Part shown: in pieces, positions 1-64,000 of the stretch
Position numbering within the stretch: position 1 is the stretch's first letter
Layout of the letters: the number at the start of each line of letters is the position of its first letter
Assembly (NCBI GenBank): GCA_029558535.1
Contig: JAKQEK010000328.1
Span: 1-64,000, forward strand
DNA from: Bacteroidota bacterium
GTDB lineage: Bacteria; Bacteroidota; Bacteroidia; Bacteroidales; ML635J-15
Direction: 5' to 3'
Length of the DNA stretch: 64,000 nt
Position numbers and translations under genes: made by a program
The notes under the pieces: generated by a model
What the model was told of the DNA's origin: nothing
The model's database searches: none
The model's input: the letters and a program-made list of their open reading frames with translations, nothing else

Positions 1-2
1 GC

Positions 3-113
3 AATAAGGTTGAATTTAACTCTTCTTTAATAATTGAAAATCAAATAAGTTGGAAGCAAAGACAAATTGTAAACCTTGAAAAACGACTTGAAAAACTAAA
101 AAATATTGCTTGA
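3..113 (+). CDS. C-terminal end of an unidentified protein (5' end outside window)
   Basis: An open frame enters from the left edge and stops at 111-113, giving about 36 residues rich in Lys, Glu, Asn and Leu. The end, with a heptad-like LEKRLEKLKNIA stretch, looks like a short amphipathic or coiled-coil tail. Nothing here identifies the family. The other two forward frames are closed near the edge, which supports this one as the real frame. Confidence 0.45.
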   Translation, partial: NKVEFNSSLIIENQISWKQRQIVNLEKRLEKLKNIA

Positions 114-120
114 AAATTAA

Positions 121-366
121 TTAGTTATATAATAGAAAAAAAGTCATTTCATTTTTACTAAATGACGACATATCCTGTCCGCTAAAACACGAAGGATGTA
201 TCTCGCTGAAGAGATGTTTTTCTGTTTCAATTTGACCGATATATTTTCTGACTTTCTTCTGACTTATTTGCTCCATCTTGATATCCTGCAGCATTAGTTG
301 TCCGAAAGTATGGATATTAAAAATTAAAAAAATAATTAATACTACCCACTTCAATCCTGTCTTCAT
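121..366 (-). CDS. Small secreted hypothetical protein, possibly a truncated gene
   Basis: This 81-aa protein starts MKTGLKWVV with a clear signal-peptide-like hydrophobic segment (residues 6-22), followed by a polar Lys/Gln-rich stretch. It converges with the partial gene at the left edge and diverges from the phosphoesterase at 509. No domain is recognised. The mature part is only about 58 residues and stops abruptly after a hydrophobic FFLLYN end, so it may be the surviving start of a longer secreted protein. Existence of the gene is moderately likely; function is unknown. Confidence 0.4.
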   Translation of the reverse strand: MKTGLKWVVLIIFLIFNIHTFGQLMLQDIKMEQISQKKVRKYIGQIETEKHLFSEIHPSCFSGQDMSSFSKNEMTFFLLYN

Positions 367-508
367 AAAAATTTACAATTAAAAATTTATCTTCATTGAT
401 AGATGTCTTTTGCCTTATTGAATACTTTCTTCTTCAAATTCGCAGCTAAAAGTATCGCAAATTTAAAACTATTTATAAAAAAATAGTATTTTTATAAAAA
501 TTTAAATA

Positions 509-3322
509 ATGAAATCAGTCAAATATTTAATTGCAATTATTTCAAACATTTTGTTTGGTGAATTTTTATTTGCACAGGCACCTCAAATAATTCCGGCAGA
601 ACATCCCGACATTGTAGGGTTATGGGAATTTAACAACGACTCAGAACTTACTGCCCCAACAATAGGAAATTCTCTTATTTTACATGGATCGCATACAACA
701 ATTGCAGGGCCAAGCGGCGAAGATGGTGCTGTATCAATCGGCTCGGGCAGTTATTACACATGTTATCATGATATTGCAGGTAATGGCGGCGGTTCGGAGG
801 TTAATGAGTATAGTCTTGTGTTTGATTTCAGAGTATCAGATATTTCGGAGTGGCATTGTTTTTATCAGGCAAACGCATCTAATTCTAATGATGGAGAACT
901 ATTTATTAATACTTCAGGACAAATCGGAAGAACAACCAACGGTCCCGGATATTCCAGTTATTCAGTAATTCCTGATGAATGGTATAGAATGGTTGTAGCT
1001 GTAGATTTGGGCAACTTCTACAGAGTTTATCTTGATGGAGCATTGATTTTAAACGGTGGTTCGCTTTCGGTTAATGGAGAATATAGTTTATACCCGATTA
1101 CTGCTGACAATCTGGTCCATTTTTTTGCTGATAACAGCGGCGAAGATGCACAAATAGATATCGCATTGGCAGCAATTTATAACAAAACTATTGATCAGGC
1201 AGAAGTTACTTCTCTTGGCGGATACGGGCATAACATAAATCCTATTCCTGTCGGCATACTACCATATTTGCAAACTCCTACGCCAACAAGTATTTACATA
1301 AGCTGGCATTCGGCATTGACCGGTTCAACAAGAGTTGATTATGGCACATCTGAGACTCTGGGCCAAACACAAACAGGCTCTTCGGAAGACATTAGCGGGA
1401 AAAAATGGCATACTGTAAAACTATCAGGACTAATGCCCGAAACTGTTTACTATTATAAATGCGTAAGCGAAACCCAAGAATCGGAAATATATAATTTTAA
1501 AACGCCTTCATCCGAGATTCTTGAGAACCAGCATTTAAGATTTCTTTTGTTGGGAGATAGCAGAACAGATATTGCAAGAACTACCCAAATTGCTTTTACA
1601 GCAAAAAACAAAGCTATTGAAATGTATGGGTCACCGATTTATGAAAATATTAATTTGATTGTCCATGTTGGGGATATTGTATCAAGTGGTGGCACTATAA
1701 GTCAATATGAAAACGAGTACTTTAATTGTTACGAATCACTTTCACGCAATTTGCCAATGATGGTTATTATTGGTAATCACGAAAATGAGTCCTCAAATTA
1801 TTATAATTACATGAAGTATGATGATTTTAGTGACTTTTCGTGGCCTCTTAGCGAAAAGTTTTACAGTTTTTATTATTTAAATCAACAGTTTATTTTTATT
1901 AATGGTAATGGAACATATTCGAACAGCATACAAACAAACTGGCTGGAAGATAGGTTAACTGAATCTGCCCAAAATCCTGATGTTGATATGGTATTTTGTT
2001 TTACTCACCAACCGGGACACAGCGAACTTTGGCCAGATGGAAATACTGACTATATTCAAAATGATGTTATTCCATTATTAAGGCAATATGATAAAGTTCA
2101 ACTTCTTGCGTATGGACATTCGCACAATTATGAAAGAGGAACAATAGAATCAACTGTTGAAAACTCAAACGGTGATTATTACATAATGCTTACTGGTGGA
2201 GCCGGTTCGGCACTTGACAGATGGGGAATGTATCCTAATCAGCAGGATTATGATGAAATTATGATAGCCCTTGATCATTATTTATATAATATTGTTGACA
2301 TTGATTTGCAAAACAAGAGTTTTGAATTGTTTACATATTCTTTGGGTAATACTGACAAACCTCTTGATAATGTATTGATAGATTATTATTACAGAAAGCT
2401 CGATCAGGAGCCTCCAATCAAACCAATTGCGTTGTCGCCGGTTGAAGAGACAGGCGTTTTGCCGCTATTGGTTGCTTCTGATTTTGAAGGTCAGGATAGC
2501 TTAATGAGTAGTAAATTTCAAATTACTGCAACCCCCGGCGATTATAATACACCTGTTTTCGAAAAAAGACAAGACTGGGTAAATATTTATGGTGATAGTG
2601 GTGCTCCTGATTATATTCCAACAGATTTAAACGAGGGTATAGATTTGAGAAGAATGCAGGTTACAACACCCCTCACAGATTGTAATCAATATGCTTGGCG
2701 TGTAAGGTACAGAGATTTTAATTTAAAATGGAGCGAATGGTCAGACGAACAACTATTTACAGTTAATGAGAACCTCACTGCTTATACTGATTTTGCTGCA
2801 GACATTACAGAAGGATACATACCTTTGACAATTTCATTTACCGACTTGTCATATCCTGCAGTTGATTCGTGGACTTGGGATTTTGATAATGATGGATTAG
2901 AGGATAGCTATGAACAAGATCCTGAATTTGTTTTTGAGCTTGCCGGTTTATACTCCGTAAAACTTACAACACCAAATGGTTTAGAAATAAAAGATCTTTA
3001 TATTAACGCTGAAGATACTACAGTGAAAATCATAGAAAACAAATCAAATGATATTTTAAGAATAAACCCGAACCCTTGCTATGGAAATACTAATATTGAA
3101 TTTTATGTAAAGGAATCCAATCATGTTAAACTTTCAATAGTAAATTCAAAGGGGCAAGTTGTTGCAATTCTTGTGGACGAAATTATGAATTCCGGAAAGC
3201 ACACCATTTCTTGGAATACAAAAACAAAAACAGGAGATATACTATCATCCGGTAATTATCTGGTTAAGTTTGAGTCCGGAAAATCAAATGAAATCAAGAA
3301 ACTGATCGTAATTGATAAATAA
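509..3322 (+). CDS. Secreted metallophosphoesterase with LamG-like, PKD and T9SS sorting domains
   Basis: A 937-aa T9SS cargo protein. After a signal peptide (1-22) comes a LamG/concanavalin-like region (about 30-230), a fibronectin-like domain of the kind preceding purple acid phosphatases (about 245-330), and a calcineurin-like phosphoesterase core. The core has a full metal-binding set: GDSRTD near 350, GDIV near 387, GNHE near 420, THQPGHSE near 500 and GHSHNYER near 535. A PKD domain (about 760-830, WTWDFDNDG) and a FlgD-like C-terminal sorting domain (about 850-937, NPNPCYGNT) follow. It probably hydrolyses phosphate esters outside the cell or on its surface; the substrate is unknown. 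A MORN protein follows after 6 nt, suggesting co-transcription. Confidence 0.88.
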   Translation: MKSVKYLIAIISNILFGEFLFAQAPQIIPAEHPDIVGLWEFNNDSELTAPTIGNSLILHGSHTTIAGPSGEDGAVSIGSGSYYTCYHDIAGNGGGSEVNEYSLVFDFRVSDISEWHCFYQANASNSNDGELFINTSGQIGRTTNGPGYSSYSVIPDEWYRMVVAVDLGNFYRVYLDGALILNGGSLSVNGEYSLYPITADNLVHFFADNSGEDAQIDIALAAIYNKTIDQAEVTSLGGYGHNINPIPVGILPYLQTPTPTSIYISWHSALTGSTRVDYGTSETLGQTQTGSSEDISGKKWHTVKLSGLMPETVYYYKCVSETQESEIYNFKTPSSEILENQHLRFLLLGDSRTDIARTTQIAFTAKNKAIEMYGSPIYENINLIVHVGDIVSSGGTISQYENEYFNCYESLSRNLPMMVIIGNHENESSNYYNYMKYDDFSDFSWPLSEKFYSFYYLNQQFIFINGNGTYSNSIQTNWLEDRLTESAQNPDVDMVFCFTHQPGHSELWPDGNTDYIQNDVIPLLRQYDKVQLLAYGHSHNYERGTIESTVENSNGDYYIMLTGGAGSALDRWGMYPNQQDYDEIMIALDHYLYNIVDIDLQNKSFELFTYSLGNTDKPLDNVLIDYYYRKLDQEPPIKPIALSPVEETGVLPLLVASDFEGQDSLMSSKFQITATPGDYNTPVFEKRQDWVNIYGDSGAPDYIPTDLNEGIDLRRMQVTTPLTDCNQYAWRVRYRDFNLKWSEWSDEQLFTVNENLTAYTDFAADITEGYIPLTISFTDLSYPAVDSWTWDFDNDGLEDSYEQDPEFVFELAGLYSVKLTTPNGLEIKDLYINAEDTTVKIIENKSNDILRINPNPCYGNTNIEFYVKESNHVKLSIVNSKGQVVAILVDEIMNSGKHTISWNTKTKTGDILSSGNYLVKFESGKSNEIKKLIVIDK

Positions 3323-3328
3323 AGTAAA

Positions 3329-4123
3329 ATGAAAGCAATTTTGTTTAGTATTGTATATTTGGTTTGCATAAATACGTATGCACTAAACATGGCTAAAGAT
3401 ACTTCAAAAACAATCATTACTCAGGACAAAAACGGCAATGTAGTTTCGATAATAACATATGATAAAGAAGACAATCTTCATGGTGAATTTTTAACATACT
3501 ACGAAAACAATAAACTTAAAGAAAAAGGAAATTATAAGGATAATCTAACCGATGGGAAATGGGAAAAATTTTATTCCAACGGCAAAAAGAAAAGTGTAGC
3601 TTTTTACAAAGAAGGTAAATTGGATAAAAAATATACCGGTTATTATGAAAATGGAAAAAAGAAATTTGTTGAAAAATATGACAACGGTAACAGAAAAGGT
3701 AAATGGGAATATTATTATGAGAATGGTAATTTACGCGAAGTTCAATTTTACGAAAACCATAAAAAAACCGGAACATGGTTATATTATTATGAATCAGGAG
3801 AGTTACAGGGAGAAATAACCTATGTACTGTCTAAAAAATCGGGATTATGGAAAGAATACTATAAATCAGGAAGTGTGAAACAAACTACCGATTTTAATGA
3901 AAACAACAAAGATGGGATGGAAATTTCATATTTTGAAAACAGTCAAGTCCACAGAAAAATACAGTATTTCGACAATTTAAAAAATGGAGAGTTTACAGAA
4001 TATTATCCATCCGGAGTTGTTGCGATTAAAGGTCAATATGCCGGCAATAAAAAAATAGGAAAATGGGAATACTTTGATGAAGAAGGACAACTAATTAAAG
4101 AAGAGAACACATTAAATAATTAA
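3329..4123 (+). CDS. MORN-variant (YwqK-like) repeat protein, exported
   Basis: This 264-aa protein has a short signal-like N-terminus (MKAILFSIVYLVCINTYA) and then about ten repeats of roughly 23 residues on the pattern YYENGxxKxxGxW, typical of MORN_2 / toxin-immunity-like YwqK repeats. The repeats fill the whole mature protein, and no catalytic domain is visible. Such repeats form elongated beta-sheet solenoids and are usually scaffold or binding modules. It lies 6 nt downstream of the secreted phosphoesterase and probably shares its transcript. Its role is unknown. Confidence 0.75.
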   Translation: MKAILFSIVYLVCINTYALNMAKDTSKTIITQDKNGNVVSIITYDKEDNLHGEFLTYYENNKLKEKGNYKDNLTDGKWEKFYSNGKKKSVAFYKEGKLDKKYTGYYENGKKKFVEKYDNGNRKGKWEYYYENGNLREVQFYENHKKTGTWLYYYESGELQGEITYVLSKKSGLWKEYYKSGSVKQTTDFNENNKDGMEISYFENSQVHRKIQYFDNLKNGEFTEYYPSGVVAIKGQYAGNKKIGKWEYFDEEGQLIKEENTLNN

Positions 4124-4196
4124 AAAATAGAAATTAGTTTAATTCAAAGCATTTAAAATAATTACCTCATCCTTTTTTCAGTCTTCTTAGATTTTA

Positions 4197-4204
4197 TATC
4201 TTTG
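4197..4204 (+). promoter_or_regulatory. Bacteroidota -7 element (TAnnTTTG) before the response regulator
   Basis: TATCTTTG followed by C, 21 nt before the ATG at 4225, matches the -7 consensus of the Bacteroidota primary sigma factor. Confidence 0.6.
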
Positions 4205-4224
4205 CAAAGTAAAAATTCAAAATC

Positions 4225-5385
4225 ATGGCAAAAATTCTCATAATTGACGACGAAAAAAGTATTCGTAATACTTTAAAAGACATTCTTACATTCGAGAGTC
4301 ATAATGTTGATCTTGCAGAAGACGGAAAAACCGGATTACAGCTTGCGTCTGAAAACACTTACGACATCATTTTTTGCGACATAAAAATGCCTCAGATGGA
4401 TGGGATTGAAGTTCTTGAGAGTTTACATGAGACTTCTCCTGAAATTCCTGTTGTTATGATTTCAGGTCACGGAAATATTGAAACGGCAGTTGAGGCAATC
4501 AAAAAAGGCGCTTTTGATTTTATTCAAAAGCCTCTCGATCTAAACAGAATAATGGTTACTCTCAAAAATGCACTCGAGAAATCAAATTTGATAGTTGAGA
4601 CAAAAACTCTCAAGAAAAAAGTCAATATGAGATATCAGATGATAGGTGAATCGGCAGCAATAAAAAAGGTGAAAGATATGATTGAAAGGGTTGCTCCGAC
4701 TGATGCAAGAGTTTTGATTACCGGTGAAAACGGAACAGGAAAAGAGGTTGTTGCAAGATGGCTGCACGATAAAAGCAACAGGGCACAAGCACCGTTTATC
4801 GAAGTTAACTGTGCTGCAATACCATCTGAATTAATAGAATCCGAATTGTTTGGACACGAAAAAGGGGCTTTTACTTCGGCAATCAAACAACGCAAAGGCA
4901 AGTTCGAACAGGCAGACGGAGGCACGATTTTTCTTGACGAAATTGGTGATATGAGCCTCTCTGCACAGGCAAAAGTTTTGAGAGCATTACAGGAAAATAA
5001 AATTACAAGAGTTGGAAGCGACAAAGACATTGATGTAAATGTTAGGGTTATTGCAGCAACAAATAAAAATATTGCTTCTGAGATTGAGAAAAACAATTTC
5101 CGAGAAGATCTTTATCACCGTTTGAGTGTAATTCTCATTCACGTACCGTCCTTGAACAATCGTAAAGAGGATATCCCCTTACTGGCTGAACACTTTGTGG
5201 CGATATCATGCGAAGAACAAGGCGTGCCTGTTAAGAAAGTTTCAACCGGAGCAATAGAAGAATTAAAAAAAATAAATTGGACAGGCAATATAAGAGAATT
5301 CAGAAATGTTATAGAAAGATTAGTTATTCTCTGTGGTTCGGAAATTATGGCAGAAGATGTCATTTCTTATGCAAGACCATTATAA
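4225..5385 (+). CDS. Sigma-54-type response regulator (NtrC family) lacking a DNA-binding domain
   Basis: A 386-aa protein with an N-terminal receiver domain (1-120): acidic pair D8/D9, phospho-acceptor D52 in FCDIKMP, conserved Lys in IQKPLD. A sigma-54 AAA+ domain follows (about 138-370) with Walker A GENGTGKE near 166 and Walker B IFLDEIGD. The loop that contacts sigma-54 reads GAFTSA rather than GAFTGA. The protein ends just after the AAA+ domain at ISYARPL and has no Fis-type helix-turn-helix, so NtrC relatives of about 450 aa are longer. It may act without specific DNA binding. No partner histidine kinase is in the window. The DUF4956-VTC-CotH cluster follows but has its own promoter. 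Confidence 0.85.
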   Translation: MAKILIIDDEKSIRNTLKDILTFESHNVDLAEDGKTGLQLASENTYDIIFCDIKMPQMDGIEVLESLHETSPEIPVVMISGHGNIETAVEAIKKGAFDFIQKPLDLNRIMVTLKNALEKSNLIVETKTLKKKVNMRYQMIGESAAIKKVKDMIERVAPTDARVLITGENGTGKEVVARWLHDKSNRAQAPFIEVNCAAIPSELIESELFGHEKGAFTSAIKQRKGKFEQADGGTIFLDEIGDMSLSAQAKVLRALQENKITRVGSDKDIDVNVRVIAATNKNIASEIEKNNFREDLYHRLSVILIHVPSLNNRKEDIPLLAEHFVAISCEEQGVPVKKVSTGAIEELKKINWTGNIREFRNVIERLVILCGSEIMAEDVISYARPL

Positions 5386-5438
5386 ATATATAAAAGAATA
5401 TTTACACGACTGAAATTTCTTTTTTATAAACAAATAAA

Positions 5439-5446
5439 TACTTTTG
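5439..5446 (+). promoter_or_regulatory. Bacteroidota -7 element before the DUF4956 gene
   Basis: TACTTTTG lies about 20 nt before the ATG at 5466 in an AT-rich spacer; it probably drives the three-gene DUF4956-VTC-CotH cluster. Confidence 0.5.
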
Positions 5447-5465
5447 TGCAATAAAATAATGAATT

Positions 5466-6137
5466 ATGAATAATTACGAAAAAATTCTCCAGTATTTTAA
5501 TTTCGAACCCCAGGAAATTGATATTAATTTATTTCTACTAAATGCAGCAATGACAATTGTTATGGCAATAATTCTTGAATTGACTTATCGCCGTTGTGCA
5601 AATACATTGTCTAATAAAAGCCAGTTTGCATACAATTTTGTAATGTTATCATTAATAACAATGTTAATTATTACATTGGTCGGAAGTTCGGTAGCCTTGT
5701 CTCTAGGTCTTGTTGGTGCATTGTCTATTGTCAGATATCGTGCAGCTATAAAAGAGCCGGAAGAATTAACATATCTGTTTCTTGCTATTGCAATTGGTCT
5801 GGGTATGGGAGCAAATCAACCAGTGGTTACAATTATCTCATTTCTGGTGCTTATAGCTGTTATATGGATCAGATATTTTATAAAACCATCTAATAAGCTT
5901 AATGCTTTTAATCTTGTAATAAATATACATAACCCTAAAGAGGGCGACATGGAAAAAATTGTAGGCATTATAAGTCTTAGGTTTAACCGTCCTGCACTTA
6001 GGAGGTTTGACCAAAGTAAGGATGTAATAGACTTGGCTTTCAGGGTAAGGGTAAAAAATATGGATATGCTCACCGAATGTAAAAACGAGATTCTTAAAAT
6101 CGAAAATACGACTGTGTCATTTGTTGATATCAGATAA
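5466..6137 (+). CDS. DUF4956 family inner-membrane protein
   Basis: A 223-aa protein with about four membrane helices (roughly residues 20-42, 58-80, 84-112, 118-140) and a soluble C-terminal domain of about 80 residues. The central GALSIVRYRAAIKEPEEL segment is characteristic of DUF4956 proteins. The stop overlaps the next ATG (TAATG at 6135-6139), implying translational coupling with the VTC-domain gene. This gene trio is known to recur in bacteria, so the membrane protein probably works with the polyphosphate-polymerase-like and CotH proteins. Its biochemical role is not established. Confidence 0.82.
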   Translation: MNNYEKILQYFNFEPQEIDINLFLLNAAMTIVMAIILELTYRRCANTLSNKSQFAYNFVMLSLITMLIITLVGSSVALSLGLVGALSIVRYRAAIKEPEELTYLFLAIAIGLGMGANQPVVTIISFLVLIAVIWIRYFIKPSNKLNAFNLVINIHNPKEGDMEKIVGIISLRFNRPALRRFDQSKDVIDLAFRVRVKNMDMLTECKNEILKIENTTVSFVDIR

Positions 6138-6850
6138 TGGAAAAAATTGAAATAAAAGAATACAAAAAACTCGAAAACTACAGATATGAACGAAAATTCA
6201 GACCGGAATCTTTAAGTGTTCGTCAGATCGAAAACATCGTTTTAGGCTCTGCTGCTTTTTTTCGCAAGATTTACCATCCAAGATATGTAAACAATATCTA
6301 TCTTGACTCTCCAGAATTAGACTGCTTATATGATAATTTGATAGGTAAGTCAGACAGAAAAAAATATAGAATAAGATGGTATGGCAATATTAAGGGATTA
6401 GTTTCGAGTGCCATTTTTGAGGTTAAAATCAAAACTGCTTATCGTGGCACTAAGCTTTCATTCTTTTTACCCGATTTTGAGATAACTGAAAACTTTACCA
6501 CTGCTGAATGTTTTAAAATACTTAAAAATGCTAATATCCCATTAGAAATATTAGATGATATAGCCGGAATGGAAATGAAATTGCTTAATTCTTACAAAAG
6601 AACATATTTCAGAGATGTTACAGGGAATTATCGATTAACGATAGATGATGATATTAAGTATTTCAATTTGAAAGATAATTTTAACCTTTTTAAAAAATGC
6701 GTTAGCGATAGAGAAAATGTAGTTGAAATAAAATATGACGAGGAATACAACGAATATGCTCCTAATATAATTAACACTCTACCCTTTCGCATGACTCGTA
6801 ACTCAAAATATATCGAAGGTATGGTTAAATTTTATGAAGTTTCATTATAA
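6137..6850 (+). CDS. VTC-domain protein (polyphosphate polymerase-like)
   Basis: A 237-aa protein matching the VTC / triphosphate-tunnel-type fold: N-terminal YRYERKFRP, then IYLDSPELDCLYDN, basic KKYRIRWYG, FEVKIK, and a late VEIKYDEEYNEY strand. In yeast Vtc4 the corresponding domain makes polyphosphate from ATP inside a basic tunnel; alternating Lys/Arg and acidic strands of this sort are visible. It is translationally coupled to the DUF4956 gene and sits 27 nt before CotH. A polyphosphate or nucleotide-handling role is inferred from family, not shown. Confidence 0.82.
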   Translation: MEKIEIKEYKKLENYRYERKFRPESLSVRQIENIVLGSAAFFRKIYHPRYVNNIYLDSPELDCLYDNLIGKSDRKKYRIRWYGNIKGLVSSAIFEVKIKTAYRGTKLSFFLPDFEITENFTTAECFKILKNANIPLEILDDIAGMEMKLLNSYKRTYFRDVTGNYRLTIDDDIKYFNLKDNFNLFKKCVSDRENVVEIKYDEEYNEYAPNIINTLPFRMTRNSKYIEGMVKFYEVSL

Positions 6851-6877
6851 TATTAAATTTAAGGGAAACATAAATAA

Positions 6878-9832
6878 ATGCGTAAAAAAGAGATACTAAT
6901 TATTATAATTTCATTACTAGTCTTAGCAGGCTTGTATTGGGCATATACTTCTATTATCAAGAAAAATGAAGAAATTCAAAAGTTCAGTCTGTTTTGCGAT
7001 TTTGAGACTCAAAATGATAGTGCGTATTTTATTACAGATAATAAAAACTATCTCATAGGTCCCGGAATGCTATCAAATGAAATTTTCTATGACGGCAAAC
7101 AATCTCTTCATATTCCACCATGGGAAGTATATCACGGTCTTATAATTCTTGACAATTTACAGCCAAACGCAAATGTTATTATAAGCTTTAAAAGATATAA
7201 CAGCTCTAAAGCCGGCATTGTCGCTCAGGGAGTTAATCCTGCTAGTTTCTATTTTATCAGCAACGAAGCAGCACATGTATATGAAAACGGTTGGGAAGAT
7301 GTATATCTTAATTTTACATGTGGAAGGGACTTTAAGGACACCCTAAACATTTATATTTTTAATACTGAAAAAAAAGACACCTATATAGACAATTTAAGTA
7401 TAACTGTTTCGAATAAAGTATTTTACCCCAAATATGGCAATGAAGAACCATTGCTTATTTATATTGAAGACAAAGAATTTGCAACTATTATAAATAAAAG
7501 AGACGAAGCTCTTGACAAAGGGGTTTTAATAACAGAAGATGATTCATGGGTTAATGCTGTGGTTTATGGTGAGGGCAGAATGATGAGGGCTGAAGTTCGA
7601 TTGAAAGGAGACTGGCTCGATCACTTAAGAGGCGAAAAATGGTCTTTTAGAATTAAACTAAAGGATGACTCATGGAGAGGGATGAGAGTTTTTTCGATTC
7701 AACATCCCAATGTAAGAGGGTTTCTTAATGAATGGCTCCTCCATAAAATCTGTAAAGAAGTTGACATACTAACGACCAGATATGGATTTGTTCCGGTATA
7801 TTTAAACGGAAATTCTATTGGCTTATATGCCTATGAAGAGCATTTTCAAAAAGAAATGATTGAATCCTCGAATCGAAGAGAAGGTCAAATTATAAAATAT
7901 TCAGAGGTTGACTTTTGGAATTTAATGTATAGAAACATCCCCAATAGGTTTGTATATTTAACTAGCGTAATAGAACCTTTCGGCGCAGATAAAATCCTTG
8001 AAGATTCGTTGAAATACAAACAATTCCTAATTGCAGCAAATTTGCTGGATATGTATAGAAATATGTCAGCTAAAGCTTCTGATATTTTTGATGTAAAAAA
8101 GATGGCAAAATTTATTGCCTTGGTTAATTCATATAACACTTTTCATGCTTTAGAATGGCACAATGTAAGATATTATTATAATCCCGTTTTGTGCCGCATA
8201 GAGCCAATTGCTTTTGATATGTTTTCAGGAATGCATGCTTATAATGTCCCAAATCCAATCTCGATTATGTTGGAGGAAGATTCAGAATATAAAGTTTCTT
8301 ACTGCATTAATTACCTAAAAACAGATTCTATATTTGAAAAAGAATATTTTAAGTATCTTGAAATATTTACAAATGAATTGAGCTATAAGTTTTTCAGAAA
8401 AAAATTTAATAAACAATATACTTATCTGGATAGCATAAACAGATTAGAGTTTATACCATACTATTTTGACACAGTACAGTTTAGTCAAGTTCCATTAAAA
8501 ATTAAATTTTATTTGCCAATATTTTTAGATTCGTTGAATGATGTTAATTACCGTAACAGATATAATGCATTAAAAGACAAACCTCTATATGTAAAAGAAA
8601 TGTACGAACCACTTAAATATGCAGATAAATATTTAAAAGCTTATAAACAGTCGGCAAAAACTATATTGTTTAAGTGTTTCCTGCAATTTGATGTAGATAT
8701 TGTTGGACTTGGCGATGATAAATCTATAAAAAGCGAAACATTAAAAACGATAAAGAATAAAGATTCGGGTATTGTTAGTATTACGGAGATAAATTTTGAA
8801 AATGATTTAAATCAATTTTCACATGTTTATTTTAAAGTGCAGGGTCAGGATTCGGTTTTTAAGACAAATATAGTTCAATGGCCTGCCCCGACAACATATA
8901 ATCCTCGTAACGACATTGCTTCAAAAGCGACAGATATATCAAAATATACAAATATTGAAACGCGAGAAATTAGATTTTCGGGAAATCTTACTTTTGATAA
9001 TCATATCTATATTAAGGAGGGTTATACAGTAATTTTTGATGCCGGAACAAATATGAATATTACTAATAATGCTGCGTTTATTTCTAATTCTACAATTTTA
9101 ATTAAAGGGACAAAAGATAAACCGGTCAAAATTTATTCATCAGACAAATCGGCAAATGGATTCACCGTTTTACAAGCTGAAGATTTGTCGGTTTGTAATT
9201 ATGTAACCTTTGACAACCTAAACACGCTTAATTATAATGGCTGGACTCTTACAGGAGCGGTAACATTTTACGAATCCGATGTAAAATTCCTAAATTGTAC
9301 TTTTAGCAATAATCATTGTGAAGATATGCTTAATACTATCCGTTGTGACTTCCTTGTTAAAGATTGTCTAATTAAAAACACCTTTGGCGACTCGCACGAC
9401 TCGGATTTTTGCACCGGGACTCTTGACAATTGTACATTTATCAACAACGGAAATGACGCCATAGATTTTTCGACCAGTGATGTAATTATAAAGAATTGTA
9501 AAATTAATGGAGCCGGCGATAAAGGAATAAGCGTTGGAGAAAACACCAAAGCAATCATTAATAACGTAATTATTGATAATGTTAATATTGGAATTGCATC
9601 AAAAGATCTTTCTCATGCGGAAGTAAATAACTTAAAAATCAATAATGCCACTTACGGATTTTTGCTATTACAAAAAAAACCTGAGTTTGGACCGGCTACA
9701 ATAACAGCAAAAAATTGTGAGTTAAAAGATGTTTGGACAGAATCTCTTATTGAACAGAATTCGATATTAGTTTTAAACGGAACAAGTTTTAAGGGTAAAA
9801 AGCCCAAACTGAAAGCACTGTTTTACGAGTAG
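6878..9832 (+). CDS. CotH-type kinase protein with C-terminal right-handed beta-helix
   Basis: A 984-aa protein with an N-terminal membrane anchor (residues 5-24) and a beta-sandwich-like region to about 200. A CotH-like region follows at about 190-480, with AEVRLKGDWLDHLRG, EEHFQKEMIESSNRREG and AFDMFSGMH. The last 290 residues (about 690-975) are Asn-rich short repeats (NCTF, DCLIKN, NCTFINNGNDAIDF, NCKINGAG) typical of a parallel beta-helix. CotH proteins of Bacillus are atypical protein kinases; activity here is inferred. It closes the DUF4956-VTC-CotH cluster and probably faces the periplasm or surface. Confidence 0.8.
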   Translation: MRKKEILIIIISLLVLAGLYWAYTSIIKKNEEIQKFSLFCDFETQNDSAYFITDNKNYLIGPGMLSNEIFYDGKQSLHIPPWEVYHGLIILDNLQPNANVIISFKRYNSSKAGIVAQGVNPASFYFISNEAAHVYENGWEDVYLNFTCGRDFKDTLNIYIFNTEKKDTYIDNLSITVSNKVFYPKYGNEEPLLIYIEDKEFATIINKRDEALDKGVLITEDDSWVNAVVYGEGRMMRAEVRLKGDWLDHLRGEKWSFRIKLKDDSWRGMRVFSIQHPNVRGFLNEWLLHKICKEVDILTTRYGFVPVYLNGNSIGLYAYEEHFQKEMIESSNRREGQIIKYSEVDFWNLMYRNIPNRFVYLTSVIEPFGADKILEDSLKYKQFLIAANLLDMYRNMSAKASDIFDVKKMAKFIALVNSYNTFHALEWHNVRYYYNPVLCRIEPIAFDMFSGMHAYNVPNPISIMLEEDSEYKVSYCINYLKTDSIFEKEYFKYLEIFTNELSYKFFRKKFNKQYTYLDSINRLEFIPYYFDTVQFSQVPLKIKFYLPIFLDSLNDVNYRNRYNALKDKPLYVKEMYEPLKYADKYLKAYKQSAKTILFKCFLQFDVDIVGLGDDKSIKSETLKTIKNKDSGIVSITEINFENDLNQFSHVYFKVQGQDSVFKTNIVQWPAPTTYNPRNDIASKATDISKYTNIETREIRFSGNLTFDNHIYIKEGYTVIFDAGTNMNITNNAAFISNSTILIKGTKDKPVKIYSSDKSANGFTVLQAEDLSVCNYVTFDNLNTLNYNGWTLTGAVTFYESDVKFLNCTFSNNHCEDMLNTIRCDFLVKDCLIKNTFGDSHDSDFCTGTLDNCTFINNGNDAIDFSTSDVIIKNCKINGAGDKGISVGENTKAIINNVIIDNVNIGIASKDLSHAEVNNLKINNATYGFLLLQKKPEFGPATITAKNCELKDVWTESLIEQNSILVLNGTSFKGKKPKLKALFYE

Positions 9833-9850
9833 GTGATTATTATTCTTTTT

Positions 9851-9866
9851 AAATCAGGCTTGATTT
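9851..9866. terminator. Weak bidirectional hairpin between convergent genes
   Basis: A 6-bp stem (AAATCA / TGATTT, 4-nt loop) lies between the convergent CotH and metallophosphoesterase genes and is flanked by T runs. It is weak but well placed. Confidence 0.35.
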
Positions 9867-9875
9867 AGTTTTTGC

Positions 9876-11216
9876 TTATTCAGAAGTTTTATACTTAAGT
9901 ATAAAATCATTAAGCAGAACGTCTTCGTCTGTTTCGGATTTTATGTATATAATTAGTTTATTACAATTACTCATATTGTTATCAAAACTTATCGTATCCT
10001 GAAAAAACTTAATAGTGGGAGTAATTTGATTTAGGGAAATACTATCTGTTTCGACAAGATTACTATTATTATAGATTAGAGAGATAAGATACAAATTTGT
10101 TGCATCTGTTTCGCTTTCTGATTTACAAACACCTCTAAAATTAATTGTATCCATATCTGTAACAAACTGTCCGGAATCAACATTCACTAATACTAAGCTA
10201 TCAAATGCCATCAATTTATACATATAATTCTCATTCTCTATAAATTGAATATTTTCTTCAGGATAATTCTCAAAGTCGTCAAATGTCAATTTCGTAAGAT
10301 ATTTATACCCATTTTGCACATCTAATAAACTATCCAGATCTCTAAATCGCCATGTAATTGTCTTCTGCTCAATATCATGTTCAAATATCAGTACAAGATC
10401 TTTTTCGCAAGTGTTGTATATCTGAGGCCACCATTGATAATAGATATTATCCAGACCACAACCGAGAAAGTGTATTCCCTCAGTACTCAGCATATCTGCT
10501 TTTTTATAACTCTTTCCCATATCCCCCATGACACAAATTACCTCTACTCCCCTTTCTTTAACTTCAACCAATTTTGGATAAATTATATTAACAAAATTGG
10601 TATTTACCGAATCACAATTTGCATTCCAGTACTTCAATCCGCTGTTTGCATATGTTAATGGGTCTATTGGCAATCCGGGAACATTATACCATAATCCCCA
10701 ATGAAAAAATAATAAAAGATGTGAAGATTCACTAATAGTATCTGTAACATTACAAAACAACTCATACTGTTTGTTTAAATTTTCACAATCACTGATATCA
10801 AGATTTGTATCAAAAACAAATGCAGTAAATCCATTGTAATAATCAGCATAATATGATTTATGTCCCAAGTATTTTTCCAGCCATTCAATATTCCCGTTTC
10901 TTCTATCATGATTTCCCAGACTCCAATAGTTATGCGCTTGTTTTATTTTGAGTTTTTCATTTAGATAATCAAGATTAGAATAATATAATAAAGTTTCCGA
11001 ACAGATATCTCCTCCTAGCCATATATTATTATAAACAGATTTATTCAGATATGTCAGTCTTCTGTCTATTTCTGTGGGGCTCATATAGGTATGACCTAAA
11101 AACAAGTACTTGTACAAAGTTTTTTCCTGTGATTGTAATATGTTGACAAATATTAACACAAATCCTGATATCATCAGTACTTTCCTTGCAATTATTTTGA
11201 TTTTACCGAAACGCAT
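9876..11216 (-). CDS. Secreted metallophosphoesterase-like protein with altered metal motifs
   Basis: A 446-aa protein with an N-terminal signal segment (about residues 8-29). The phosphoesterase fold is recognisable by IWLGGDIC (motif II), SLGNHDRR (motif III) and FHWGLW (motif IV). Motif I, normally D-x-H, reads FLGHTY, and motif V, normally GH-x-H, reads VMGDMG. The paralogue at 12723-13835 has the same two changes, so this looks like a distinct subfamily, not decay. No T9SS sorting domain is evident; the C-terminal 130 residues look like a beta-sandwich. It is last in a three-gene minus-strand operon, 4 nt after its neighbour. Confidence 0.72.
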   Translation of the reverse strand: MRFGKIKIIARKVLMISGFVLIFVNILQSQEKTLYKYLFLGHTYMSPTEIDRRLTYLNKSVYNNIWLGGDICSETLLYYSNLDYLNEKLKIKQAHNYWSLGNHDRRNGNIEWLEKYLGHKSYYADYYNGFTAFVFDTNLDISDCENLNKQYELFCNVTDTISESSHLLLFFHWGLWYNVPGLPIDPLTYANSGLKYWNANCDSVNTNFVNIIYPKLVEVKERGVEVICVMGDMGKSYKKADMLSTEGIHFLGCGLDNIYYQWWPQIYNTCEKDLVLIFEHDIEQKTITWRFRDLDSLLDVQNGYKYLTKLTFDDFENYPEENIQFIENENYMYKLMAFDSLVLVNVDSGQFVTDMDTINFRGVCKSESETDATNLYLISLIYNNSNLVETDSISLNQITPTIKFFQDTISFDNNMSNCNKLIIYIKSETDEDVLLNDFILKYKTSE

Positions 11217-11220
11217 AAAA

Positions 11221-12654
11221 TTAAATTTTAATTATTCTGGTTGTTTGGCTATAGTTAGTAGTTTGACTAACTACTTTAAAAAAATACGTCCCAGCACTAT
11301 AATCATTCAAGTCAATTGAAAAATCAAACTTATTATCAATACTTTCCAAATAATGATTCTCCAATTGTTCTCCCCATGAATTGTATAATATGATTTGAAT
11401 TTTGTCATAATTTCCGTCAAATTGATTAAGATAAAGATTTATTTTCTCTTTTGTCGGATTAGGATAAAATATAAGATTTTCTATTTTCACATTTTCTTTC
11501 GACAGATTATTATTTATAAAGAGAACGAAGTCGTCGTCATCTTCCTGTGAAATTGTACCCGAAATAAAAATATCATTCCCGATAATTTCAACAGCTGAGC
11601 CATATCCCCTATAATTATCAAGAAGATATTCTGTTTCCAAAACCTCTCCAAGGGAATCTGTCTTTATATAGTAAATTACAGGAAATTCATCATTTACACT
11701 TGCACTTGTACCAACTATATGAATATTGCCATTAGCATCTTTTTCCATATCCGCAGCATATTCAAAAGATGCTCCACCATAAGTCTTAACCCATATTGGA
11801 TTAAAATCGGAATCCAAAAAACTCAAGCAGATGTCAAAACTATACCCCACCCTATAAGATTGGGAATGAGATAATAAATAATAATTGCCATTGTTTGCTC
11901 TCATCAGCTTAACAGGTGTGTCATGGTGGTTTTGATAAATTGAAAAGTCGTCAACAATTTCCCCGTTTTCATCTATTTCGACAAAGAAAATATCTGATTT
12001 TTTAAATGACTGAGCATGCCATGGAGAACCAAGATTAAAGAAACCACCTCTACTGCATAATGCGATAATATTACCATTTTCTTTTTCTATTAAATCTACA
12101 ATAAAAGCAGCGATATAATCAGTCCAAGTTTTTTCCCATAATGTTTCACCGTTACTATCAGCACAAACGAGATACAGTGCCGGCCACGTATTGGTTCTGT
12201 TGTTTCCTCCTGCAAAATACTTACCACTTGTATGAAATAATGATGTATAAAAATGTTGAAAATGATTATTACCGTAATCGTTTGTCCACAAGTGTTCAAG
12301 ATTCATATTATATTTAACCAAAACCGCTTGAATAGACTTTTCCTCAACCCACATAGAAGATCCCGAAAAAATAAAACCATCATTAGTTAATGAAACACTT
12401 CGAAACTCGTCAGTAAGTTCCATCCCCCATGTTTTATAAGTATAACTATTGTTTTCTGTATTATACTTTATTATATAAGCCTCTCTGTTTCCGTTTCCAA
12501 AAGACTTTGTATAACCCGTCAGATAAAGGTTTCCGGCAGAGTCACTCATCATATCATAGCATCTCTCATATTCCTGCCCCCCAATAATCTGAGATTGAAC
12601 AAGCCCCGATATGAAAACAAATACAAATATTAAACTTATGTTTTTAACGCACAT
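11221..12654 (-). CDS. T9SS-secreted beta-propeller-like protein
   Basis: A 477-aa protein with a signal peptide (1-21, ending VQSQ). It has repeated blades of about 50 residues containing GNxYLTGYT, GFIFSGSS, IHIVGTSA and DIFISGTI-like strands, as in SBBP or delta-60 repeat propellers. The C-terminus (from about residue 398, FYPNPTKEKI) is a type A T9SS sorting domain ending TTRIIKI. It sits in the middle of an operon between two related phosphoesterase-like genes, so it is probably a surface partner of theirs. No catalytic residues were recognised. Confidence 0.75.
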   Translation of the reverse strand: MCVKNISLIFVFVFISGLVQSQIIGGQEYERCYDMMSDSAGNLYLTGYTKSFGNGNREAYIIKYNTENNSYTYKTWGMELTDEFRSVSLTNDGFIFSGSSMWVEEKSIQAVLVKYNMNLEHLWTNDYGNNHFQHFYTSLFHTSGKYFAGGNNRTNTWPALYLVCADSNGETLWEKTWTDYIAAFIVDLIEKENGNIIALCSRGGFFNLGSPWHAQSFKKSDIFFVEIDENGEIVDDFSIYQNHHDTPVKLMRANNGNYYLLSHSQSYRVGYSFDICLSFLDSDFNPIWVKTYGGASFEYAADMEKDANGNIHIVGTSASVNDEFPVIYYIKTDSLGEVLETEYLLDNYRGYGSAVEIIGNDIFISGTISQEDDDDFVLFINNNLSKENVKIENLIFYPNPTKEKINLYLNQFDGNYDKIQIILYNSWGEQLENHYLESIDNKFDFSIDLNDYSAGTYFFKVVSQTTNYSQTTRIIKI

Positions 12655-12722
12655 TATTATAATCTATATGTTACAATACTTATTATTAAATTTTGTTATC
12701 GTATTGTGAAATCACTACCATT

Positions 12723-13835
12723 CTAAAAGACAAGCATTTTTTTAACCGTAATCCCATCCTGATGCTTAACTTTAACAAAATAAATACCCGCCTCCAGTGC
12801 TTCTAAATTTATTGAAACAGATTTTTCAATTAAATAGCTTGAATTAAATACAATTTCCCCATTATAACTGTAAACGGAGATTTCTGCTTCGCATGACAGA
12901 TTACCCACATAAATTTGAAAAATACCGGAATTTGGATTCGGATACAACTCAAAACAATTATTATCTGGATTAAGCAAAGTGGGAACAGATATTATATAAT
13001 CTTCCAATTCTCCAAGACAATCCAATTCTTCTTCATTCAAACAAATAAGATCATAACTGATGTTTTTATTTTGATCCACATTTATAACAACAAAATTGTC
13101 ATCAACAAGTTTACCCATACCTGTTCCAATAAAAGTAATATTATCATAATTATCATACATAACGCTAGTTGCATAACTTGCTGCGCCGAGATCTCCAGCA
13201 CACATAACAACATTGTTGTCAAGTTCGTGGAACAAAGGTTCGATTTCTGACCAAAAATTAATCTCACTCGCCCGCCCCTCAAGCGAGTTAAGCGTTATTA
13301 CCGAATATTCATTGTCTGGACTCCACCATAATAATTGATGCATCATAACAAAAATATTATCATGATTGGATGCATCCTCGTTCAAAGTGTTTTGTAAAAA
13401 TACAAGCTGATCTCCAGAAATATTCCAACTATCAATATTAGGATTAAGTATAATAAACAAATCATTGTTATGCGAAAAACTGTAATATGTAATATCACCA
13501 AACTGAGCATAATAATATTCGGGATTTTTCAAATCATGATTCCCAACTGCAATATACCAAAGCAATCCAAGTGTGTCAAATTCTGCAATTACATTTTCCC
13601 ATTTCTCTTCAGAACCATAGATTACTAAATCTCCCAAAAAAACACCAAATTCTATTTCTTCCCTTTCCTGTATGTATTCAAATTTTGCTTTAAAAGGAGG
13701 ATGGAATCCTACATTTTGAACACCAGGCGTCCCATATACATGACCGGCTATGAAAAACGAATAACTCTGATCCTGAGAAAAAAGATTATGGGAAATAGAA
13801 AATAAAATAAAACTAAAAAAAACAACTGTCTTCAT
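12723..13835 (-). CDS. T9SS-secreted metallophosphoesterase-like protein with altered metal motifs
   Basis: A 370-aa protein with a signal peptide (1-20) and a phosphoesterase core: GVFLGDLV (motif II), AVGNHDLK (III) and VMMHQLLWW (IV). Motif I reads IAGHVYG instead of D-x-H, and motif V reads CAGDLGA instead of GH-x-H. The last 80 residues (LYPNPNSGIF to KKMLVF) are a T9SS sorting domain. It is the first gene of the minus-strand operon and paralogous to the gene at 9876-11216. Because the changes are shared and the other ligands are kept, I infer a modified metal centre, although a binding-only protein is possible. Confidence 0.75.
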   Translation of the reverse strand: MKTVVFFSFILFSISHNLFSQDQSYSFFIAGHVYGTPGVQNVGFHPPFKAKFEYIQEREEIEFGVFLGDLVIYGSEEKWENVIAEFDTLGLLWYIAVGNHDLKNPEYYYAQFGDITYYSFSHNNDLFIILNPNIDSWNISGDQLVFLQNTLNEDASNHDNIFVMMHQLLWWSPDNEYSVITLNSLEGRASEINFWSEIEPLFHELDNNVVMCAGDLGAASYATSVMYDNYDNITFIGTGMGKLVDDNFVVINVDQNKNISYDLICLNEEELDCLGELEDYIISVPTLLNPDNNCFELYPNPNSGIFQIYVGNLSCEAEISVYSYNGEIVFNSSYLIEKSVSINLEALEAGIYFVKVKHQDGITVKKMLVF

Positions 13836-13857
13836 TTATCTATCATATACAACAAAA

Positions 13858-13865
13858 CAAAATTA
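13858..13865 (-). promoter_or_regulatory. Bacteroidota -7 element for the minus-strand phosphoesterase operon
   Basis: TAATTTTG on the minus strand, about 22 nt upstream of the start codon at 13835. Confidence 0.45.
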
Positions 13866-13948
13866 CCAAAATATTTCTAAATCACTTAATAAATATTTCT
13901 TTTATTACTTTCTCCTGACATTTTGTCATATTTGTATTCAATTTTTAT

Positions 13949-13956
13949 TAAATTTG
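13949..13956 (+). promoter_or_regulatory. Bacteroidota -7 element before the sigma-54 activator
   Basis: TAAATTTG followed by C, 26 nt before the ATG at 13983; probably drives the activator-lptE-TPR-secG operon. Confidence 0.55.
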
Positions 13957-13982
13957 CAATTGAAAATTCGGAATATTGAATT

Positions 13983-15200
13983 ATGGATTTGCAAAGTATA
14001 AAACAAAGGTTTGAAATAATAGGCAATGCTGCGGGACTTAACAGAGCACTTGATATTGCCATACAGGTTGCTCCAACTGATTTATCTGTTTTAATCACAG
14101 GAGAAAGCGGAGTTGGAAAAGAGAGAATTCCTCAAATTATACATTCACAAAGTTTAAGAAAACATAATAATTACATTGCTGTAAATTGCGGAGCAATACC
14201 AGAAGGAACCATAGATTCTGAACTTTTTGGACATGTAAAAGGCTCGTTTACCAGTGCCCACAGCGACCGTAAAGGTTATTTCGAAGAAGCAGACAAGGGA
14301 ACAATTTTTCTTGATGAAGTTGCAGAGTTACCACTTTCAACTCAAGTTCGTTTATTAAGAGTACTCGAAACAGGCGAATATATTAAAGTAGGTTCGTCTA
14401 AAGCAGAAAAAACAAATGTAAGAGTAGTGGCCGCAACAAATGTTGATTTAAAAACCCGTGTTGAACAAGGCAAATTTCGTGAAGACCTTTATTACAGACT
14501 GAATACCGTTCCTATCTTTATGCCTCCTCTACGTAACAGACAAGATGATATTTATTTACTATTCAGAAAATTCGCCAACGATTTTGCCGAAAAATACAGA
14601 ATGCCTGCGATAAAGCTTACAGAAGATGCCGTAAATATTTTAAATTCTTACCGTTGGCCGGGAAATATCAGACAGCTAAAAAATATTACCGAACAAATCT
14701 CTATCATAGAAGAACAGCGAATGATATCAGCAGACGTTTTAAGGTCATACCTTACCGGAGCAGATGAGTCAAGTTTACCGGCTTTGGCAAAAAAACAAAA
14801 TTTCGACAGCTTTAACTCTGAACGTGAAATTCTGTATCAAGTGTTATTCGATATGAAAAAAGACATGAACGAGTTAAAATTATTGGTTAACGACATAATA
14901 AGTCAAAACCCTGAATTTAAAAGTAATAAATACTCAGAGAATATTGTCAGCGATCTGGATGAAATAAAAATAGAAGGTGTTAGAAGAATTTATAAGGATG
15001 AGCCAATAAGACACGAAACAGAAATCGAAGATCAGGGCGAAGTTATTGAAGAAGTGCTTTCACTTGCAGAACAGGAAAGAGAGCTTATAATTAAAGCTCT
15101 GGAAAAAAATAATAATAAACGAAAACTTGCAGCAGAAGAATTGGGAATTTCGGAGAGAACACTTTACAGAAAAATAAAAGAATACAATATTTTAAAATAA
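13983..15200 (+). CDS. Sigma-54-dependent transcriptional activator (AAA+ plus Fis-type HTH, no receiver)
   Basis: A 405-aa protein whose AAA+ domain begins almost at the N-terminus: Walker A GESGVGKE (about 41-48), Walker B IFLDEVAE, and R-finger region RLNTVPIFMPPLRNR. The sigma-54 contact loop is GSFTSA. A variable linker (about 265-355) leads to a C-terminal Fis-type HTH (NNNKRKLAAEELGISERTLY, near 375-395). With no receiver domain its input is unknown, and it may be constitutive. It heads an operon with lptE, a TPR-like gene and secG, an arrangement familiar in Bacteroidota, which suggests envelope-related regulation. Confidence 0.87.
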   Translation: MDLQSIKQRFEIIGNAAGLNRALDIAIQVAPTDLSVLITGESGVGKERIPQIIHSQSLRKHNNYIAVNCGAIPEGTIDSELFGHVKGSFTSAHSDRKGYFEEADKGTIFLDEVAELPLSTQVRLLRVLETGEYIKVGSSKAEKTNVRVVAATNVDLKTRVEQGKFREDLYYRLNTVPIFMPPLRNRQDDIYLLFRKFANDFAEKYRMPAIKLTEDAVNILNSYRWPGNIRQLKNITEQISIIEEQRMISADVLRSYLTGADESSLPALAKKQNFDSFNSEREILYQVLFDMKKDMNELKLLVNDIISQNPEFKSNKYSENIVSDLDEIKIEGVRRIYKDEPIRHETEIEDQGEVIEEVLSLAEQERELIIKALEKNNNKRKLAAEELGISERTLYRKIKEYNILK

Positions 15201-15213
15201 TCATATAGCACAA

Positions 15214-15729
15214 ATGATAAAATTCAAATATACTATAATATTAATCCTGTTTTTGGCAGGAGTTGTTATAAGCGGGTGTACTGGAGGATATTCTTTTACG
15301 GGAGCTGATATTGCAGCAAACATTAAAACGGTTCAGATAAATTATTTCCCAAATCAGGCAAGTCTTGTACAGCCAAATTTAAGTAATGTTTTTACCGAAA
15401 CGCTCAAAGATAAGTTCCTGTCACAAACAAATCTTGAGCTAGTTTCTTATGATGGAGATTTGGTTTTCGAAGGCGTGATTACAAATTATACAGTAAATGC
15501 ACAGGCGTTTCAGGGAAACGAAACTGCCGCACTAAACAGGTTAACTATAACCGTTAAGGTGAAATACACAAACAATCTTGAGCCGGCAAAAAGTTTCGAA
15601 ACGAGTTTCTCGAGGTACTCCGATTTTGACAGTAAAACCAGTTTATCATCAGTAGAAAACGATTTGATTCAGGAAATAAGTACTGAGTTGGTAACAGATA
15701 TTTTTAACAAAGCCGTTGCAAATTGGTAA
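15214..15729 (+). CDS. lptE: LptE-like LPS-assembly lipoprotein
   Basis: A 171-aa lipoprotein with signal peptide and lipobox ISGC (Cys22). The mature start GGYSFTGADI and the segment KTVQINYFPNQASLVQPNL, followed by TETLKDKF, are typical of Bacteroidota LptE-family proteins. LptE plugs and assembles the LptD channel that places LPS in the outer membrane. It lies 13 nt after the sigma-54 activator and 1 nt before the next gene. Assignment is by family pattern and neighbourhood; LptD itself is not in the window. Confidence 0.78.
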   Translation: MIKFKYTIILILFLAGVVISGCTGGYSFTGADIAANIKTVQINYFPNQASLVQPNLSNVFTETLKDKFLSQTNLELVSYDGDLVFEGVITNYTVNAQAFQGNETAALNRLTITVKVKYTNNLEPAKSFETSFSRYSDFDSKTSLSSVENDLIQEISTELVTDIFNKAVANW

Positions 15730-15730
15730 A

Positions 15731-16555
15731 ATGAATAGGGAACAATTTAACATATACAGCTCTGATTTTTCATTGCTTAATTCAGAAAGCCTTGAAAACA
15801 TTCGCCTACTGTTGGAAGAATTTCCGTATTTTCAATCTGCCTGGATTTTATATGTTAAAAACCTACATATTTTAAAAGATGTAAGGTTTGAGAGTAAACT
15901 TAAGACAGCCGCGGTTTATATCCCCGACAGACGTATTTTAAAAAGAATTATTAATGATACCTACATTCCAGGAAACAAAGTCAAGAATGATTCATTACAA
16001 GAAAATATTGACTTCGACTCAATAATAACTGAATCTATAGGAAAATCGACTGAAGAAATTTTAATCATCCCTAAAATTACGAGTGCAAAAAGTAACATTT
16101 ATTTTAAGAAAGGGGATCAAAATGTCGAAAAAATCGAAATAGAGGATAAAGAACTAATAAATTTTGACTTTGAAGGTGAATCAGCTCTTAAAAATGAAGA
16201 AATTTTATCTGCAAATAATGAAAATATTGTCATTGAAGAAGCCTCACAAAGTAAAATCAATGAATTAAATAAGCCTGATAAAGCTAAATTAATTGATAAG
16301 TTTTTAGAATCTGACCCTCGTATAATTCCTGAAAAAGAATACCTGTCTGATGGCTCTGCTGCAAACAGTTTGATACTTTCCGAAGATGACGGTTTGTTTA
16401 GCGAAACTTTAGCTAAAATATATGCAAGTCAAGAGCATTTTGACAAGGCAATTTTAACTTATGAAAAATTATGTTTGAAATATCCCGAAAAAAGTATTTA
16501 TTTTGCAGGTCAAATTGAAAAAATAAAAGAATTAATAAAAAATAAAAGGAATTAG
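15731..16555 (+). CDS. TPR-like hypothetical protein of the lptE-secG operon
   Basis: A protein of about 274 aa. I place the start at the ATG at 15731 (MNREQFNIYSSDF), just after the lptE stop; an upstream in-frame TTG at 15716 would overlap lptE and is less likely. The N-terminus has LEEFPYFQSAWILYVKNL and AVYIPDRRILKRII, a pattern seen in Bacteroidota proteins found between lptE and secG. The centre is acidic and low in complexity. The C-terminus (about 225-270: ETLAKIYASQEHFDKAILTY) forms one TPR. Function is unknown; it is probably cytoplasmic, since no signal peptide is visible. Confidence 0.65.
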   Translation: MNREQFNIYSSDFSLLNSESLENIRLLLEEFPYFQSAWILYVKNLHILKDVRFESKLKTAAVYIPDRRILKRIINDTYIPGNKVKNDSLQENIDFDSIITESIGKSTEEILIIPKITSAKSNIYFKKGDQNVEKIEIEDKELINFDFEGESALKNEEILSANNENIVIEEASQSKINELNKPDKAKLIDKFLESDPRIIPEKEYLSDGSAANSLILSEDDGLFSETLAKIYASQEHFDKAILTYEKLCLKYPEKSIYFAGQIEKIKELIKNKRN

Positions 16556-16557
16556 TT

Positions 16558-16857
16558 ATGTATATCTTTTTCTCAGTAATGATTATCGTTTGTGCAGTTC
16601 TCCTGATATTAATAGTTTTAGTACAAAACAGTAAAGGGGGAGGACTTGCTTCAGGTTTCGGTCAGGGCAATCAAGTTATGGGTGTTAAGAAAACTGCGGA
16701 TTTTCTCGAAAAAGCTACTTGGACACTTGCTGCCGGGTTATTGCTATTTTGCTTATTGGCCAGTTTCTCTATCCCTGTGAAAAAAGTTGAAGCTCCTCAA
16801 AATATGGAACAGCCAACTCAAAACACTCCTACAGGTCCAGTTGCTCCTCAGAAGTAG
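16558..16857 (+). CDS. secG: Preprotein translocase subunit SecG
   Basis: A 99-aa protein with two membrane helices (about 2-22 and 55-75) joined by the SecG signature loop LVQNSKGGGLASGFG, then a Pro/Gln/Thr-rich tail. SecG is the small auxiliary subunit of the SecYEG channel and helps SecA-driven export. It starts 2 nt after the upstream gene and ends the operon. Confidence 0.93.
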   Translation: MYIFFSVMIIVCAVLLILIVLVQNSKGGGLASGFGQGNQVMGVKKTADFLEKATWTLAAGLLLFCLLASFSIPVKKVEAPQNMEQPTQNTPTGPVAPQK

Positions 16858-16873
16858 TTTACATTATTCTCTG

Positions 16874-16889
16874 ATCAGTTTATACTGAT
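16874..16889. terminator. Weak bidirectional hairpin between secG and mqnC
   Basis: ATCAGT / ACTGAT stem with a 4-nt loop between convergent genes. It has no strong T run, so it is a tentative terminator. Confidence 0.35.
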
Positions 16890-16891
16890 TA

Positions 16892-17989
16892 TTACTTCAA
16901 TATTTCGTATTCCTGATTTCTTATTGATGGACGAAATCCGGCATTAGCAATAAGTAATTTCATTTCTTCTATCCCAAGTCTATATTTTTTCCCTGCCTGC
17001 GAAACGACATTTTCTTCGAACATTACACTACTCATATCATTCGCTCCTGCATTAAGGCATAATTGGGCAATTTCTGCACCCATAGTTAACCATGAAACCT
17101 GAATATTCGGAATATTTATTAGCATAAGCCGGCTGATTGCAAGCATTCTTAAATACTCATGGCCGCTTACATTTTTAATTTCAGGAAACTTATGGATTAA
17201 TTTTGTGTTCTGACTCGCCAAGGGCCATAGTGAAAAAGATATGAATCCTTTTGAATATTCCGGTTTTTGCTTTTGTAAATTTCTTATCTTAATTAGATGC
17301 CCGATTCTTTCTTCAGTCGTTTCCAAATGACCAAACATCATTGTCGCAGAAGTCGTCATTCCTAGAATATGAGCAATCCTCATTACATCAAGCCATTCGG
17401 CCGAAGTACATTTTGCGGGACTGACAATTTTCCTAACCCTGTCCGACAAGATTTCGGCACCTGCTCCCGGGAGACTATCAAGACCGGCCTCTCTTAATCT
17501 TATTAAAGCTTTTTCCGGCGTTAAATGTGATTTTTTAGCCATATATACTATCTCCGGCGGGCCAAGTGCATGAAGTCTTAAATCAGGAAACAAAATTTTC
17601 AGCTCTTTGAATAAATCTTCATAAAAACTGATGTTTAAATCGGGGTTTAATCCTCCCTGAAGTAAAATTTGCTTCCCTCCTGCCCTATATAGTTCATCAA
17701 CCTTATTTATATAATCTTCTATGCAAAGCACATACGAATCTTGTTCGTTTTTATTTCTACAGAAATTACAGAAAAGACATTTTGAAACACAAATATTCGT
17801 AAGATTAATATTTCTGTCAATTATAAAAGTAACAATATTTTCGGGATGAATCTTTTTTCGAACAATTGAGGCATAATACATTAAATCTGTCAGAGATGCT
17901 TCCTTAAAAAGCAACAGCCCTTCTTCAGGGCTGAGAAATTCAAAGTTTAGTGTTTTATTCAGAATGTTTTCTATTCTGTTAGTTTTCAT
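16892..17989 (-). CDS. mqnC: Cyclic dehypoxanthinyl futalosine synthase (radical SAM, menaquinone pathway)
   Basis: A 365-aa radical SAM enzyme with the cluster motif C67-x3-C71-x2-C74 in NICVSKCLFCNF. MqnC hallmarks are ILLQGGLNPDL, HALGPPEIVYMAKKS, GLDSLPGAGAEIL, DRVRKIVSP, EWLDVMRIAHILGM and ATMMFGHLET. MqnC cyclises dehypoxanthine futalosine in the futalosine route to menaquinone. MqnE is the closest alternative, but the PPEI and GAGAEIL segments fit MqnC better. It lies 8 nt downstream of a Crp/Fnr regulator on the same strand, so quinone synthesis may be linked to a redox or respiratory signal. No other mqn genes are in the window. Confidence 0.88.
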   Translation of the reverse strand: MKTNRIENILNKTLNFEFLSPEEGLLLFKEASLTDLMYYASIVRKKIHPENIVTFIIDRNINLTNICVSKCLFCNFCRNKNEQDSYVLCIEDYINKVDELYRAGGKQILLQGGLNPDLNISFYEDLFKELKILFPDLRLHALGPPEIVYMAKKSHLTPEKALIRLREAGLDSLPGAGAEILSDRVRKIVSPAKCTSAEWLDVMRIAHILGMTTSATMMFGHLETTEERIGHLIKIRNLQKQKPEYSKGFISFSLWPLASQNTKLIHKFPEIKNVSGHEYLRMLAISRLMLINIPNIQVSWLTMGAEIAQLCLNAGANDMSSVMFEENVVSQAGKKYRLGIEEMKLLIANAGFRPSIRNQEYEILK

Positions 17990-17997
17990 CAGCTTAA

Positions 17998-18702
17998 TTA
18001 AAAAACATTACTGATTTTTTTAATTTTGTTCAAGTCAATCAATTTAATCTTGCGCCCTTGCAACTCAATAAGTCCTTCGGTTTTAAATTCGGACAAAAGT
18101 CTTATTACTGATTCTGTTGCCGTTCCGATTATATTAGCAAGTTCCTCTCTGGTTAGAGATATATTAATTAGTCCTTCCTCATTTATACCAAACTCATCTT
18201 TAAGATGTAATAAAATTTCGGCTAACCTTTCTCTAACTGACTTTTGGGCGATATCAGTGATATAATTATTTGCCTCTCCCAATTCTTTACATGCTATTTG
18301 CAAAAGTTCTATCCCAAATTCGGCGTTTTCTTTTAACAAATGATAAAGATCCTGAGAATTAATGTGACATAATACTGCATCTTCAAGAATTTTTACACTC
18401 GTACAGGCCGGTTCTCCGTTGATAACCGAGCGATATCCTATTACTTCTCCGGGTTTTGCAAATTTTATTATTTGTTCTTTGCCTTCTACTCCGGTTTTAT
18501 AAACTTTAAGAATTCCCTTGTTAATACAAAAAATTCCCGAAATCCTATTCCCTTCCTCGTAAAGAATACGACCTTTTTTAACCACCGTACAAGATTTAAC
18601 ATTGTTTAAATATTCCAATTGTTCAGGAGTAAGCTTGTGGAATATTGTTTTAAAATCCTGATTACATTGAACACATAAAGGTTCGTCAAAATTTTTATTC
18701 AT
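17998..18702 (-). CDS. Crp/Fnr family transcriptional regulator
   Basis: A 234-aa protein with a cyclic-nucleotide-binding-type beta-roll (about 25-140: GRILYEEGNRISGIFCINKG, PGEVIGYRSVINGEP), a long dimerisation helix, and a winged HTH (about 180-220: SLTREELANIIGTATESVIR). The N-terminal C-x2-C (Cys10, Cys13) recalls FNR-like regulators, but two further cluster ligands are not evident. It is co-oriented with mqnC at 8 nt spacing. Regulation by oxygen or a small molecule is plausible but not shown. Confidence 0.85.
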   Translation of the reverse strand: MNKNFDEPLCVQCNQDFKTIFHKLTPEQLEYLNNVKSCTVVKKGRILYEEGNRISGIFCINKGILKVYKTGVEGKEQIIKFAKPGEVIGYRSVINGEPACTSVKILEDAVLCHINSQDLYHLLKENAEFGIELLQIACKELGEANNYITDIAQKSVRERLAEILLHLKDEFGINEEGLINISLTREELANIIGTATESVIRLLSEFKTEGLIELQGRKIKLIDLNKIKKISNVF

Positions 18703-18718
18703 ACTTACTAAATTTTAG

Positions 18719-18726
18719 CAAAAATA
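18719..18726 (-). promoter_or_regulatory. Bacteroidota -7 element for the crp-mqnC pair
   Basis: TATTTTTG on the minus strand, followed by C, about 16 nt upstream of the start codon at 18702. Confidence 0.5.
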
Positions 18727-18846
18727 ATAATTATCAGCTATTTAACAATGATAAAACAATAGATTAAGGTTTATATTTTTTATCATTAGTAAAAGTATTT
18801 GTAATTTAGAGGTAATTATTTATTCTTGAATAAGCTTAAAAAGATG

Positions 18847-18854
18847 TATTTTTG
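18847..18854 (+). promoter_or_regulatory. Bacteroidota -7 element before the ROK gene
   Basis: TATTTTTG, 22 nt before the ATG at 18877. Confidence 0.5.
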
Positions 18855-18876
18855 AAAAGCATAAAAATAATTTGAA

Positions 18877-19962
18877 ATGAAAGTTTTAACTTTAGATGCA
18901 GGAGGAACAAACTTTGTTTTTTCGGCAATAAATGATGGAAAACGGCAAGGAGAAACAATCCTTAAACCTGCTTTTGGTGATAATCTTGATAAGTGCTTAA
19001 CAACTATAATAGAAGGATTTAATGAATTATCAAAAAAATCATCAAATAAGCCTGATGCAATAAGTTTTGCTTTCCCGGGACCTGCCGATTTTAACTCGGG
19101 TATTATAGGTGATTTACACAATTTACCTGCTTTTCAGGGAGGTGTAGCTCTGGGACCCATGCTGTGCGAAAAATTTCAAATCCCTGTTTATATAAATAAT
19201 GACGGAGACTTATATACTTACGGTGAGGCGTTATCGGGAACCTTACCTATGATAAACTCCAAATTGAAAAATAACAGTAATCCGAAACAATATAAAAACA
19301 TTTTTGGAATGACCATTGGGACGGGCTTTGGCGGAGGAATGGTTCATGACGGAATTTTGATTAAAGGCGACAGTATTGCTGCGGGAGAAATATGGGTAAC
19401 CTCAAACAGACAAAGCACTGAGCTGAATAGTGAAGAGGGAATAAGCATAAGGGCAGTAAGACATTTTTTCTCAGAATTTGCCAATATAAATTTTAACGAT
19501 TGTCCTCAACCAAAAGAAATATTCGAAATAGGAATCGACAAAATAAAGGGCAACAAAGAAGCTGCTATTTTAGCTTATAATAAATTGGGGAAATTCATAG
19601 GAGACTCTGTTGCAAATATAATAACCCTCTTTGACGGAATAGTTGTAATTGGTGGTGGCATTGCAGGAGCCAAGGAACTGATAATTCCGGGGATAAAATC
19701 AGAACTTAACCGTGGTTTTAATAAGTTGACAGGCGGAAAAAATCCGAGATTAAACCATAAAGTATTTTGTCTGAATCACGAAAACGAAATGAATGAATTT
19801 GTAAAACCATGTTATAAATCTATTAAACTGCCTTTTTCCGACACAGAAATCAATTATAACTACGAGCCTCGCAGTGCTTTTATGTTTTCTGATTTTGATA
19901 CCAGCGAAATGATAAGCATGGGTGCTTACTATTATGCTGCTGAGCAACTTAAGACAAAATAA
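18877..19962 (+). CDS. ROK family sugar kinase-like protein
   Basis: A 361-aa protein of the ROK fold: N-terminal phosphate loop LTLDAGGTNF, FAFPGPADF, catalytic-Asp region YINNDGDLYTYGEA, GMTIGTGFGGG, and adenosine-site GGGIAGAKELIIPG. The usual ROK zinc motif (GHxx...CxCGxxGCxE) is missing; that place reads GEIWVTSNRQSTELNSEEG with no Cys. It is likely a hexose or N-acetylhexosamine kinase. Substrate is unknown and no sugar-use genes adjoin it. The last 26 nt or so are duplicated about 560 nt downstream, marking an insertion just behind the gene. Confidence 0.82.
   Translation: MKVLTLDAGGTNFVFSAINDGKRQGETILKPAFGDNLDKCLTTIIEGFNELSKKSSNKPDAISFAFPGPADFNSGIIGDLHNLPAFQGGVALGPMLCEKFQIPVYINNDGDLYTYGEALSGTLPMINSKLKNNSNPKQYKNIFGMTIGTGFGGGMVHDGILIKGDSIAAGEIWVTSNRQSTELNSEEGISIRAVRHFFSEFANINFNDCPQPKEIFEIGIDKIKGNKEAAILAYNKLGKFIGDSVANIITLFDGIVVIGGGIAGAKELIIPGIKSELNRGFNKLTGGKNPRLNHKVFCLNHENEMNEFVKPCYKSIKLPFSDTEINYNYEPRSAFMFSDFDTSEMISMGAYYYAAEQLKTK
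19927..19952 (+). repeat. Direct repeat, copy 1 (3' end of the ROK gene)
   Basis: 26 nt here are identical to 20491-20516, and similarity continues with small differences for about 10-30 nt past the stop codon. The two copies bracket a segment of about 0.53 kb with no convincing gene. Confidence 0.8.
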
Positions 19963-20490
19963 CTTCTGCTGACTTCTATCTATTAGTGAAGTAGGAATTA
20001 CTTTTCAATACTTCAAATTCTACATCCTGCATTTTTAAATATTGATCCGTATAATTGGCGGACAAATCAATAAACAGTATTCGATGCTCCGCGGGCAGGC
20101 CTTGGCAAAACGGCGGGAAGTCCAGGCGGTGAGAACAAAACATTAGAATTGTGTCGAGCCGATATGAATAGTGCCGATGATAAATTTGTTTAGTATAATC
20201 GAGCAATTAAAATTGTGAAGATTAGACTATTACAAATTTACAATCGGTATCGTTCCCTAAAACAAATTTCAAAAGGCAAAAGGTGTATGGCATTTGTTTT
20301 AGGCCAAGGTCGACGTACAATTCTTTTGTTTTGTTCGAGGCGGGTCGGGTAGCATCGTTATGCCTTGATTTCTTTGTTACTTTCTTGACTTGTGCTGAGC
20401 TACGCCGAAGCATCAAGCAAGAAAGTAGAGAATAAAATATGGCGAATTTTAAAAACAAAATTTTAATGCAGTAATAATCAGACTGTTAAA
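19963..20490. mobile_element. Non-coding insertion of about 0.5 kb, probably an interspersed repeat or non-autonomous element
   Basis: This segment lies between two copies of the ROK gene tail. It is visibly richer in GC than its surroundings (for example 20090-20130 and 20330-20360) and holds only two short minus-strand frames (76 and 78 aa) with odd composition that do not look like proteins. It contains a strong hairpin at 20378-20427. The layout suggests insertion with duplication of the adjoining gene end, or an interspersed repeat found elsewhere in such genomes. No transposase or terminal inverted repeats were seen. Confidence 0.5.
20378..20427. repeat. Strong imperfect hairpin inside the insertion
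   Basis: A 10-bp perfect stem (20378-20387 with 20418-20427, TACTTTCTTG / CAAGAAAGTA) continues after a 1-nt bulge with CTTG/CAAG and then TGCT/AGCA. There is no T run on either side, so a terminator is unlikely; it is more like a structured repeat or element end. Confidence 0.7.
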
Positions 20491-20516
20491 TACTATTATG
20501 CTGCTGAGCAACTTAA
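20491..20516 (+). repeat. Direct repeat, copy 2 (detached copy of the ROK gene end)
   Basis: Identical to 19927-19952. It would encode the ROK C-terminus including its stop, but is detached from the gene. Confidence 0.8.
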
Positions 20517-20614
20517 AGCAAAATAAGTCTGTTTCTACTATTATATTTTTTCAAGAATCTGTTAAAAATTTGCCATCTGAAAATATTTTCCTATTTTTAT
20601 AAAAAAATACAATT

Positions 20615-21325
20615 ATGAGATTATTACTTATTAGCAATTCGACAAATGCCGGTGAAGCATACTTAGATTACCCGAAGTTTAACATTCGTGATTTTTTAGG
20701 CAGTAAGCCCGTAAAATGCTTATTTATCCCTTATGCAGGAGTTACACTTACCTGGGACAACTATGAAGCCAAAGTAAAATCGAGATTTAATGAAATTGGT
20801 CATGATATTATCTCGATTCATCACTTTGCAGACCCCATCAAGGCAATTGAAGAGGCCGAATCTATTGTTGTTGGAGGAGGAAACACCTGGAATTTGTTGC
20901 ATCATGTTCATTTAAATAAACTTATTGAGCCTGTAAGAAAAAAAGTTTTGGCAGGCACACCTTATATTGGCTGGAGTGCAGGATCGAATATGGCTTGTCC
21001 GACTCTGAAAACGACCAATGATATGCCGATAATTGACCCTTTAGGTTTTGATGCATTTAATCTTATCCCATTTCAGATTAATCCCCATTATTTGGATAAA
21101 AACCCTGATGGTCATGGAGGTGAAACCCGCGAAGACAGGATAAACGAGTTTATGGTTATTAATCCTGACATTTATATTGCCGGTTTACGCGAAGGGACTA
21201 TGTTTGTAGTCGAAGGTGAGAAAATGTCAATGATTGGGGCGAGGAATCTTCGTCTTTTTAAATTCGGAACAGAACCAAGAGAGCTAAAGCCAACAGATGA
21301 TTTTAGCTTCCTGCTTAAAGGTTGA
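20615..21325 (+). CDS. pepE: Peptidase E (alpha-aspartyl dipeptidase, family S51)
   Basis: A 236-aa protein with the S51 nucleophile elbow GWSAGSN (Ser121). Asp136 (TTNDMPI) and His158 (INPHYL) lie where Salmonella PepE has Ser120, Asp135 and His157. VVGGGNTWNLL and the late GLREGTMFVVEG are also typical. PepE cleaves dipeptides with N-terminal aspartate in the cytoplasm. Length matches the family (about 230 aa). It stands alone, downstream of the insertion and upstream of the arsenic cassette. Confidence 0.93.
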   Translation: MRLLLISNSTNAGEAYLDYPKFNIRDFLGSKPVKCLFIPYAGVTLTWDNYEAKVKSRFNEIGHDIISIHHFADPIKAIEEAESIVVGGGNTWNLLHHVHLNKLIEPVRKKVLAGTPYIGWSAGSNMACPTLKTTNDMPIIDPLGFDAFNLIPFQINPHYLDKNPDGHGGETREDRINEFMVINPDIYIAGLREGTMFVVEGEKMSMIGARNLRLFKFGTEPRELKPTDDFSFLLKG

Positions 21326-21435
21326 CAAGTTTTACTTCTGTTAAGAATCCAATATTTTTTTATGTTTTTGTTAATTATTCTTTAAATAAATACTAAAATT
21401 ATAATAATATAAATTTATTATATTATTACAGTAAA

Positions 21436-21457
21436 AGGTCTGATGCTTTATAGACCT
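21436..21457 (+). promoter_or_regulatory. Small inverted repeat upstream of sigZ
   Basis: AGGTCT (21436-21441) and AGACCT (21452-21457) form a 6-bp inverted repeat 50-75 nt before sigZ, and GGTCTGA recurs nearer the gene. It could be an operator or short leader hairpin; support is weak. Confidence 0.3.
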
Positions 21458-21509
21458 ATACATTTAGATTTGGTTGTAATGGTCTGACGACATACAGAAA
21501 TATTGAACT

Positions 21510-22058
21510 ATGCAAAACAGATTAGAACTTATTTGGAATGAATTTCACAAAGAATTGGACAGATTTATATTCAGTCATATTAAGGATAGAGAAATCACTA
21601 ATGACATATTACAAGATATTTTTGTTAAAATTCAATACAATATTGGTTCACTTAAAGACGAATCCAAATTAAGTTCGTGGATTTACCAAATCACAAGAAA
21701 TGCTCTTAATGACTATTTTAGAAAGTTAAAACCTCATTTTGAATTTAATGATTATGTCTTAATTGATGAAGAAAAAAATGTTGATAATGGGGAACTTGAA
21801 AAGTGCTTAAAACCATTTATTAATCAACTTGATGACAAATATAAAGAAGCCATAATCCTCACAGAATTCAATGGATTAACACAAAAACAATTAGCTCAAA
21901 AATTAGACATTTCATATTCAGGTGCAAAATCACGAGTACAACGAGCAAAAGAATATCTTAAAATTCTTTTTACAGACTGTTGCACAATACAATCTGATAA
22001 ATATGGAAATATTGTTGATTATGAGCAAAAGAGGAATTGTAATAAATGTTGTAACTAA
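21510..22058 (+). CDS. sigZ: SigZ-type RNA polymerase sigma factor with Cys-rich tail
   Basis: A 182-aa ECF-like sigma factor: region 2 (about 10-75, ILQDIFVKIQYNIGSL, SWIYQITRNALNDYF) and region 4 (about 105-155, AIILTEFNGLTQKQLAQKL, SYSGAKSRVQRAKEYL). The C-terminal 27 residues follow the SigZ pattern (DCC...YGNIVDYE...CNKCCN) and contain six cysteines, a plausible metal or metalloid sensor. No anti-sigma gene is adjacent. The next two genes are ArsM and a Cys-rich membrane protein on the same strand, so I infer it controls this cassette. Confidence 0.85.
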   Translation: MQNRLELIWNEFHKELDRFIFSHIKDREITNDILQDIFVKIQYNIGSLKDESKLSSWIYQITRNALNDYFRKLKPHFEFNDYVLIDEEKNVDNGELEKCLKPFINQLDDKYKEAIILTEFNGLTQKQLAQKLDISYSGAKSRVQRAKEYLKILFTDCCTIQSDKYGNIVDYEQKRNCNKCCN

Positions 22059-22117
22059 TTTGATTTGCGTCCTTTTAGTAATTCTGCGTCTATTGTATGT
22101 AACTTAAAAAAAATACA

Positions 22118-22909
22118 ATGACAAAAAACATTAAAGAAGCTGTAAAACAAACTTATACATCAGCAGTAAAAAACGGAAGCTGTTGTGGTTGTGGCCCATC
22201 TTGTTGTAGTTCAGAACAGTCGGCAACATTTTTAGATGAAAATTACAAAAATGTAGAAGGTTATCAAGAGATAGCAGACTATGGTTTAGGGTGTGGTTTA
22301 CCTACCGAAATAGCTGACATTAAAAAAGGAAACACAGTATTAGACCTTGGTTCTGGTGCGGGTAATGATGTTTTTATTGCAAGAAATCAAGTTGGAGAAT
22401 CAGGTAAAGTTATCGGAGTAGATTTTACCAAAGCAATGATAGAAAAGGCAAATGAAAACAAAAATAAATTAGGTTTTTATAATGTGGAATTCATTTTAGG
22501 AGATATTGAAGAATTGCCTGTTGCATCAAAATCAGTTGATGTTGTAATCAGCAACTGTGTAATGAATTTGGTTCCCGACAAAAACATAGCTTATAAGGAA
22601 GTTTTTCGCGTTTTAAAATCGGGCGGTCATTTTAGTATTTCGGATGTAGTGCTTAATGCCGATTTACCAAAAGAAATTTTAAACGCTGCCGAAATGTATG
22701 CTGGCTGTGTGTCTGGAGCATTAGAGAAAAATGAATATTTGAAAGTAATTGAAAATGCAGGTTTTCAGGATTTACAAATAAGAAAAGAACACGAGATTAA
22801 TTTGCCAGACAGTTTGCTTTTGCAATTTATCAACAATAAGGAACTTGAAGAGTATAGAAAGAAAAAAAGTGCAATTATCAGCATATCTATTAACGCTAAA
22901 AAACCTTAA
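22118..22909 (+). CDS. arsM: Arsenite S-adenosylmethionine methyltransferase
   Basis: A 263-aa class I methyltransferase with SAM motif LDLGSGAGND (near 75-84) and the three conserved ArsM cysteines that bind As(III): Cys59 in GLGCGLPTE, Cys147 in ISNCVMNLVPD and Cys197 in AGCVSGAL. The N-terminus carries an extra cluster, CCGCGPSCC (residues 22-30). ArsM methylates arsenite to volatile or less retained methylarsenicals. It lies 59 nt after sigZ and 2 nt before a Cys-rich membrane protein, forming a likely arsenic-response operon. Confidence 0.92.
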   Translation: MTKNIKEAVKQTYTSAVKNGSCCGCGPSCCSSEQSATFLDENYKNVEGYQEIADYGLGCGLPTEIADIKKGNTVLDLGSGAGNDVFIARNQVGESGKVIGVDFTKAMIEKANENKNKLGFYNVEFILGDIEELPVASKSVDVVISNCVMNLVPDKNIAYKEVFRVLKSGGHFSISDVVLNADLPKEILNAAEMYAGCVSGALEKNEYLKVIENAGFQDLQIRKEHEINLPDSLLLQFINNKELEEYRKKKSAIISISINAKKP

Positions 22910-22911
22910 AC

Positions 22912-23448
22912 ATGAAATCAATTAAATCTAGGTTTTTAGCACTTTTTTCAAGCTTTGGTTCTCTCCTGGGTAGCTGTGGTGGAGCTTGTGGAGTAGCTTG
23001 TGCAGCAAGCGGTTGTTGTGGTAGTTATGCTCTATTTGGACTTATTGGAATTTCAAGTTCAAGTATGCAATTTTTAGAAAAACTTACTCCGTTTTTTTTG
23101 GTTCTTACTATTCTTAGTTTATCCTATGCTTTTTACAAAGCATATAAACCAAAAGTAAATTGTTGCGATTCTGAGAATAAAAATAGCGGTTCGGATTGTT
23201 GCAATACACCTAAAAAGACTAATTTTTTTCAGTCGAAATCTTTTCTTTGGGCAATTACAATTATGAGTGTTATAATGTGGACTTATCCATATTTTTCAAG
23301 ACTCAACGGCAACAAAAATAGCTGTAATTCAAATATTGAAACCGTTGACAAAGTTTCAACAGACGATAATACAACAAAAAATGATTGTTGCCCACAAACT
23401 AGTGATTGTTCATCGAAATGTGGGTCAAAAGATGAAAATAATGAATAA
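22912..23448 (+). CDS. Cys-rich membrane protein, MerT-like topology
   Basis: A 178-aa protein with about three membrane helices. The first (about 15-50) carries CGGACGVAC and GCCG; the second is near 56-77 and the third near 108-127. Cysteine pairs occur in both the loop (Cys84/85, Cys96/97) and the C-terminal tail (Cys159/160, 166, 170), 16 or more cysteines in all. Size, topology and the intramembrane Cys cluster recall mercury carriers such as MerT, but with arsM beside it a metalloid substrate is more likely. It may move or bind thiophilic metal(loid)s. Family assignment is tentative. Confidence 0.68.
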   Translation: MKSIKSRFLALFSSFGSLLGSCGGACGVACAASGCCGSYALFGLIGISSSSMQFLEKLTPFFLVLTILSLSYAFYKAYKPKVNCCDSENKNSGSDCCNTPKKTNFFQSKSFLWAITIMSVIMWTYPYFSRLNGNKNSCNSNIETVDKVSTDDNTTKNDCCPQTSDCSSKCGSKDENNE

Positions 23449-23656
23449 AAACAGCAAACAACAGCAAGGCTTTGCTCAATGTCGGGCTGAAAAAGTAGCA
23501 AAACATTAAAATATTTTATAACTTTACCAGTGGTTTGAAACATTTGGAATGACCCGTACTAAAATCCGGCTACACAATTTGTAGTAAATTATGTATAAAA
23601 ATGATGGAATTTTAAGAAGGTACTGTGAAGGTTTTGAACTGATATATATTTTAACT

Positions 23657-23664
23657 TATCTTTG
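23657..23664 (+). promoter_or_regulatory. Bacteroidota -7 element that decides the rbfA start
   Basis: TATCTTTG followed by C, 14 nt before the ATG at 23678. It lies inside a longer possible reading frame from 23591, which is why the downstream ATG is preferred. Confidence 0.6.
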
Positions 23665-23677
23665 CAAAAAAAATAAC

Positions 23678-24019
23678 ATGGAAAATTCAAAACGGCAAAC
23701 TCAGGTTGGTGGATTGATTCAAGAAGAGTTAGCCTTAATTATACAGAAAAAATTCGGAGGTCTTGTCCCCGGTCGTTTAGTTACAATCTCAGGAGTGAGA
23801 ATGAGCTCTGATTTGGGTTTGGCAAAAATTTATTTAAGCATTTTTCCTTCAAATGATGCCGGTAAAATTATCAAAGAAATAAATAATAATGTATCAAAAA
23901 TACGTTTTGAACTGGGTAATTCTATCCGAAACGATGTAAGAAGAATTCCCGAGTTGGTTTTTTATCTTGACGACAGCCTCGATTATATCGAAAAAATTGA
24001 TAACGCTTTAAATTCTTGA
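23678..24019 (+). CDS. rbfA: Ribosome-binding factor A
   Basis: A 113-aa protein starting MENSKRQTQVGGLIQEELA. RbfA features are the KH-like core with LVTISGVRMSSDLGLAKIYLS, IRFELGNSIRNDVRRIPEL and FYLDDSLDYIEKI. RbfA matures the 30S subunit by acting on the 5' region of 16S rRNA. The frame extends upstream to 23591, but that would place the start before the promoter and add 29 residues that do not resemble RbfA. The LolE-like permease follows 1 nt after the stop. Confidence 0.92.
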   Translation: MENSKRQTQVGGLIQEELALIIQKKFGGLVPGRLVTISGVRMSSDLGLAKIYLSIFPSNDAGKIIKEINNNVSKIRFELGNSIRNDVRRIPELVFYLDDSLDYIEKIDNALNS

Positions 24020-24020
24020 T

Positions 24021-25253
24021 TTGAACTTTTCATTCTATATCGCAAAACGCTATCTGATTTCAAAAAAATCAAGAAATGCCATCAATTTTATTTCTTTAAT
24101 TTCCATTTTTGGCGTAGCAACCGGTACAGCAGCACTTATCATAATCCTGTCGGTCTTTAACGGTTTTGACGACTTATTAAAAAAACTATATAACTCTTTC
24201 GACCCCGACATAAAAATAGTTTCGGCAGAGGGAAAGACTTTCGACCCTGATGACAAATTTCTCAAAACCATAAGGTCTTCAGATTTTATTGAAGATTACT
24301 CCTTTTGTCTCGAAGAAAATGCAATGCTCGAATATGGAGAAAAACAGATTATCGCTACAATAAAAGGTGTAGATAAACACTATCAAAAAGTGACCGGTAT
24401 AGATACAATGATTGTTGCAGGCAGCTATATGCTGAAAAACGATTTGGTTTCGTGTGCAGTTGCAGGTCAGGGTATTGCATTTAATCTTGGTTTAACTATT
24501 GATTTTGCCTTTCCATTAAAAATTTATATTCCCGGACGTACCAAGGAATTTAAAGGAAATTTTCAGGATGCCACCGATAATATAAATCAATGTTTGGTTT
24601 ACACAGCAGGAATTTTCGAAATACAGCAAGAATACGACACAAAATACGTAATATTACCACTTATCGAAGTTCAAACACTTTTGGAATATGAAAGCGAAAT
24701 AAGCTCCGCAGAGATTAAATTAAAAAATGGAGTAAATATTAAAGAGGCCGTTTCTAAGTTGGAAGAATCTTTAGGCGACAAATTTGATATTCTTGACCGA
24801 AACAAACAACATGAATATGCATATAAAATTATGCAATCCGAAAAATGGGCAATATTCCTGATCCTTGTTTTCATTCTTTTAATAGCATCTTTTAATGTAA
24901 TCGGTTCATTGACAATGCTTATTATTGAAAAAAAGTCTGATATTCAAATTTTAAAAAGTCTGGGAGCTGACAATAAAACCATACGCAATATCTTTTTTCT
25001 CGAAGGGTTGTTTATTTCTGCTTCGGGGGCCTTGCTGGGTTTGTTAATAGGAATTGTTGTTTGTTTTGCTCAAATAAAATTCGGCTTGGTAAAATTAGGA
25101 ACCGAAGGTTCTTTCATAATTGAAAATTATCCTGTACTTATGAATGCTGCGGATTTTGTATATGTTTTTATTACAGTTATGATAATAGGAACATTTGCGG
25201 CATGGTATCCTGTAAGATATATCACTAAAAAATTCGCCAAAATTGAGTATTAA
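24021..25253 (+). CDS. LolE/LolC-like ABC transporter permease
   Basis: A 410-aa FtsX/MacB-type permease. It begins at a TTG codon directly after rbfA; the N-terminus MNFSFYIAKRYLISKKS matches the family. One membrane helix (about 22-45, GVATGTAALIIILSVFNGF), a large periplasmic domain (50-270) and three C-terminal helices (about 275-400) match LolC/LolE, which extract lipoproteins from the inner membrane with the ATPase LolD. LolD is not in the window. Linkage to rbfA is common in Bacteroidota. Confidence 0.83.
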   Translation: MNFSFYIAKRYLISKKSRNAINFISLISIFGVATGTAALIIILSVFNGFDDLLKKLYNSFDPDIKIVSAEGKTFDPDDKFLKTIRSSDFIEDYSFCLEENAMLEYGEKQIIATIKGVDKHYQKVTGIDTMIVAGSYMLKNDLVSCAVAGQGIAFNLGLTIDFAFPLKIYIPGRTKEFKGNFQDATDNINQCLVYTAGIFEIQQEYDTKYVILPLIEVQTLLEYESEISSAEIKLKNGVNIKEAVSKLEESLGDKFDILDRNKQHEYAYKIMQSEKWAIFLILVFILLIASFNVIGSLTMLIIEKKSDIQILKSLGADNKTIRNIFFLEGLFISASGALLGLLIGIVVCFAQIKFGLVKLGTEGSFIIENYPVLMNAADFVYVFITVMIIGTFAAWYPVRYITKKFAKIEY

Positions 25254-25337
25254 AATTTATTCTCAAATATTATTCATACTCAATTAAAATACTGATTTTC
25301 ATCAATGCCATTAGTTTTGTTTTTCAACAATTTTATA

Positions 25338-25345
25338 TACTTTTG
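25338..25345 (+). promoter_or_regulatory. Bacteroidota -7 element before the ECF sigma gene
   Basis: TACTTTTG, 23 nt before the ATG at 25369. Confidence 0.5.
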
Positions 25346-25368
25346 GATGCAAATTTATATGATGCCTG

Positions 25369-25950
25369 ATGTTTCAAAAACGAAATAACTTTCCCCTGAT
25401 GACAGATGATGAACTCATCAAGCATTATAAGTTGTATGAGGATAAAGAATGTGTCGGAGAATTGTATAAGAGATATACCGGATTAACTTTTGCTATTTGC
25501 GTTAAATATCATAAAGATTCAGAAAAAGCAAGAGAGGCTGTTCTTGAAATTTTTGAAGAACTATTAGACAAATTGCTTATTCATGATATTCAGAATTTCA
25601 AATCCTGGTTACACACTGTTGCCAGAAATCATTGCTTATTAAGTTTCAGGGCAAGGAAACATCAAGAGCAATATATTGACAATTATGAAAAATATCAGAA
25701 CGATTTTATGGAACAGGATAAAGTTATGTATCCTGACTACATTGTTAAAGAAGAAAATTATAAAGAACTTGAAAAATGTATAAATCTACTTAAACCGGAA
25801 CAAAGAAACTGTATAGAATTGTTTTATCTGCAAAATAAATCATATGTCGAAACAGCACAAATAACAGGATATTCAATGAAGGAAGTTAAAACATATATAC
25901 AAAACGGGAAAAGGAATTTAAAAATACTAATGGACGAAAGAAATGAGTAA
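25369..25950 (+). CDS. ECF RNA polymerase sigma factor
   Basis: A 193-aa sigma-70 family protein: region 2 near 25-95 (ELYKRYTGLTFAICVKYHKD, SWLHTVARNHCLLSFRAR) and region 4 near 130-185 (LKPEQRNCIELFYLQNKSY, ETAQITGYSMKEVKTYIQNG). Its 3' end overlaps the next gene by 8 nt, the usual sigma/anti-sigma coupling. Target genes cannot be read from the sequence. Confidence 0.85.
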   Translation: MFQKRNNFPLMTDDELIKHYKLYEDKECVGELYKRYTGLTFAICVKYHKDSEKAREAVLEIFEELLDKLLIHDIQNFKSWLHTVARNHCLLSFRARKHQEQYIDNYEKYQNDFMEQDKVMYPDYIVKEENYKELEKCINLLKPEQRNCIELFYLQNKSYVETAQITGYSMKEVKTYIQNGKRNLKILMDERNE

Positions 25951-27310
25951 TAAACATAACATATCGGATCATTTGGAATGTTTCCCAGAAGAAATATTGT
26001 TGAAGTATATCAACGATGAATTAAGTAATGAAGAATCGGAAGCAGTCGAAAAACATATTTCGCATTGTGAAGTTTGTTCTGACTTTATTGATGGGGTATT
26101 AATGCTTGAATCAACCGACAGCTTTTTAAATTCAAAAGAAGATATAAATAAAATTATTTCAAATTCTATATCACAATCAAAAAATAAGCGAAAATTAAAC
26201 CCTGCAATGTTAAGGGCAGTTGCGGCTATTGCTTTAATTCTTGTTCTTAGTGGTTCTTATTTATTAATAAATACATTGTTATCAGACAAAAAAATCAGTC
26301 AAATTAAGACTGAAGATGAAATAATTCAAACAGTAACTAATAATGAAGAGACAGAAATATCCGGCAAAAATGATCAGATAGCTCAAACAATATCCGAATC
26401 GAAAGAAACAGAAAAAGATGAAATATTAAAATTCCCCGATTCAGGCATACTTGATATTTATAATAAAATGGGTTATCTTTCTGAAAAAGATAAAGCGAGC
26501 TTTGAAAAGGGTGCAAACGAAGAAGATTGTACAAAAACGGTTGTTGCGAACAATGAAACAGTAACACCATCACTAGATATAAGCACCGTGAGTGGAGATT
26601 TAAAAGAAAAAAAATATAGCGAAACAGAAAATTACTACGGGGGCTTTAACAATGTTTTGCCAGAGGAAACCCTGACTGAAAACTCAGGAAATATTTTAAT
26701 TGATAAAAATGAACAACCTCCATTAATAGTTGACGATTTAACTGTTATGTCTGCAATAGATAATAATCGAAAAATTTCAGGAAGAGAAAACAACAAACAA
26801 GACAGGTCAAATGAAGGGCACAATTCTAGAGTTAGTAAACAAAAAGAAATTGCTGATGCAGAAAAAGAGTTAGAGTTGACAATAAGTAGAGATGAAAGAA
26901 GCGCTGATTCGGATATTGGTTATGCTACCGGTAATGTTGCATACGCACCGGCAGGAGTTGTTACAAACCAGGATCTACCTACTTCATATTTCGAAACCAT
27001 ATCTTTTGCAAGCGTTGAAGAAAAACCTGTTTATCCCGGAGGATACGAAGCCTTAATAAAATTTGTTAAAGAAAACACTACTTATCCTGAATCAGAAGAG
27101 GTCGATTTAGGAACAGAAAGGGTAATAGTTTCGTTTATCATAGACACGGCAGGCTATGTAACTAATGTTAATGTGTTACATGGAATTAACAGTGTCTATG
27201 ATTCTGAGGCAGTAAGAGTAATAAAAATGCTACCTCGTTGGACACCGGGCAAGTTAAATGGAAAAACAGTAAATGTTTCTTTTGTTTATCCGGTTGACTT
27301 TAATCGCTAA
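25943..27310 (+). CDS. Anti-sigma-like protein with C-terminal TonB domain
   Basis: A 455-aa protein with an N-terminal zinc-finger anti-sigma-like segment (about 8-50, LKYINDELSNEE, KHISHCEVCSDF: H-x3-C-x2-C), a single membrane helix (about 88-110), a long low-complexity periplasmic spacer (110-340) and a C-terminal TonB domain (about 350-455: EEKPVYPGGYEALIKFV, RVIVSFIIDTAGYV, MLPRWTPGKLNGKTVNV). It overlaps the ECF gene by 8 nt. Anti-sigma and TonB modules in one chain could link sigma-factor control directly to outer-membrane receptor engagement; that is inference. Confidence 0.8.
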   Translation: MSNKHNISDHLECFPEEILLKYINDELSNEESEAVEKHISHCEVCSDFIDGVLMLESTDSFLNSKEDINKIISNSISQSKNKRKLNPAMLRAVAAIALILVLSGSYLLINTLLSDKKISQIKTEDEIIQTVTNNEETEISGKNDQIAQTISESKETEKDEILKFPDSGILDIYNKMGYLSEKDKASFEKGANEEDCTKTVVANNETVTPSLDISTVSGDLKEKKYSETENYYGGFNNVLPEETLTENSGNILIDKNEQPPLIVDDLTVMSAIDNNRKISGRENNKQDRSNEGHNSRVSKQKEIADAEKELELTISRDERSADSDIGYATGNVAYAPAGVVTNQDLPTSYFETISFASVEEKPVYPGGYEALIKFVKENTTYPESEEVDLGTERVIVSFIIDTAGYVTNVNVLHGINSVYDSEAVRVIKMLPRWTPGKLNGKTVNVSFVYPVDFNR

Positions 27311-27317
27311 TAATAAA

Positions 27318-28637
27318 TTAACAAGTCCTTGGTAGTTTCTTTTTGAACAATGTTCTTTTCTTTTTGATTGGAACAACATTATTGTATTTTTCTGCTGCAC
27401 AAACAAGGTTCGAATTTAAAGGCATGTCATCAGCCGATAAAGCATCCCGACCATTCGTTGCCCACTCTATATTGAATGAAGCCAAAGTTATTGCTGCCGG
27501 CAAAAAGTTATTATTGTTTTTTGATCCGGACTCATACAAACAGTATATTGTACCATCCTTTCCAACTGCCAAATCAGAATAACCGGATGGTCCCGCATCA
27601 ATTTCCTTATAAACCGGAAATGTAATTGCCTCATCATAACTTATTCTTAATGTCAGATTTGACCTTTGCCTTTTCGGAGCAGCTTTATTTGTTGTTCCCC
27701 TATTTACACTCCAAGGCGTCATACGACTATCAGGATTTACAAATAAGATTCTGTTTTTATTCTGAAACGGATTGATTGAATATCGTATCATGCCGGCATG
27801 GCATATTGGCTCGAAAAAATTATCCGAGTAAAATGGACTTGTAAATCCTGTAATCCCATCAGGACTTATAGATACAAGCCTTCTATAATTCTTTGATTCA
27901 TTTCTCATATTAAATAAAACCTCTCCACTGGTTAATTCCACACAAACTGACTCGCTCGGAAAAATTAAAGTATCATTATTGGGTCCTATAATATCTCCCA
28001 AAAGCCAGGATTTGCCAAAATCATCACTATACAATACTCCTGCAATAGAAGGATGGTGAGCTAAAGCAAAATTAAGAGAGTCGATTGCATTACTATTCGA
28101 AAACCACAATGGGACCAAAATCCTACCATTAGATAATTGTGTCCCGTGTCCGGGACCTGTTGCAACAACCCTCCATGGATATTTGGCTTTAAACCCCTCT
28201 AATGCATCTGTAATATTTAATGGTGTTTCCCATGACAACCCTTCGTCAATTGAATAAGTATAAAAAATATTATTATATCCGACTGTATAAATTAAATGTA
28301 CTTTTTCTTCAAAATAATCAACAATCGGTACAGCATTAGTGCATGTAGTATTTCCCTTATCAACCAAAACAGTAATTGGTGTCCAACTTTCACCTTCATC
28401 ATAACTTGCCCTATACACTATATTTGATGGATCCCAGTCGCCTCCCTTTCCTTTTCTTCCTTCCGAAAAAACAAGCAAATTACCTTTCTTTGTAATAACC
28501 ATTGCCGGAATTCGGAATATAAAATAACCGGAGTTGACAGGATCAAACACAACTTGTTTATTAAAGCTCCCAAATTCTTGTGGCAAAATCTTTCCGGAGA
28601 TTAACAACAATATTAAAATTAAAAAAAACCTATTCAT
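27318..28637 (-). CDS. Secreted exo-alpha-sialidase (GH33-like)
   Basis: A protein of about 439 aa with a signal peptide (1-20). The FRIP motif (near residue 42) supplies the first Arg of the sialidase triad; Asp boxes appear as SYDEGESW, SIDEGLSW and SDDFGKSW. Further Arg candidates lie in NMRNES and MIRYSIN, and a late GYSDLAV / CLYESG segment fits the nucleophile Tyr region. It should release terminal sialic acids from glycans in the periplasm or outside. I use the ATG at 28637; a TTG one codon upstream is possible. No sialic-acid catabolic genes adjoin it. It converges with the anti-sigma/TonB gene, 7 nt away. Confidence 0.87.
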   Translation of the reverse strand: MNRFFLILILLLISGKILPQEFGSFNKQVVFDPVNSGYFIFRIPAMVITKKGNLLVFSEGRKGKGGDWDPSNIVYRASYDEGESWTPITVLVDKGNTTCTNAVPIVDYFEEKVHLIYTVGYNNIFYTYSIDEGLSWETPLNITDALEGFKAKYPWRVVATGPGHGTQLSNGRILVPLWFSNSNAIDSLNFALAHHPSIAGVLYSDDFGKSWLLGDIIGPNNDTLIFPSESVCVELTSGEVLFNMRNESKNYRRLVSISPDGITGFTSPFYSDNFFEPICHAGMIRYSINPFQNKNRILFVNPDSRMTPWSVNRGTTNKAAPKRQRSNLTLRISYDEAITFPVYKEIDAGPSGYSDLAVGKDGTIYCLYESGSKNNNNFLPAAITLASFNIEWATNGRDALSADDMPLNSNLVCAAEKYNNVVPIKKKRTLFKKKLPRTC

Positions 28638-28658
28638 CAAATTGTGTTTAAACTATTG

Positions 28659-28666
28659 CAAAAATA
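28659..28666 (-). promoter_or_regulatory. Bacteroidota -7 element before the sialidase gene
   Basis: TATTTTTG followed by C on the minus strand, about 21 nt upstream of the sialidase start. Confidence 0.5.
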
Positions 28667-28783
28667 GTATAATTCTTCAACTGAAAAAATAAATATAATC
28701 TTTCACTCGACAGTTTTTATACATTATTTCAACAGCTTAATAAACTTAATTATTAAAAAAATCTTTTTGTAATAATTATTTTA

Positions 28784-28791
28784 TATTTTTG
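28784..28791 (+). promoter_or_regulatory. Bacteroidota -7 element before the wzz-wzz-ligase operon
   Basis: TATTTTTG, 19 nt before the ATG at 28811, with a TTTTTG stretch about 20 nt further upstream as a possible -33 element. Confidence 0.5.
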
Positions 28792-28810
28792 TGACCGTTA
28801 AATTAAAATA

Positions 28811-29839
28811 ATGCAGGAATCTGTTCAGGAAAATATTTTTAGTTCGACAAATCTATTAAGAATCATTTCGCAAAATAAAATAATACTTTTAGCGATTAGT
28901 TGTATTGCATTTGTTTTCTCAATTGCACTTTGTTTTTATATTCCTCCAAAGTATAAATCAACTGTTATCTTATTTCCTACATCTTCAGGATCAATTTCAC
29001 AAGCATTAATAACCGAAAGTCAGCAAAAAAAGGAAATTCTTAATTTTGGAGAAGAAGAAGACGTTGAACAATTAATGCAAGTATTACAATCATCAGAAAT
29101 AAGAAACAGAATAATTGAAAAATACCAATTGTTTGAGCATTATAGAATAAACCCTGATTCAAAATATGCCAATACCCAATTATATAAAAAGTATGAATCA
29201 AATGTAAAGGTCTCCAGAACAGAGTATATGTCAATTAAAATTGAGGTTCTTGACGAAAGTCCCGATACTGCAGCATTGATTGCTAACGATATTGCTGCAC
29301 TTGTTGACAGTTTGTTTGCAAAAATTCAGAAAGAAAGAGCATTAAAAGCTTTTATTATTGTCGAAAAGGAATTTATATCCCAAAAAAATAAAATAAAATC
29401 TATTGAAGATTCATTGTTTGTGCTGAGTAAATTAGGTGTGATAGATGTAAAGTCGCAGACCGAAATGTACAGTGAGCAACATGCAATTGCAATAGCTTCA
29501 GGAAATGAAAGAGCGAAACTTGAAATTGAAAAGAAACTTGATATTCTTGCAACATATGGAAGCTCTCACACAATTCTTAAAGAACAAATGTTTGAAGAGG
29601 TAAAACAACTCGCTATAATAGAAGCAAAATATAGAGAGGCGAAAATTGATCTTGAGCAAGATTTACCAAATACTTATATAGTCAGTCCTGCCGAAGTGGC
29701 CGACAAAAAGCATTCCCCTATTTACTGGCTGACCATTAGTATCACAGTTTTATCAACGCTTCTGTTTTCAATTATTATACTAATTTTATTCGAAAAACAC
29801 ATAAAAAAAAAAGTCCGATTAATTTCAAATCAGACTTAA
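28811..29839 (+). CDS. Wzz-type polysaccharide chain-length protein, copy 1
   Basis: A 342-aa inner-membrane protein with two membrane helices (about 24-46 and 300-322) enclosing a periplasmic domain with long helices (about 170-280), as in Wzz/polysaccharide co-polymerases. The Y-K-S-T-V-I-L-F-P strand after helix 1 and the ADKKHSPIYW segment before helix 2 are typical. It controls polysaccharide chain length or export together with the neighbouring copy and the O-antigen ligase. A run of ten A residues just before its stop (29803-29812) could allow a -1 slip into the frame of the next gene. Confidence 0.82.
   Translation: MQESVQENIFSSTNLLRIISQNKIILLAISCIAFVFSIALCFYIPPKYKSTVILFPTSSGSISQALITESQQKKEILNFGEEEDVEQLMQVLQSSEIRNRIIEKYQLFEHYRINPDSKYANTQLYKKYESNVKVSRTEYMSIKIEVLDESPDTAALIANDIAALVDSLFAKIQKERALKAFIIVEKEFISQKNKIKSIEDSLFVLSKLGVIDVKSQTEMYSEQHAIAIASGNERAKLEIEKKLDILATYGSSHTILKEQMFEEVKQLAIIEAKYREAKIDLEQDLPNTYIVSPAEVADKKHSPIYWLTISITVLSTLLFSIIILILFEKHIKKKVRLISNQT
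29803..29812 (+). promoter_or_regulatory. A10 run: possible -1 slippage site joining the two Wzz genes
   Basis: In the first Wzz frame this reads ATA AAA AAA AAA GTC and ends 10 codons later. Moving to the -1 frame here gives an uninterrupted frame through 29881 and the whole second Wzz gene. No downstream stimulatory hairpin was found by eye. A homopolymer indel in the assembly would look the same. Confidence 0.3.
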
Positions 29840-29880
29840 CCGAAGTAATTAAAAAATTTGAAATACCTAAATACGAAGTT

Positions 29881-30810
29881 ATGGAAAGCTATTTTAAAAC
29901 AAAAAGCATATTTAAGCTGATTTTTAAATGGAAATGGCATTTGCTGATATTGATGACCATTGCCGGAGCCTTAGGTGCTTTATTTTCATCTTCATGGTTT
30001 ATTGAACCTAAATTTAAATCGAGCGCTGTGGTTTATCCTGCAAATATAACTCCGGTTTCAGACGAATCGGAAAGTGAACAAATGCTTGAGATTTTACAGT
30101 CAGATGAAATAAAATTTAAGGTAATTGAAGCATTTAATCTTTATGAACACTATGGCGTCAGCAAGGATGAAAAAAATAATGTCTGGAAAATAATGAAATA
30201 CTATAATGGAAATGTTAATATAACAAAAACTCCAAACGAAGCGATAATAATAACAGCAGTAGATAAAGACCCACAAATAGCATCAGATATAGTTGATTCG
30301 ATAATCAGTTTTTATGATAAAAAAGTATTAAAACTCAACACAGATAAATCTGAAGAAATAGTACAAATTTATAAAAAAGAATATTTAAAGAAATTAGATG
30401 AAATAGATAGTCTTGGTAATATTTTAAAAACCTACAGAACAGAGTATGGTATGTTAGACATGTCGGCTCAGGTAAAAAAATATACTGAAGCTATATATAT
30501 GGGCAAAAGCCTGGATGAGGCAAGACAAGTTTTAGGGAATTGGCAGGAGTTTGGCTCAGAGTATCACAAAAATGATTCTTTGTTTTATTACGCCCTTTCA
30601 GATATGCATGTTTCGAAAGTTATATATGAAAATGCTGTACGGGATGCAAATAAATTTCAAACATTTACTCATATAATCTCCAAACCATATCCTGCTGACA
30701 AAAAATCTTATCCTGTACGTTGGCTTATTGTATTATTTTCTGTTTTAGGAACATTTTTAGCCGGAACAATCATAATATCATTGATTGAAGGATATAAAAG
30801 TGATAAATGA
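29881..30810 (+). CDS. Wzz-type polysaccharide chain-length protein, copy 2
   Basis: A 309-aa paralogue of the gene just upstream, with helices near 18-40 and 280-302, a FKSSAVVYP strand, a helical middle and ADKKSYPVRW before helix 2. Both copies share the E-Q-[LM]-[ML]-x-[VI]-L-Q-S-[SD]-E-I segment after the first domain, supporting a tandem duplication. The reading frame is open for more than 20 codons upstream of the ATG with protein-like content (SDLTEVIKKFEIPKYEV), so the true N-terminus is uncertain. It overlaps the ligase gene by 4 nt (ATGA). Confidence 0.8.
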   Translation: MESYFKTKSIFKLIFKWKWHLLILMTIAGALGALFSSSWFIEPKFKSSAVVYPANITPVSDESESEQMLEILQSDEIKFKVIEAFNLYEHYGVSKDEKNNVWKIMKYYNGNVNITKTPNEAIIITAVDKDPQIASDIVDSIISFYDKKVLKLNTDKSEEIVQIYKKEYLKKLDEIDSLGNILKTYRTEYGMLDMSAQVKKYTEAIYMGKSLDEARQVLGNWQEFGSEYHKNDSLFYYALSDMHVSKVIYENAVRDANKFQTFTHIISKPYPADKKSYPVRWLIVLFSVLGTFLAGTIIISLIEGYKSDK

Positions 30811-32285
30811 CATCCGAAACCAAATATAAACTCGCGGCATTTTATTCTCTTGCTATTCTCTTTATAATTACCAATTGTTATGTAATAATTAAAGAAGAAA
30901 GTTTTTTATTCAATTTGGTCCCATTGGCTTTAATAGTTTTCATGGCTATTTTTCTGGCTTTGGATAAAATATTGTTGTTTTCAGTTTTTCTGGTTCCGCT
31001 ATCTGTTCCATTAAAAACATTTTATTCGGGACTCGACTTTAATGTTGATTTACCTACCGAACCAATATTTGTAGCTATTTTAATAATCTTTTTACTTAAA
31101 CAACTTTTAGATCGGGACTACGACAAATTTGTAGGAAAACACCCTATTTCGATTGCAATATATATTTATTTGGGTTGGCGGTTTGTAACTGTTCTTACTA
31201 GTTCGATGCCCTTGGTTTCAATAAAATATTTTTTAGCTTCCCTTTGGTTTATTATTCCTTTTTACTTTCTTATGTCGCAATTATTTCGAAAAGAAAACAA
31301 TATTAATAAATTCTTCTGGCTATATATTATCCCATTTTGTATAGTAATAACCTTTACTCTTGTAAAGCATGCTGCCAGAGGTTTTAGTCAAGCTTCGGCA
31401 AATTATGTAATGAACCCATTTTATAACGACCACACTTCGTATGGAGCAATGCTGGCAATGTTTATTCCTGTTTTAGTTGGATTTCTTTTCAACAAAGAAT
31501 TGAAAAAAAGTTTAAGGGTAATTTCCGGAATTGTTTTGTCATATTTTGTTTTTGCAATAATTTTTTCATATACCCGTGCAGCCTGGATAAGTCTTATAGG
31601 GGCATTAGGAGTATATTTGATTCTCAAATTCAAAATTAATTATAAGATTGTCTTAACATCCATTGTAATAATTGTAGGTTTGTTTTTCGTTTTTCAGGAT
31701 AAAATATTTTTCTCCCTCGAAAAAAATAAGCAAGATTCGTCGACCAATTTAACAGAACACATACGATCAATAAGTAATGTGGCTACAGATGCATCAAATC
31801 TTGAACGTATAAACAGGTGGAATTGTGCCGTAAGAATGTTTAAAGAAAAACCTGTGTTTGGCTGGGGACCCGGAACATATCAATTCAAATATGCTCCTTA
31901 TCAATTTTCGTACGAAAAAACAATTATCAGTACAAATGCCGGTGATATGGGAAATGCTCATAGCGAATATTTAGGTGCTCTTTCAGAATCTGGGTTAATC
32001 GGGATGTTGACTTTCATATTTATGGCAATAGTCATTTTTGTAACTGCTGTAAAAAACTATATCCGGGCACCGTCTTATTCGCTAAAAGTAATTACCGCTT
32101 CTACAATAGCAGGGCTTACAACATATCTGTTGCATGGGTTTATGAATAATTTTCTGGATACAGATAAAGCTGCGATTCCTTTCTGGGGTTTTGCTGCTAT
32201 TATTGTCGCAATAGATATTTATTTTATCAGACAAAAAACTTCTGAAAATACAAATAAAAATCTTACTGAAAACATTGAGAATTAG
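30807..32285 (+). CDS. O-antigen ligase / Wzy-like polysaccharide membrane protein
   Basis: A 492-aa protein with about ten to twelve membrane helices and the Wzy_C-type periplasmic loop: FGWGPGTYQFKYAPYQF and GNAHSEYLGALSESGLIG. Such proteins ligate or polymerise lipid-linked glycans at the periplasmic face. It is translationally coupled (ATGA) to the second Wzz, and the three genes form a compact polysaccharide operon without glycosyltransferases. Ligase and polymerase cannot be told apart from sequence alone. Confidence 0.85.
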   Translation: MTSETKYKLAAFYSLAILFIITNCYVIIKEESFLFNLVPLALIVFMAIFLALDKILLFSVFLVPLSVPLKTFYSGLDFNVDLPTEPIFVAILIIFLLKQLLDRDYDKFVGKHPISIAIYIYLGWRFVTVLTSSMPLVSIKYFLASLWFIIPFYFLMSQLFRKENNINKFFWLYIIPFCIVITFTLVKHAARGFSQASANYVMNPFYNDHTSYGAMLAMFIPVLVGFLFNKELKKSLRVISGIVLSYFVFAIIFSYTRAAWISLIGALGVYLILKFKINYKIVLTSIVIIVGLFFVFQDKIFFSLEKNKQDSSTNLTEHIRSISNVATDASNLERINRWNCAVRMFKEKPVFGWGPGTYQFKYAPYQFSYEKTIISTNAGDMGNAHSEYLGALSESGLIGMLTFIFMAIVIFVTAVKNYIRAPSYSLKVITASTIAGLTTYLLHGFMNNFLDTDKAAIPFWGFAAIIVAIDIYFIRQKTSENTNKNLTENIEN

Positions 32286-32295
32286 TAGAATTCAT

Positions 32296-32303
32296 TATCT
32301 TTG
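32296..32303 (+). promoter_or_regulatory. Bacteroidota -7 element before the small lipoprotein
   Basis: TATCTTTG, 26 nt before the ATG at 32330. Confidence 0.5.
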
Positions 32304-32329
32304 TTTCCCTTATCTTAATTTTTTTAACT

Positions 32330-32827
32330 ATGAAAAGAATAAGTTATGTATTTCCGGTAATATTAGCAGCTATAATATTATGCTCAACTGAATCTTGTGC
32401 AGATAAAAAATTATCAAAAAAGAAAATTACAAAAATTGTGTATTCTTATGGAGACTCATCGGTTCCACCTAAGTATCACAGAAGCTATACAATTACTGCC
32501 ACAAAAGACGAAATAAGAATTGTTGTTGACTCTTACGGCAATATTTTAGCTGATACTACATATCAAATGAATAAACAAAAATTTGATGTACTGACAGATA
32601 AACTATGCAAAACTAAACTGAAGAACAAGAAAAAGACTGAAGATACTGAGGGTTGTACTGGTGGGACATCGAGATATATTAAAGTCTTTTCCGGAGAAAA
32701 TGTTGTTCTTAATGGTTATGCATATTTTTGCGGAGGTGAAATATTCGGCGATCTTGACGGAGATATAAACTCATTTGCTGCTGAAATAAAAAGTTTTATT
32801 CCTGATATTGATAAATTGTTAGAGTAA
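32330..32827 (+). CDS. Hypothetical lipoprotein
   Basis: A 165-aa protein with a signal peptide ending in a lipobox-like STESC (Cys23), then a small mixed alpha/beta domain. Three further cysteines (in DKLCKTKL, TEGCTGGTS and YFCGGEIFG) could form disulfides. No family is recognised. It lies behind the polysaccharide operon but has its own promoter. Function unknown. Confidence 0.7.
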   Translation: MKRISYVFPVILAAIILCSTESCADKKLSKKKITKIVYSYGDSSVPPKYHRSYTITATKDEIRIVVDSYGNILADTTYQMNKQKFDVLTDKLCKTKLKNKKKTEDTEGCTGGTSRYIKVFSGENVVLNGYAYFCGGEIFGDLDGDINSFAAEIKSFIPDIDKLLE

Positions 32828-32930
32828 TTCTTAATTTTTGTACCCAAATGCACACCTTTCGGATAAATTGTCGTCATTATTATGTATAAATACGAAAAAT
32901 GAGTATTTTTAAAGTTTAAATTTAAAATAT

Positions 32931-35900
32931 ATGCTTAAACATATTCTCACAAACCTGTTATTCCTCCTGATAAGTATTTTTTCATTTGCTCAGATAAATA
33001 CTTTTCCATGGTCAGAGGATTTTGAATCAGTCACAATTCCTGTTGAATGGACACAGGAATATATAAGTGCTGCAGTAGATTGGACAACCAACTCAGGTGG
33101 AGCATATTCGTTTCCGGAATCGTCCTATTCAGGAACAAAAAATGCTCATTTCTTTTCAGGAAATTTTGAACAAGATCAGACTATGCTTATAAGCCCACAA
33201 TTTGATATTACTGGGTTGAACAATCCTCTTTTAAGTTTTTGGCATGCTCAGGTTCCTTTTGATACTGATCAAGATAAATTATATGTTTATTATAAAACTT
33301 CCGAAGAAGGAGAATGGGTATTGCTTGCTTCTTACACCTCTCCTGTCGAAACGTGGACACAACGTTTAATTGTTCTTCCTGAAACTTCTGATGACTTTTA
33401 CATTGGATTCAGTGCTAAATCAGGATATGGATTTGGAGTTTGTCTCGATTTAGTAGGAATATCAGATTCGGAAACATGTATAGTTCCGGAAAATGTAATA
33501 ATAACTCAAACTACAAACTCATATGCAATAATAGACTGGATACCAGGTGGTTCGGAGTCTCAATGGCAGATCGAATACGGATTGGAAGGATTTACTCAAG
33601 GTGGTGGAGCTATTGTAAACGCATCATACAGCAATTATACTTTGACCGATTTAATTGCCTCAATGGATTATGAATTCTATATACGTTCATACTGTAATCC
33701 TTTACATAGCGAATGGATCGGTCCATTTTCATTTTCAACAAACTGTAATATCGTGGATGTTTTTCCATACAATGAAAGTTTCGAATTTACAACAGTTCCG
33801 GCACCTTGCTGGAGCGTAGAATATTCAAATCCATCTCCGCCTCCGGGAAATCTCATTACTCACAGCACACAACAAGCTATAGCAGGAGAAAGATCTATTA
33901 AGTTTTGCAGTTTTAATATGGGAGCTCCATACGATCAATATCTTATAAGTCGTGAATTTGATTTTTCTCAAGAAATGCAAGTCAATTTCAGATACAGAAA
34001 GAATATTACAGGAAATGAAAGATTTTGTATTGGGACATCCTCTACGAATGATAATATTTCCTCATTTACCTGGCAAGCTGATGTTACGGATGCCTCATCT
34101 TCAGAATGGAAATATTTCGCTGCTGACATACCTGCTTATACCAAATATGTTGCAATACATTATAAATCTGTTTATCAAAACTCTTTATATGTTGATGATT
34201 TGAATATTCGCCCGACTACTGATTGTTATGAGCCTATTGATTTTTTAGCCAGTGATATTACCCCATACACAGCTGTTCTTAGCTGGACTCCATTAAATGG
34301 CGAAGTTGCCTGGATAATAGAATATGGTCCTGTAGGATTTGAATTAGGAACTGAAGATAATTACACTACTGATTTGAATCCATTCACAATGACAAATCTT
34401 CAACCGGATACAGAATATGATGTCTATATTATTTCTGTATGTGGAGCAACCCAAAGTCCTTATGCAACAAAGACAAGTTTTACAACACCTGTAGCTTGCC
34501 CGATGATTACCGAAGTCGATATAGTTACTACCAACAATACAAGTGTAGGCCTCGAATGGACAGAAACCGGAGCGGTTTTTTATGAAATACAATACGGCCT
34601 GACAGGTTTTAGTTTAGGAACAGGGACCAGTGTCTCTTCCATTACCACAAACTCAAAAACAATTACTGGTTTAACTACAAATACTGCATACGATTTTTAT
34701 GTAAGAGCATATTGCGGTTCTTTGTATGGATACTCTGAGTGGATAGGCCCGATTTATCGTAAAACATTTCCTTGCCCCAACGGTTGTTATTATACTTTTA
34801 CATTAAATGACTACTTCGGTGATGGATGGGGTAATGTAAGCATTAGCGTTTATCAAAATAGTATACTTACAGACATCCTGACTCTTGCTGAAGGAGGGAG
34901 TGAAGATTTTGAGGTAGTTATTTGCTCAGGTGCTACTGTTAAATTCGTATATAATCAAGGATATAATTCTGATGAATGTGCGTTTTCAGTATATAATGCC
35001 TATGACGTTTTAATCCATCAACAAAATTACGGAAGCCTTGAATTCTTAGCAGATCAGACAGTTCTTAAAGAGTTTATTGGGACATGTGTAATGCCAACAT
35101 GTTACCCACCAATAAATATGGAATGTTCACAACTTTCTTACAACAAATGTCTTCTTAACTGGGAACCAGGTAACGAAGAAACTGTTTGGAAACTGGAATA
35201 TGGCCTTGCAGGTTTTATGCCCGGGTCTGGCACATTTATCAACAATATTACCACCGTTCCATATTTACTTTCAGGTTTAACCCCTTCCACTTCTTACGAT
35301 ATTTATCTTTACTCGGATTGTGGAGGAGCAGGAATAAGTCAGCCGACAGTACCAATATCTATTACCACTTATGCTACTCCTGCAGAACTAAACGTTTGCA
35401 ATCTTAATATTGCAATACCAGATAATTCATTTACAATGGTAAATTTCGATGTAACAGGTTTAAATCCCGTAAATGAATACACTCAGATTGGTCTTAGCTC
35501 TGTTTCATTTATTATCGAACATCCTTACGACGGAGATATAGACATGTATCTTGAGTCACCGGAAGGGATACAGGTAACATTAATTCAAGACGTAGGAGGT
35601 ATTGGAGATAATTTTGGTGATGTAAGCGGATCTTGCTCTTTTAAAACTATTCTATCTATAAATCCTGTGAACGGACCAATCCTTGGCGGTGTTCCTCCAT
35701 TCAACGGCAACTATTCTGCAATAGGCAATCTAACAGACTTCAATACAGGAGCAGAGTTGAACGGGTTGTGGAAACTTAAAATAGCCGATGATAATAATCT
35801 CTATACCGGTAAACTACAGTATTTTAATTTAACATTTTTCGAAACAAAAGCTCTTGTAATACTTGATACTACGTTTTATGAAAACACAATTAATGACGGA

Positions 35901-37025
35901 AGTATAAGTAACACGGCAAACATTGTATTGTACAACGAAACTTTTTCGCATACCGGAATGCTAAATCAAGGCACTGATTTTACAATTACAAATCTACCTG
36001 ATGGCTTAAATATCACTATAAATGTAATTTCACCTGCTGTAGCACAAATAGTTCTTTCGGGCAATGCAATAAATCACATAGCAGATATTAATAACCTGAT
36101 ATTGAGTTTTAACAATGTAGCATTTACCGGAGGTAACATTTACGAAATTACGGGAACAGAATTCGTTTTTAAAATAGATTTCTTTGCAATGACAAATATT
36201 ACTAACGATAATATTCCGGAAAGTGCAATTTGTGCCGGAAATAATTTCCCGTATTATATGCCATACTCTGTTATAAACTCAGGAGAAGCAACCCTCCCAC
36301 AGGGAACAGAATTAGTAATTTGGGTAGAATATCCTGTTGGCACTCCGGCTTTTGAAGAAAGTCTATTTTTAGAATCTGTCTTAGAAGTCGGTGATACAAT
36401 TTCAGGAGTATGCACAAATCCTTTATATTTCGAAAACGCTGGCGAACATACTGTATTAACTGATATTACTACTGATGGTGACTTTATTGCTATTGATAAT
36501 TACATCGAATTAGTTTTTAATGCTGTAACCCACAATGTAAGTTTTCCTCAAGCTATAAATGACACAATTATTGCAACAGAATTCCCTTACGAAATATATA
36601 CAACTGCAACTTTTGACCCACCTGAATACACTCAAATTCTATATTATTTCTGGAATGGCGTACAAGGTGCTTTTTGGACAGATGTTTTAGAAGAAGGTTG
36701 GATATATCTTAATACAGAATCCTCTTATTGCTACATCTCAGATTCTGTGTACATAGGTCTTATAAGTAAACATCATACTAATACAATCAACGACATTTAC
36801 ATATATCCTAATCCGACAAAAGAAAAAATATACTATAGCTCAACAAACAATGATATCTTGCGTATAAAAATATGTGACATTGACGGAAGAGTTTATAATG
36901 AAATAACTGACATCAAACATTCGGATAAAAATGAATTGGATGTTTCATTATTACGACCGGGCATGTATTTAATTATAATGGAAACTAAAAACGGAAACTA
37001 TAACAAGACTTTTATTAAAATATAA
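32931..37025 (+). CDS. Large T9SS surface protein with FN3 domains and a proprotein-convertase P-like domain
   Basis: A 1364-aa secreted protein. After the signal peptide (1-21) comes a MAM/jelly-roll-like domain (about 25-185, WSEDFESV, LSFWHAQVPF), then several fibronectin III-like domains each containing a W-x-I-E-Y-G strand (near 205, 462, 540, 750) with a second jelly roll between. A Gly-rich segment (about 620-720) and a P-domain-like region (about 822-975, SFIIEHPYDGDIDMYLESP, LNGLWKLKIAD) follow. The end (1288-1364, IYPNPTKEKI to TFIKI) is a T9SS type A sorting domain. It is probably a surface adhesin or binding protein. Its stop overlaps the start of the giant protein (TAATG). Confidence 0.83.
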   Translation: MLKHILTNLLFLLISIFSFAQINTFPWSEDFESVTIPVEWTQEYISAAVDWTTNSGGAYSFPESSYSGTKNAHFFSGNFEQDQTMLISPQFDITGLNNPLLSFWHAQVPFDTDQDKLYVYYKTSEEGEWVLLASYTSPVETWTQRLIVLPETSDDFYIGFSAKSGYGFGVCLDLVGISDSETCIVPENVIITQTTNSYAIIDWIPGGSESQWQIEYGLEGFTQGGGAIVNASYSNYTLTDLIASMDYEFYIRSYCNPLHSEWIGPFSFSTNCNIVDVFPYNESFEFTTVPAPCWSVEYSNPSPPPGNLITHSTQQAIAGERSIKFCSFNMGAPYDQYLISREFDFSQEMQVNFRYRKNITGNERFCIGTSSTNDNISSFTWQADVTDASSSEWKYFAADIPAYTKYVAIHYKSVYQNSLYVDDLNIRPTTDCYEPIDFLASDITPYTAVLSWTPLNGEVAWIIEYGPVGFELGTEDNYTTDLNPFTMTNLQPDTEYDVYIISVCGATQSPYATKTSFTTPVACPMITEVDIVTTNNTSVGLEWTETGAVFYEIQYGLTGFSLGTGTSVSSITTNSKTITGLTTNTAYDFYVRAYCGSLYGYSEWIGPIYRKTFPCPNGCYYTFTLNDYFGDGWGNVSISVYQNSILTDILTLAEGGSEDFEVVICSGATVKFVYNQGYNSDECAFSVYNAYDVLIHQQNYGSLEFLADQTVLKEFIGTCVMPTCYPPINMECSQLSYNKCLLNWEPGNEETVWKLEYGLAGFMPGSGTFINNITTVPYLLSGLTPSTSYDIYLYSDCGGAGISQPTVPISITTYATPAELNVCNLNIAIPDNSFTMVNFDVTGLNPVNEYTQIGLSSVSFIIEHPYDGDIDMYLESPEGIQVTLIQDVGGIGDNFGDVSGSCSFKTILSINPVNGPILGGVPPFNGNYSAIGNLTDFNTGAELNGLWKLKIADDNNLYTGKLQYFNLTFFETKALVILDTTFYENTINDGSISNTANIVLYNETFSHTGMLNQGTDFTITNLPDGLNITINVISPAVAQIVLSGNAINHIADINNLILSFNNVAFTGGNIYEITGTEFVFKIDFFAMTNITNDNIPESAICAGNNFPYYMPYSVINSGEATLPQGTELVIWVEYPVGTPAFEESLFLESVLEVGDTISGVCTNPLYFENAGEHTVLTDITTDGDFIAIDNYIELVFNAVTHNVSFPQAINDTIIATEFPYEIYTTATFDPPEYTQILYYFWNGVQGAFWTDVLEEGWIYLNTESSYCYISDSVYIGLISKHHTNTINDIYIYPNPTKEKIYYSSTNNDILRIKICDIDGRVYNEITDIKHSDKNELDVSLLRPGMYLIIMETKNGNYNKTFIKI

Positions 37026-40000
37026 TGAAACGCATTAATTTACATATCCTATTTCTTTTACTGTTCACCAGTTGTTATTACATAGGAGTGGCTCAAACAA
37101 ATAATTTGAGTAAGGATTTTAATTCCCCAACAGTAATTGATTACAGTATCGGCGATTATTATTACAGTTTGAATGTATCCGCAGGAGAAAGTACTCCACT
37201 TTCATTTCCTGCATGTACAAGGTTATACCAGCCTAATAATAGTTTTTATACATTCACAGCAAATAACAGCGGTAGTTTTTGTTTAGAACATGATTTTCGT
37301 GATTCAATTAACGGTGGTATAAGTCTTTTTACTATAACTAATAACCAAATTAATGAAGTTTATTATACATATTTTAATACAAATCTACTTAAAGTCAATT
37401 ATTCAGATATAAATCTGGCAGGACAAGAAATTATAGCACAGATTTGGTTTGAAAACCCTGAATTTGAAGCTTTAACACATTTAAAATTAAAGCAATACGA
37501 ATCTTCAAATAATGCAAAAGTCCCTGCTATTGATATTGTACATTATACTCCCGAACAACTAGTTACCAATGTTCTATTTTCAGGCTGTTTGCAAGCGACT
37601 AATGTAATATACAAGGGAAGCCTTCAAAGTATTGGTTATTTTAGTAATGGCATACCCGGGCTTGATTTCGCGGAAGGAATTATTTTATCTTCAGGGAAAG
37701 CCTTAGATGCTGCGGGGCCTAACAATACCGGTTCAAAAAGCAGTGGAATGGGAACTTTAGGGGACGCTAATCTTACTGCTATGGCAGGCATGATTACATT
37801 TGATGCTGCTGTGCTGGAATTTGATTTTCAGCCAACCGGAGACACTATTTACATGGAATATGTTTTTGCTTCTGAGGAATATTCCGAATTTATCGGAGGT
37901 GCTTATAATGATGTTTTTGGTTTCTTTGTAAGCGGTGGTCCCGAAGGTTATTCCAGTGTTAATATTGCAAAAGTACCCGGTGTTGATATCCCCGTCTGTG
38001 TTAATAATGTTAATTCTACAACAAATTCAGAATATTTTGTAAACAATATTGGAGGTGTTGACATTCAATATGATGGAATGACGGTTACTTTAACAGCAAA
38101 ACTTGCCGTAACCCAATGCGGAAATTATCACATGAAAATTGCAGTTGCTGACGTAGGTGATAATTCTTATGATACAGGAGTATTTTTAAAAGCCGGAAGT
38201 TTTGTTGCTGAATCTGATGTTGTGATGCATAATTATAGCGATTGGAATTTGGGTAATGAAATTTATGAAGGTTGCACTAATCAACTGGTATTTGTACGTA
38301 CAAACACTACAGATTTGAGTAATCCCATGCCTGTATATATTTCAATCGGCGGAACAGCAACTAACGGCACTGATTATTCTTATTTACATTATACCTATAC
38401 AATTCCTGCAGGACAGCCGTCAATAACTATTCCTATTGAAGCATTTGCTGATGGTGTAACCGAAGGTCCTGAAACCTTGATTATTACTTTACATAATACC
38501 TGTCCTTGTTCAACAGAAACAATTTCGATTACTCTAACAATTTTGGACGAAATTATTTTTTCGCCTACAATTACTGCCAGCACTCCAATTTGTGAGGGAG
38601 AATCTGTAACTTTGGGAATATATTATTCGCCACAACCAGATACTGTATATGTCGTTTGGAGCAATGGAGTAACAGGGCCCTCTGAAATTACTGTACAGCC
38701 TTCAACTACCACTACTTATACCGCAATGGTACATTACCCGTGTGATAGCGTAGAACTTTCGACAACAGTAACCGTTTATCCTATGCCTGTTGCGACAGCA
38801 TCCAATGATGGTCCGTATTGTGTAGGAGATCCTATACATTTATTTTCTTCAGGAGGTTTAACTTACCGTTGGCGAGGACCCAATTTTTATATGGCCTTTA
38901 GTCAGAATCCAACAATAAATAATGCTCAACTTATTAATGCAGGGACATATCAGGTAACCGTTACAGGATTAAATGGTTGTAAATCAATTGCAAGTACTTA
39001 TGTGCAAGTTTTTCCGATGCCTGATTTTGAGCTAAATGCACCTACCCCGGTTTGTTCAGGTGATCCAATAACTTTCGACATAGATACATTCCCTGATTAT
39101 TATTACTGGGGACCAAATAACTGGACAAGTGTTGACAGTTTCCCTACAATTCCGGATGCTGATGAAATTCATGAAGGTTGGTATCATGTAATTATTACTG
39201 ATGAAAATTTTTGTCGTGCAACAGATTCTATTTTTATTGAAGTAAACCCGTCTCCTACAGCTACAGCATGGTCAAATTCGCCTATTTGTGAGGGTGAAAC
39301 GATTCTGTTGTTTTCGGATGGAGGTCCGACATATTCGTGGTCGGGTCCGGACGGTTTTACATCAACACAACAAAACCCGACAATTCCAAATGCAACCCCT
39401 GCAAATTCGGGGCCCTATACTATTACAGTAGAAAATATTTATAATTGTATTGATACCGAAACAATTGATTATATTGTTTATCCCACACCTGATGCAAGTT
39501 TTACCAACCCGGGACCATTGTGTATAATAGACCCGAATGTGACTATTGTTGCCGCAACATCAGGGGGAACATGGACTGGTACAGGTATAATAAATGCTTC
39601 CACAGGGCTTTATAGTCCTTCGGGAGCAGGAATAGGAACATGGACTGTTACTCACGACTTAGTTGAAAATGGTTGTTTCGGAACATATTCTGATGATATT
39701 GTTGTAAACGAGTATCTGGATGCATCTATTAATCCTCCTGCTGCTTCATATTGTGCAGACGCAGCTCCTTTTAACCTTACTGCAACAATCAGCGGTGGAG
39801 TTTGGAGCGGCACGGGAATTACTGATCCGAGTAGTGGAATATTTAACCCTTCGACTGCCGGTGCAGGAAATCATTTAATCACTTATACTCTAACCAACGG
39901 AGCGTGCGTGGATGTAAATACTGTTACTGTTGTTGTTGATGCATTGGTTGATGCAACAATCACTCCTGCAGGACCTTTCTGTGAAACAGGACCGGCTGTA

Positions 40001-43000
40001 AACCTCAGTGCTGTTTCTCCGGGCGGGACATGGTCAGGTAATGGAATTACAAACGCTTCAACCGGAACATTTAATCCCGGTACTGCAAATCCGGGTATAT
40101 GGACAATTACTTATAATGTAGTTAACGGACAATGCTCCGATTCTGATACAGAAAATATTACCGTAGATTCATATCCAAATTCAAATTGGACTGCAATAGG
40201 CCCATTTTGCGAAACAGACCCTCCTGTTGCAATACTCCCTGCTTCTGTTGGTGGTACATGGAGTGGAACAGGTGTAAATCCTGTAACGGGTGTATTTTTC
40301 CCTGGCATAGCACAAGGCGGTACTCATAACATTACATATACAATAGTAAACGGAGCTTGTACTTCTGCGACTACCAAGCCTGTTGTTGTTTATGATGATG
40401 TTGATGCCACAATTAGTCCTGCAGGACCATTTTGTGTAAATGACCCGCAGGTTACTTTGGTTGCAGCCGATCCGGGCGGAACATGGAGTGGACAAGGTAT
40501 TGTACCTCCATCAACTGCCGGAACATTCTCACCTGCTGGAGCAACCCCTGGCTCCTGGGTTATTACATATTCAATAGTTAATGGAGAATGCTCCGATTCT
40601 GATACTGAAACTATTCTGGTTTATGACTTTATAAGTGCTGAGTGGAACGCTGCCGGTCCTTTCTGCTCAAGTGACCCTGCTGTAAATCTTGTCCCAATAA
40701 ACCCGGGTGGAACATGGAGCGGAGTTGGAATTATTAATCCAGTTAATGGCACCTTTAATCCGGGTGGAGCAGGTGGGGGTATTCATGATATATGTTATAC
40801 TATTGTCAACGGTGCTTGTACGGATGTAATTTGTAAACCAATAATTGTTTACGATGAAGCAGATGCAACAATAACCAGTCCAGGGCCTTTTTGCGAGGCT
40901 CAAATTCCTGTAATACTTACAGCAGCAGATCCAGGGGGAACCTGGAGTGGTGCTTGGGTTAATCCGTCCACAGGGCAATTCAATCCCCCTGCTCCTGGAA
41001 CTTATGCAATCACTTACTCAATAAATGTGGGAGCATGTTCTGATTCAGATACAAGAAATATTGTTGTTGATTTGTATCCCAATTCTGCAATCACTCCTGC
41101 AGGACCTTTCTGTCAGACAGATCCTCCGGTTAACCTTACAGCAGCAACAGGTGGAGGAACGTGGAGCGGACAGGGAATAACTAATCCTTCTAACGGAACA
41201 TTTAACCCGTTTTTAATTAATGGCGGAAATCCTGTGATTACTTATACATTAGTTAATGGAGCCTGCACATCAATTAGTAACACAGTTATACATGTAGATG
41301 CTTTGGTTGATGCAACCATAACACCCGACGGTCCATTTTGCGAATTTGATCCTGCAGTCTTTCTTCATGCAGTAAGCCAGGGTGGAACATGGAGCGGAGT
41401 TGGCGTAGCAGGAAACATGTTTGATCCATTTGTTGCAGGACTAGGTCCTCACACTATTGGATACGTTGTCATTAATGGTTTATGTAACGACTCTGATACG
41501 GAATTATTCATGGTGTATGAGAATGCTGATGCCACCATTAATGGCCCTGTTGGTCCTTTCTGTTCAAATGATCCAGCGGTTATTCTTACAGCAGCGACTG
41601 CAGGTGGAACATGGAGCGGTCCGGGTGTAAATCCTGCTACAGGTCTATTTACTCCATCTACAGCAGGTCCCGGAAATCATATTATAACTTATCAGGTTAC
41701 AATTGGAACTTGCAATGATGTAGATAATATTATTATTCACGTTGATGCGGCTGTTAATGCAACAATAACTCCTGCTGGACCATTCTGTTTGTATGATCCT
41801 CAGGTTAACCTATCAGCAGTTTCACCGGGAGGTTATTGGGAGGGCCCCGGTATTATCCAACATCAATTCGGCACTTTTAATCCCACAGCAGCAACAGTAG
41901 GAGTACACAATATTACATATTTTGTTCAAAATGGAGTTTGTTCTGATATTGATGATATAGATATAATCGTAAATGATGCTCCTAATGGTACTATTAATGA
42001 TCCGGGAGATTTTTGTGCCAATGATCCTGCTGTTACTTTAACTGCAGCTACTCCGGGTGGGACATGGTCGGGGACAGGGATTACAGATCCAAATCTGGGT
42101 ATTTTTAATCCTTTATTTGCAAATGCAGGCGAAAATAACGTTTGTTATTCTATAAGCAATGGCCCTTGTACTACAGTTCAATGTATTTCAATATACGTTT
42201 ATGATGATGTTGCAGATGCTACAATTACCAGTGTAGGACCATATTGTGTCAGTGATGGCGCGATTACACTTACAGCAGTTACACCCGGTGGAACATGGTC
42301 GGGAGATGGCGTTATCGGGGATTTGTTTTATCCTTCTATTTTACCCCCAGGAAATTACATAATAACTTATAATGTAGGAAACTTAGCTTGTGCAGATTCC
42401 GATTCAGAGATAATACATGTTGACGACACCTTAAGTGCTATTATAAATCCTGCAGGACCGTTCTGCGAATCAGACGCAGCGGTTTTAATGACAGCTGCAA
42501 ATGTTGGCGGAGTTTGGTCGGGACCTGGGATTACCCCAGCAGGAACTTTTACCCCTTCAATTGCCGGTGGTGGGGATCATGTAATAACATATACAATTTC
42601 TCAGGGTGCCTGTACCAATGTTGATGATTTTACTGTTCATGTAGATTCGGAAGTAGATGCAACAATAACTGCTGCAGGACCATTCTGTAATACAGGTCTT
42701 ATACAGACATTAACAGCAGTAAGTCCGGGCGGAACCTGGAGTGGACCGGGCATTGTTGATCCTGTGGTAGGATATTTCCATCCCGGAAACGCAGGAGGAG
42801 GAAATCATAATATCTGTTATACAGTAACTAACGGATTATGCTCTGACAGCGATTGTAGAATTGTACATGTAGATGTTTACCCGAATACAACAATAACTCC
42901 TGCAGGACCTTTCTGCGTTAATGATCCCGAACTTGATTTAACTGCTGCAACACCGGGCGGGACATGGAGTGGACCTGGTATTATTTATCCTAGTGTTGGG

Positions 43001-46000
43001 ACATTTGATCCGGGCACTGCATTAGCGGGAAATCATACTATTACTTACCAATTAATTGTTGGTGCATGTACAAGCACTTCAACAACCAGCATACATGTTG
43101 ACGGGGTATTTGATGCTACTATTAGCCCGGCAGGACCTTTCTGCGAGAACGAAGACACTTTGGTACTTACTGCTGCAACACCCGGAGGCGTTTGGTCAGG
43201 ACCCGGTATTGTATTTAATATTTATGATGGAATTTTCCATCCAGGACAAGCCGGAATAGGTGATGTAGTAATTGGATACACAACAGTAAACGGAGAATGC
43301 GGTGATTACGCCGAAATTACAATTCATATTGATGAATATTTTGACGCAACTATAACACCTGCGGGTCCATTCTGTCAGAATGAAGCTGATTTGTTTTTAA
43401 CGGCAGTTGATCCGGGAGGAATTTGGAGCGGATACGGTATTAGCGACCCGTGGAATGGAAAATTTAGCCCCTCTCTAGCCGGAGAAGGTATCCACATTAT
43501 TACTAACATTATTACTAATGGCGCTTGTACTTCAACCGATACCGAAACAATTCAGGTAGATTCTTTAATTGCTCTACAAATAACTCCTGCAGGACCTTTC
43601 TGTGAAAATCATGCGGAAGTTACCCTTGTTGCAAATCATCCAAATGTAATTTGGGATGGACAGGGTATAACAAATGCCACACTTGGGATATTTACTCCCA
43701 TTGTTGCAGGGCCCGGAGATCATTTTATTGACATAGAATTAACAAATGGAGTTTGTACCTCAACAGATACTGAAATAATTCATGTAGATGCATTCCCAGA
43801 TACTATGTTAGATCCGGTAGGTCCGTTTTGTGAAAACGATGCTGCAGTTGATTTAGTAGAGCCAAGCCCGGGAGGTATCTGGAGTGGCCCGGGAATTACC
43901 GCACCAATGCTTGGAACCTTTGATCCGTTTTTTGCTCAAGAAGGTACTCATAACATTTGTTATACTATAATAAATGGAGAATGTACATCTTTTGACTGCA
44001 TTGATATTGAGGTACATGACGGAGTAGATGCAACAATTACATCTGTTGGTCCATTCTGCTATGGAGTAGATCCCTCTTTATTTTTAACTGCATCTACTCC
44101 GGGTGGAACCTGGTCGGGTCCGGGGATTATCAATGCTGTAACAGGGTTGTTTAATCCAAACATAGCCAATGTTGGAAGTCATATTATTTGCTATTCTGTA
44201 TTAAATGGCTTGTGTTCGGATAATGACTGTATTACAATTGTTGTTGAATCAAGCCCTGATGCTACAATATTAACTACTGGTCCATTCTGCGAAATGGACG
44301 GAAATCAAATATTTACAGCAGCCACACCAGGAGGTGTCTGGAGCGGTCCGGGCATAGGTCTGGACGGCAATTTTAACCCATACGTAGCAACTCCAGGCAC
44401 ACATACTTTTGATTATACTGTTAGTGTTGGCTCCTGTACTTCAACAGATCAGGTAACTATAGTGGTTGATGAGTTTTTCGATGCAGAAATAACAAGCTTA
44501 GGCCCATTCTGTATTTATGATAATCCAACACAACTTACCTCATTAAGTTCGGGAGGAATCTGGACGGGAACAGCAATAACTTACGGCGGACTTTTCAGCC
44601 CCGGTTCTGCAGGCATTGGAAATTGGCCAATAACACATTGTATTACTAACGGTTCATGTTCCGATTGTGACACAAAGATTATCAGCGTTTTCCAAAACCC
44701 GGACGCAACTATTACAGACGTAGCAAACATTTGTATCAGCACAGATGATTTTAATCTTATGGCAGCAACACCGGGTGGAATATGGAGTGGTAACGGAATT
44801 ACAGATACTGTTGCCGGAACATTTTCACCACAATCAGCAGGTCCCGGACCACATGTCATTACATATACGCTTAATATTAACGGCTGCAATGGTATTGATG
44901 AAACAACAATTACTGTTTATCCTTTGCCTGTAGTTACAATATCAAATTTAGAAACAGACTATTGTATTAATGAACCTTATGTTTATTTAACTGTTTCGCC
45001 GGGTGGTGGATTTTTAACAGGACATGGCATTAGCGGAACAATATTTAACCCTGCTGTTGCCGGTGTGGGTAATCATACAATAGTTTATACTTATTCGGAT
45101 ATACATTCTTGTACAGATAGTGCTGTTATAAATGTTGCAGTTCATGATCTGCCAAATGTCAGCATTTCCGGAATAGACCAATATTACTGTCGTTACGACG
45201 GAATTGTCAACCCTGTTATGCTGCCCGTTGGTGGTGTATTTGAAGGTGCCGGAACAAGCGGAGTATCTTTCTATCCACAGAATGCAGGAACAGGAACATG
45301 GGAACTTTTCTATCATTTTACAGATGTTTACAACTGTACTGACACCGCATACTTTACTACAACTGTGTTGACAAAAACAAATCCTAACTTCAATGTAGTA
45401 CAACCATCTTGTTTTGGTTATTCGGATGGTAGCATTTCGTCTCCTACTACCGGAGGATTACCACCTTACTATTATCATTGGAATACAACTCCACCGGCAG
45501 TTACTCCTAATATTACAAACATATCTGTGGGCTGGTATTATCTTACTACAACTGATCACAATGATTGTATTAGTGTTGACAGCATCGAAGTCACACAACC
45601 AACACCTGTAGCTGTTCAAATAACAGAAAGTACCGCTGCAAGTTGTCACGGATTTAGTAATGGGTCGGCTGTTGCTCAAGCCTCAGGCGGCACACCAAAT
45701 TACACATATTTATGGAGTAATCCTGCAGGAACGACATACGATCACGTATATGACCTCTCTGCCGGCCCATATACGGTAACTGCATACGATAGTCATAATT
45801 GCTCGGCAACAGCTTCTGTTGTAATCACAGAACCAGACACAATAAGTTTGGATTTTGTAAATTTAATAAATCCTAACTGCTATTCATATTGCGACGGAAC
45901 GGTTTCCGTTATTGCTCACGGTGGAACTCCTAACTATACTTATCAGTGGAATGATCCTGACGAAACTACCGAGCCTGTTGTCTCAAATTTATGTGATGGA

Positions 46001-47485
46001 GTATATAGAGTTACTGTAACAGACTCACATGGCTGTATTTTTATGGATGAAGTTGGAATGGTTGAACCCGATTCAATTTACTTCACGGCACTTATAAACC
46101 CTGTTATCTGTGCCAATCAGCTAGGGTCAGCAATAATAACAGTGTATGGAGGAACCTATCCATATTTTTATGAGTGGTCAACAGGAGAAGGAGGCCCGGG
46201 AATAGGCAATAAACCGGCAGGAATATACTGTGTTACAATTACAGATTCTCATAATTGTACATACGTGAATTGCATAGAAATTGGTACAATCGGAGACATT
46301 CACTCTGCGTTTACTCAAACTCAGGACAACCTCTGTTTTAAGGACGAAATTGCAGATATAGAAGCTTTTTCTGTTAACGGCGCAATCCCAATGGAATTCG
46401 AATGGTCTAATGGACCTACTACTTCTCAAAATAATAATCTGCCGGCTGGTTGGTACATTGTTACAATAACAGACAGCTGGGGATGTATTAAAGTGGATTC
46501 GACCTATGTTGACGAACCTGATGAAATACAAATTTCGATATTCTCCGAGAATGTAAAATGTAGAGGAGATCATACCGGAGTTGCAGGAATTACAGTTACA
46601 GGAGGAACTCCCGATTATCATCCTTTATGGCCAAACGGAGAAACGACTTTCTACACTATCACACTACCTGCCGGAACGATTTGGGTAACAGTAACAGATG
46701 ATAACGGTTGCATTGCAACTATGCCAACACTGATAACTCAACCAAGTGCAGAACTGTCGATTAACCTAAACATTACTCAGGTTAGTTGTTATGGGATTAA
46801 GGATGGCGTTATCAATGCATTTGCTGCAGGAGGGACTCCTTCATATTCATATTTCTGGAGTGTAGGTGGAGAAGTATTTACAGATCCAACTATAAGAAAC
46901 CTTGATGAGGGAGAATATTATCTTACAGTTGTTGATATAAATAACTGTGTCGCAGACACCGTTGTAAGGATAGCAAATCCTGCAATACTTGCAGCATCAT
47001 ATCTTGTTGGTCATCCAAGTTGTTTGGGTAATTATGATGGTTATATTCAGATGGCAACTTCCGGAGGTGTTCCACCATATTCATATTATCTGTTTAATGA
47101 CATTCCTGTTAATCATTTTATTGATTCTCTTTATGAAGGAGATTATTATGTTGTGGTAAGGGATTCGAATAGTTGTGCATTTGTAGCGGGACCAATAACA
47201 CTAGTTGATACGGACATAGACTGTCTAAAATTCCCAGTTGCCTTTAGCCCTAACGGTGATGGATATAATGACGAATGGTATATTGAAAATATTCATTTAT
47301 ATCCAAAATCGGTTGTTCAGATTTACAATCGCTGGGGACAACTGTTGTATGAAAAACGTGGAATTGAAGGATATTGGGACGGAATGTATAAAGGGAAACC
47401 TGTTCCGACCGGCGTATATTTGTACATGATAATACTCAATAATGACGAAGAAACACGAGCGGGAACAGTTACGGTTGTAAGATAG
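37025..47485 (+). CDS. Giant T9SS adhesin (3486 aa) with tandem GPFC domains and SprB repeats
   Basis: The order is: signal peptide (1-23); N-terminal domain; choice-of-anchor-L-like domain (about 186-395, GLDFAEGIILSSG, VFASEEYSEFIGG, NDVFGFFVSG); Calx-beta-like domain (about 420-510, GTATNGTDYSYL, EGPETLIITL); Ig/PKD-like domains (about 515-820); some 26 tandem domains of about 75 aa (823-2785), most starting ATITPAGPFC and containing GGTWSGPGI and an NGxC strand; eight SprB-type repeats (2786-3399, GGTPNYTYxW); and a CHU_C-type sorting domain (3400-3486, FSPNGDGYNDEW, VQIYNRWGQLLYE, PTGVYLYMI). SprB is the gliding adhesin of Flavobacterium. A long rod-like surface adhesin is likely. Translation is coupled to the upstream gene; a strong terminator follows. 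Confidence 0.9.
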   Translation: MKRINLHILFLLLFTSCYYIGVAQTNNLSKDFNSPTVIDYSIGDYYYSLNVSAGESTPLSFPACTRLYQPNNSFYTFTANNSGSFCLEHDFRDSINGGISLFTITNNQINEVYYTYFNTNLLKVNYSDINLAGQEIIAQIWFENPEFEALTHLKLKQYESSNNAKVPAIDIVHYTPEQLVTNVLFSGCLQATNVIYKGSLQSIGYFSNGIPGLDFAEGIILSSGKALDAAGPNNTGSKSSGMGTLGDANLTAMAGMITFDAAVLEFDFQPTGDTIYMEYVFASEEYSEFIGGAYNDVFGFFVSGGPEGYSSVNIAKVPGVDIPVCVNNVNSTTNSEYFVNNIGGVDIQYDGMTVTLTAKLAVTQCGNYHMKIAVADVGDNSYDTGVFLKAGSFVAESDVVMHNYSDWNLGNEIYEGCTNQLVFVRTNTTDLSNPMPVYISIGGTATNGTDYSYLHYTYTIPAGQPSITIPIEAFADGVTEGPETLIITLHNTCPCSTETISITLTILDEIIFSPTITASTPICEGESVTLGIYYSPQPDTVYVVWSNGVTGPSEITVQPSTTTTYTAMVHYPCDSVELSTTVTVYPMPVATASNDGPYCVGDPIHLFSSGGLTYRWRGPNFYMAFSQNPTINNAQLINAGTYQVTVTGLNGCKSIASTYVQVFPMPDFELNAPTPVCSGDPITFDIDTFPDYYYWGPNNWTSVDSFPTIPDADEIHEGWYHVIITDENFCRATDSIFIEVNPSPTATAWSNSPICEGETILLFSDGGPTYSWSGPDGFTSTQQNPTIPNATPANSGPYTITVENIYNCIDTETIDYIVYPTPDASFTNPGPLCIIDPNVTIVAATSGGTWTGTGIINASTGLYSPSGAGIGTWTVTHDLVENGCFGTYSDDIVVNEYLDASINPPAASYCADAAPFNLTATISGGVWSGTGITDPSSGIFNPSTAGAGNHLITYTLTNGACVDVNTVTVVVDALVDATITPAGPFCETGPAVNLSAVSPGGTWSGNGITNASTGTFNPGTANPGIWTITYNVVNGQCSDSDTENITVDSYPNSNWTAIGPFCETDPPVAILPASVGGTWSGTGVNPVTGVFFPGIAQGGTHNITYTIVNGACTSATTKPVVVYDDVDATISPAGPFCVNDPQVTLVAADPGGTWSGQGIVPPSTAGTFSPAGATPGSWVITYSIVNGECSDSDTETILVYDFISAEWNAAGPFCSSDPAVNLVPINPGGTWSGVGIINPVNGTFNPGGAGGGIHDICYTIVNGACTDVICKPIIVYDEADATITSPGPFCEAQIPVILTAADPGGTWSGAWVNPSTGQFNPPAPGTYAITYSINVGACSDSDTRNIVVDLYPNSAITPAGPFCQTDPPVNLTAATGGGTWSGQGITNPSNGTFNPFLINGGNPVITYTLVNGACTSISNTVIHVDALVDATITPDGPFCEFDPAVFLHAVSQGGTWSGVGVAGNMFDPFVAGLGPHTIGYVVINGLCNDSDTELFMVYENADATINGPVGPFCSNDPAVILTAATAGGTWSGPGVNPATGLFTPSTAGPGNHIITYQVTIGTCNDVDNIIIHVDAAVNATITPAGPFCLYDPQVNLSAVSPGGYWEGPGIIQHQFGTFNPTAATVGVHNITYFVQNGVCSDIDDIDIIVNDAPNGTINDPGDFCANDPAVTLTAATPGGTWSGTGITDPNLGIFNPLFANAGENNVCYSISNGPCTTVQCISIYVYDDVADATITSVGPYCVSDGAITLTAVTPGGTWSGDGVIGDLFYPSILPPGNYIITYNVGNLACADSDSEIIHVDDTLSAIINPAGPFCESDAAVLMTAANVGGVWSGPGITPAGTFTPSIAGGGDHVITYTISQGACTNVDDFTVHVDSEVDATITAAGPFCNTGLIQTLTAVSPGGTWSGPGIVDPVVGYFHPGNAGGGNHNICYTVTNGLCSDSDCRIVHVDVYPNTTITPAGPFCVNDPELDLTAATPGGTWSGPGIIYPSVGTFDPGTALAGNHTITYQLIVGACTSTSTTSIHVDGVFDATISPAGPFCENEDTLVLTAATPGGVWSGPGIVFNIYDGIFHPGQAGIGDVVIGYTTVNGECGDYAEITIHIDEYFDATITPAGPFCQNEADLFLTAVDPGGIWSGYGISDPWNGKFSPSLAGEGIHIITNIITNGACTSTDTETIQVDSLIALQITPAGPFCENHAEVTLVANHPNVIWDGQGITNATLGIFTPIVAGPGDHFIDIELTNGVCTSTDTEIIHVDAFPDTMLDPVGPFCENDAAVDLVEPSPGGIWSGPGITAPMLGTFDPFFAQEGTHNICYTIINGECTSFDCIDIEVHDGVDATITSVGPFCYGVDPSLFLTASTPGGTWSGPGIINAVTGLFNPNIANVGSHIICYSVLNGLCSDNDCITIVVESSPDATILTTGPFCEMDGNQIFTAATPGGVWSGPGIGLDGNFNPYVATPGTHTFDYTVSVGSCTSTDQVTIVVDEFFDAEITSLGPFCIYDNPTQLTSLSSGGIWTGTAITYGGLFSPGSAGIGNWPITHCITNGSCSDCDTKIISVFQNPDATITDVANICISTDDFNLMAATPGGIWSGNGITDTVAGTFSPQSAGPGPHVITYTLNINGCNGIDETTITVYPLPVVTISNLETDYCINEPYVYLTVSPGGGFLTGHGISGTIFNPAVAGVGNHTIVYTYSDIHSCTDSAVINVAVHDLPNVSISGIDQYYCRYDGIVNPVMLPVGGVFEGAGTSGVSFYPQNAGTGTWELFYHFTDVYNCTDTAYFTTTVLTKTNPNFNVVQPSCFGYSDGSISSPTTGGLPPYYYHWNTTPPAVTPNITNISVGWYYLTTTDHNDCISVDSIEVTQPTPVAVQITESTAASCHGFSNGSAVAQASGGTPNYTYLWSNPAGTTYDHVYDLSAGPYTVTAYDSHNCSATASVVITEPDTISLDFVNLINPNCYSYCDGTVSVIAHGGTPNYTYQWNDPDETTEPVVSNLCDGVYRVTVTDSHGCIFMDEVGMVEPDSIYFTALINPVICANQLGSAIITVYGGTYPYFYEWSTGEGGPGIGNKPAGIYCVTITDSHNCTYVNCIEIGTIGDIHSAFTQTQDNLCFKDEIADIEAFSVNGAIPMEFEWSNGPTTSQNNNLPAGWYIVTITDSWGCIKVDSTYVDEPDEIQISIFSENVKCRGDHTGVAGITVTGGTPDYHPLWPNGETTFYTITLPAGTIWVTVTDDNGCIATMPTLITQPSAELSINLNITQVSCYGIKDGVINAFAAGGTPSYSYFWSVGGEVFTDPTIRNLDEGEYYLTVVDINNCVADTVVRIANPAILAASYLVGHPSCLGNYDGYIQMATSGGVPPYSYYLFNDIPVNHFIDSLYEGDYYVVVRDSNSCAFVAGPITLVDTDIDCLKFPVAFSPNGDGYNDEWYIENIHLYPKSVVQIYNRWGQLLYEKRGIEGYWDGMYKGKPVPTGVYLYMIILNNDEETRAGTVTVVR
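39491..45379 (+). repeat. Tandem array of about 26 coding repeats (GPFC domains, about 226 nt each)
   Basis: Units share the protein pattern DATITPAGPFC, GGTWSGPGI, F-[ND]-P and NGxC. The first 24 are clear and the last two are divergent. Each has one Cys after GPF and one in the NGxC strand, probably a disulfide. Nucleotide copies are well diverged, so the array is old and not easily misassembled. Confidence 0.9.
45380..47221 (+). repeat. Eight SprB-type coding repeats
   Basis: Each unit of about 77 aa carries C-[FYHR]-G, GG-x-P-x-Y-x-Y-x-W and a Y-x-[LV]-T-[VI]-x-D-x-x-x-C strand, as in SprB repeats of gliding-motility adhesins. Confidence 0.85.
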
Positions 47486-47520
47486 TAAAAAAGCCCTGAG
47501 TAAATTCAGGGCTTTTTTAC
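47485..47520. terminator. Strong bidirectional Rho-independent terminator after the giant adhesin
   Basis: A 15-bp perfect stem (47485-47499 with 47506-47520, core GCCCTGA / TCAGGGC) with a 6-nt loop, flanked by an A run on one side and a T run on the other. The stem begins at the last base of the stop codon. Confidence 0.92.
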
Positions 47521-47665
47521 TAAAGGATAAGTTCAGTGCTTTTATTAAATTGAAATCAATTATTTTAAATTGCACTCCAGCGAGGTGTTTATCACGTCTG
47601 AATATTTAAAATAAACACTTTATAATAGCCTAAAAGCCGGTGAAGAAATAATTTCTATACCACAA

Positions 47666-47695
47666 AAAAAGCTCTGAATAAATTCAGAGCTTTTT
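47666..47695. terminator. Strong bidirectional terminator after the PKD/T9SS gene
   Basis: A stem of 13-14 bp (from 47666, core AGCTCTGAAT / ATTCAGAGCT) with a very short loop, flanked by A and T runs. It serves the minus-strand gene at 47713-48690. It closely resembles the hairpin at 47485-47520, with paired (compensatory) changes in the stem. Confidence 0.88.
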
Positions 47696-47712
47696 ATATC
47701 TTTATAAATCAA

Positions 47713-48690
47713 TTATTTAATAGTAATTGATTTCGTTATTTCGGTACTCGATGTTTTAATCTTAACGAAATAATTAGCTTTATTCAAATTGCTAATATTT
47801 ATTACTTCTTTTTCTGATTTAGCATCTGCACTATAAACAACTTTTCCAAGAATGTCAACAATTGTAACTGAAACAAGATCCTTAGCTTCAACAATTATTT
47901 CAGAACTGGCAGGATTAGGATAAACTTTAATATCACCTGAAATTTCTTCTAATATATTTGTCCCATTATCAATTGTTATATAATTTGTCATATTTAATGT
48001 GTTTTCGCCACCATCATTTATTGCTGTCAGACTAACATCATATACGCCTTCAACACTCCATTGAACTGTTGGGTTTTGATTAGAACTTGTTGGAGGGTTT
48101 CCACCTTCAAAAGTCCAAGCCCATGCAGTTGGAGAATTTGTACTTAAGTCTGTAAAATTAATATTAACACCGGTTTCAGCGGTTGTTGTACTTGCTGTAA
48201 AATTTGCTACAGGGGGATCAATCTGCGGTAAGACAATAATCATCAAGGAGGTGTCATCAGTCATTTGAGCCTGCTCAACAGGATATCCAAAAGCGTTAAG
48301 ATAAGGTGTGATAAGTAAAGTTAATGGATACTCTCCTATTTCAGTTGCTGTTCCTGTAATATGGCAGCAATACCTGGTATATGGGCTTGTAACGACAAAC
48401 ATTTCTTGACTTTTACACCACGTCATTCCTTCAGGTAATCCCTGTACATCGTCAATTCTAATTTGATAAATTACAGGAAGACCTGAATATTCTGCAGGAG
48501 GTATTACGGTAACTGTTTCGTCATAATAAACATTAACTGTAGCCGGTGGTAATACTTCGGGGCATATTTGTCCGGGATTTTCAACTTCTATACATGATAC
48601 ATCAGGAGTACATGGAGGATTACAAATTTGAGCTAAAGATGTTAAAGAAAACATCATAACGACACTGATTACTAAGTAAATTTTTTTCAT
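47713..48690 (-). CDS. T9SS-secreted PKD-domain protein
   Basis: A 325-aa protein with a signal peptide (1-20), then a Cys-rich N-terminal domain (CNPPCTPDVSC, with a later YCCHITGTA strand), a PKD domain (about 157-240, FTDLSTNSPTAWAWTFEGG) and a T9SS type A sorting domain (about 255-325, VYPNPASSEI to KSITIK). It lies 24 nt downstream of a TonB-dependent receptor on the same strand and may act as its surface partner. No enzyme motif is seen. Confidence 0.8.
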   Translation of the reverse strand: MKKIYLVISVVMMFSLTSLAQICNPPCTPDVSCIEVENPGQICPEVLPPATVNVYYDETVTVIPPAEYSGLPVIYQIRIDDVQGLPEGMTWCKSQEMFVVTSPYTRYCCHITGTATEIGEYPLTLLITPYLNAFGYPVEQAQMTDDTSLMIIVLPQIDPPVANFTASTTTAETGVNINFTDLSTNSPTAWAWTFEGGNPPTSSNQNPTVQWSVEGVYDVSLTAINDGGENTLNMTNYITIDNGTNILEEISGDIKVYPNPASSEIIVEAKDLVSVTIVDILGKVVYSADAKSEKEVINISNLNKANYFVKIKTSSTEITKSITIK

Positions 48691-48714
48691 ATTATTAGAT
48701 TTTGGTTTAACAAA

Positions 48715-51183
48715 CTAAAAACTTGCACTTAAAACTACTTCATATCTTCGTGGAGCATGCATATCTCCGGGGCGTCCTACATAAATTTGGTTAAATACAT
48801 TTTTAACAATAAAAGATGCTCGCAAAAATTCACTAAATTTAAATCCACATCTTAAATCAATATTTAAATATTGCTCATCTGCATTGTTAATTCTGTAATC
48901 CCAATAACCGGGGAGAATAAAACTACTAAACAATTTATAAGAATTATAAGTAACTGGATTAACGGTTTCCGGATCCCTTTCATCACAAAATAATCTGTCA
49001 ACATTTTCCATTTTTGATCTCCAAATTACATTTACTCCGAAAGTCAAACGTTTGGTTTCAAAATTTATATCCCCTTTAATAGAATGCTTATTTCTATATT
49101 TTAAAGTTGGAGACAAACTTGAAGTAGTAGTATCGTTGCTTCCTCTTGGTGTTGGATTGTTATAAGAATAACCAACTATTGTAGTAATTAAACAATTACG
49201 TACTTTTCCGCCAATTGAAGCCGATGCGTCAATACCATTAATTTTAACATTTCCGACATTTTGAGATTGGAACCCAAGCTTTGGAGCAACGGTATCTGTA
49301 TCAACCCATAATTCATAAGTTACCGGATTAAAAACGCCAAATGTAAATTCCATCATCTCATTTATATTTTGTCTATAAAATGCTATGTCAGCAAAACCAC
49401 GCCATCTTCCTAATTTATAACCTTGTTTTACACCAATTTCAGCACTCCATCCGCTTTCAGGAATAAGTTTTGGATTTGGAAGTATATTAACCATTCCCAA
49501 AGCTGCCGCAGTGTATTTTTCAGCAATTGACGGAAATCTGTATCCCTGACCAAAAGATGCACGGACAAATGTTTGATCCGTAAGAGAATAATTCAATCCT
49601 GTTCTAAAAACGGGTCTTATAGGAATTTCAATTCTTGACTCACCTATATTTATATCAAAGGCAGATTCTGTTTGAGTAGAATCCAGCACAAAATATTCTC
49701 CTCTTATCCCCAGAGAAACCTTTAACCTACCAAATTTTGCATCCACCTGGCTATATCCTGAGAAATTATTACTCATATGATTACCAAAAAGATTTGCCTC
49801 AACATTTGAAAACGAATTTACTGCTCCTGCCGTAAAGTTCCATTTCTCTGCCCAAACTGTCTGATACTGATATTCTATATAAAAAGTATTCCCGATACTA
49901 TTTTTTGATGTATCTGTAGGCATAACGTTTTCAGTCCTGAAATATCTTGTTCGAACACTATATTTTGAACCATTCGGTTTATAATAATAAATAAATGGGT
50001 CAATGTTCATACGGTAACCTTCAGTAGGTATTATTGCTCCAAATGATTTGTTTGCAAGATATGGTGTAGTGTCTGATTGCCACATAAAGAAGTCGGTCAT
50101 ATCAATTGCCATAAAATTTGAATTTAAACCAACTGCCAATCCAGGGACCTTTTCGCTTCGATATCTGAGATTCGCATTAAATCTGCTTCTTTTTTCATAT
50201 TCAAATTCCCGAAATCCTTCATCAATAAAATGATTTCCACCAATTGAAAGGTCAAGATTATCAAATTGTTGACTGTGTGAAAAGCTTATTCCCGAATACA
50301 TAGGGTCTCTAACAAAATAGAAAACCTCTTCTCTCAAGAGAACATTAAACTTGCTATGTGATCCTGAAAAGAACTCTTTTCCCCACCAGTTGTAGCGTTC
50401 GTCTTTAGGACTGCCATAAACACCATTAAAATAAGACACTTTTGTTACCGGCTTATCTGTTGGATATGCAGATCTGACATTAATAACCCCTCCCAAAGCA
50501 GATGATCCAAAAAGGGCAGAACTTGCTCCTTTCACAACTTCAACTTGAGAAATGTTTTCTGTCGGGATATAGTTCCACTTAACATCACCGGCATCTGCCG
50601 ACATTATCGGCAAATCGTCCATAAGAATTATAACACGGCTGCCTGCTCCATAACTCCATCCTGTGCTGGAACGGATACTCGGCTGTTTGTCTGAAATATC
50701 AACGCCAGCAATCTGATTTATTGCATCTGAAATATCAAAAGAGTTATTGTTTTCGATAGTACTCGGTTTAATAACCTCCATCGAAACAGTTACATCCGAT
50801 AATTTTTGCTCGTACTTTCCGGCACTTACAACAACTTCGTCAATTATTTCTGCCTTTTGAGTTAATAAAATATCCATAACTACAGGCTTACCAACGATTA
50901 ATTCAGTTTCCTCCTCAATTTCTTCAAATCCAATATAAACGAACTTAATCTTATAATGACCCGGATACAAGGCAATCCTGTAATTACCATCAAAGTCTGT
51001 TGTTGTTCCTAACTGAGTTTTAGAAGGGTTAAGTTCGTTAACATTATTAATAATAATATTAACTCCATATAGTGCCTCTTTATTTGATTTATCAACGACC
51101 TTACCCGATAAGAGTACTGTTTGTGCACTAAGGTTAAACTGAAAAAACAAGGCGGCAATTAAAAAAAGTAAAAATTTTCTCAT
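48715..51183 (-). CDS. TonB-dependent outer-membrane receptor
   Basis: An 822-aa receptor with a signal peptide (1-20), an N-terminal carboxypeptidase-regulatory-like beta-sandwich (about 22-115, GKVVDKSNKEALYGVNI), a plug domain (about 120-240, IAGVDISDKQPSIRSS, RVIILMDDLP, VVKGASSALFGSSALGGVIN) and a 22-strand-type barrel ending in an aromatic-final strand (RRYEVVLSASF). It imports a ligand across the outer membrane using TonB energy. The substrate is unknown; no SusD partner is present, which argues against a typical glycan SusC. It is followed by a T9SS/PKD gene. Confidence 0.92.
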   Translation of the reverse strand: MRKFLLFLIAALFFQFNLSAQTVLLSGKVVDKSNKEALYGVNIIINNVNELNPSKTQLGTTTDFDGNYRIALYPGHYKIKFVYIGFEEIEEETELIVGKPVVMDILLTQKAEIIDEVVVSAGKYEQKLSDVTVSMEVIKPSTIENNNSFDISDAINQIAGVDISDKQPSIRSSTGWSYGAGSRVIILMDDLPIMSADAGDVKWNYIPTENISQVEVVKGASSALFGSSALGGVINVRSAYPTDKPVTKVSYFNGVYGSPKDERYNWWGKEFFSGSHSKFNVLLREEVFYFVRDPMYSGISFSHSQQFDNLDLSIGGNHFIDEGFREFEYEKRSRFNANLRYRSEKVPGLAVGLNSNFMAIDMTDFFMWQSDTTPYLANKSFGAIIPTEGYRMNIDPFIYYYKPNGSKYSVRTRYFRTENVMPTDTSKNSIGNTFYIEYQYQTVWAEKWNFTAGAVNSFSNVEANLFGNHMSNNFSGYSQVDAKFGRLKVSLGIRGEYFVLDSTQTESAFDINIGESRIEIPIRPVFRTGLNYSLTDQTFVRASFGQGYRFPSIAEKYTAAALGMVNILPNPKLIPESGWSAEIGVKQGYKLGRWRGFADIAFYRQNINEMMEFTFGVFNPVTYELWVDTDTVAPKLGFQSQNVGNVKINGIDASASIGGKVRNCLITTIVGYSYNNPTPRGSNDTTTSSLSPTLKYRNKHSIKGDINFETKRLTFGVNVIWRSKMENVDRLFCDERDPETVNPVTYNSYKLFSSFILPGYWDYRINNADEQYLNIDLRCGFKFSEFLRASFIVKNVFNQIYVGRPGDMHAPRRYEVVLSASF

Positions 51184-51211
51184 AGTATGAAAAAATTATG
51201 ATTAATGTCAG

Positions 51212-51219
51212 CAAAATTA
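51212..51219 (-). promoter_or_regulatory. Bacteroidota -7 element before the TonB-dependent receptor
   Basis: TAATTTTG followed by C on the minus strand, about 29 nt upstream of the start codon at 51183. Confidence 0.5.
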
Positions 51220-51340
51220 AAAATAATGTTAATCAAATATTCAAAAATATAATGATTTAAATATGTAGAAATATAATTTACGTATAAATACGTATTAATA
51301 CCTATAGCTATTTATGGAAGAATTTTCGATAAAAAATTGC

Positions 51341-53743
51341 TTAAATTTTTGTCCTTATAGCTTTTAAACTTGGCAGTTCTTTACCTTCAATATATTCAAG
51401 CAATGCACCTCCAGCAGTTGATACGTAGCTAATTTTGTGTGCCATCCCGTATTTATTTAAAGCGGCAATACTGTCGCCACCACCTACTAAAGAAAATGCG
51501 CCAAAATCTGTAGATCTCGAAACTGCTAATGCAATCTTTATTGTCCCATTACAAAAATGATCCATTTCGAATACGCCCATTGGTCCATTCCACAATAGTG
51601 TATTTGATTTTTCAATTACTTTAGCAAATGTTTCTGCGGTCTTAATGCCTATATCCAAGCCTTTCCAACCATCAGGAATTTCATTGATTTTACAATGTTT
51701 AATTTTTGCATCATTATCGAATTTATCTGCAATTATGCAATCAATTGGCAAATATAGTTTTACATCTGTTTTTAAGGCTTGTTCCATAATTTTTGTGGCG
51801 ACAGGGATATAGTCTTCTTCAACCAGCGAATCTCCAACGTTTCCTCCCATAGCTTTAATAAAAGTAAAGGCTATCCCACCACCAATAATTAAATTGTCAA
51901 CTTTTTCCATTAAAGCACGGATAATGTCTATCTTTGTCGAGACTTTAGATCCTCCAACAATTGCAGTAAATGGTCTTTCTCCCTTGTACAATACTCTGTT
52001 TATATTATTAATCTCACTTTCGACGAGATACCCTAACATTTTATCTTCGGGGAAATATTTAGCAATCATATATGTTGATGCGTGTGCCCTGTGGGCTGTT
52101 CCAAAAGCATTCATAATATATACATCACCCAAAGATGCCAGTTCTCCTGCAAATTTTTCATCGTTTTTCTCCTCTAAAGGATTAAACCTTAAGTTCTCAA
52201 GAATCATAACATCACCCGGCTTAAGTTTTTTAGACATCTCTTTAGCCTCAGCACCTACGCAATCAGGGGCAAATTTAACATCTGTATCAAGTATTTTTGA
52301 TAAATATGGAACTATGTGTTTAATTGAATACTTCTCTTCATAAGCTCCCTTAGGTCTTCCCAAATGTGTCATAAGAATGATTGAACCTCCATCAGAAATA
52401 ATTTTTCTACAGGTTGGAATAGCGGTTCTTATTCTGGTGTCATCTGTAATATTAAAACTTTTGTCTAGCGGAACATTAAAATCTACTCTGATAAGCACTC
52501 TTTTCCCATAAAAGTTATAATCATCCACACTAAAAGACTGTTTAATCGCTTTAATCGCAGGAAGATTTCTTTTTTCAATATACTCCAACAATGCTCCACC
52601 GGCAGAACTTAAATACGAAATTTTATGAGCCAAACTATATTTATTTAATGCAGCAATAGTATCCCCGCCTCCAACAACTGAAAAAAGTCCTTTATCAGTA
52701 GCGCGTGCAACCGATAATGCCATTTTTAACGTACCGTATGAAAAGTGAGACAATTCGTACATTCCAAGAGGCCCGTCCCACAACAAAGTTTTAGATTCCT
52801 CTATAACTTCTGCAAAAATATCAACAGTTTTAATCCCAATATCCAAAGCTTTCCAACCTTCAGGGATTTCAGAAAAATCACAATGCTCTATATTAGCATC
52901 ATTCCCATCTTTATCTGCTATTATACAATCGACTGGCAAATAGATTTTTACATTAAAGCTTTCAGCATTTTTTAGAATCCTTTTTGCAGTATCAATACAA
53001 GACTCTTCAACCAAAGAATTTCCTACTTTATATCCCAATGCTTTAGCAAAAGTAAAAGCAATCCCCCCACCTATCAGCAAATTGTCTATTTTAGGGAGCA
53101 ATGCTTCTACAATACTTATCTTTGTGGTAACTTTATCACCCCCTATTAAAAGGGTAAATGGTTTTTCGGAACTTTTAATAAGTTTATCCAATTTTTTCAT
53201 TTCCCCCTCAACAACATACCCAAACATTTTGTCATAAGGGAAAAACTTAGCCAGAGTAACTGTAGATGCATGATTTCTGTGTGCTGTACCAAAAGCATCA
53301 TTTACATAACAATCGCCTAAAGCAGCAAGTTTTTCGGCAAACTTTTCGTCTGCATTAATTTCTTCTTTGAAAAATCTTATATTTTCCAGAAGCATTATTT
53401 GTCCGCTTTTCAAATTTGTGGCCAATTCTAATGTCTTTTGGGACAATGGGTCTTCGCAAAAAATAACAGGCTTTCCAATGAGTTTTTCAATCAATGGTAA
53501 TATATGAATTAGCGATCTGGATTTAATATGTTCGCCTTTTGGACGTCCCCAGTGAGTAATGAGAATTATAGATGCACCTTCAGATAATAATTTCTGAATT
53601 GTTGGCAAAGACATTTTTATTCTGGTATCATCAAGTGTATATGAATCTTTGTTCAGAAAAATATCACTAGTTATGGGTATGTTATAATCAACTCTTAATA
53701 ATACCCTTTTGTCTTTAAAGCTATAATTATCTAAATTGTTCAT
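51341..53743 (-). CDS. pgk: Tandem fusion of two phosphoglycerate kinases
   Basis: A single 800-aa frame holds two full PGK copies (about 1-403 and 404-800); ordinary PGK is about 390-420 aa. Copy 1 has RVDYNIP, THWGRPKG, LLENIRF, NDAFGTAHRNHAS, GGDKVTTKI, LLWDGPLG and VVGGGDT. Copy 2 has RVDFNVP, THLGRPKG, ILENLRF, MNAFGTAHRAHAS, GGSKVSTKI, LLWNGPMG and LVGGGDS. Both keep the main substrate Arg/His and nucleotide residues, so both could be active; copy 1 departs more from consensus (HWGRP, WDGPLG). Both read DIGI for DIGP and AGGA for GGGA, showing duplication from one ancestor. PGK makes ATP from 1,3-bisphosphoglycerate in glycolysis. The copies are too diverged to be an assembly duplicate. 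Confidence 0.95.
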   Translation of the reverse strand: MNNLDNYSFKDKRVLLRVDYNIPITSDIFLNKDSYTLDDTRIKMSLPTIQKLLSEGASIILITHWGRPKGEHIKSRSLIHILPLIEKLIGKPVIFCEDPLSQKTLELATNLKSGQIMLLENIRFFKEEINADEKFAEKLAALGDCYVNDAFGTAHRNHASTVTLAKFFPYDKMFGYVVEGEMKKLDKLIKSSEKPFTLLIGGDKVTTKISIVEALLPKIDNLLIGGGIAFTFAKALGYKVGNSLVEESCIDTAKRILKNAESFNVKIYLPVDCIIADKDGNDANIEHCDFSEIPEGWKALDIGIKTVDIFAEVIEESKTLLWDGPLGMYELSHFSYGTLKMALSVARATDKGLFSVVGGGDTIAALNKYSLAHKISYLSSAGGALLEYIEKRNLPAIKAIKQSFSVDDYNFYGKRVLIRVDFNVPLDKSFNITDDTRIRTAIPTCRKIISDGGSIILMTHLGRPKGAYEEKYSIKHIVPYLSKILDTDVKFAPDCVGAEAKEMSKKLKPGDVMILENLRFNPLEEKNDEKFAGELASLGDVYIMNAFGTAHRAHASTYMIAKYFPEDKMLGYLVESEINNINRVLYKGERPFTAIVGGSKVSTKIDIIRALMEKVDNLIIGGGIAFTFIKAMGGNVGDSLVEEDYIPVATKIMEQALKTDVKLYLPIDCIIADKFDNDAKIKHCKINEIPDGWKGLDIGIKTAETFAKVIEKSNTLLWNGPMGVFEMDHFCNGTIKIALAVSRSTDFGAFSLVGGGDSIAALNKYGMAHKISYVSTAGGALLEYIEGKELPSLKAIRTKI

Positions 53744-53787
53744 AGTCAGATATTTATTTAGTCAACACTAATTTAATATTTACTTAA

Positions 53788-53795
53788 CAAACTTA
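53788..53795 (-). promoter_or_regulatory. Possible -7 element before the PGK fusion
   Basis: TAAGTTTG on the minus strand, 45 nt upstream of the start codon. Confidence 0.35.
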
Positions 53796-53898
53796 ATATG
53801 ATTAAACTAAATAACAAGTTTTTTAAAACTATTTTATAACACAAAACTGATATATTTTGGTTTATAAAAAAACAGATAAAAAAGTACAAGAGATTTAT

Positions 53899-53906
53899 TA
53901 AATTTG
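53899..53906 (+). promoter_or_regulatory. Bacteroidota -7 element before holB
   Basis: TAAATTTG followed by C, 20 nt before the ATG at 53927. Confidence 0.55.
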
Positions 53907-53926
53907 CATCGAGGAAAATAGGCGTT

Positions 53927-55048
53927 ATGAAATTTGAAAAAATTATCGGACAGAATGAAATAAAGGAAAAACTCAGACAGAGTTATTTTTCAAATCGTTT
54001 AAGTCATTCTTATCTGTTTTATGGCATTCCGGGTACCGGAAAACTATCTTTAGCTATTGCGTTTGCCCAATTTTTATCATGTGAAAATAAATCAGAAACA
54101 GATAGTTGCGGTGTTTGTCCATCATGCAAAAAATATGAAAAGCTAATACATCCCGATTTACATTTTATTTTTCCGGTAATATCCGCCTCAGGCAAAAAAG
54201 CAATAAGCGACTCATACATTTCGCAATGGCGTGAAATTGTTTTGGCAGACCCATATTTTTCGTTTCGAGAATGGATGATAAAATTAGGCAGTGAGAATAA
54301 ACAAGGTGGTATTTTTTCGGACGAATCTGCAGAAATTCTAAGAAAACTCAACTTAAAGACTTTTGAGTCAGATTTTAAGATTATGATAATCTGGCTTCCT
54401 GAAAAGATGAATATTTCGTGTGCTAACAAGTTATTGAAAATATTGGAAGAACCTCCACAAAACACTGTATTTATGCTTATCAGTGATAATCGCGAAGATA
54501 TTCTTGCAACAATTAGATCGAGAACACAACCTGTAAAAATACTTGGAATAGATGACGAATCGTTGAGACAAGCACTGGTTGAAAAACACAATATTAGTGA
54601 TCAAATCGCAACGGATATAGTGAAAATAAGCAATGGAAGCCTACTTGAAGCTGAAGAACAAATTTCGATAAGTGAAGAAACCAAATATAATCTGGCACAA
54701 TTTATTAAGCTTATGCGTTTATGTTATGCACGCAAAATTGATGAGGCGATAAAGTGGGCAGAAGAAATTTCGAAGTCGGGAAGAGAAATGCAAAAATCAT
54801 TTTTGCACTATTGTTCTGTACTGACAAGAGAAAATTTCGTTTATAACTATAATATGAGTAAGCTTAACTACATGACTCGTGAAGAAGAAGATTTTGCAAC
54901 AAATTTTTCGAAATTTGTAAATGAAAAAAATGTTGGAATGTTATCAGAAATATTTAATCTTGCACATTTTCATATTGAAAGAAATGGAAATGCAAAAATT
55001 ATTTTTACTGATACTGCATTTAATATAATGAAAATAATAAGAAATTAA
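53927..55048 (+). CDS. holB: DNA polymerase III delta-prime subunit
   Basis: A 373-aa AAA+ clamp-loader protein: FEKIIGQNEIKEKL, Walker A-like GIPGTGK (about 36-42), zinc-binding cysteines in SCGVCPSCKKYE, and a long conserved helix before MNISCANKLLKILEEPP with the sensor region SDNREDILATIRSR. It belongs to the clamp loader that places the sliding clamp on DNA. The order holB-ricT-gldH is typical of Bacteroidota. Confidence 0.88.
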   Translation: MKFEKIIGQNEIKEKLRQSYFSNRLSHSYLFYGIPGTGKLSLAIAFAQFLSCENKSETDSCGVCPSCKKYEKLIHPDLHFIFPVISASGKKAISDSYISQWREIVLADPYFSFREWMIKLGSENKQGGIFSDESAEILRKLNLKTFESDFKIMIIWLPEKMNISCANKLLKILEEPPQNTVFMLISDNREDILATIRSRTQPVKILGIDDESLRQALVEKHNISDQIATDIVKISNGSLLEAEEQISISEETKYNLAQFIKLMRLCYARKIDEAIKWAEEISKSGREMQKSFLHYCSVLTRENFVYNYNMSKLNYMTREEEDFATNFSKFVNEKNVGMLSEIFNLAHFHIERNGNAKIIFTDTAFNIMKIIRN

Positions 55049-55058
55049 ATATAAGGAA

Positions 55059-56207
55059 ATGACAGAAAGAGAGTTTGAAAGAGGGTGTATTCCTTCAGAT
55101 GTTGACGAAAACACAGGAAATATAAATATAAATCAGTGTTGCAATAAGCTTAATGTATATGACTGGCTAAAGGACATTCATAATCCTTTAAATCAAAACA
55201 AATACATAGAAGTAAGATTTAAAAATACCAGAAAAGGTATTTACGAAAACGCTTCTGAATTGTATTTGCAAGTCGGAGATATTGTTGCCGTTGAGTCTTC
55301 ACCCGGTCATGACATTGGCATTGTGTCGGCAATTGGAGAAATTGCTTTATATCAGATGCAGAAATATAAAATTGATAAAGAAATTGAAATAAAGAAAATA
55401 TATCGCAAAGCAAGAGCAACAGATCTTCAAAAATGGCAGGAAGCAATTTCTTTTGAGGTTCCCTATATGCTAAGAACCCGTGAAATTGCAAGTTCACTAA
55501 ACCTTAATATGAAAATTGGGGATGTTGAATTTCAGGGAGATAAGACAAAAGCAATCTTTTATTATATAGCAGAGGAAAGGGTAGATTTTAGGGAATTGAT
55601 AAAAAAAATGGCTGAAGAGTTCAAGATTAGGATAGAAATGAAACAAATAGGAGCTCGACAAGAAGCAGGAAGAATAGGAGGAATCGGCCCCTGTGGAAGA
55701 GAATTGTGCTGTACTACCTGGATGATTGAATTTAACTCTGTTTCTACTAATTCGGCACGATTACAAGAGCTGTCATTAAACCCTCAAAAATTAGCCGGAC
55801 AATGCAGTAAATTGAAATGTTGTCTAAATTATGAGCTTTCACTATATCTTGAAGCAAGACAAAATTTCCCGGAAAATGCGACAAGCCTTAAGACCAAACA
55901 AGGAGATGCTTATCATATTAAAAATGACATTTTCAAAAATCTGATGTATTATGAAATAAGGATTAACGATTGCCCGATTATTAGGGCATTATCAGTAGAT
56001 AAGGTTAAAGAAATTATCGAATTGAACAAAAAAGGAATATATCCTGAGAATATTTTTGATATGGAAAAAACCAGCGGAAGGGCAAATATCACTTTCAGGG
56101 AAGAGTTGAATTCGGATAGTTTAACGAGATTTGATAATAATGCAAATCCCAATAAAAAGAAAAAGAAAAAAAGACACAATAAAAATTTTAGAAATGAAAA
56201 ATCTTAA
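55059..56207 (+). CDS. ricT: RicT/PSP1-domain protein (putative iron-sulfur)
   Basis: A 382-aa protein with the PSP1 C-terminal-type core: EVRFKNTRKGIYEN, VGDIVAVESSPGHDIG, REIASSLNLNMKIGDVEFQGD, and the Cys-rich segment GIGPCGRELCCTT followed by QCSKLKCCLNYE. In Bacillus, RicT belongs to the RicAFT iron-sulfur complex affecting RNA processing; the Bacteroidota member keeps the cysteines but lacks RicA and RicF neighbours here. The C-terminal tail is very basic (KKKKKKRHNK) and overlaps the start of gldH by 14 nt. Confidence 0.85.
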   Translation: MTEREFERGCIPSDVDENTGNININQCCNKLNVYDWLKDIHNPLNQNKYIEVRFKNTRKGIYENASELYLQVGDIVAVESSPGHDIGIVSAIGEIALYQMQKYKIDKEIEIKKIYRKARATDLQKWQEAISFEVPYMLRTREIASSLNLNMKIGDVEFQGDKTKAIFYYIAEERVDFRELIKKMAEEFKIRIEMKQIGARQEAGRIGGIGPCGRELCCTTWMIEFNSVSTNSARLQELSLNPQKLAGQCSKLKCCLNYELSLYLEARQNFPENATSLKTKQGDAYHIKNDIFKNLMYYEIRINDCPIIRALSVDKVKEIIELNKKGIYPENIFDMEKTSGRANITFREELNSDSLTRFDNNANPNKKKKKKRHNKNFRNEKS

Positions 56208-56670
56208 ATTATTAATTTTAGCAGCATTCTTAGGCTTTTTGTTTACATCATGCGACAGGAACAAGGTGTATGAAGAATTTATTAAAATAGATGATTATGT
56301 CTGGCAGAATAAAGATAAAATTCGTTTCGAATTTGAAATAAAAGACACCTCATCACTTCATAATGTGTATATAAATGTGCGTCACGCCACAATATATCCA
56401 TACAATAATCTTTGGCTATTTATTAAATCCTCTTCGCCTAACGGAATGACCAATATTGATACTGTCGAATGTGTTTTGTCTGACAGTAAGGGGAAATGGC
56501 AGGGAGAAGGAATAGGTGACATTTGGGATATTCAGATTCCATGGAAAATGGGTGTAAGATTTCCTGTTGCCGGCAAATATATTGTTGAATATGAACAAGG
56601 TATGAGAGTTGATGCATTACCAGGGATTATGGATATGGGGCTAAGAATAGAAAAAAAAGATGAAAAATAA
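56194..56670 (+). CDS. gldH: Gliding motility lipoprotein GldH
   Basis: A 158-aa lipoprotein. The start is the ATG at 56194 (MKNLKLLILAAF), giving a proper signal peptide with lipobox FTSC (Cys20); a longer frame from 56131 would bury it. The family pattern is YVWQNKDKIRFEFEI, NVRHATIYPYNNLW and a late YEQGMR-DALPGIMDMGLR end. GldH is needed for gliding in Flavobacterium and occurs across Bacteroidota that use T9SS, consistent with the many T9SS substrates in this window. Confidence 0.88.
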   Translation: MKNLKLLILAAFLGFLFTSCDRNKVYEEFIKIDDYVWQNKDKIRFEFEIKDTSSLHNVYINVRHATIYPYNNLWLFIKSSSPNGMTNIDTVECVLSDSKGKWQGEGIGDIWDIQIPWKMGVRFPVAGKYIVEYEQGMRVDALPGIMDMGLRIEKKDEK

Positions 56671-56676
56671 ATAGTA

Positions 56677-57399
56677 ATGTCAAAGAAAAAGAAATTACTT
56701 AAATTTAGTCAGAATAAGACATTTCCTAATTTTTTTGAACCGGTTTTCATTTTTTCAAATCCTCAGGATTTTTATCTAAAATCGAAATGGAATAGTGAAT
56801 ATTTTAAAAATGAAAATGAGATAATTCTCGAACTAGGCTGTGGCAAAGGAGAATATACTGTTGAACTCTCGAAGAAATGTCCTGACAAAAACTTTATCGG
56901 TGTTGACATAAAAGGGGCCAGGATGTGGAAAGGAGCAACAGACGCTTTGGACAACAATCTTATAAACACTGCTTTTGTAAGAACATTTATTGAATTTGTG
57001 GACTATTGTTTTGCTAAAGACGAAGTATCGGAAATTTGGATAACCTTTCCCGATCCTCAACTTGGTCCTACAAAACGTATTCGAAAAAGACTGACTTCGT
57101 CTGCTTTTCTTTCACGATACCAAAAAATTTTAAAACATAATGGTATAATAAATTTAAAAACTGATGACGATACTTTATACCATTATACTAAAGCCGTAAT
57201 TTCTCTTAATAATCTGACAATAATTGCAGATACTGACGATCTTTACGAATCTGACTATTTTACAGATGTCCTGGCGATAAAGACTTTTTACGAAAAAATT
57301 TGGAATGAAGAAGGTAAAACTATTAAGTACTTAAGTTTTAGATTGCCTTATAACGTAATTCTTAAAGAACCTGAACTTGATGAAAAAAAACAAAATTGA
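56677..57399 (+). CDS. trmB: tRNA (guanine-N7)-methyltransferase
   Basis: A 240-aa TrmB-type methyltransferase: SAM-binding ELGCGKGEYTVEL (near 53), FIGVDIKGARMWKGA, catalytic-region ITFPDPQ and KRIRKRLTSSAFL, then LKTDDDTLYHYT. It methylates G46 in the variable loop of tRNA. It follows gldH by 6 nt and overlaps the next gene by about 20 nt. Confidence 0.93.
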   Translation: MSKKKKLLKFSQNKTFPNFFEPVFIFSNPQDFYLKSKWNSEYFKNENEIILELGCGKGEYTVELSKKCPDKNFIGVDIKGARMWKGATDALDNNLINTAFVRTFIEFVDYCFAKDEVSEIWITFPDPQLGPTKRIRKRLTSSAFLSRYQKILKHNGIINLKTDDDTLYHYTKAVISLNNLTIIADTDDLYESDYFTDVLAIKTFYEKIWNEEGKTIKYLSFRLPYNVILKEPELDEKKQN

Positions 57400-57721
57400 G
57401 GAAAGTTTTTTCGAAAGAGTATATAGTGTTGTAAGACAAATCCCATATGGAAAAGTAACTACTTATGGTATTATAGCAAGATGCATTGGGTCTCCACAAG
57501 CTGCAAGAATGGTTGGTTGGGCAATGAACAACTCTCACAATGTAATACCTGAGGTTCCGGCACATAGGGTCGTTAATCGAAACGGGATTTTAACAGGTAA
57601 AAATCATTTTGGTGAAATTGAGCTTATGCAAAAACTGCTTAATGAAGAAGGGATTGAGGTTGTTAAGGATCAGATTGTGGATTTTCATTCTCATCTTTGG
57701 GACCCTATGACGATTTATTAA
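57380..57721 (+). CDS. Alkyltransferase-like DNA-binding protein (MGMT family, no catalytic Cys)
   Basis: A 113-aa protein of the MGMT C-terminal fold: FERVYSVVRQIPYGKVTTYG, the DNA-binding helix region GSPQAARMVGWAMNN, and PAHRVVNRNG where alkyltransferases have PCHRV. The alkyl-acceptor Cys is replaced by Ala, so it cannot repair by transfer. Alkyltransferase-like proteins of this type flag O6-alkylguanine for nucleotide excision repair. I use the ATG at 57380. It overlaps trmB. Confidence 0.85.
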   Translation: MKKNKIEESFFERVYSVVRQIPYGKVTTYGIIARCIGSPQAARMVGWAMNNSHNVIPEVPAHRVVNRNGILTGKNHFGEIELMQKLLNEEGIEVVKDQIVDFHSHLWDPMTIY

Positions 57722-57846
57722 AACAATTAATGCCTTTTTCAGCGAAAAAACGCCACCAATTGTATTATTAAAGCTGCATTACAGATAAATATTCAAATAA
57801 TTATCATAATATTTTTCAGTTCATGGTTTTAGATAATAAAATAGTT

Positions 57847-57854
57847 TACATTTG
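57847..57854 (+). promoter_or_regulatory. Bacteroidota -7 element before the RRM protein
   Basis: TACATTTG, 27 nt before the ATG at 57882. It rules out the in-frame TTG at 57852 as the start. Confidence 0.6.
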
Positions 57855-57881
57855 TATCTTAATTTTAATTTAATTTTTATA

Positions 57882-58217
57882 ATGAACATTTTTATCGGAA
57901 GCTTACCTTACTCTGTTAAGGATAGCGATTTACAAGGATTCTTCGAGGAGTACGGAGAAGTTAGTTCTGCACGAGTAATAAAAGACAAAATGACAGGCAG
58001 AAGCAAAGGTTTTGGTTTTGTTGAGATGGCTGATGAGGCTGCAGCAAAAAAAGCAATTGAAGAATTGAACGGAGCGGAACTCGAAGGTCGCACAATAGTA
58101 GTTAATGAAGCTCAGGAAAAAACTGAGAGAAAACCAGGCGGAGGCGGAAGAAGCTTTGGCGGAAATTCCGGTGGCGGACAAAGAAGAGGCGGAAGCGGTT
58201 ACGGAAGAAACAACTAA
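57882..58217 (+). CDS. RNA-binding protein, single RRM with Gly/Arg-rich tail
   Basis: A 111-aa protein with one RRM: RNP2 IFIGSLPY near the start and RNP1 KGFGFVEM near 46-53, then a Gly/Arg/Ser-rich tail (about 85-111, GGGGRSFGGNSGGGQRRG). It resembles cold-induced Rbp proteins of Bacteroidota and cyanobacteria that bind mRNA. It is monocistronic with a long leader region, common in cold-responsive genes; temperature control is inferred only. Confidence 0.92.
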   Translation: MNIFIGSLPYSVKDSDLQGFFEEYGEVSSARVIKDKMTGRSKGFGFVEMADEAAAKKAIEELNGAELEGRTIVVNEAQEKTERKPGGGGRSFGGNSGGGQRRGGSGYGRNN

Positions 58218-58352
58218 TACTTCAGTATAATCTTATCCCTACTGATTTATTAATTAATCAGACTATTTATTCTTTTGCATAATATGCTTGATTTATCAGG
58301 CATAGTTTTGCTATTAATTATAGTTAATAAGTTGCAATAATCAAAACTTCTA

Positions 58353-58427
58353 CCGGAGTAGGATGTTTTTGTCATAAAATTCGCATCCCCCGGCAAAAGG
58401 CAAACCTTTGGCAAATTTTCCGCCAAA
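58353..58427. repeat. Two adjacent inverted repeats upstream of the ferritin-like gene
   Basis: The first pairs CCGG plus GGATG (58353-58365) with CATCC plus CCGG (58384-58393), with an internal loop. The second pairs TTTGGC (58407-58412) with GCCAAA (58422-58427). This stretch is richer in GC than its surroundings and repeats GGCAAA. No gene is seen in 58218-58493. Confidence 0.45.
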
Positions 58428-58463
58428 AACCTTAATCTATTTTCATAATCACACCATTTTTTT

Positions 58464-58471
58464 TATATTTG
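58464..58471 (+). promoter_or_regulatory. Bacteroidota -7 element before the ferritin-like gene
   Basis: TATATTTG followed by C, 22 nt before the ATG at 58494. Confidence 0.6.
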
Positions 58472-58493
58472 CATAAACTAAAACAAAATAGCT

Positions 58494-59006
58494 ATGGGAA
58501 AACATGCAGTAAAAATTTCGAATTTAGACACAGAAAAACTTATTCTAATGCTAAACGAAGCATTGGCAGAAGAATGGCTCGCTTACTATCAATACTGGGT
58601 TGGAGCAAAAGTTATGGAAGGTCCTATGCGTAGCGAAATTGAGCCGGAACTAATCGTACATGCCACAGAAGAATTGGCACACGCTGAACTGGTAGCTGGA
58701 AGAATAATTCAGCTTGGTGGAACACCATTGTTGAATCCTGATCAATGGAAAAAATTTGCAAAATGTGATTATGAAGAACCAACAGACCCTTATGTTGAAG
58801 TAATCCTAGAACAGAATCTGCGTGGCGAAAGATGTGCTATTCAGCGTTACCAGGATATTGCAGAATATACTGCAGGCAAAGACCATGCAACACATCAAAT
58901 GGCTGTTCAGATTATGAATGATGAACTGGAACACGAAGAAGATATCGAAGCCTGGATTAATGATCTGGAAGTAATGAAAGAAAATTTTAAGAAGTTACGA
59001 ATGTAA
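58494..59006 (+). CDS. Dps-like / thioferritin-type ferritin-like protein
   Basis: A 170-aa four-helix-bundle protein with diiron ligands in helices 1 (LAEEWLAYYQY), 2 (EELAH, Glu60/His63), 3 (EQNLRGERC) and 4 (DELEHEED, Glu144/His147). Two cysteines, Cys91 and Cys114, lie near the third helix. This places it with Dps-like thioferritins rather than classical bacterioferritin (no heme Met signature seen). Such proteins form cages that oxidise and store iron while removing peroxide, fitting an anaerobe exposed to oxygen. It is transcribed alone, with its own promoter and terminator. Confidence 0.82.
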   Translation: MGKHAVKISNLDTEKLILMLNEALAEEWLAYYQYWVGAKVMEGPMRSEIEPELIVHATEELAHAELVAGRIIQLGGTPLLNPDQWKKFAKCDYEEPTDPYVEVILEQNLRGERCAIQRYQDIAEYTAGKDHATHQMAVQIMNDELEHEEDIEAWINDLEVMKENFKKLRM

Positions 59007-59033
59007 AAAATAAATATTTAAAACCTTTAATTT

Positions 59034-59070
59034 TCCTGATTTCTGTTGTTAGTAGTAACAGAAGTCAGGA
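59034..59070 (+). terminator. Rho-independent terminator after the ferritin-like gene
   Basis: A 14-position stem (59034-59047 with 59057-59070, TCCTGA and TTCTGTT arms, one T/G mismatch), 9-nt loop, followed by a T-rich run (TTATTTTTTAA). Confidence 0.82.
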
Positions 59071-59153
59071 TTATTTTTTAATATATAATAACATAAAAAT
59101 TGATTATTAAAATCCTTTAAAAATCAAAATTTGGAAAGTTTGCCTTATACATA

Positions 59154-59161
59154 TATATTTG
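59154..59161 (+). promoter_or_regulatory. Bacteroidota -7 element that decides the ileS start
   Basis: TATATTTG followed by C, 22 nt before the ATG at 59183. The longer frame from 59159 would begin inside this element. Confidence 0.6.
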
Positions 59162-59182
59162 CGGGTTATTTTAATAGATGAT

Positions 59183-62100
59183 ATGATGAATAAGAAATTT
59201 GCAGAATACAAGCAACTTGATTTGGCGAAAATAAATACCTCTGTGGAGAAATTGTGGGAAAAGGAGAACACTTTTGCAAAAAGCATTGAAACAAGAAAAG
59301 ATAATAAGCCTTTTGTGTTTTTTGAAGGACCTCCTTCGGCAAATGGTACGCCTGGCATTCATCATGTTATGGCAAGAACTATTAAAGATGTGGTTTGTCG
59401 TTACAAAACCTTATCAGGTTTTCGCGTGGACAGAAAAGCCGGTTGGGATACTCATGGCCTTCCGGTTGAATTAAGCGTTGAAAAGTCACTGGGAATAACC
59501 AAAGAAGATATTGGCAAAAAAATTTCTGTAAAAGAATACAACAACACTTGTCGTACCGAGGTAATGAAATATACCGACCAGTGGGAAAAACTGACCGAGC
59601 AAATGGGTTATTGGGTTGATATGAACAACCCATATATCACTTATGATAATCGCTATATTGAAACTGTCTGGCATTTGTTAAAAAAACTTTTTGATAAAGG
59701 ATTACTGTATAAGGGATATACAATTCAGCCATATTCTCCTGCTGCAGGAACAGGTTTAAGTACACACGAGCTTAACCAGCCCGGTTGTTATCGTGATGTC
59801 AAAGACACTACTGCCGTTTCTTTGTTTAAAGTTATCAGAAACACCAAATCTGAAAAGTATTTTGCAGACATTGAAACTCCCCTATTTATTATTGCCTGGA
59901 CAACGACTCCATGGACACTGCCTTCAAATACAGCTTTAGCTGTTGGTCCTAATATCAAATATGTCAGAGTAAAAACATTCAATCCATACTCGGGCAATCC
60001 TATCACAATAGTTTTATGCAAAGATAGGGTTTCTGCATATTTTAAAACTGAAAGTCAAAATGCTGATTTTCATGAATATAAACAAGGGGATAAAAATATT
60101 CCATGGCAAATCCTAGACGAGTTTTCGGGCAAAGATATTGTAGGGCTAGAATATGAACAGTTAATTGACTGGATCAAGCCAAAATCTCCTGCTTTCAGAG
60201 TTATCCCGGGCGATTACGTTACGACCGAAGACGGAACCGGCATAGTACATATTGCTCCAACATTTGGTGCAGACGATGCAAGAGTTGCCAAAGTGGCTGG
60301 AATTCCTGCACTTATCCTTGACGACAAAGACGGTAATATGTGTCCTATGGTGGATAAACAGGGAAAGTTTTTCGAAATCAAGGAATTACATCCCGATTTT
60401 GTAAAGAATTTTGTAAACATCGAAACATATACCGAATTCGCCGGAAAATATGTAAAAAACGAATATGACCCAAACGCCGAAGGCAAGGAAACCTCAACAG
60501 ATATTGATATTGCTGTAATGTTAAAGCAGCAAGATAAAGCCTTCCGTATCGAAAAACATATTCATAATTACCCACATTGCTGGCGTACCGACAAACCGAT
60601 TTTATATTATCCGCTAGATTCGTGGTTTATTAAGACAACAGCAGTAAAAGAACGTTTGATTGAGTTGAATAAAACGATAAACTGGAAACCTGCAAGTACA
60701 GGTGAAGGTCGTTTCGGTAAATGGCTTGAAAATCTTGTTGATTGGAACCTCAGTCGTTCGAGATTTTGGGGTACGCCATTACCTATCTGGAGCACAGAAG
60801 ATGGCAATGAACGTAAATGTATCGGTTCGGTGGCAGAATTAATGGAAGAAATTAAAAAATCTGTCGCTAAGGGGTGTATGAAGGCTGATTTTTGGAAAGG
60901 ATTTGTACCCGAAAATTTTTCGGCAGAAAATTATGAGAAAATTGATTTGCATCGTCCCGATGTTGACGAAATTGTACTAGTTGCCTCTGACGGAAAGAAA
61001 ATGTTTCGTGAACCAGACCTTATTGATGTTTGGTTTGATTCAGGAGCAATGCCTTATGCTCAGTGGCACTGGCCCTTCGAAAATGCTGAAAATTTTGATA
61101 AACTTTTTCCTGCCGATTTTATTGCTGAAGGTGTTGACCAAACCAGAGGATGGTTTTTTACTCTTCATGCAATTTCGACAATGATATCCGATTCTGTTTC
61201 TTATAAAAACATTATTTCTAACGGCTTAGTTCTCGACAAGGACGGAAACAAAATGTCTAAACGTCTTGGAAATGCTGTAGATCCTTTTCTTGCTATCGAA
61301 AAATATGGTTCAGATGCTGTTCGCTGGTACATGATTACAAATGCCCAAGCCTGGGACAATCTTAAGTTTGATTGGACTATAGAAAAGGATATCTCGATTA
61401 ATATTGATAAATGTACCGGGTGTGGTGTTTGTGAAAAATCTGCAAGTACGATATTCAAGATCGATAATCAAAAATCAACGGTGATAAACGGAGAAAAGGA
61501 TGTCCAATCAGCTATGGAAACAAAAAAGCTATGTCCAGTTGATGCAATTAATATTGTAAGTTACAAAAATGAATGGATAAAAGTGTTAAAGGAAAATGGA
61601 AATGTAGAATTTCATTACTCTGACAGTATTATCGAAGTGCAACGAAAGTTCTTCGGTACACTATACAATACCTATAATTTCTTTGCATTATATGCTAATA
61701 TTGACCAATTCCGTTATAGCGAAAATGATATTGATTTTGATAAACGTCCCGAACTGGATAAGTGGATTTTAAGCTTACTTAATTCACTTATAAAAGATGT
61801 GAAAAACTGTTACGAAAACTATGAAAACACAAAAGCTGGAAGGTTAATTCAGGATTTTGTGATAGATCATTTAAGCAATTGGTTTGTACGTCTTGGAAGA
61901 AAACGCTACTGGGGAGGAGAATATTCGGAAGACAAAATATCTGCATATCAGACTCTTTATACTTGCCTTATAAATATAGCCAAAATAGCCTCACCGATTG
62001 CTCCGTTTTATATGGATAGGCTATACAGAGATTTAATTTCGGTAACAGGCAAGGAAGAATTTGAATCCGTGCATCTGTCATATTTCCCTGTTGCTGAAGA

Positions 62101-62869
62101 AAAGTTTATTGACATCGCATTGGAGGAAAGAATGCAATTGGCTCAGACCATTTCTTCGATGATACTTAGTCTGCGTCGTAAAGTCAGCATTAAAGTAAGG
62201 CAACCCTTACAGAAAATCATGATTCCGATAATTTCAGACAACTTTGTTGAACAAATACAAAAAGTTCAACATATAATTATGACAGAAACTAATATTAAAG
62301 AAATTGAATTTTTATCTGACAGCTCTGAAATACTTGTCAAAAAGATTAAAGCAAACTTTAAAGTACTTGGACCAAAATACGGAAAGATAATGAAACAAGT
62401 GTCTGAGGCAATAATGGCAATGTCACAAAAAGATATTGCAAAACTTGAGAAAGAATCAAAATTTAATATCAAAGCCGAGGGTCAGGAAATCACAATTACA
62501 ACAGAAGATGTTGAAATAATATCTGAAGATATCCCGGGATGGCTTGTGGCAAACGAAGGCAAAATAACTGTGGCTCTTGATATTAATGTAACACCCGAAT
62601 TAATTGCTGAAGGTATTGCCAGAGAATTTGTAAACAGAATTCAAAATTTACGCAAAGAAAGCGGCTTTGATGTAACTGATAAAATAAATATTTTTATCAT
62701 ATCCCATCCCGATCTAGACACTGCCATTACAGAGTTTAGAGAGTATATATGCTCTCAAACATTAGCAAATTCAATAAAAATTATTAACAAAACGGAACAA
62801 AATAATTATGTTGTCGTAGAAGTTAATAATTTTGAAACTCAATTGCGAGTTGAAAGGTGTATTAATTAA
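59183..62869 (+). CDS. ileS: Isoleucyl-tRNA synthetase with inserted ferredoxin-like domain
   Basis: A class I aminoacyl-tRNA synthetase of about 1228 aa. The HIGH-type motif lies in PSANGTPGIHHV, followed by WDTHGLPVE and the editing domain (about 200-420, WTTTPWTLPSNTALAVG), then DQTRGWFFTLH and KMSKR in DKDGNKMSKRLGN. After WDNLKFD, where relatives pass directly into EVQRKFFGTLYNTY, about 85 residues are inserted (61373-61627). They carry a C-x2-C-x2-C ... CP motif (Cys744, 747, 750, 784), as in single-cluster [4Fe-4S] ferredoxins. The anticodon-binding and C-terminal domains follow intact. It charges tRNA-Ile with isoleucine. The insert is in frame and all synthetase motifs are kept. dksA follows 12 nt later. 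Confidence 0.95.
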   Translation: MMNKKFAEYKQLDLAKINTSVEKLWEKENTFAKSIETRKDNKPFVFFEGPPSANGTPGIHHVMARTIKDVVCRYKTLSGFRVDRKAGWDTHGLPVELSVEKSLGITKEDIGKKISVKEYNNTCRTEVMKYTDQWEKLTEQMGYWVDMNNPYITYDNRYIETVWHLLKKLFDKGLLYKGYTIQPYSPAAGTGLSTHELNQPGCYRDVKDTTAVSLFKVIRNTKSEKYFADIETPLFIIAWTTTPWTLPSNTALAVGPNIKYVRVKTFNPYSGNPITIVLCKDRVSAYFKTESQNADFHEYKQGDKNIPWQILDEFSGKDIVGLEYEQLIDWIKPKSPAFRVIPGDYVTTEDGTGIVHIAPTFGADDARVAKVAGIPALILDDKDGNMCPMVDKQGKFFEIKELHPDFVKNFVNIETYTEFAGKYVKNEYDPNAEGKETSTDIDIAVMLKQQDKAFRIEKHIHNYPHCWRTDKPILYYPLDSWFIKTTAVKERLIELNKTINWKPASTGEGRFGKWLENLVDWNLSRSRFWGTPLPIWSTEDGNERKCIGSVAELMEEIKKSVAKGCMKADFWKGFVPENFSAENYEKIDLHRPDVDEIVLVASDGKKMFREPDLIDVWFDSGAMPYAQWHWPFENAENFDKLFPADFIAEGVDQTRGWFFTLHAISTMISDSVSYKNIISNGLVLDKDGNKMSKRLGNAVDPFLAIEKYGSDAVRWYMITNAQAWDNLKFDWTIEKDISINIDKCTGCGVCEKSASTIFKIDNQKSTVINGEKDVQSAMETKKLCPVDAINIVSYKNEWIKVLKENGNVEFHYSDSIIEVQRKFFGTLYNTYNFFALYANIDQFRYSENDIDFDKRPELDKWILSLLNSLIKDVKNCYENYENTKAGRLIQDFVIDHLSNWFVRLGRKRYWGGEYSEDKISAYQTLYTCLINIAKIASPIAPFYMDRLYRDLISVTGKEEFESVHLSYFPVAEEKFIDIALEERMQLAQTISSMILSLRRKVSIKVRQPLQKIMIPIISDNFVEQIQKVQHIIMTETNIKEIEFLSDSSEILVKKIKANFKVLGPKYGKIMKQVSEAIMAMSQKDIAKLEKESKFNIKAEGQEITITTEDVEIISEDIPGWLVANEGKITVALDINVTPELIAEGIAREFVNRIQNLRKESGFDVTDKINIFIISHPDLDTAITEFREYICSQTLANSIKIINKTEQNNYVVVEVNNFETQLRVERCIN
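61373..61627 (+). other. Ferredoxin-like [4Fe-4S] insertion within IleRS
   Basis: About 85 codons. Core: ISINIDKCTGCGVCEKSAS, an acidic/polar middle, then KKLCPVDAINIVS, the order of a one-cluster bacterial ferredoxin. A further 20 or so residues (KNEWIKVLKENGNVEF) look like extra beta strands. It sits between the catalytic KMSKR region and the anticodon-binding helical domain. Confidence 0.85.
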
Positions 62870-62881
62870 AAAATTAGGACT

Positions 62882-63268
62882 ATGAGTGCAGAAGAAGAAA
62901 AAACCAGATACAGCTATGAGGAGCTGCAGGAATTCAAGGAAATAATCCTGAAAAAACTCGAAAAAGCACAAAAAGATTATGAGCTTTACAGGAGTATGTT
63001 AAGTCATGAAGATACCAACGACATTATGGATACCTCCCCAACATTTAAGGTTCTTGAAGAAGGCGCAAATGTATTGTCGAAAGAAGAAATCGGAAAGATT
63101 GCCCAACGCCAGCTTAAGTTTATTCAACATTTACAAGCTGCTCTGGTAAGAATAGAAACAGGTACTTATGGGGTATGTCGAGAAACCGGTAAGCTAATCG
63201 CTAAAGAAAGGCTCAGAGCGGTTCCACATGCTACATTAAGTATGGATGCAAAAATGAATAGAAAATAA
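62882..63268 (+). CDS. dksA: DksA/TraR family regulator
   Basis: A 128-aa protein with a long coiled-coil N-terminal half (about 8-95) and the C-terminal globular segment GTYGVCRETGKLIAKERL followed by RAVPHATLSM. Only one Cys of the zinc finger remains, as I recall for Bacteroidota members. DksA-like proteins bind the secondary channel of RNA polymerase and tune stable-RNA and stress promoters. It lies 12 nt after ileS, a neighbourhood conserved in the phylum, where lspA often follows; lspA is absent here. Confidence 0.9.
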   Translation: MSAEEEKTRYSYEELQEFKEIILKKLEKAQKDYELYRSMLSHEDTNDIMDTSPTFKVLEEGANVLSKEEIGKIAQRQLKFIQHLQAALVRIETGTYGVCRETGKLIAKERLRAVPHATLSMDAKMNRK

Positions 63269-63288
63269 AAAAGAGAGAGAGTACTAAT

Positions 63289-63319
63289 AAAATTGCCTGA
63301 AAACAACTCAGGCAATTTT
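63289..63319 (+). terminator. Rho-independent terminator after dksA
   Basis: A 12-bp perfect stem (63289-63300 with 63308-63319, core ATTGCCTGA / TCAGGCAAT), 7-nt loop, then a T run. Confidence 0.9.
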
Positions 63320-63376
63320 TTTTCATAATATCAAAGCAATTAAGTTTGTATAATAAAAAAAGAGTCTGAATTTTCA

Positions 63377-63447
63377 AACAGATTTCTCAGCCTTCCTGCG
63401 TCAAGCTTCGAAATGACTATTGGTAGTGGTATATCGAGAAATCTGTT
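63377..63447. repeat. REP-like palindromic element (12-bp perfect inverted repeat)
   Basis: AACAGATTTCTC (63377-63388) and GAGAAATCTGTT (63436-63447) are perfect inverted repeats around a 47-nt spacer with TTCGAAATGAC. This resembles small interspersed palindromic repeats found in many bacterial genomes. It abuts or slightly overlaps (from 63449) the end of the following minus-strand gene. Confidence 0.6.
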
Positions 63448-63448
63448 C

Positions 63449-64000
63449 TTATATTTTCTTTAGACTACTATAATCCAAATAATAAATCAATTTTAGGGAA
63501 AAACTATTAGCTTGAGCCTCCTGCCAGACATTCTTAAAACTCTCAAAATAATTCGGCATTTGCATTGATTCGGGAATATCACCAACAGCGAATATCTGAT
63601 TCTTCCACATTACAGATAAATAACTTCCCGGCAAGAAATTCCAAGACAATAAAAGATCAAAATTGAAAATATTAAAATTATAATCTCCCTCGAACTGGGA
63701 ATCAGGTCTTTCAGCTAAATTGCCATCTGTCAACAAATCAAAATACTTGTAATAATCGACTGTAGAAACATAATGCCTTAATTTAAATGTAGCCGATAAT
63801 TTATTGGTAAATACATATGAAAGATTTATGGTGTTTGTAACTGTTATAACATCCCTTTGACCGAATATTATTTTGCCGGCTGTACTCGTAAAATACCCTG
63901 AAGCACCATTGTCTATATCACCGGAAAATGTATATCTCAAACTAGTTCTTTTCCCAAATCTCACAATAGGGCTAATACTTCCCCAGAGACCTTGTCGTTC
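63449..64000 (-). CDS. C-terminal part of a DUF5916-like outer-membrane beta-barrel protein (5' end outside window)
   Basis: The minus-strand frame is open to the right edge and ends at 63449, giving about 183 residues. Alternating hydrophobic/polar strands with aromatic residues (KRTSLRYTFSGD, NTINLSYVFT, NFDLLLSWNFLPGSYLSVMW) and a final segment FSLKLIYYLDYS look like the last strands of a barrel. The pattern fits the C-terminal region of DUF5916 proteins, but the diagnostic N-terminal CBM9-like domain is outside. The internal GTG at 63964 is not the true start. Confidence 0.65.
   Translation of the reverse strand, partial: ERQGLWGSISPIVRFGKRTSLRYTFSGDIDNGASGYFTSTAGKIIFGQRDVITVTNTINLSYVFTNKLSATFKLRHYVSTVDYYKYFDLLTDGNLAERPDSQFEGDYNFNIFNFDLLLSWNFLPGSYLSVMWKNQIFAVGDIPESMQMPNYFESFKNVWQEAQANSFSLKLIYYLDYSSLKKI

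Follow-up and report, generated by a model that had tools for sequence, protein, structure and literature searches.

Near the right-hand end of the window, by which we mean the whole 64,000-nucleotide stretch of DNA analysed here, ileS encodes an isoleucyl-tRNA synthetase (IleRS) that carries 87 extra-domain codons between its catalytic core and its tRNA-binding part. The features of this region are listed below.

58494-59006, + strand: ferritin-like protein (PF00210), directly upstream of ileS
59183-62869 (stop included), + strand: ileS, type-2 IleRS with inserted domain, 1227-1228 amino acids (TIGR00392; 8c8w/8c8u, 1ile)
59186-61372, + strand: catalytic core with CP1/editing parts, ending in WDNLKFD (PF00133 to residue 727; 8c8w alignment to residue 630)
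61373-61633, + strand: inserted segment, 87 codons replacing a 5-codon loop (sequence, junction alignments)
61391-61555, + strand: predicted single-cluster ferredoxin core, insert residues 7-61 (PF13370; 1rof/1vjw match; weak model and PDB fold search)
61412-61432, + strand: C-x2-C-x2-C, first three predicted cluster ligands, Cys743/746/749 (motif, alignment)
61532-61537, + strand: Cys783-Pro, fourth predicted cluster ligand (motif, alignment)
61556-61633, + strand: 26-residue tail after the ferredoxin core, hairpin- or linker-like by eye (pLDDT <50)
61634-62866, + strand: C-terminal tRNA-binding part (Anticodon_1, DUF5915; PF08264 and PF19302)
62882-63268, + strand: DksA/TraR-type zinc-finger protein, a conserved neighbour (PF01258 above cut-off)

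Cysteines are numbered from the ATG at 59186; counted from the ATG at 59183, they become 744/747/750/784.

A preliminary description of this DNA had read ileS as a single open frame for a full synthetase, and our searches bear this out. The frame is open from a TTG at 59159 or the ATG at 59183 through 62869, and its product scored 948.1 bits against the IleRS equivalog TIGR00392, above the cut-off of 621.4. The catalytic, editing and tRNA-binding parts of a type-2 IleRS are all present (PF00133, PF08264 and PF19302). The nearest solved relatives are 8c8w (E = 2.7e-232) and 1ile (E = 1.6e-195); 1ffy, the S. aureus IleRS, which an excerpt of PMC10485003 assigns to type 1, matched at E = 1.3e-82. 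Judged by these matches, the ileS product is a complete type-2 IleRS and is predicted to charge tRNA-Ile. No second IleRS was found among the matches listed in the whole-enzyme search of this assembly, whose genome is 88% complete; four further matches there fell below listing strength. In the HIGH region (PGIHH) of the coding sequence (59186-62866), the class I signature reads G-I-H-H rather than H-x-G-H, as it also does in 12 of 12 aligned relatives; an excerpt of PMC10485003 links G/AxHH IleRS2 to mupirocin hyper-resistance.

The host enzyme is normally conserved and shows no clear relaxation or acceleration of rate. Only two of 414 alignment columns that are invariant in 27 relatives deviate in this IleRS: a Gly is replaced by Ser in the exchanged loop (as aligned), and one Tyr is replaced by Phe. 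This count leaves out L007 and L011, which have stops inside their frames. These stop codons interrupt ileS in two same-genus assemblies (G012 and G019, respectively), and G019 has a second, distant IleRS-like gene on C65 (34-53% identity over pieces). With G003 as the outgroup, this IleRS and that of its closest relative, G001, had 15 and 18 private changes, respectively, in the first part of the enzyme (P = 0.73) and 26 and 17 in the second (P = 0.22). Compared with G003, ileS has a dN of 0.10 and a dS of about 2.5, which is near saturation.

The insert begins directly after WDNLKFD (61352-61372) and ends before EVQRKFF (from 61634). The 87 codons between these motifs stand where relatives mostly have 5 residues (e.g., ISGVD), a net gain of 82 codons; a single loop was replaced, in frame and with no stop. 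An insert of about 85 residues had previously been placed at 61373-61627. Its presence after WDNLKFD holds, but the end was set two codons short, the true extent being 61373-61633. The cysteine codons begin at 61412, 61421, 61430 and 61532, and the resulting spacing, C-x2-C-x2-C-x33-C-P, agrees with the one-cluster ferredoxin order noted at the outset. The profile search suggested in the preliminary description returned the expected family: PF13370 (Fer4_13), titled '4Fe-4S single cluster domain of Ferredoxin I', matched the insert alone (61373-61627) with 34.9 bits (E = 2.6e-8) against a cut-off of 24.5, and it also passed this cut-off in the whole protein (29.3 bits). Among solved structures, the insert matches the ferredoxin of Thermotoga maritima best (1rof/1vjw, E = 5.1e-7). 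All four cysteines of the insert lie opposite cysteines of this ferredoxin in the alignment, which presumably are its cluster ligands. Because the insert is homologous to a solved ferredoxin, the four predicted ligands are likely to meet in space.

In composition, the insert resembles its surroundings. Its G+C content is 32%, compared with 34% for the window, and its codon usage falls at the 43rd percentile among 87-codon stretches of the same gene. No family in PADLOC or PHROGs matched the insert, simple patterns gave no promoter- or terminator-like sites in 61340-61680, and the insert had no clear target-site duplication, the surrounding repeats being short.

We then compared the insert with 17 aligned free ferredoxins, with which it shares 27-41% identity. 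Against a profile built from them it scored 48.4 bits, and 15 of the 17 outscored it when each was left out in turn (range for all 17, 31.4-110.2 bits). It also lacks the Pro found 2-4 residues before a conserved Phe in 16 of the 17, and its 26-residue tail is covered by none of them. By these comparisons, the insert has diverged from the free ferredoxins, either through its descent or through decay, and some decay is possible.

Structural modeling of the insert with its flanks gave a strand-helix-strand-helix-strand order at a weak mean pLDDT of 53.6, with the best ten-residue blocks at 72-81 and the tail below 50. The model was built with three ferredoxin rows, two-cluster by eye, which bias it toward a ferredoxin fold, so we treat it as supporting only. 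In a PDB fold search with this weak model, the top ten rows were ferredoxins or a model containing one, although none of the 123 rows to E = 10 reached E ≤0.001; the best match was P. furiosus ferredoxin (E = 4.6e-3, TM score of 0.72 by target length). A separate model of the IleRS joint (a 1040-residue fragment with four viral-contig homologues) had a mean pLDDT of 38.2 and was discarded.

The alignments place the insert at residues 630-632 of 8c8w/8c8u, as had been proposed when it was located at the link between the catalytic and tRNA-binding parts. We take 8c8w to be the P. megaterium IleRS2 of a published study. An excerpt of that study assigns residues 40-168 and 513-632 to the catalytic core, and the KMSKS numbering of 8c8w (Lys593) is consistent with it (PMC10485003). 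By this alignment, the join is the published edge of the type-2 IleRS catalytic core, before the tRNA-binding domain.

None of the relatives read at the junction has the domain. All 30 junctions read (29 loci of the whole-enzyme search described below plus that of G001) are plain loops. Counted from WDNLKF to the next RK or KK, 29 of these loops have 9 residues and that of G028 has 20; the same count gives 91 in the window. This agrees with the earlier statement that an IleRS normally carries no iron-sulfur cluster here. In the alignment proposed with it, the homologues had a short loop and no ordinary linker as long as the insert. The 20-residue loop (L012) belongs to another genus of the family and indicates that the site tolerates extra residues. 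In a whole-enzyme search of 61 genomes, matches ended near residue 729 and resumed near residue 815 wherever both flanks were listed; four genomes (G011, G027, G040 and G047) had no IleRS-grade match, and several had pieces only. A query spanning the junction matched 373 of 395 genomes of the class. Among the matches listed, one spanned the insert, namely this IleRS, and the others covered only query residues 1-41 to 1-43.

Searches with the insert alone (E ≤0.001, a level that might miss an insert that has changed greatly) matched 3 of 26 genomes in the genus, this one included, 3 of 31 in the family, 50 of 393 in the order and 11 of 395 in the phylum; these samples overlap. Among the matches listed for these 26-395 genomes, no ferredoxin lay in an IleRS-sized frame besides our own; the other frames had at most 656 residues, and most of those in the order search had 63-106. 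Within the relatives examined, the insert is seen in this genome only.

The closest relative, G001, has an IleRS 91% and 87% identical to this one in two pieces (dS of 1.7 and 1.4) and an insert-free loop, DMTGVDEVK. The simplest history is therefore an insertion on the branch leading to the present genome. No donor was found in phages or plasmids, nor, by peptide patterns, in viral contigs. A scan of genome contigs likewise gave no donor: in 22 of the 25 loci the match was confined to 14-18 residues near the first three cysteines, and by eye there was no IleRS frame among the frames printed. Loci L104 and L105-L110 were scanned but kept out of every alignment, and L145 was rejected as a chance match. 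The overlapping samples of 26, 31, 393 and 395 genomes gave no near donor, with best identities of at most 45% in the order and phylum searches, and the assembly itself showed no copy of the insert as a free gene. Among the 31 family genomes, strong free ferredoxins of this class occur in G019 and G020 only, and these are not close to the insert. The failure to find a near donor argues against a very recent insertion.

How long four cysteines would survive without selection was estimated by unconstrained drift simulation, started from the present insert with 300 runs per level and stops purged. All four were kept in 190, 135, 50, 26, 7, 0 and 3 of 300 runs at 0.05, 0.1, 0.2, 0.3, 0.5, 0.7 and 1.0 changes per site, respectively. 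The branch to this genome is about 0.7-0.85 changes per site long (half the synonymous distance to G001). Averaged over insertion times on a branch of about 0.8, the simulation puts the chance of survival without selection, by our own estimate, at roughly one in six. Simulated loss and branch depth together imply either a fairly young insertion or a domain maintained by selection. Because no donor was found, we somewhat favour selection. For a selection signal on the insert itself, the sample is one sequence.

The DksA-type neighbour scored 50.6 bits against the dksA equivalog TIGR02420, below the cut-off of 115.5. It had been proposed to feed a charging defect into transcription, but a DksA/TraR-type gene also lies directly after ileS in all three relatives without the insert whose surroundings we read (G003, G010 and G024), so its position has no special meaning for the insert. 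The ferritin-like gene is not upstream of ileS in these three genomes; that it links ileS to iron is speculation. No Rfam family reached its gathering score in 58000-63600.

Two other frames of the window are worth recording. At 51341-53743 (- strand), a frame of 800 residues appears by eye to hold two phosphoglycerate kinase domains in tandem. The frame matches over its full or nearly full length in several same-genus genomes (e.g., G003, 87%; G015, 85%; G024, 82%); in others the form is shorter, and most of its frames are about 640-650 residues long. At 37025-47485 (+ strand), a protein of 3486 residues contains many similar repeats (GPFC...PGGTWSG), and by eye its end resembles a gliding-motility or type IX sorted domain.

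Known systems resemble parts of this arrangement. One is the T. maritima tryptophanyl-tRNA synthetase (TrpRS), also a class I synthetase, whose tRNA-binding part bears a [4Fe-4S] site made of four cysteines; an excerpt of PMC2954223 gives the motif as C-x22-C-x6-C-x2-C and calls its role still not clear. That site, as the excerpt describes it, is built into the anticodon-binding domain, whereas here a whole ferredoxin domain sits at the domain joint of an IleRS, with spacing of x2, x2 and x33 in place of the TrpRS-type motif. The type-2 IleRS structures (8c8w; T. thermophilus 1ile) are full-length homologues with the same order of parts and the same junction, but the junction of 8c8w has no extra domain. 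Fer4_13 ferredoxins (T. maritima 1vjw and P. furiosus 1siz/2z8q) share the motif, and the weak model suggests a similar fold; they are free proteins of 59-66 residues, whereas here the domain forms part of an enzyme and is followed by a 26-residue tail. NCBIfam NF040702 is likewise an IleRS named for an extra domain, but that domain is an N-acetyltransferase, and the present IleRS scored 263 of 1999 bits, far below the cut-off. Titles and abstract openings of the open literature searched named no iron-sulfur IleRS, and a term search of the 2020 review PMC7373986 gave no occurrence of 'iron-sulfur', 'Fe-S' or '4Fe'.

From its sequence, the segment is most likely a real, lineage-specific insertion of a ferredoxin domain that would still be able to bind a cluster, and a role of the predicted cluster in bracing or gating tRNA charging is plausible. 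Single-cluster ferredoxins fold around their cluster, and their first strand lies next to their last. The two ends of the insert would thus meet at the loop, and the loaded domain could act as a brace. We propose that a single-[4Fe-4S] ferredoxin domain entered the loop joining the IleRS catalytic core to the tRNA-binding domain on this genome's branch, that it binds a cluster, and that the loaded domain would form a compact brace at the joint. Loss of the cluster through oxygen, iron shortage or oxidation would let the apo-domain unfold, loosen the joint and slow tRNA-Ile charging, and the enzyme would then be cluster-dependent, with the cluster as stabiliser or gate. We give this reading a probability of about 0.42. 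That the plug-in ferredoxin goes so far as to make isoleucine charging, and so translation, directly dependent on iron-sulfur cluster status seems unlikely. A rationale based on isoleucine supply, in which the cluster enzyme IlvD (dihydroxy-acid dehydratase) would tie supply to charging, was dropped because ilvD had no match here: TIGR00110 matched 14 of 14 control genomes but not this one (G000, 88% complete). The organism may be an isoleucine auxotroph or use a different route, or ilvD may lie in the 12% of the genome that is missing from the assembly.

The main rival comes close behind the brace or gate and is a serious, if less probable, possibility: a ferredoxin fragment tolerated in a permissive loop, perhaps binding a cluster, with no role in charging, which persists since deletions are rare and its fold does no damage. 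The longer loop of G028 (20 residues against 9 in the other 29 relatives) indicates that the site accepts extension, and such a passenger would also suit an insert seen in a single genome, scoring low against free ferredoxins, in a host enzyme without a significant change of rate. For a young insertion, it is not very improbable that the four cysteines survived in the absence of selection. A young insertion should, however, have a recognisable donor, and the best identities in the order and phylum searches did not exceed 45%. Ordinary codon usage (43rd percentile) fits an insertion of greater age, or else a donor with similar composition.

A ferredoxin domain that tethers IleRS to a redox partner, or takes electrons, while leaving charging ungated is improbable. 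The domain does fall among the single-cluster ferredoxins, and Rnf-like and other iron-sulfur proteins are encoded in the genome (by eye), but the neighbourhood suggests no partner, and we know of no redox chemistry in aminoacylation. We give equally little credence to an assembly chimera, in which ferredoxin-coding DNA was merged into ileS, and rate it less likely than a real insertion. The assembly is a draft of 513 contigs with 4.62% contamination and 88.45% completeness, and the insert stretch was not found in the other collections searched (phages, plasmids, viral contigs and genome contigs). A chimera would nevertheless need two frame-keeping joins that swap one loop, and the ferredoxin neither begins with a start codon nor ends with a stop. 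In codon usage the insert matches the gene, no free copy was found in the assembly, and the contig (109,525 bases) keeps the gene order downstream of ileS seen in G003.

Iron-sulfur synthetases are already known; what is new here is a ferredoxin domain within IleRS, as seen in one assembly. Should the brace or gate reading be true, protein synthesis in this organism could respond to iron, oxygen or redox state, and the insert-free close relative offers a ready control. If the cluster is bound and needed, nature would here have fitted an essential enzyme of translation with a redox or iron domain. The joint that links the IleRS core to its tRNA-binding part would then be a site that accepts a folded domain, which may be useful for engineering switchable synthetases.
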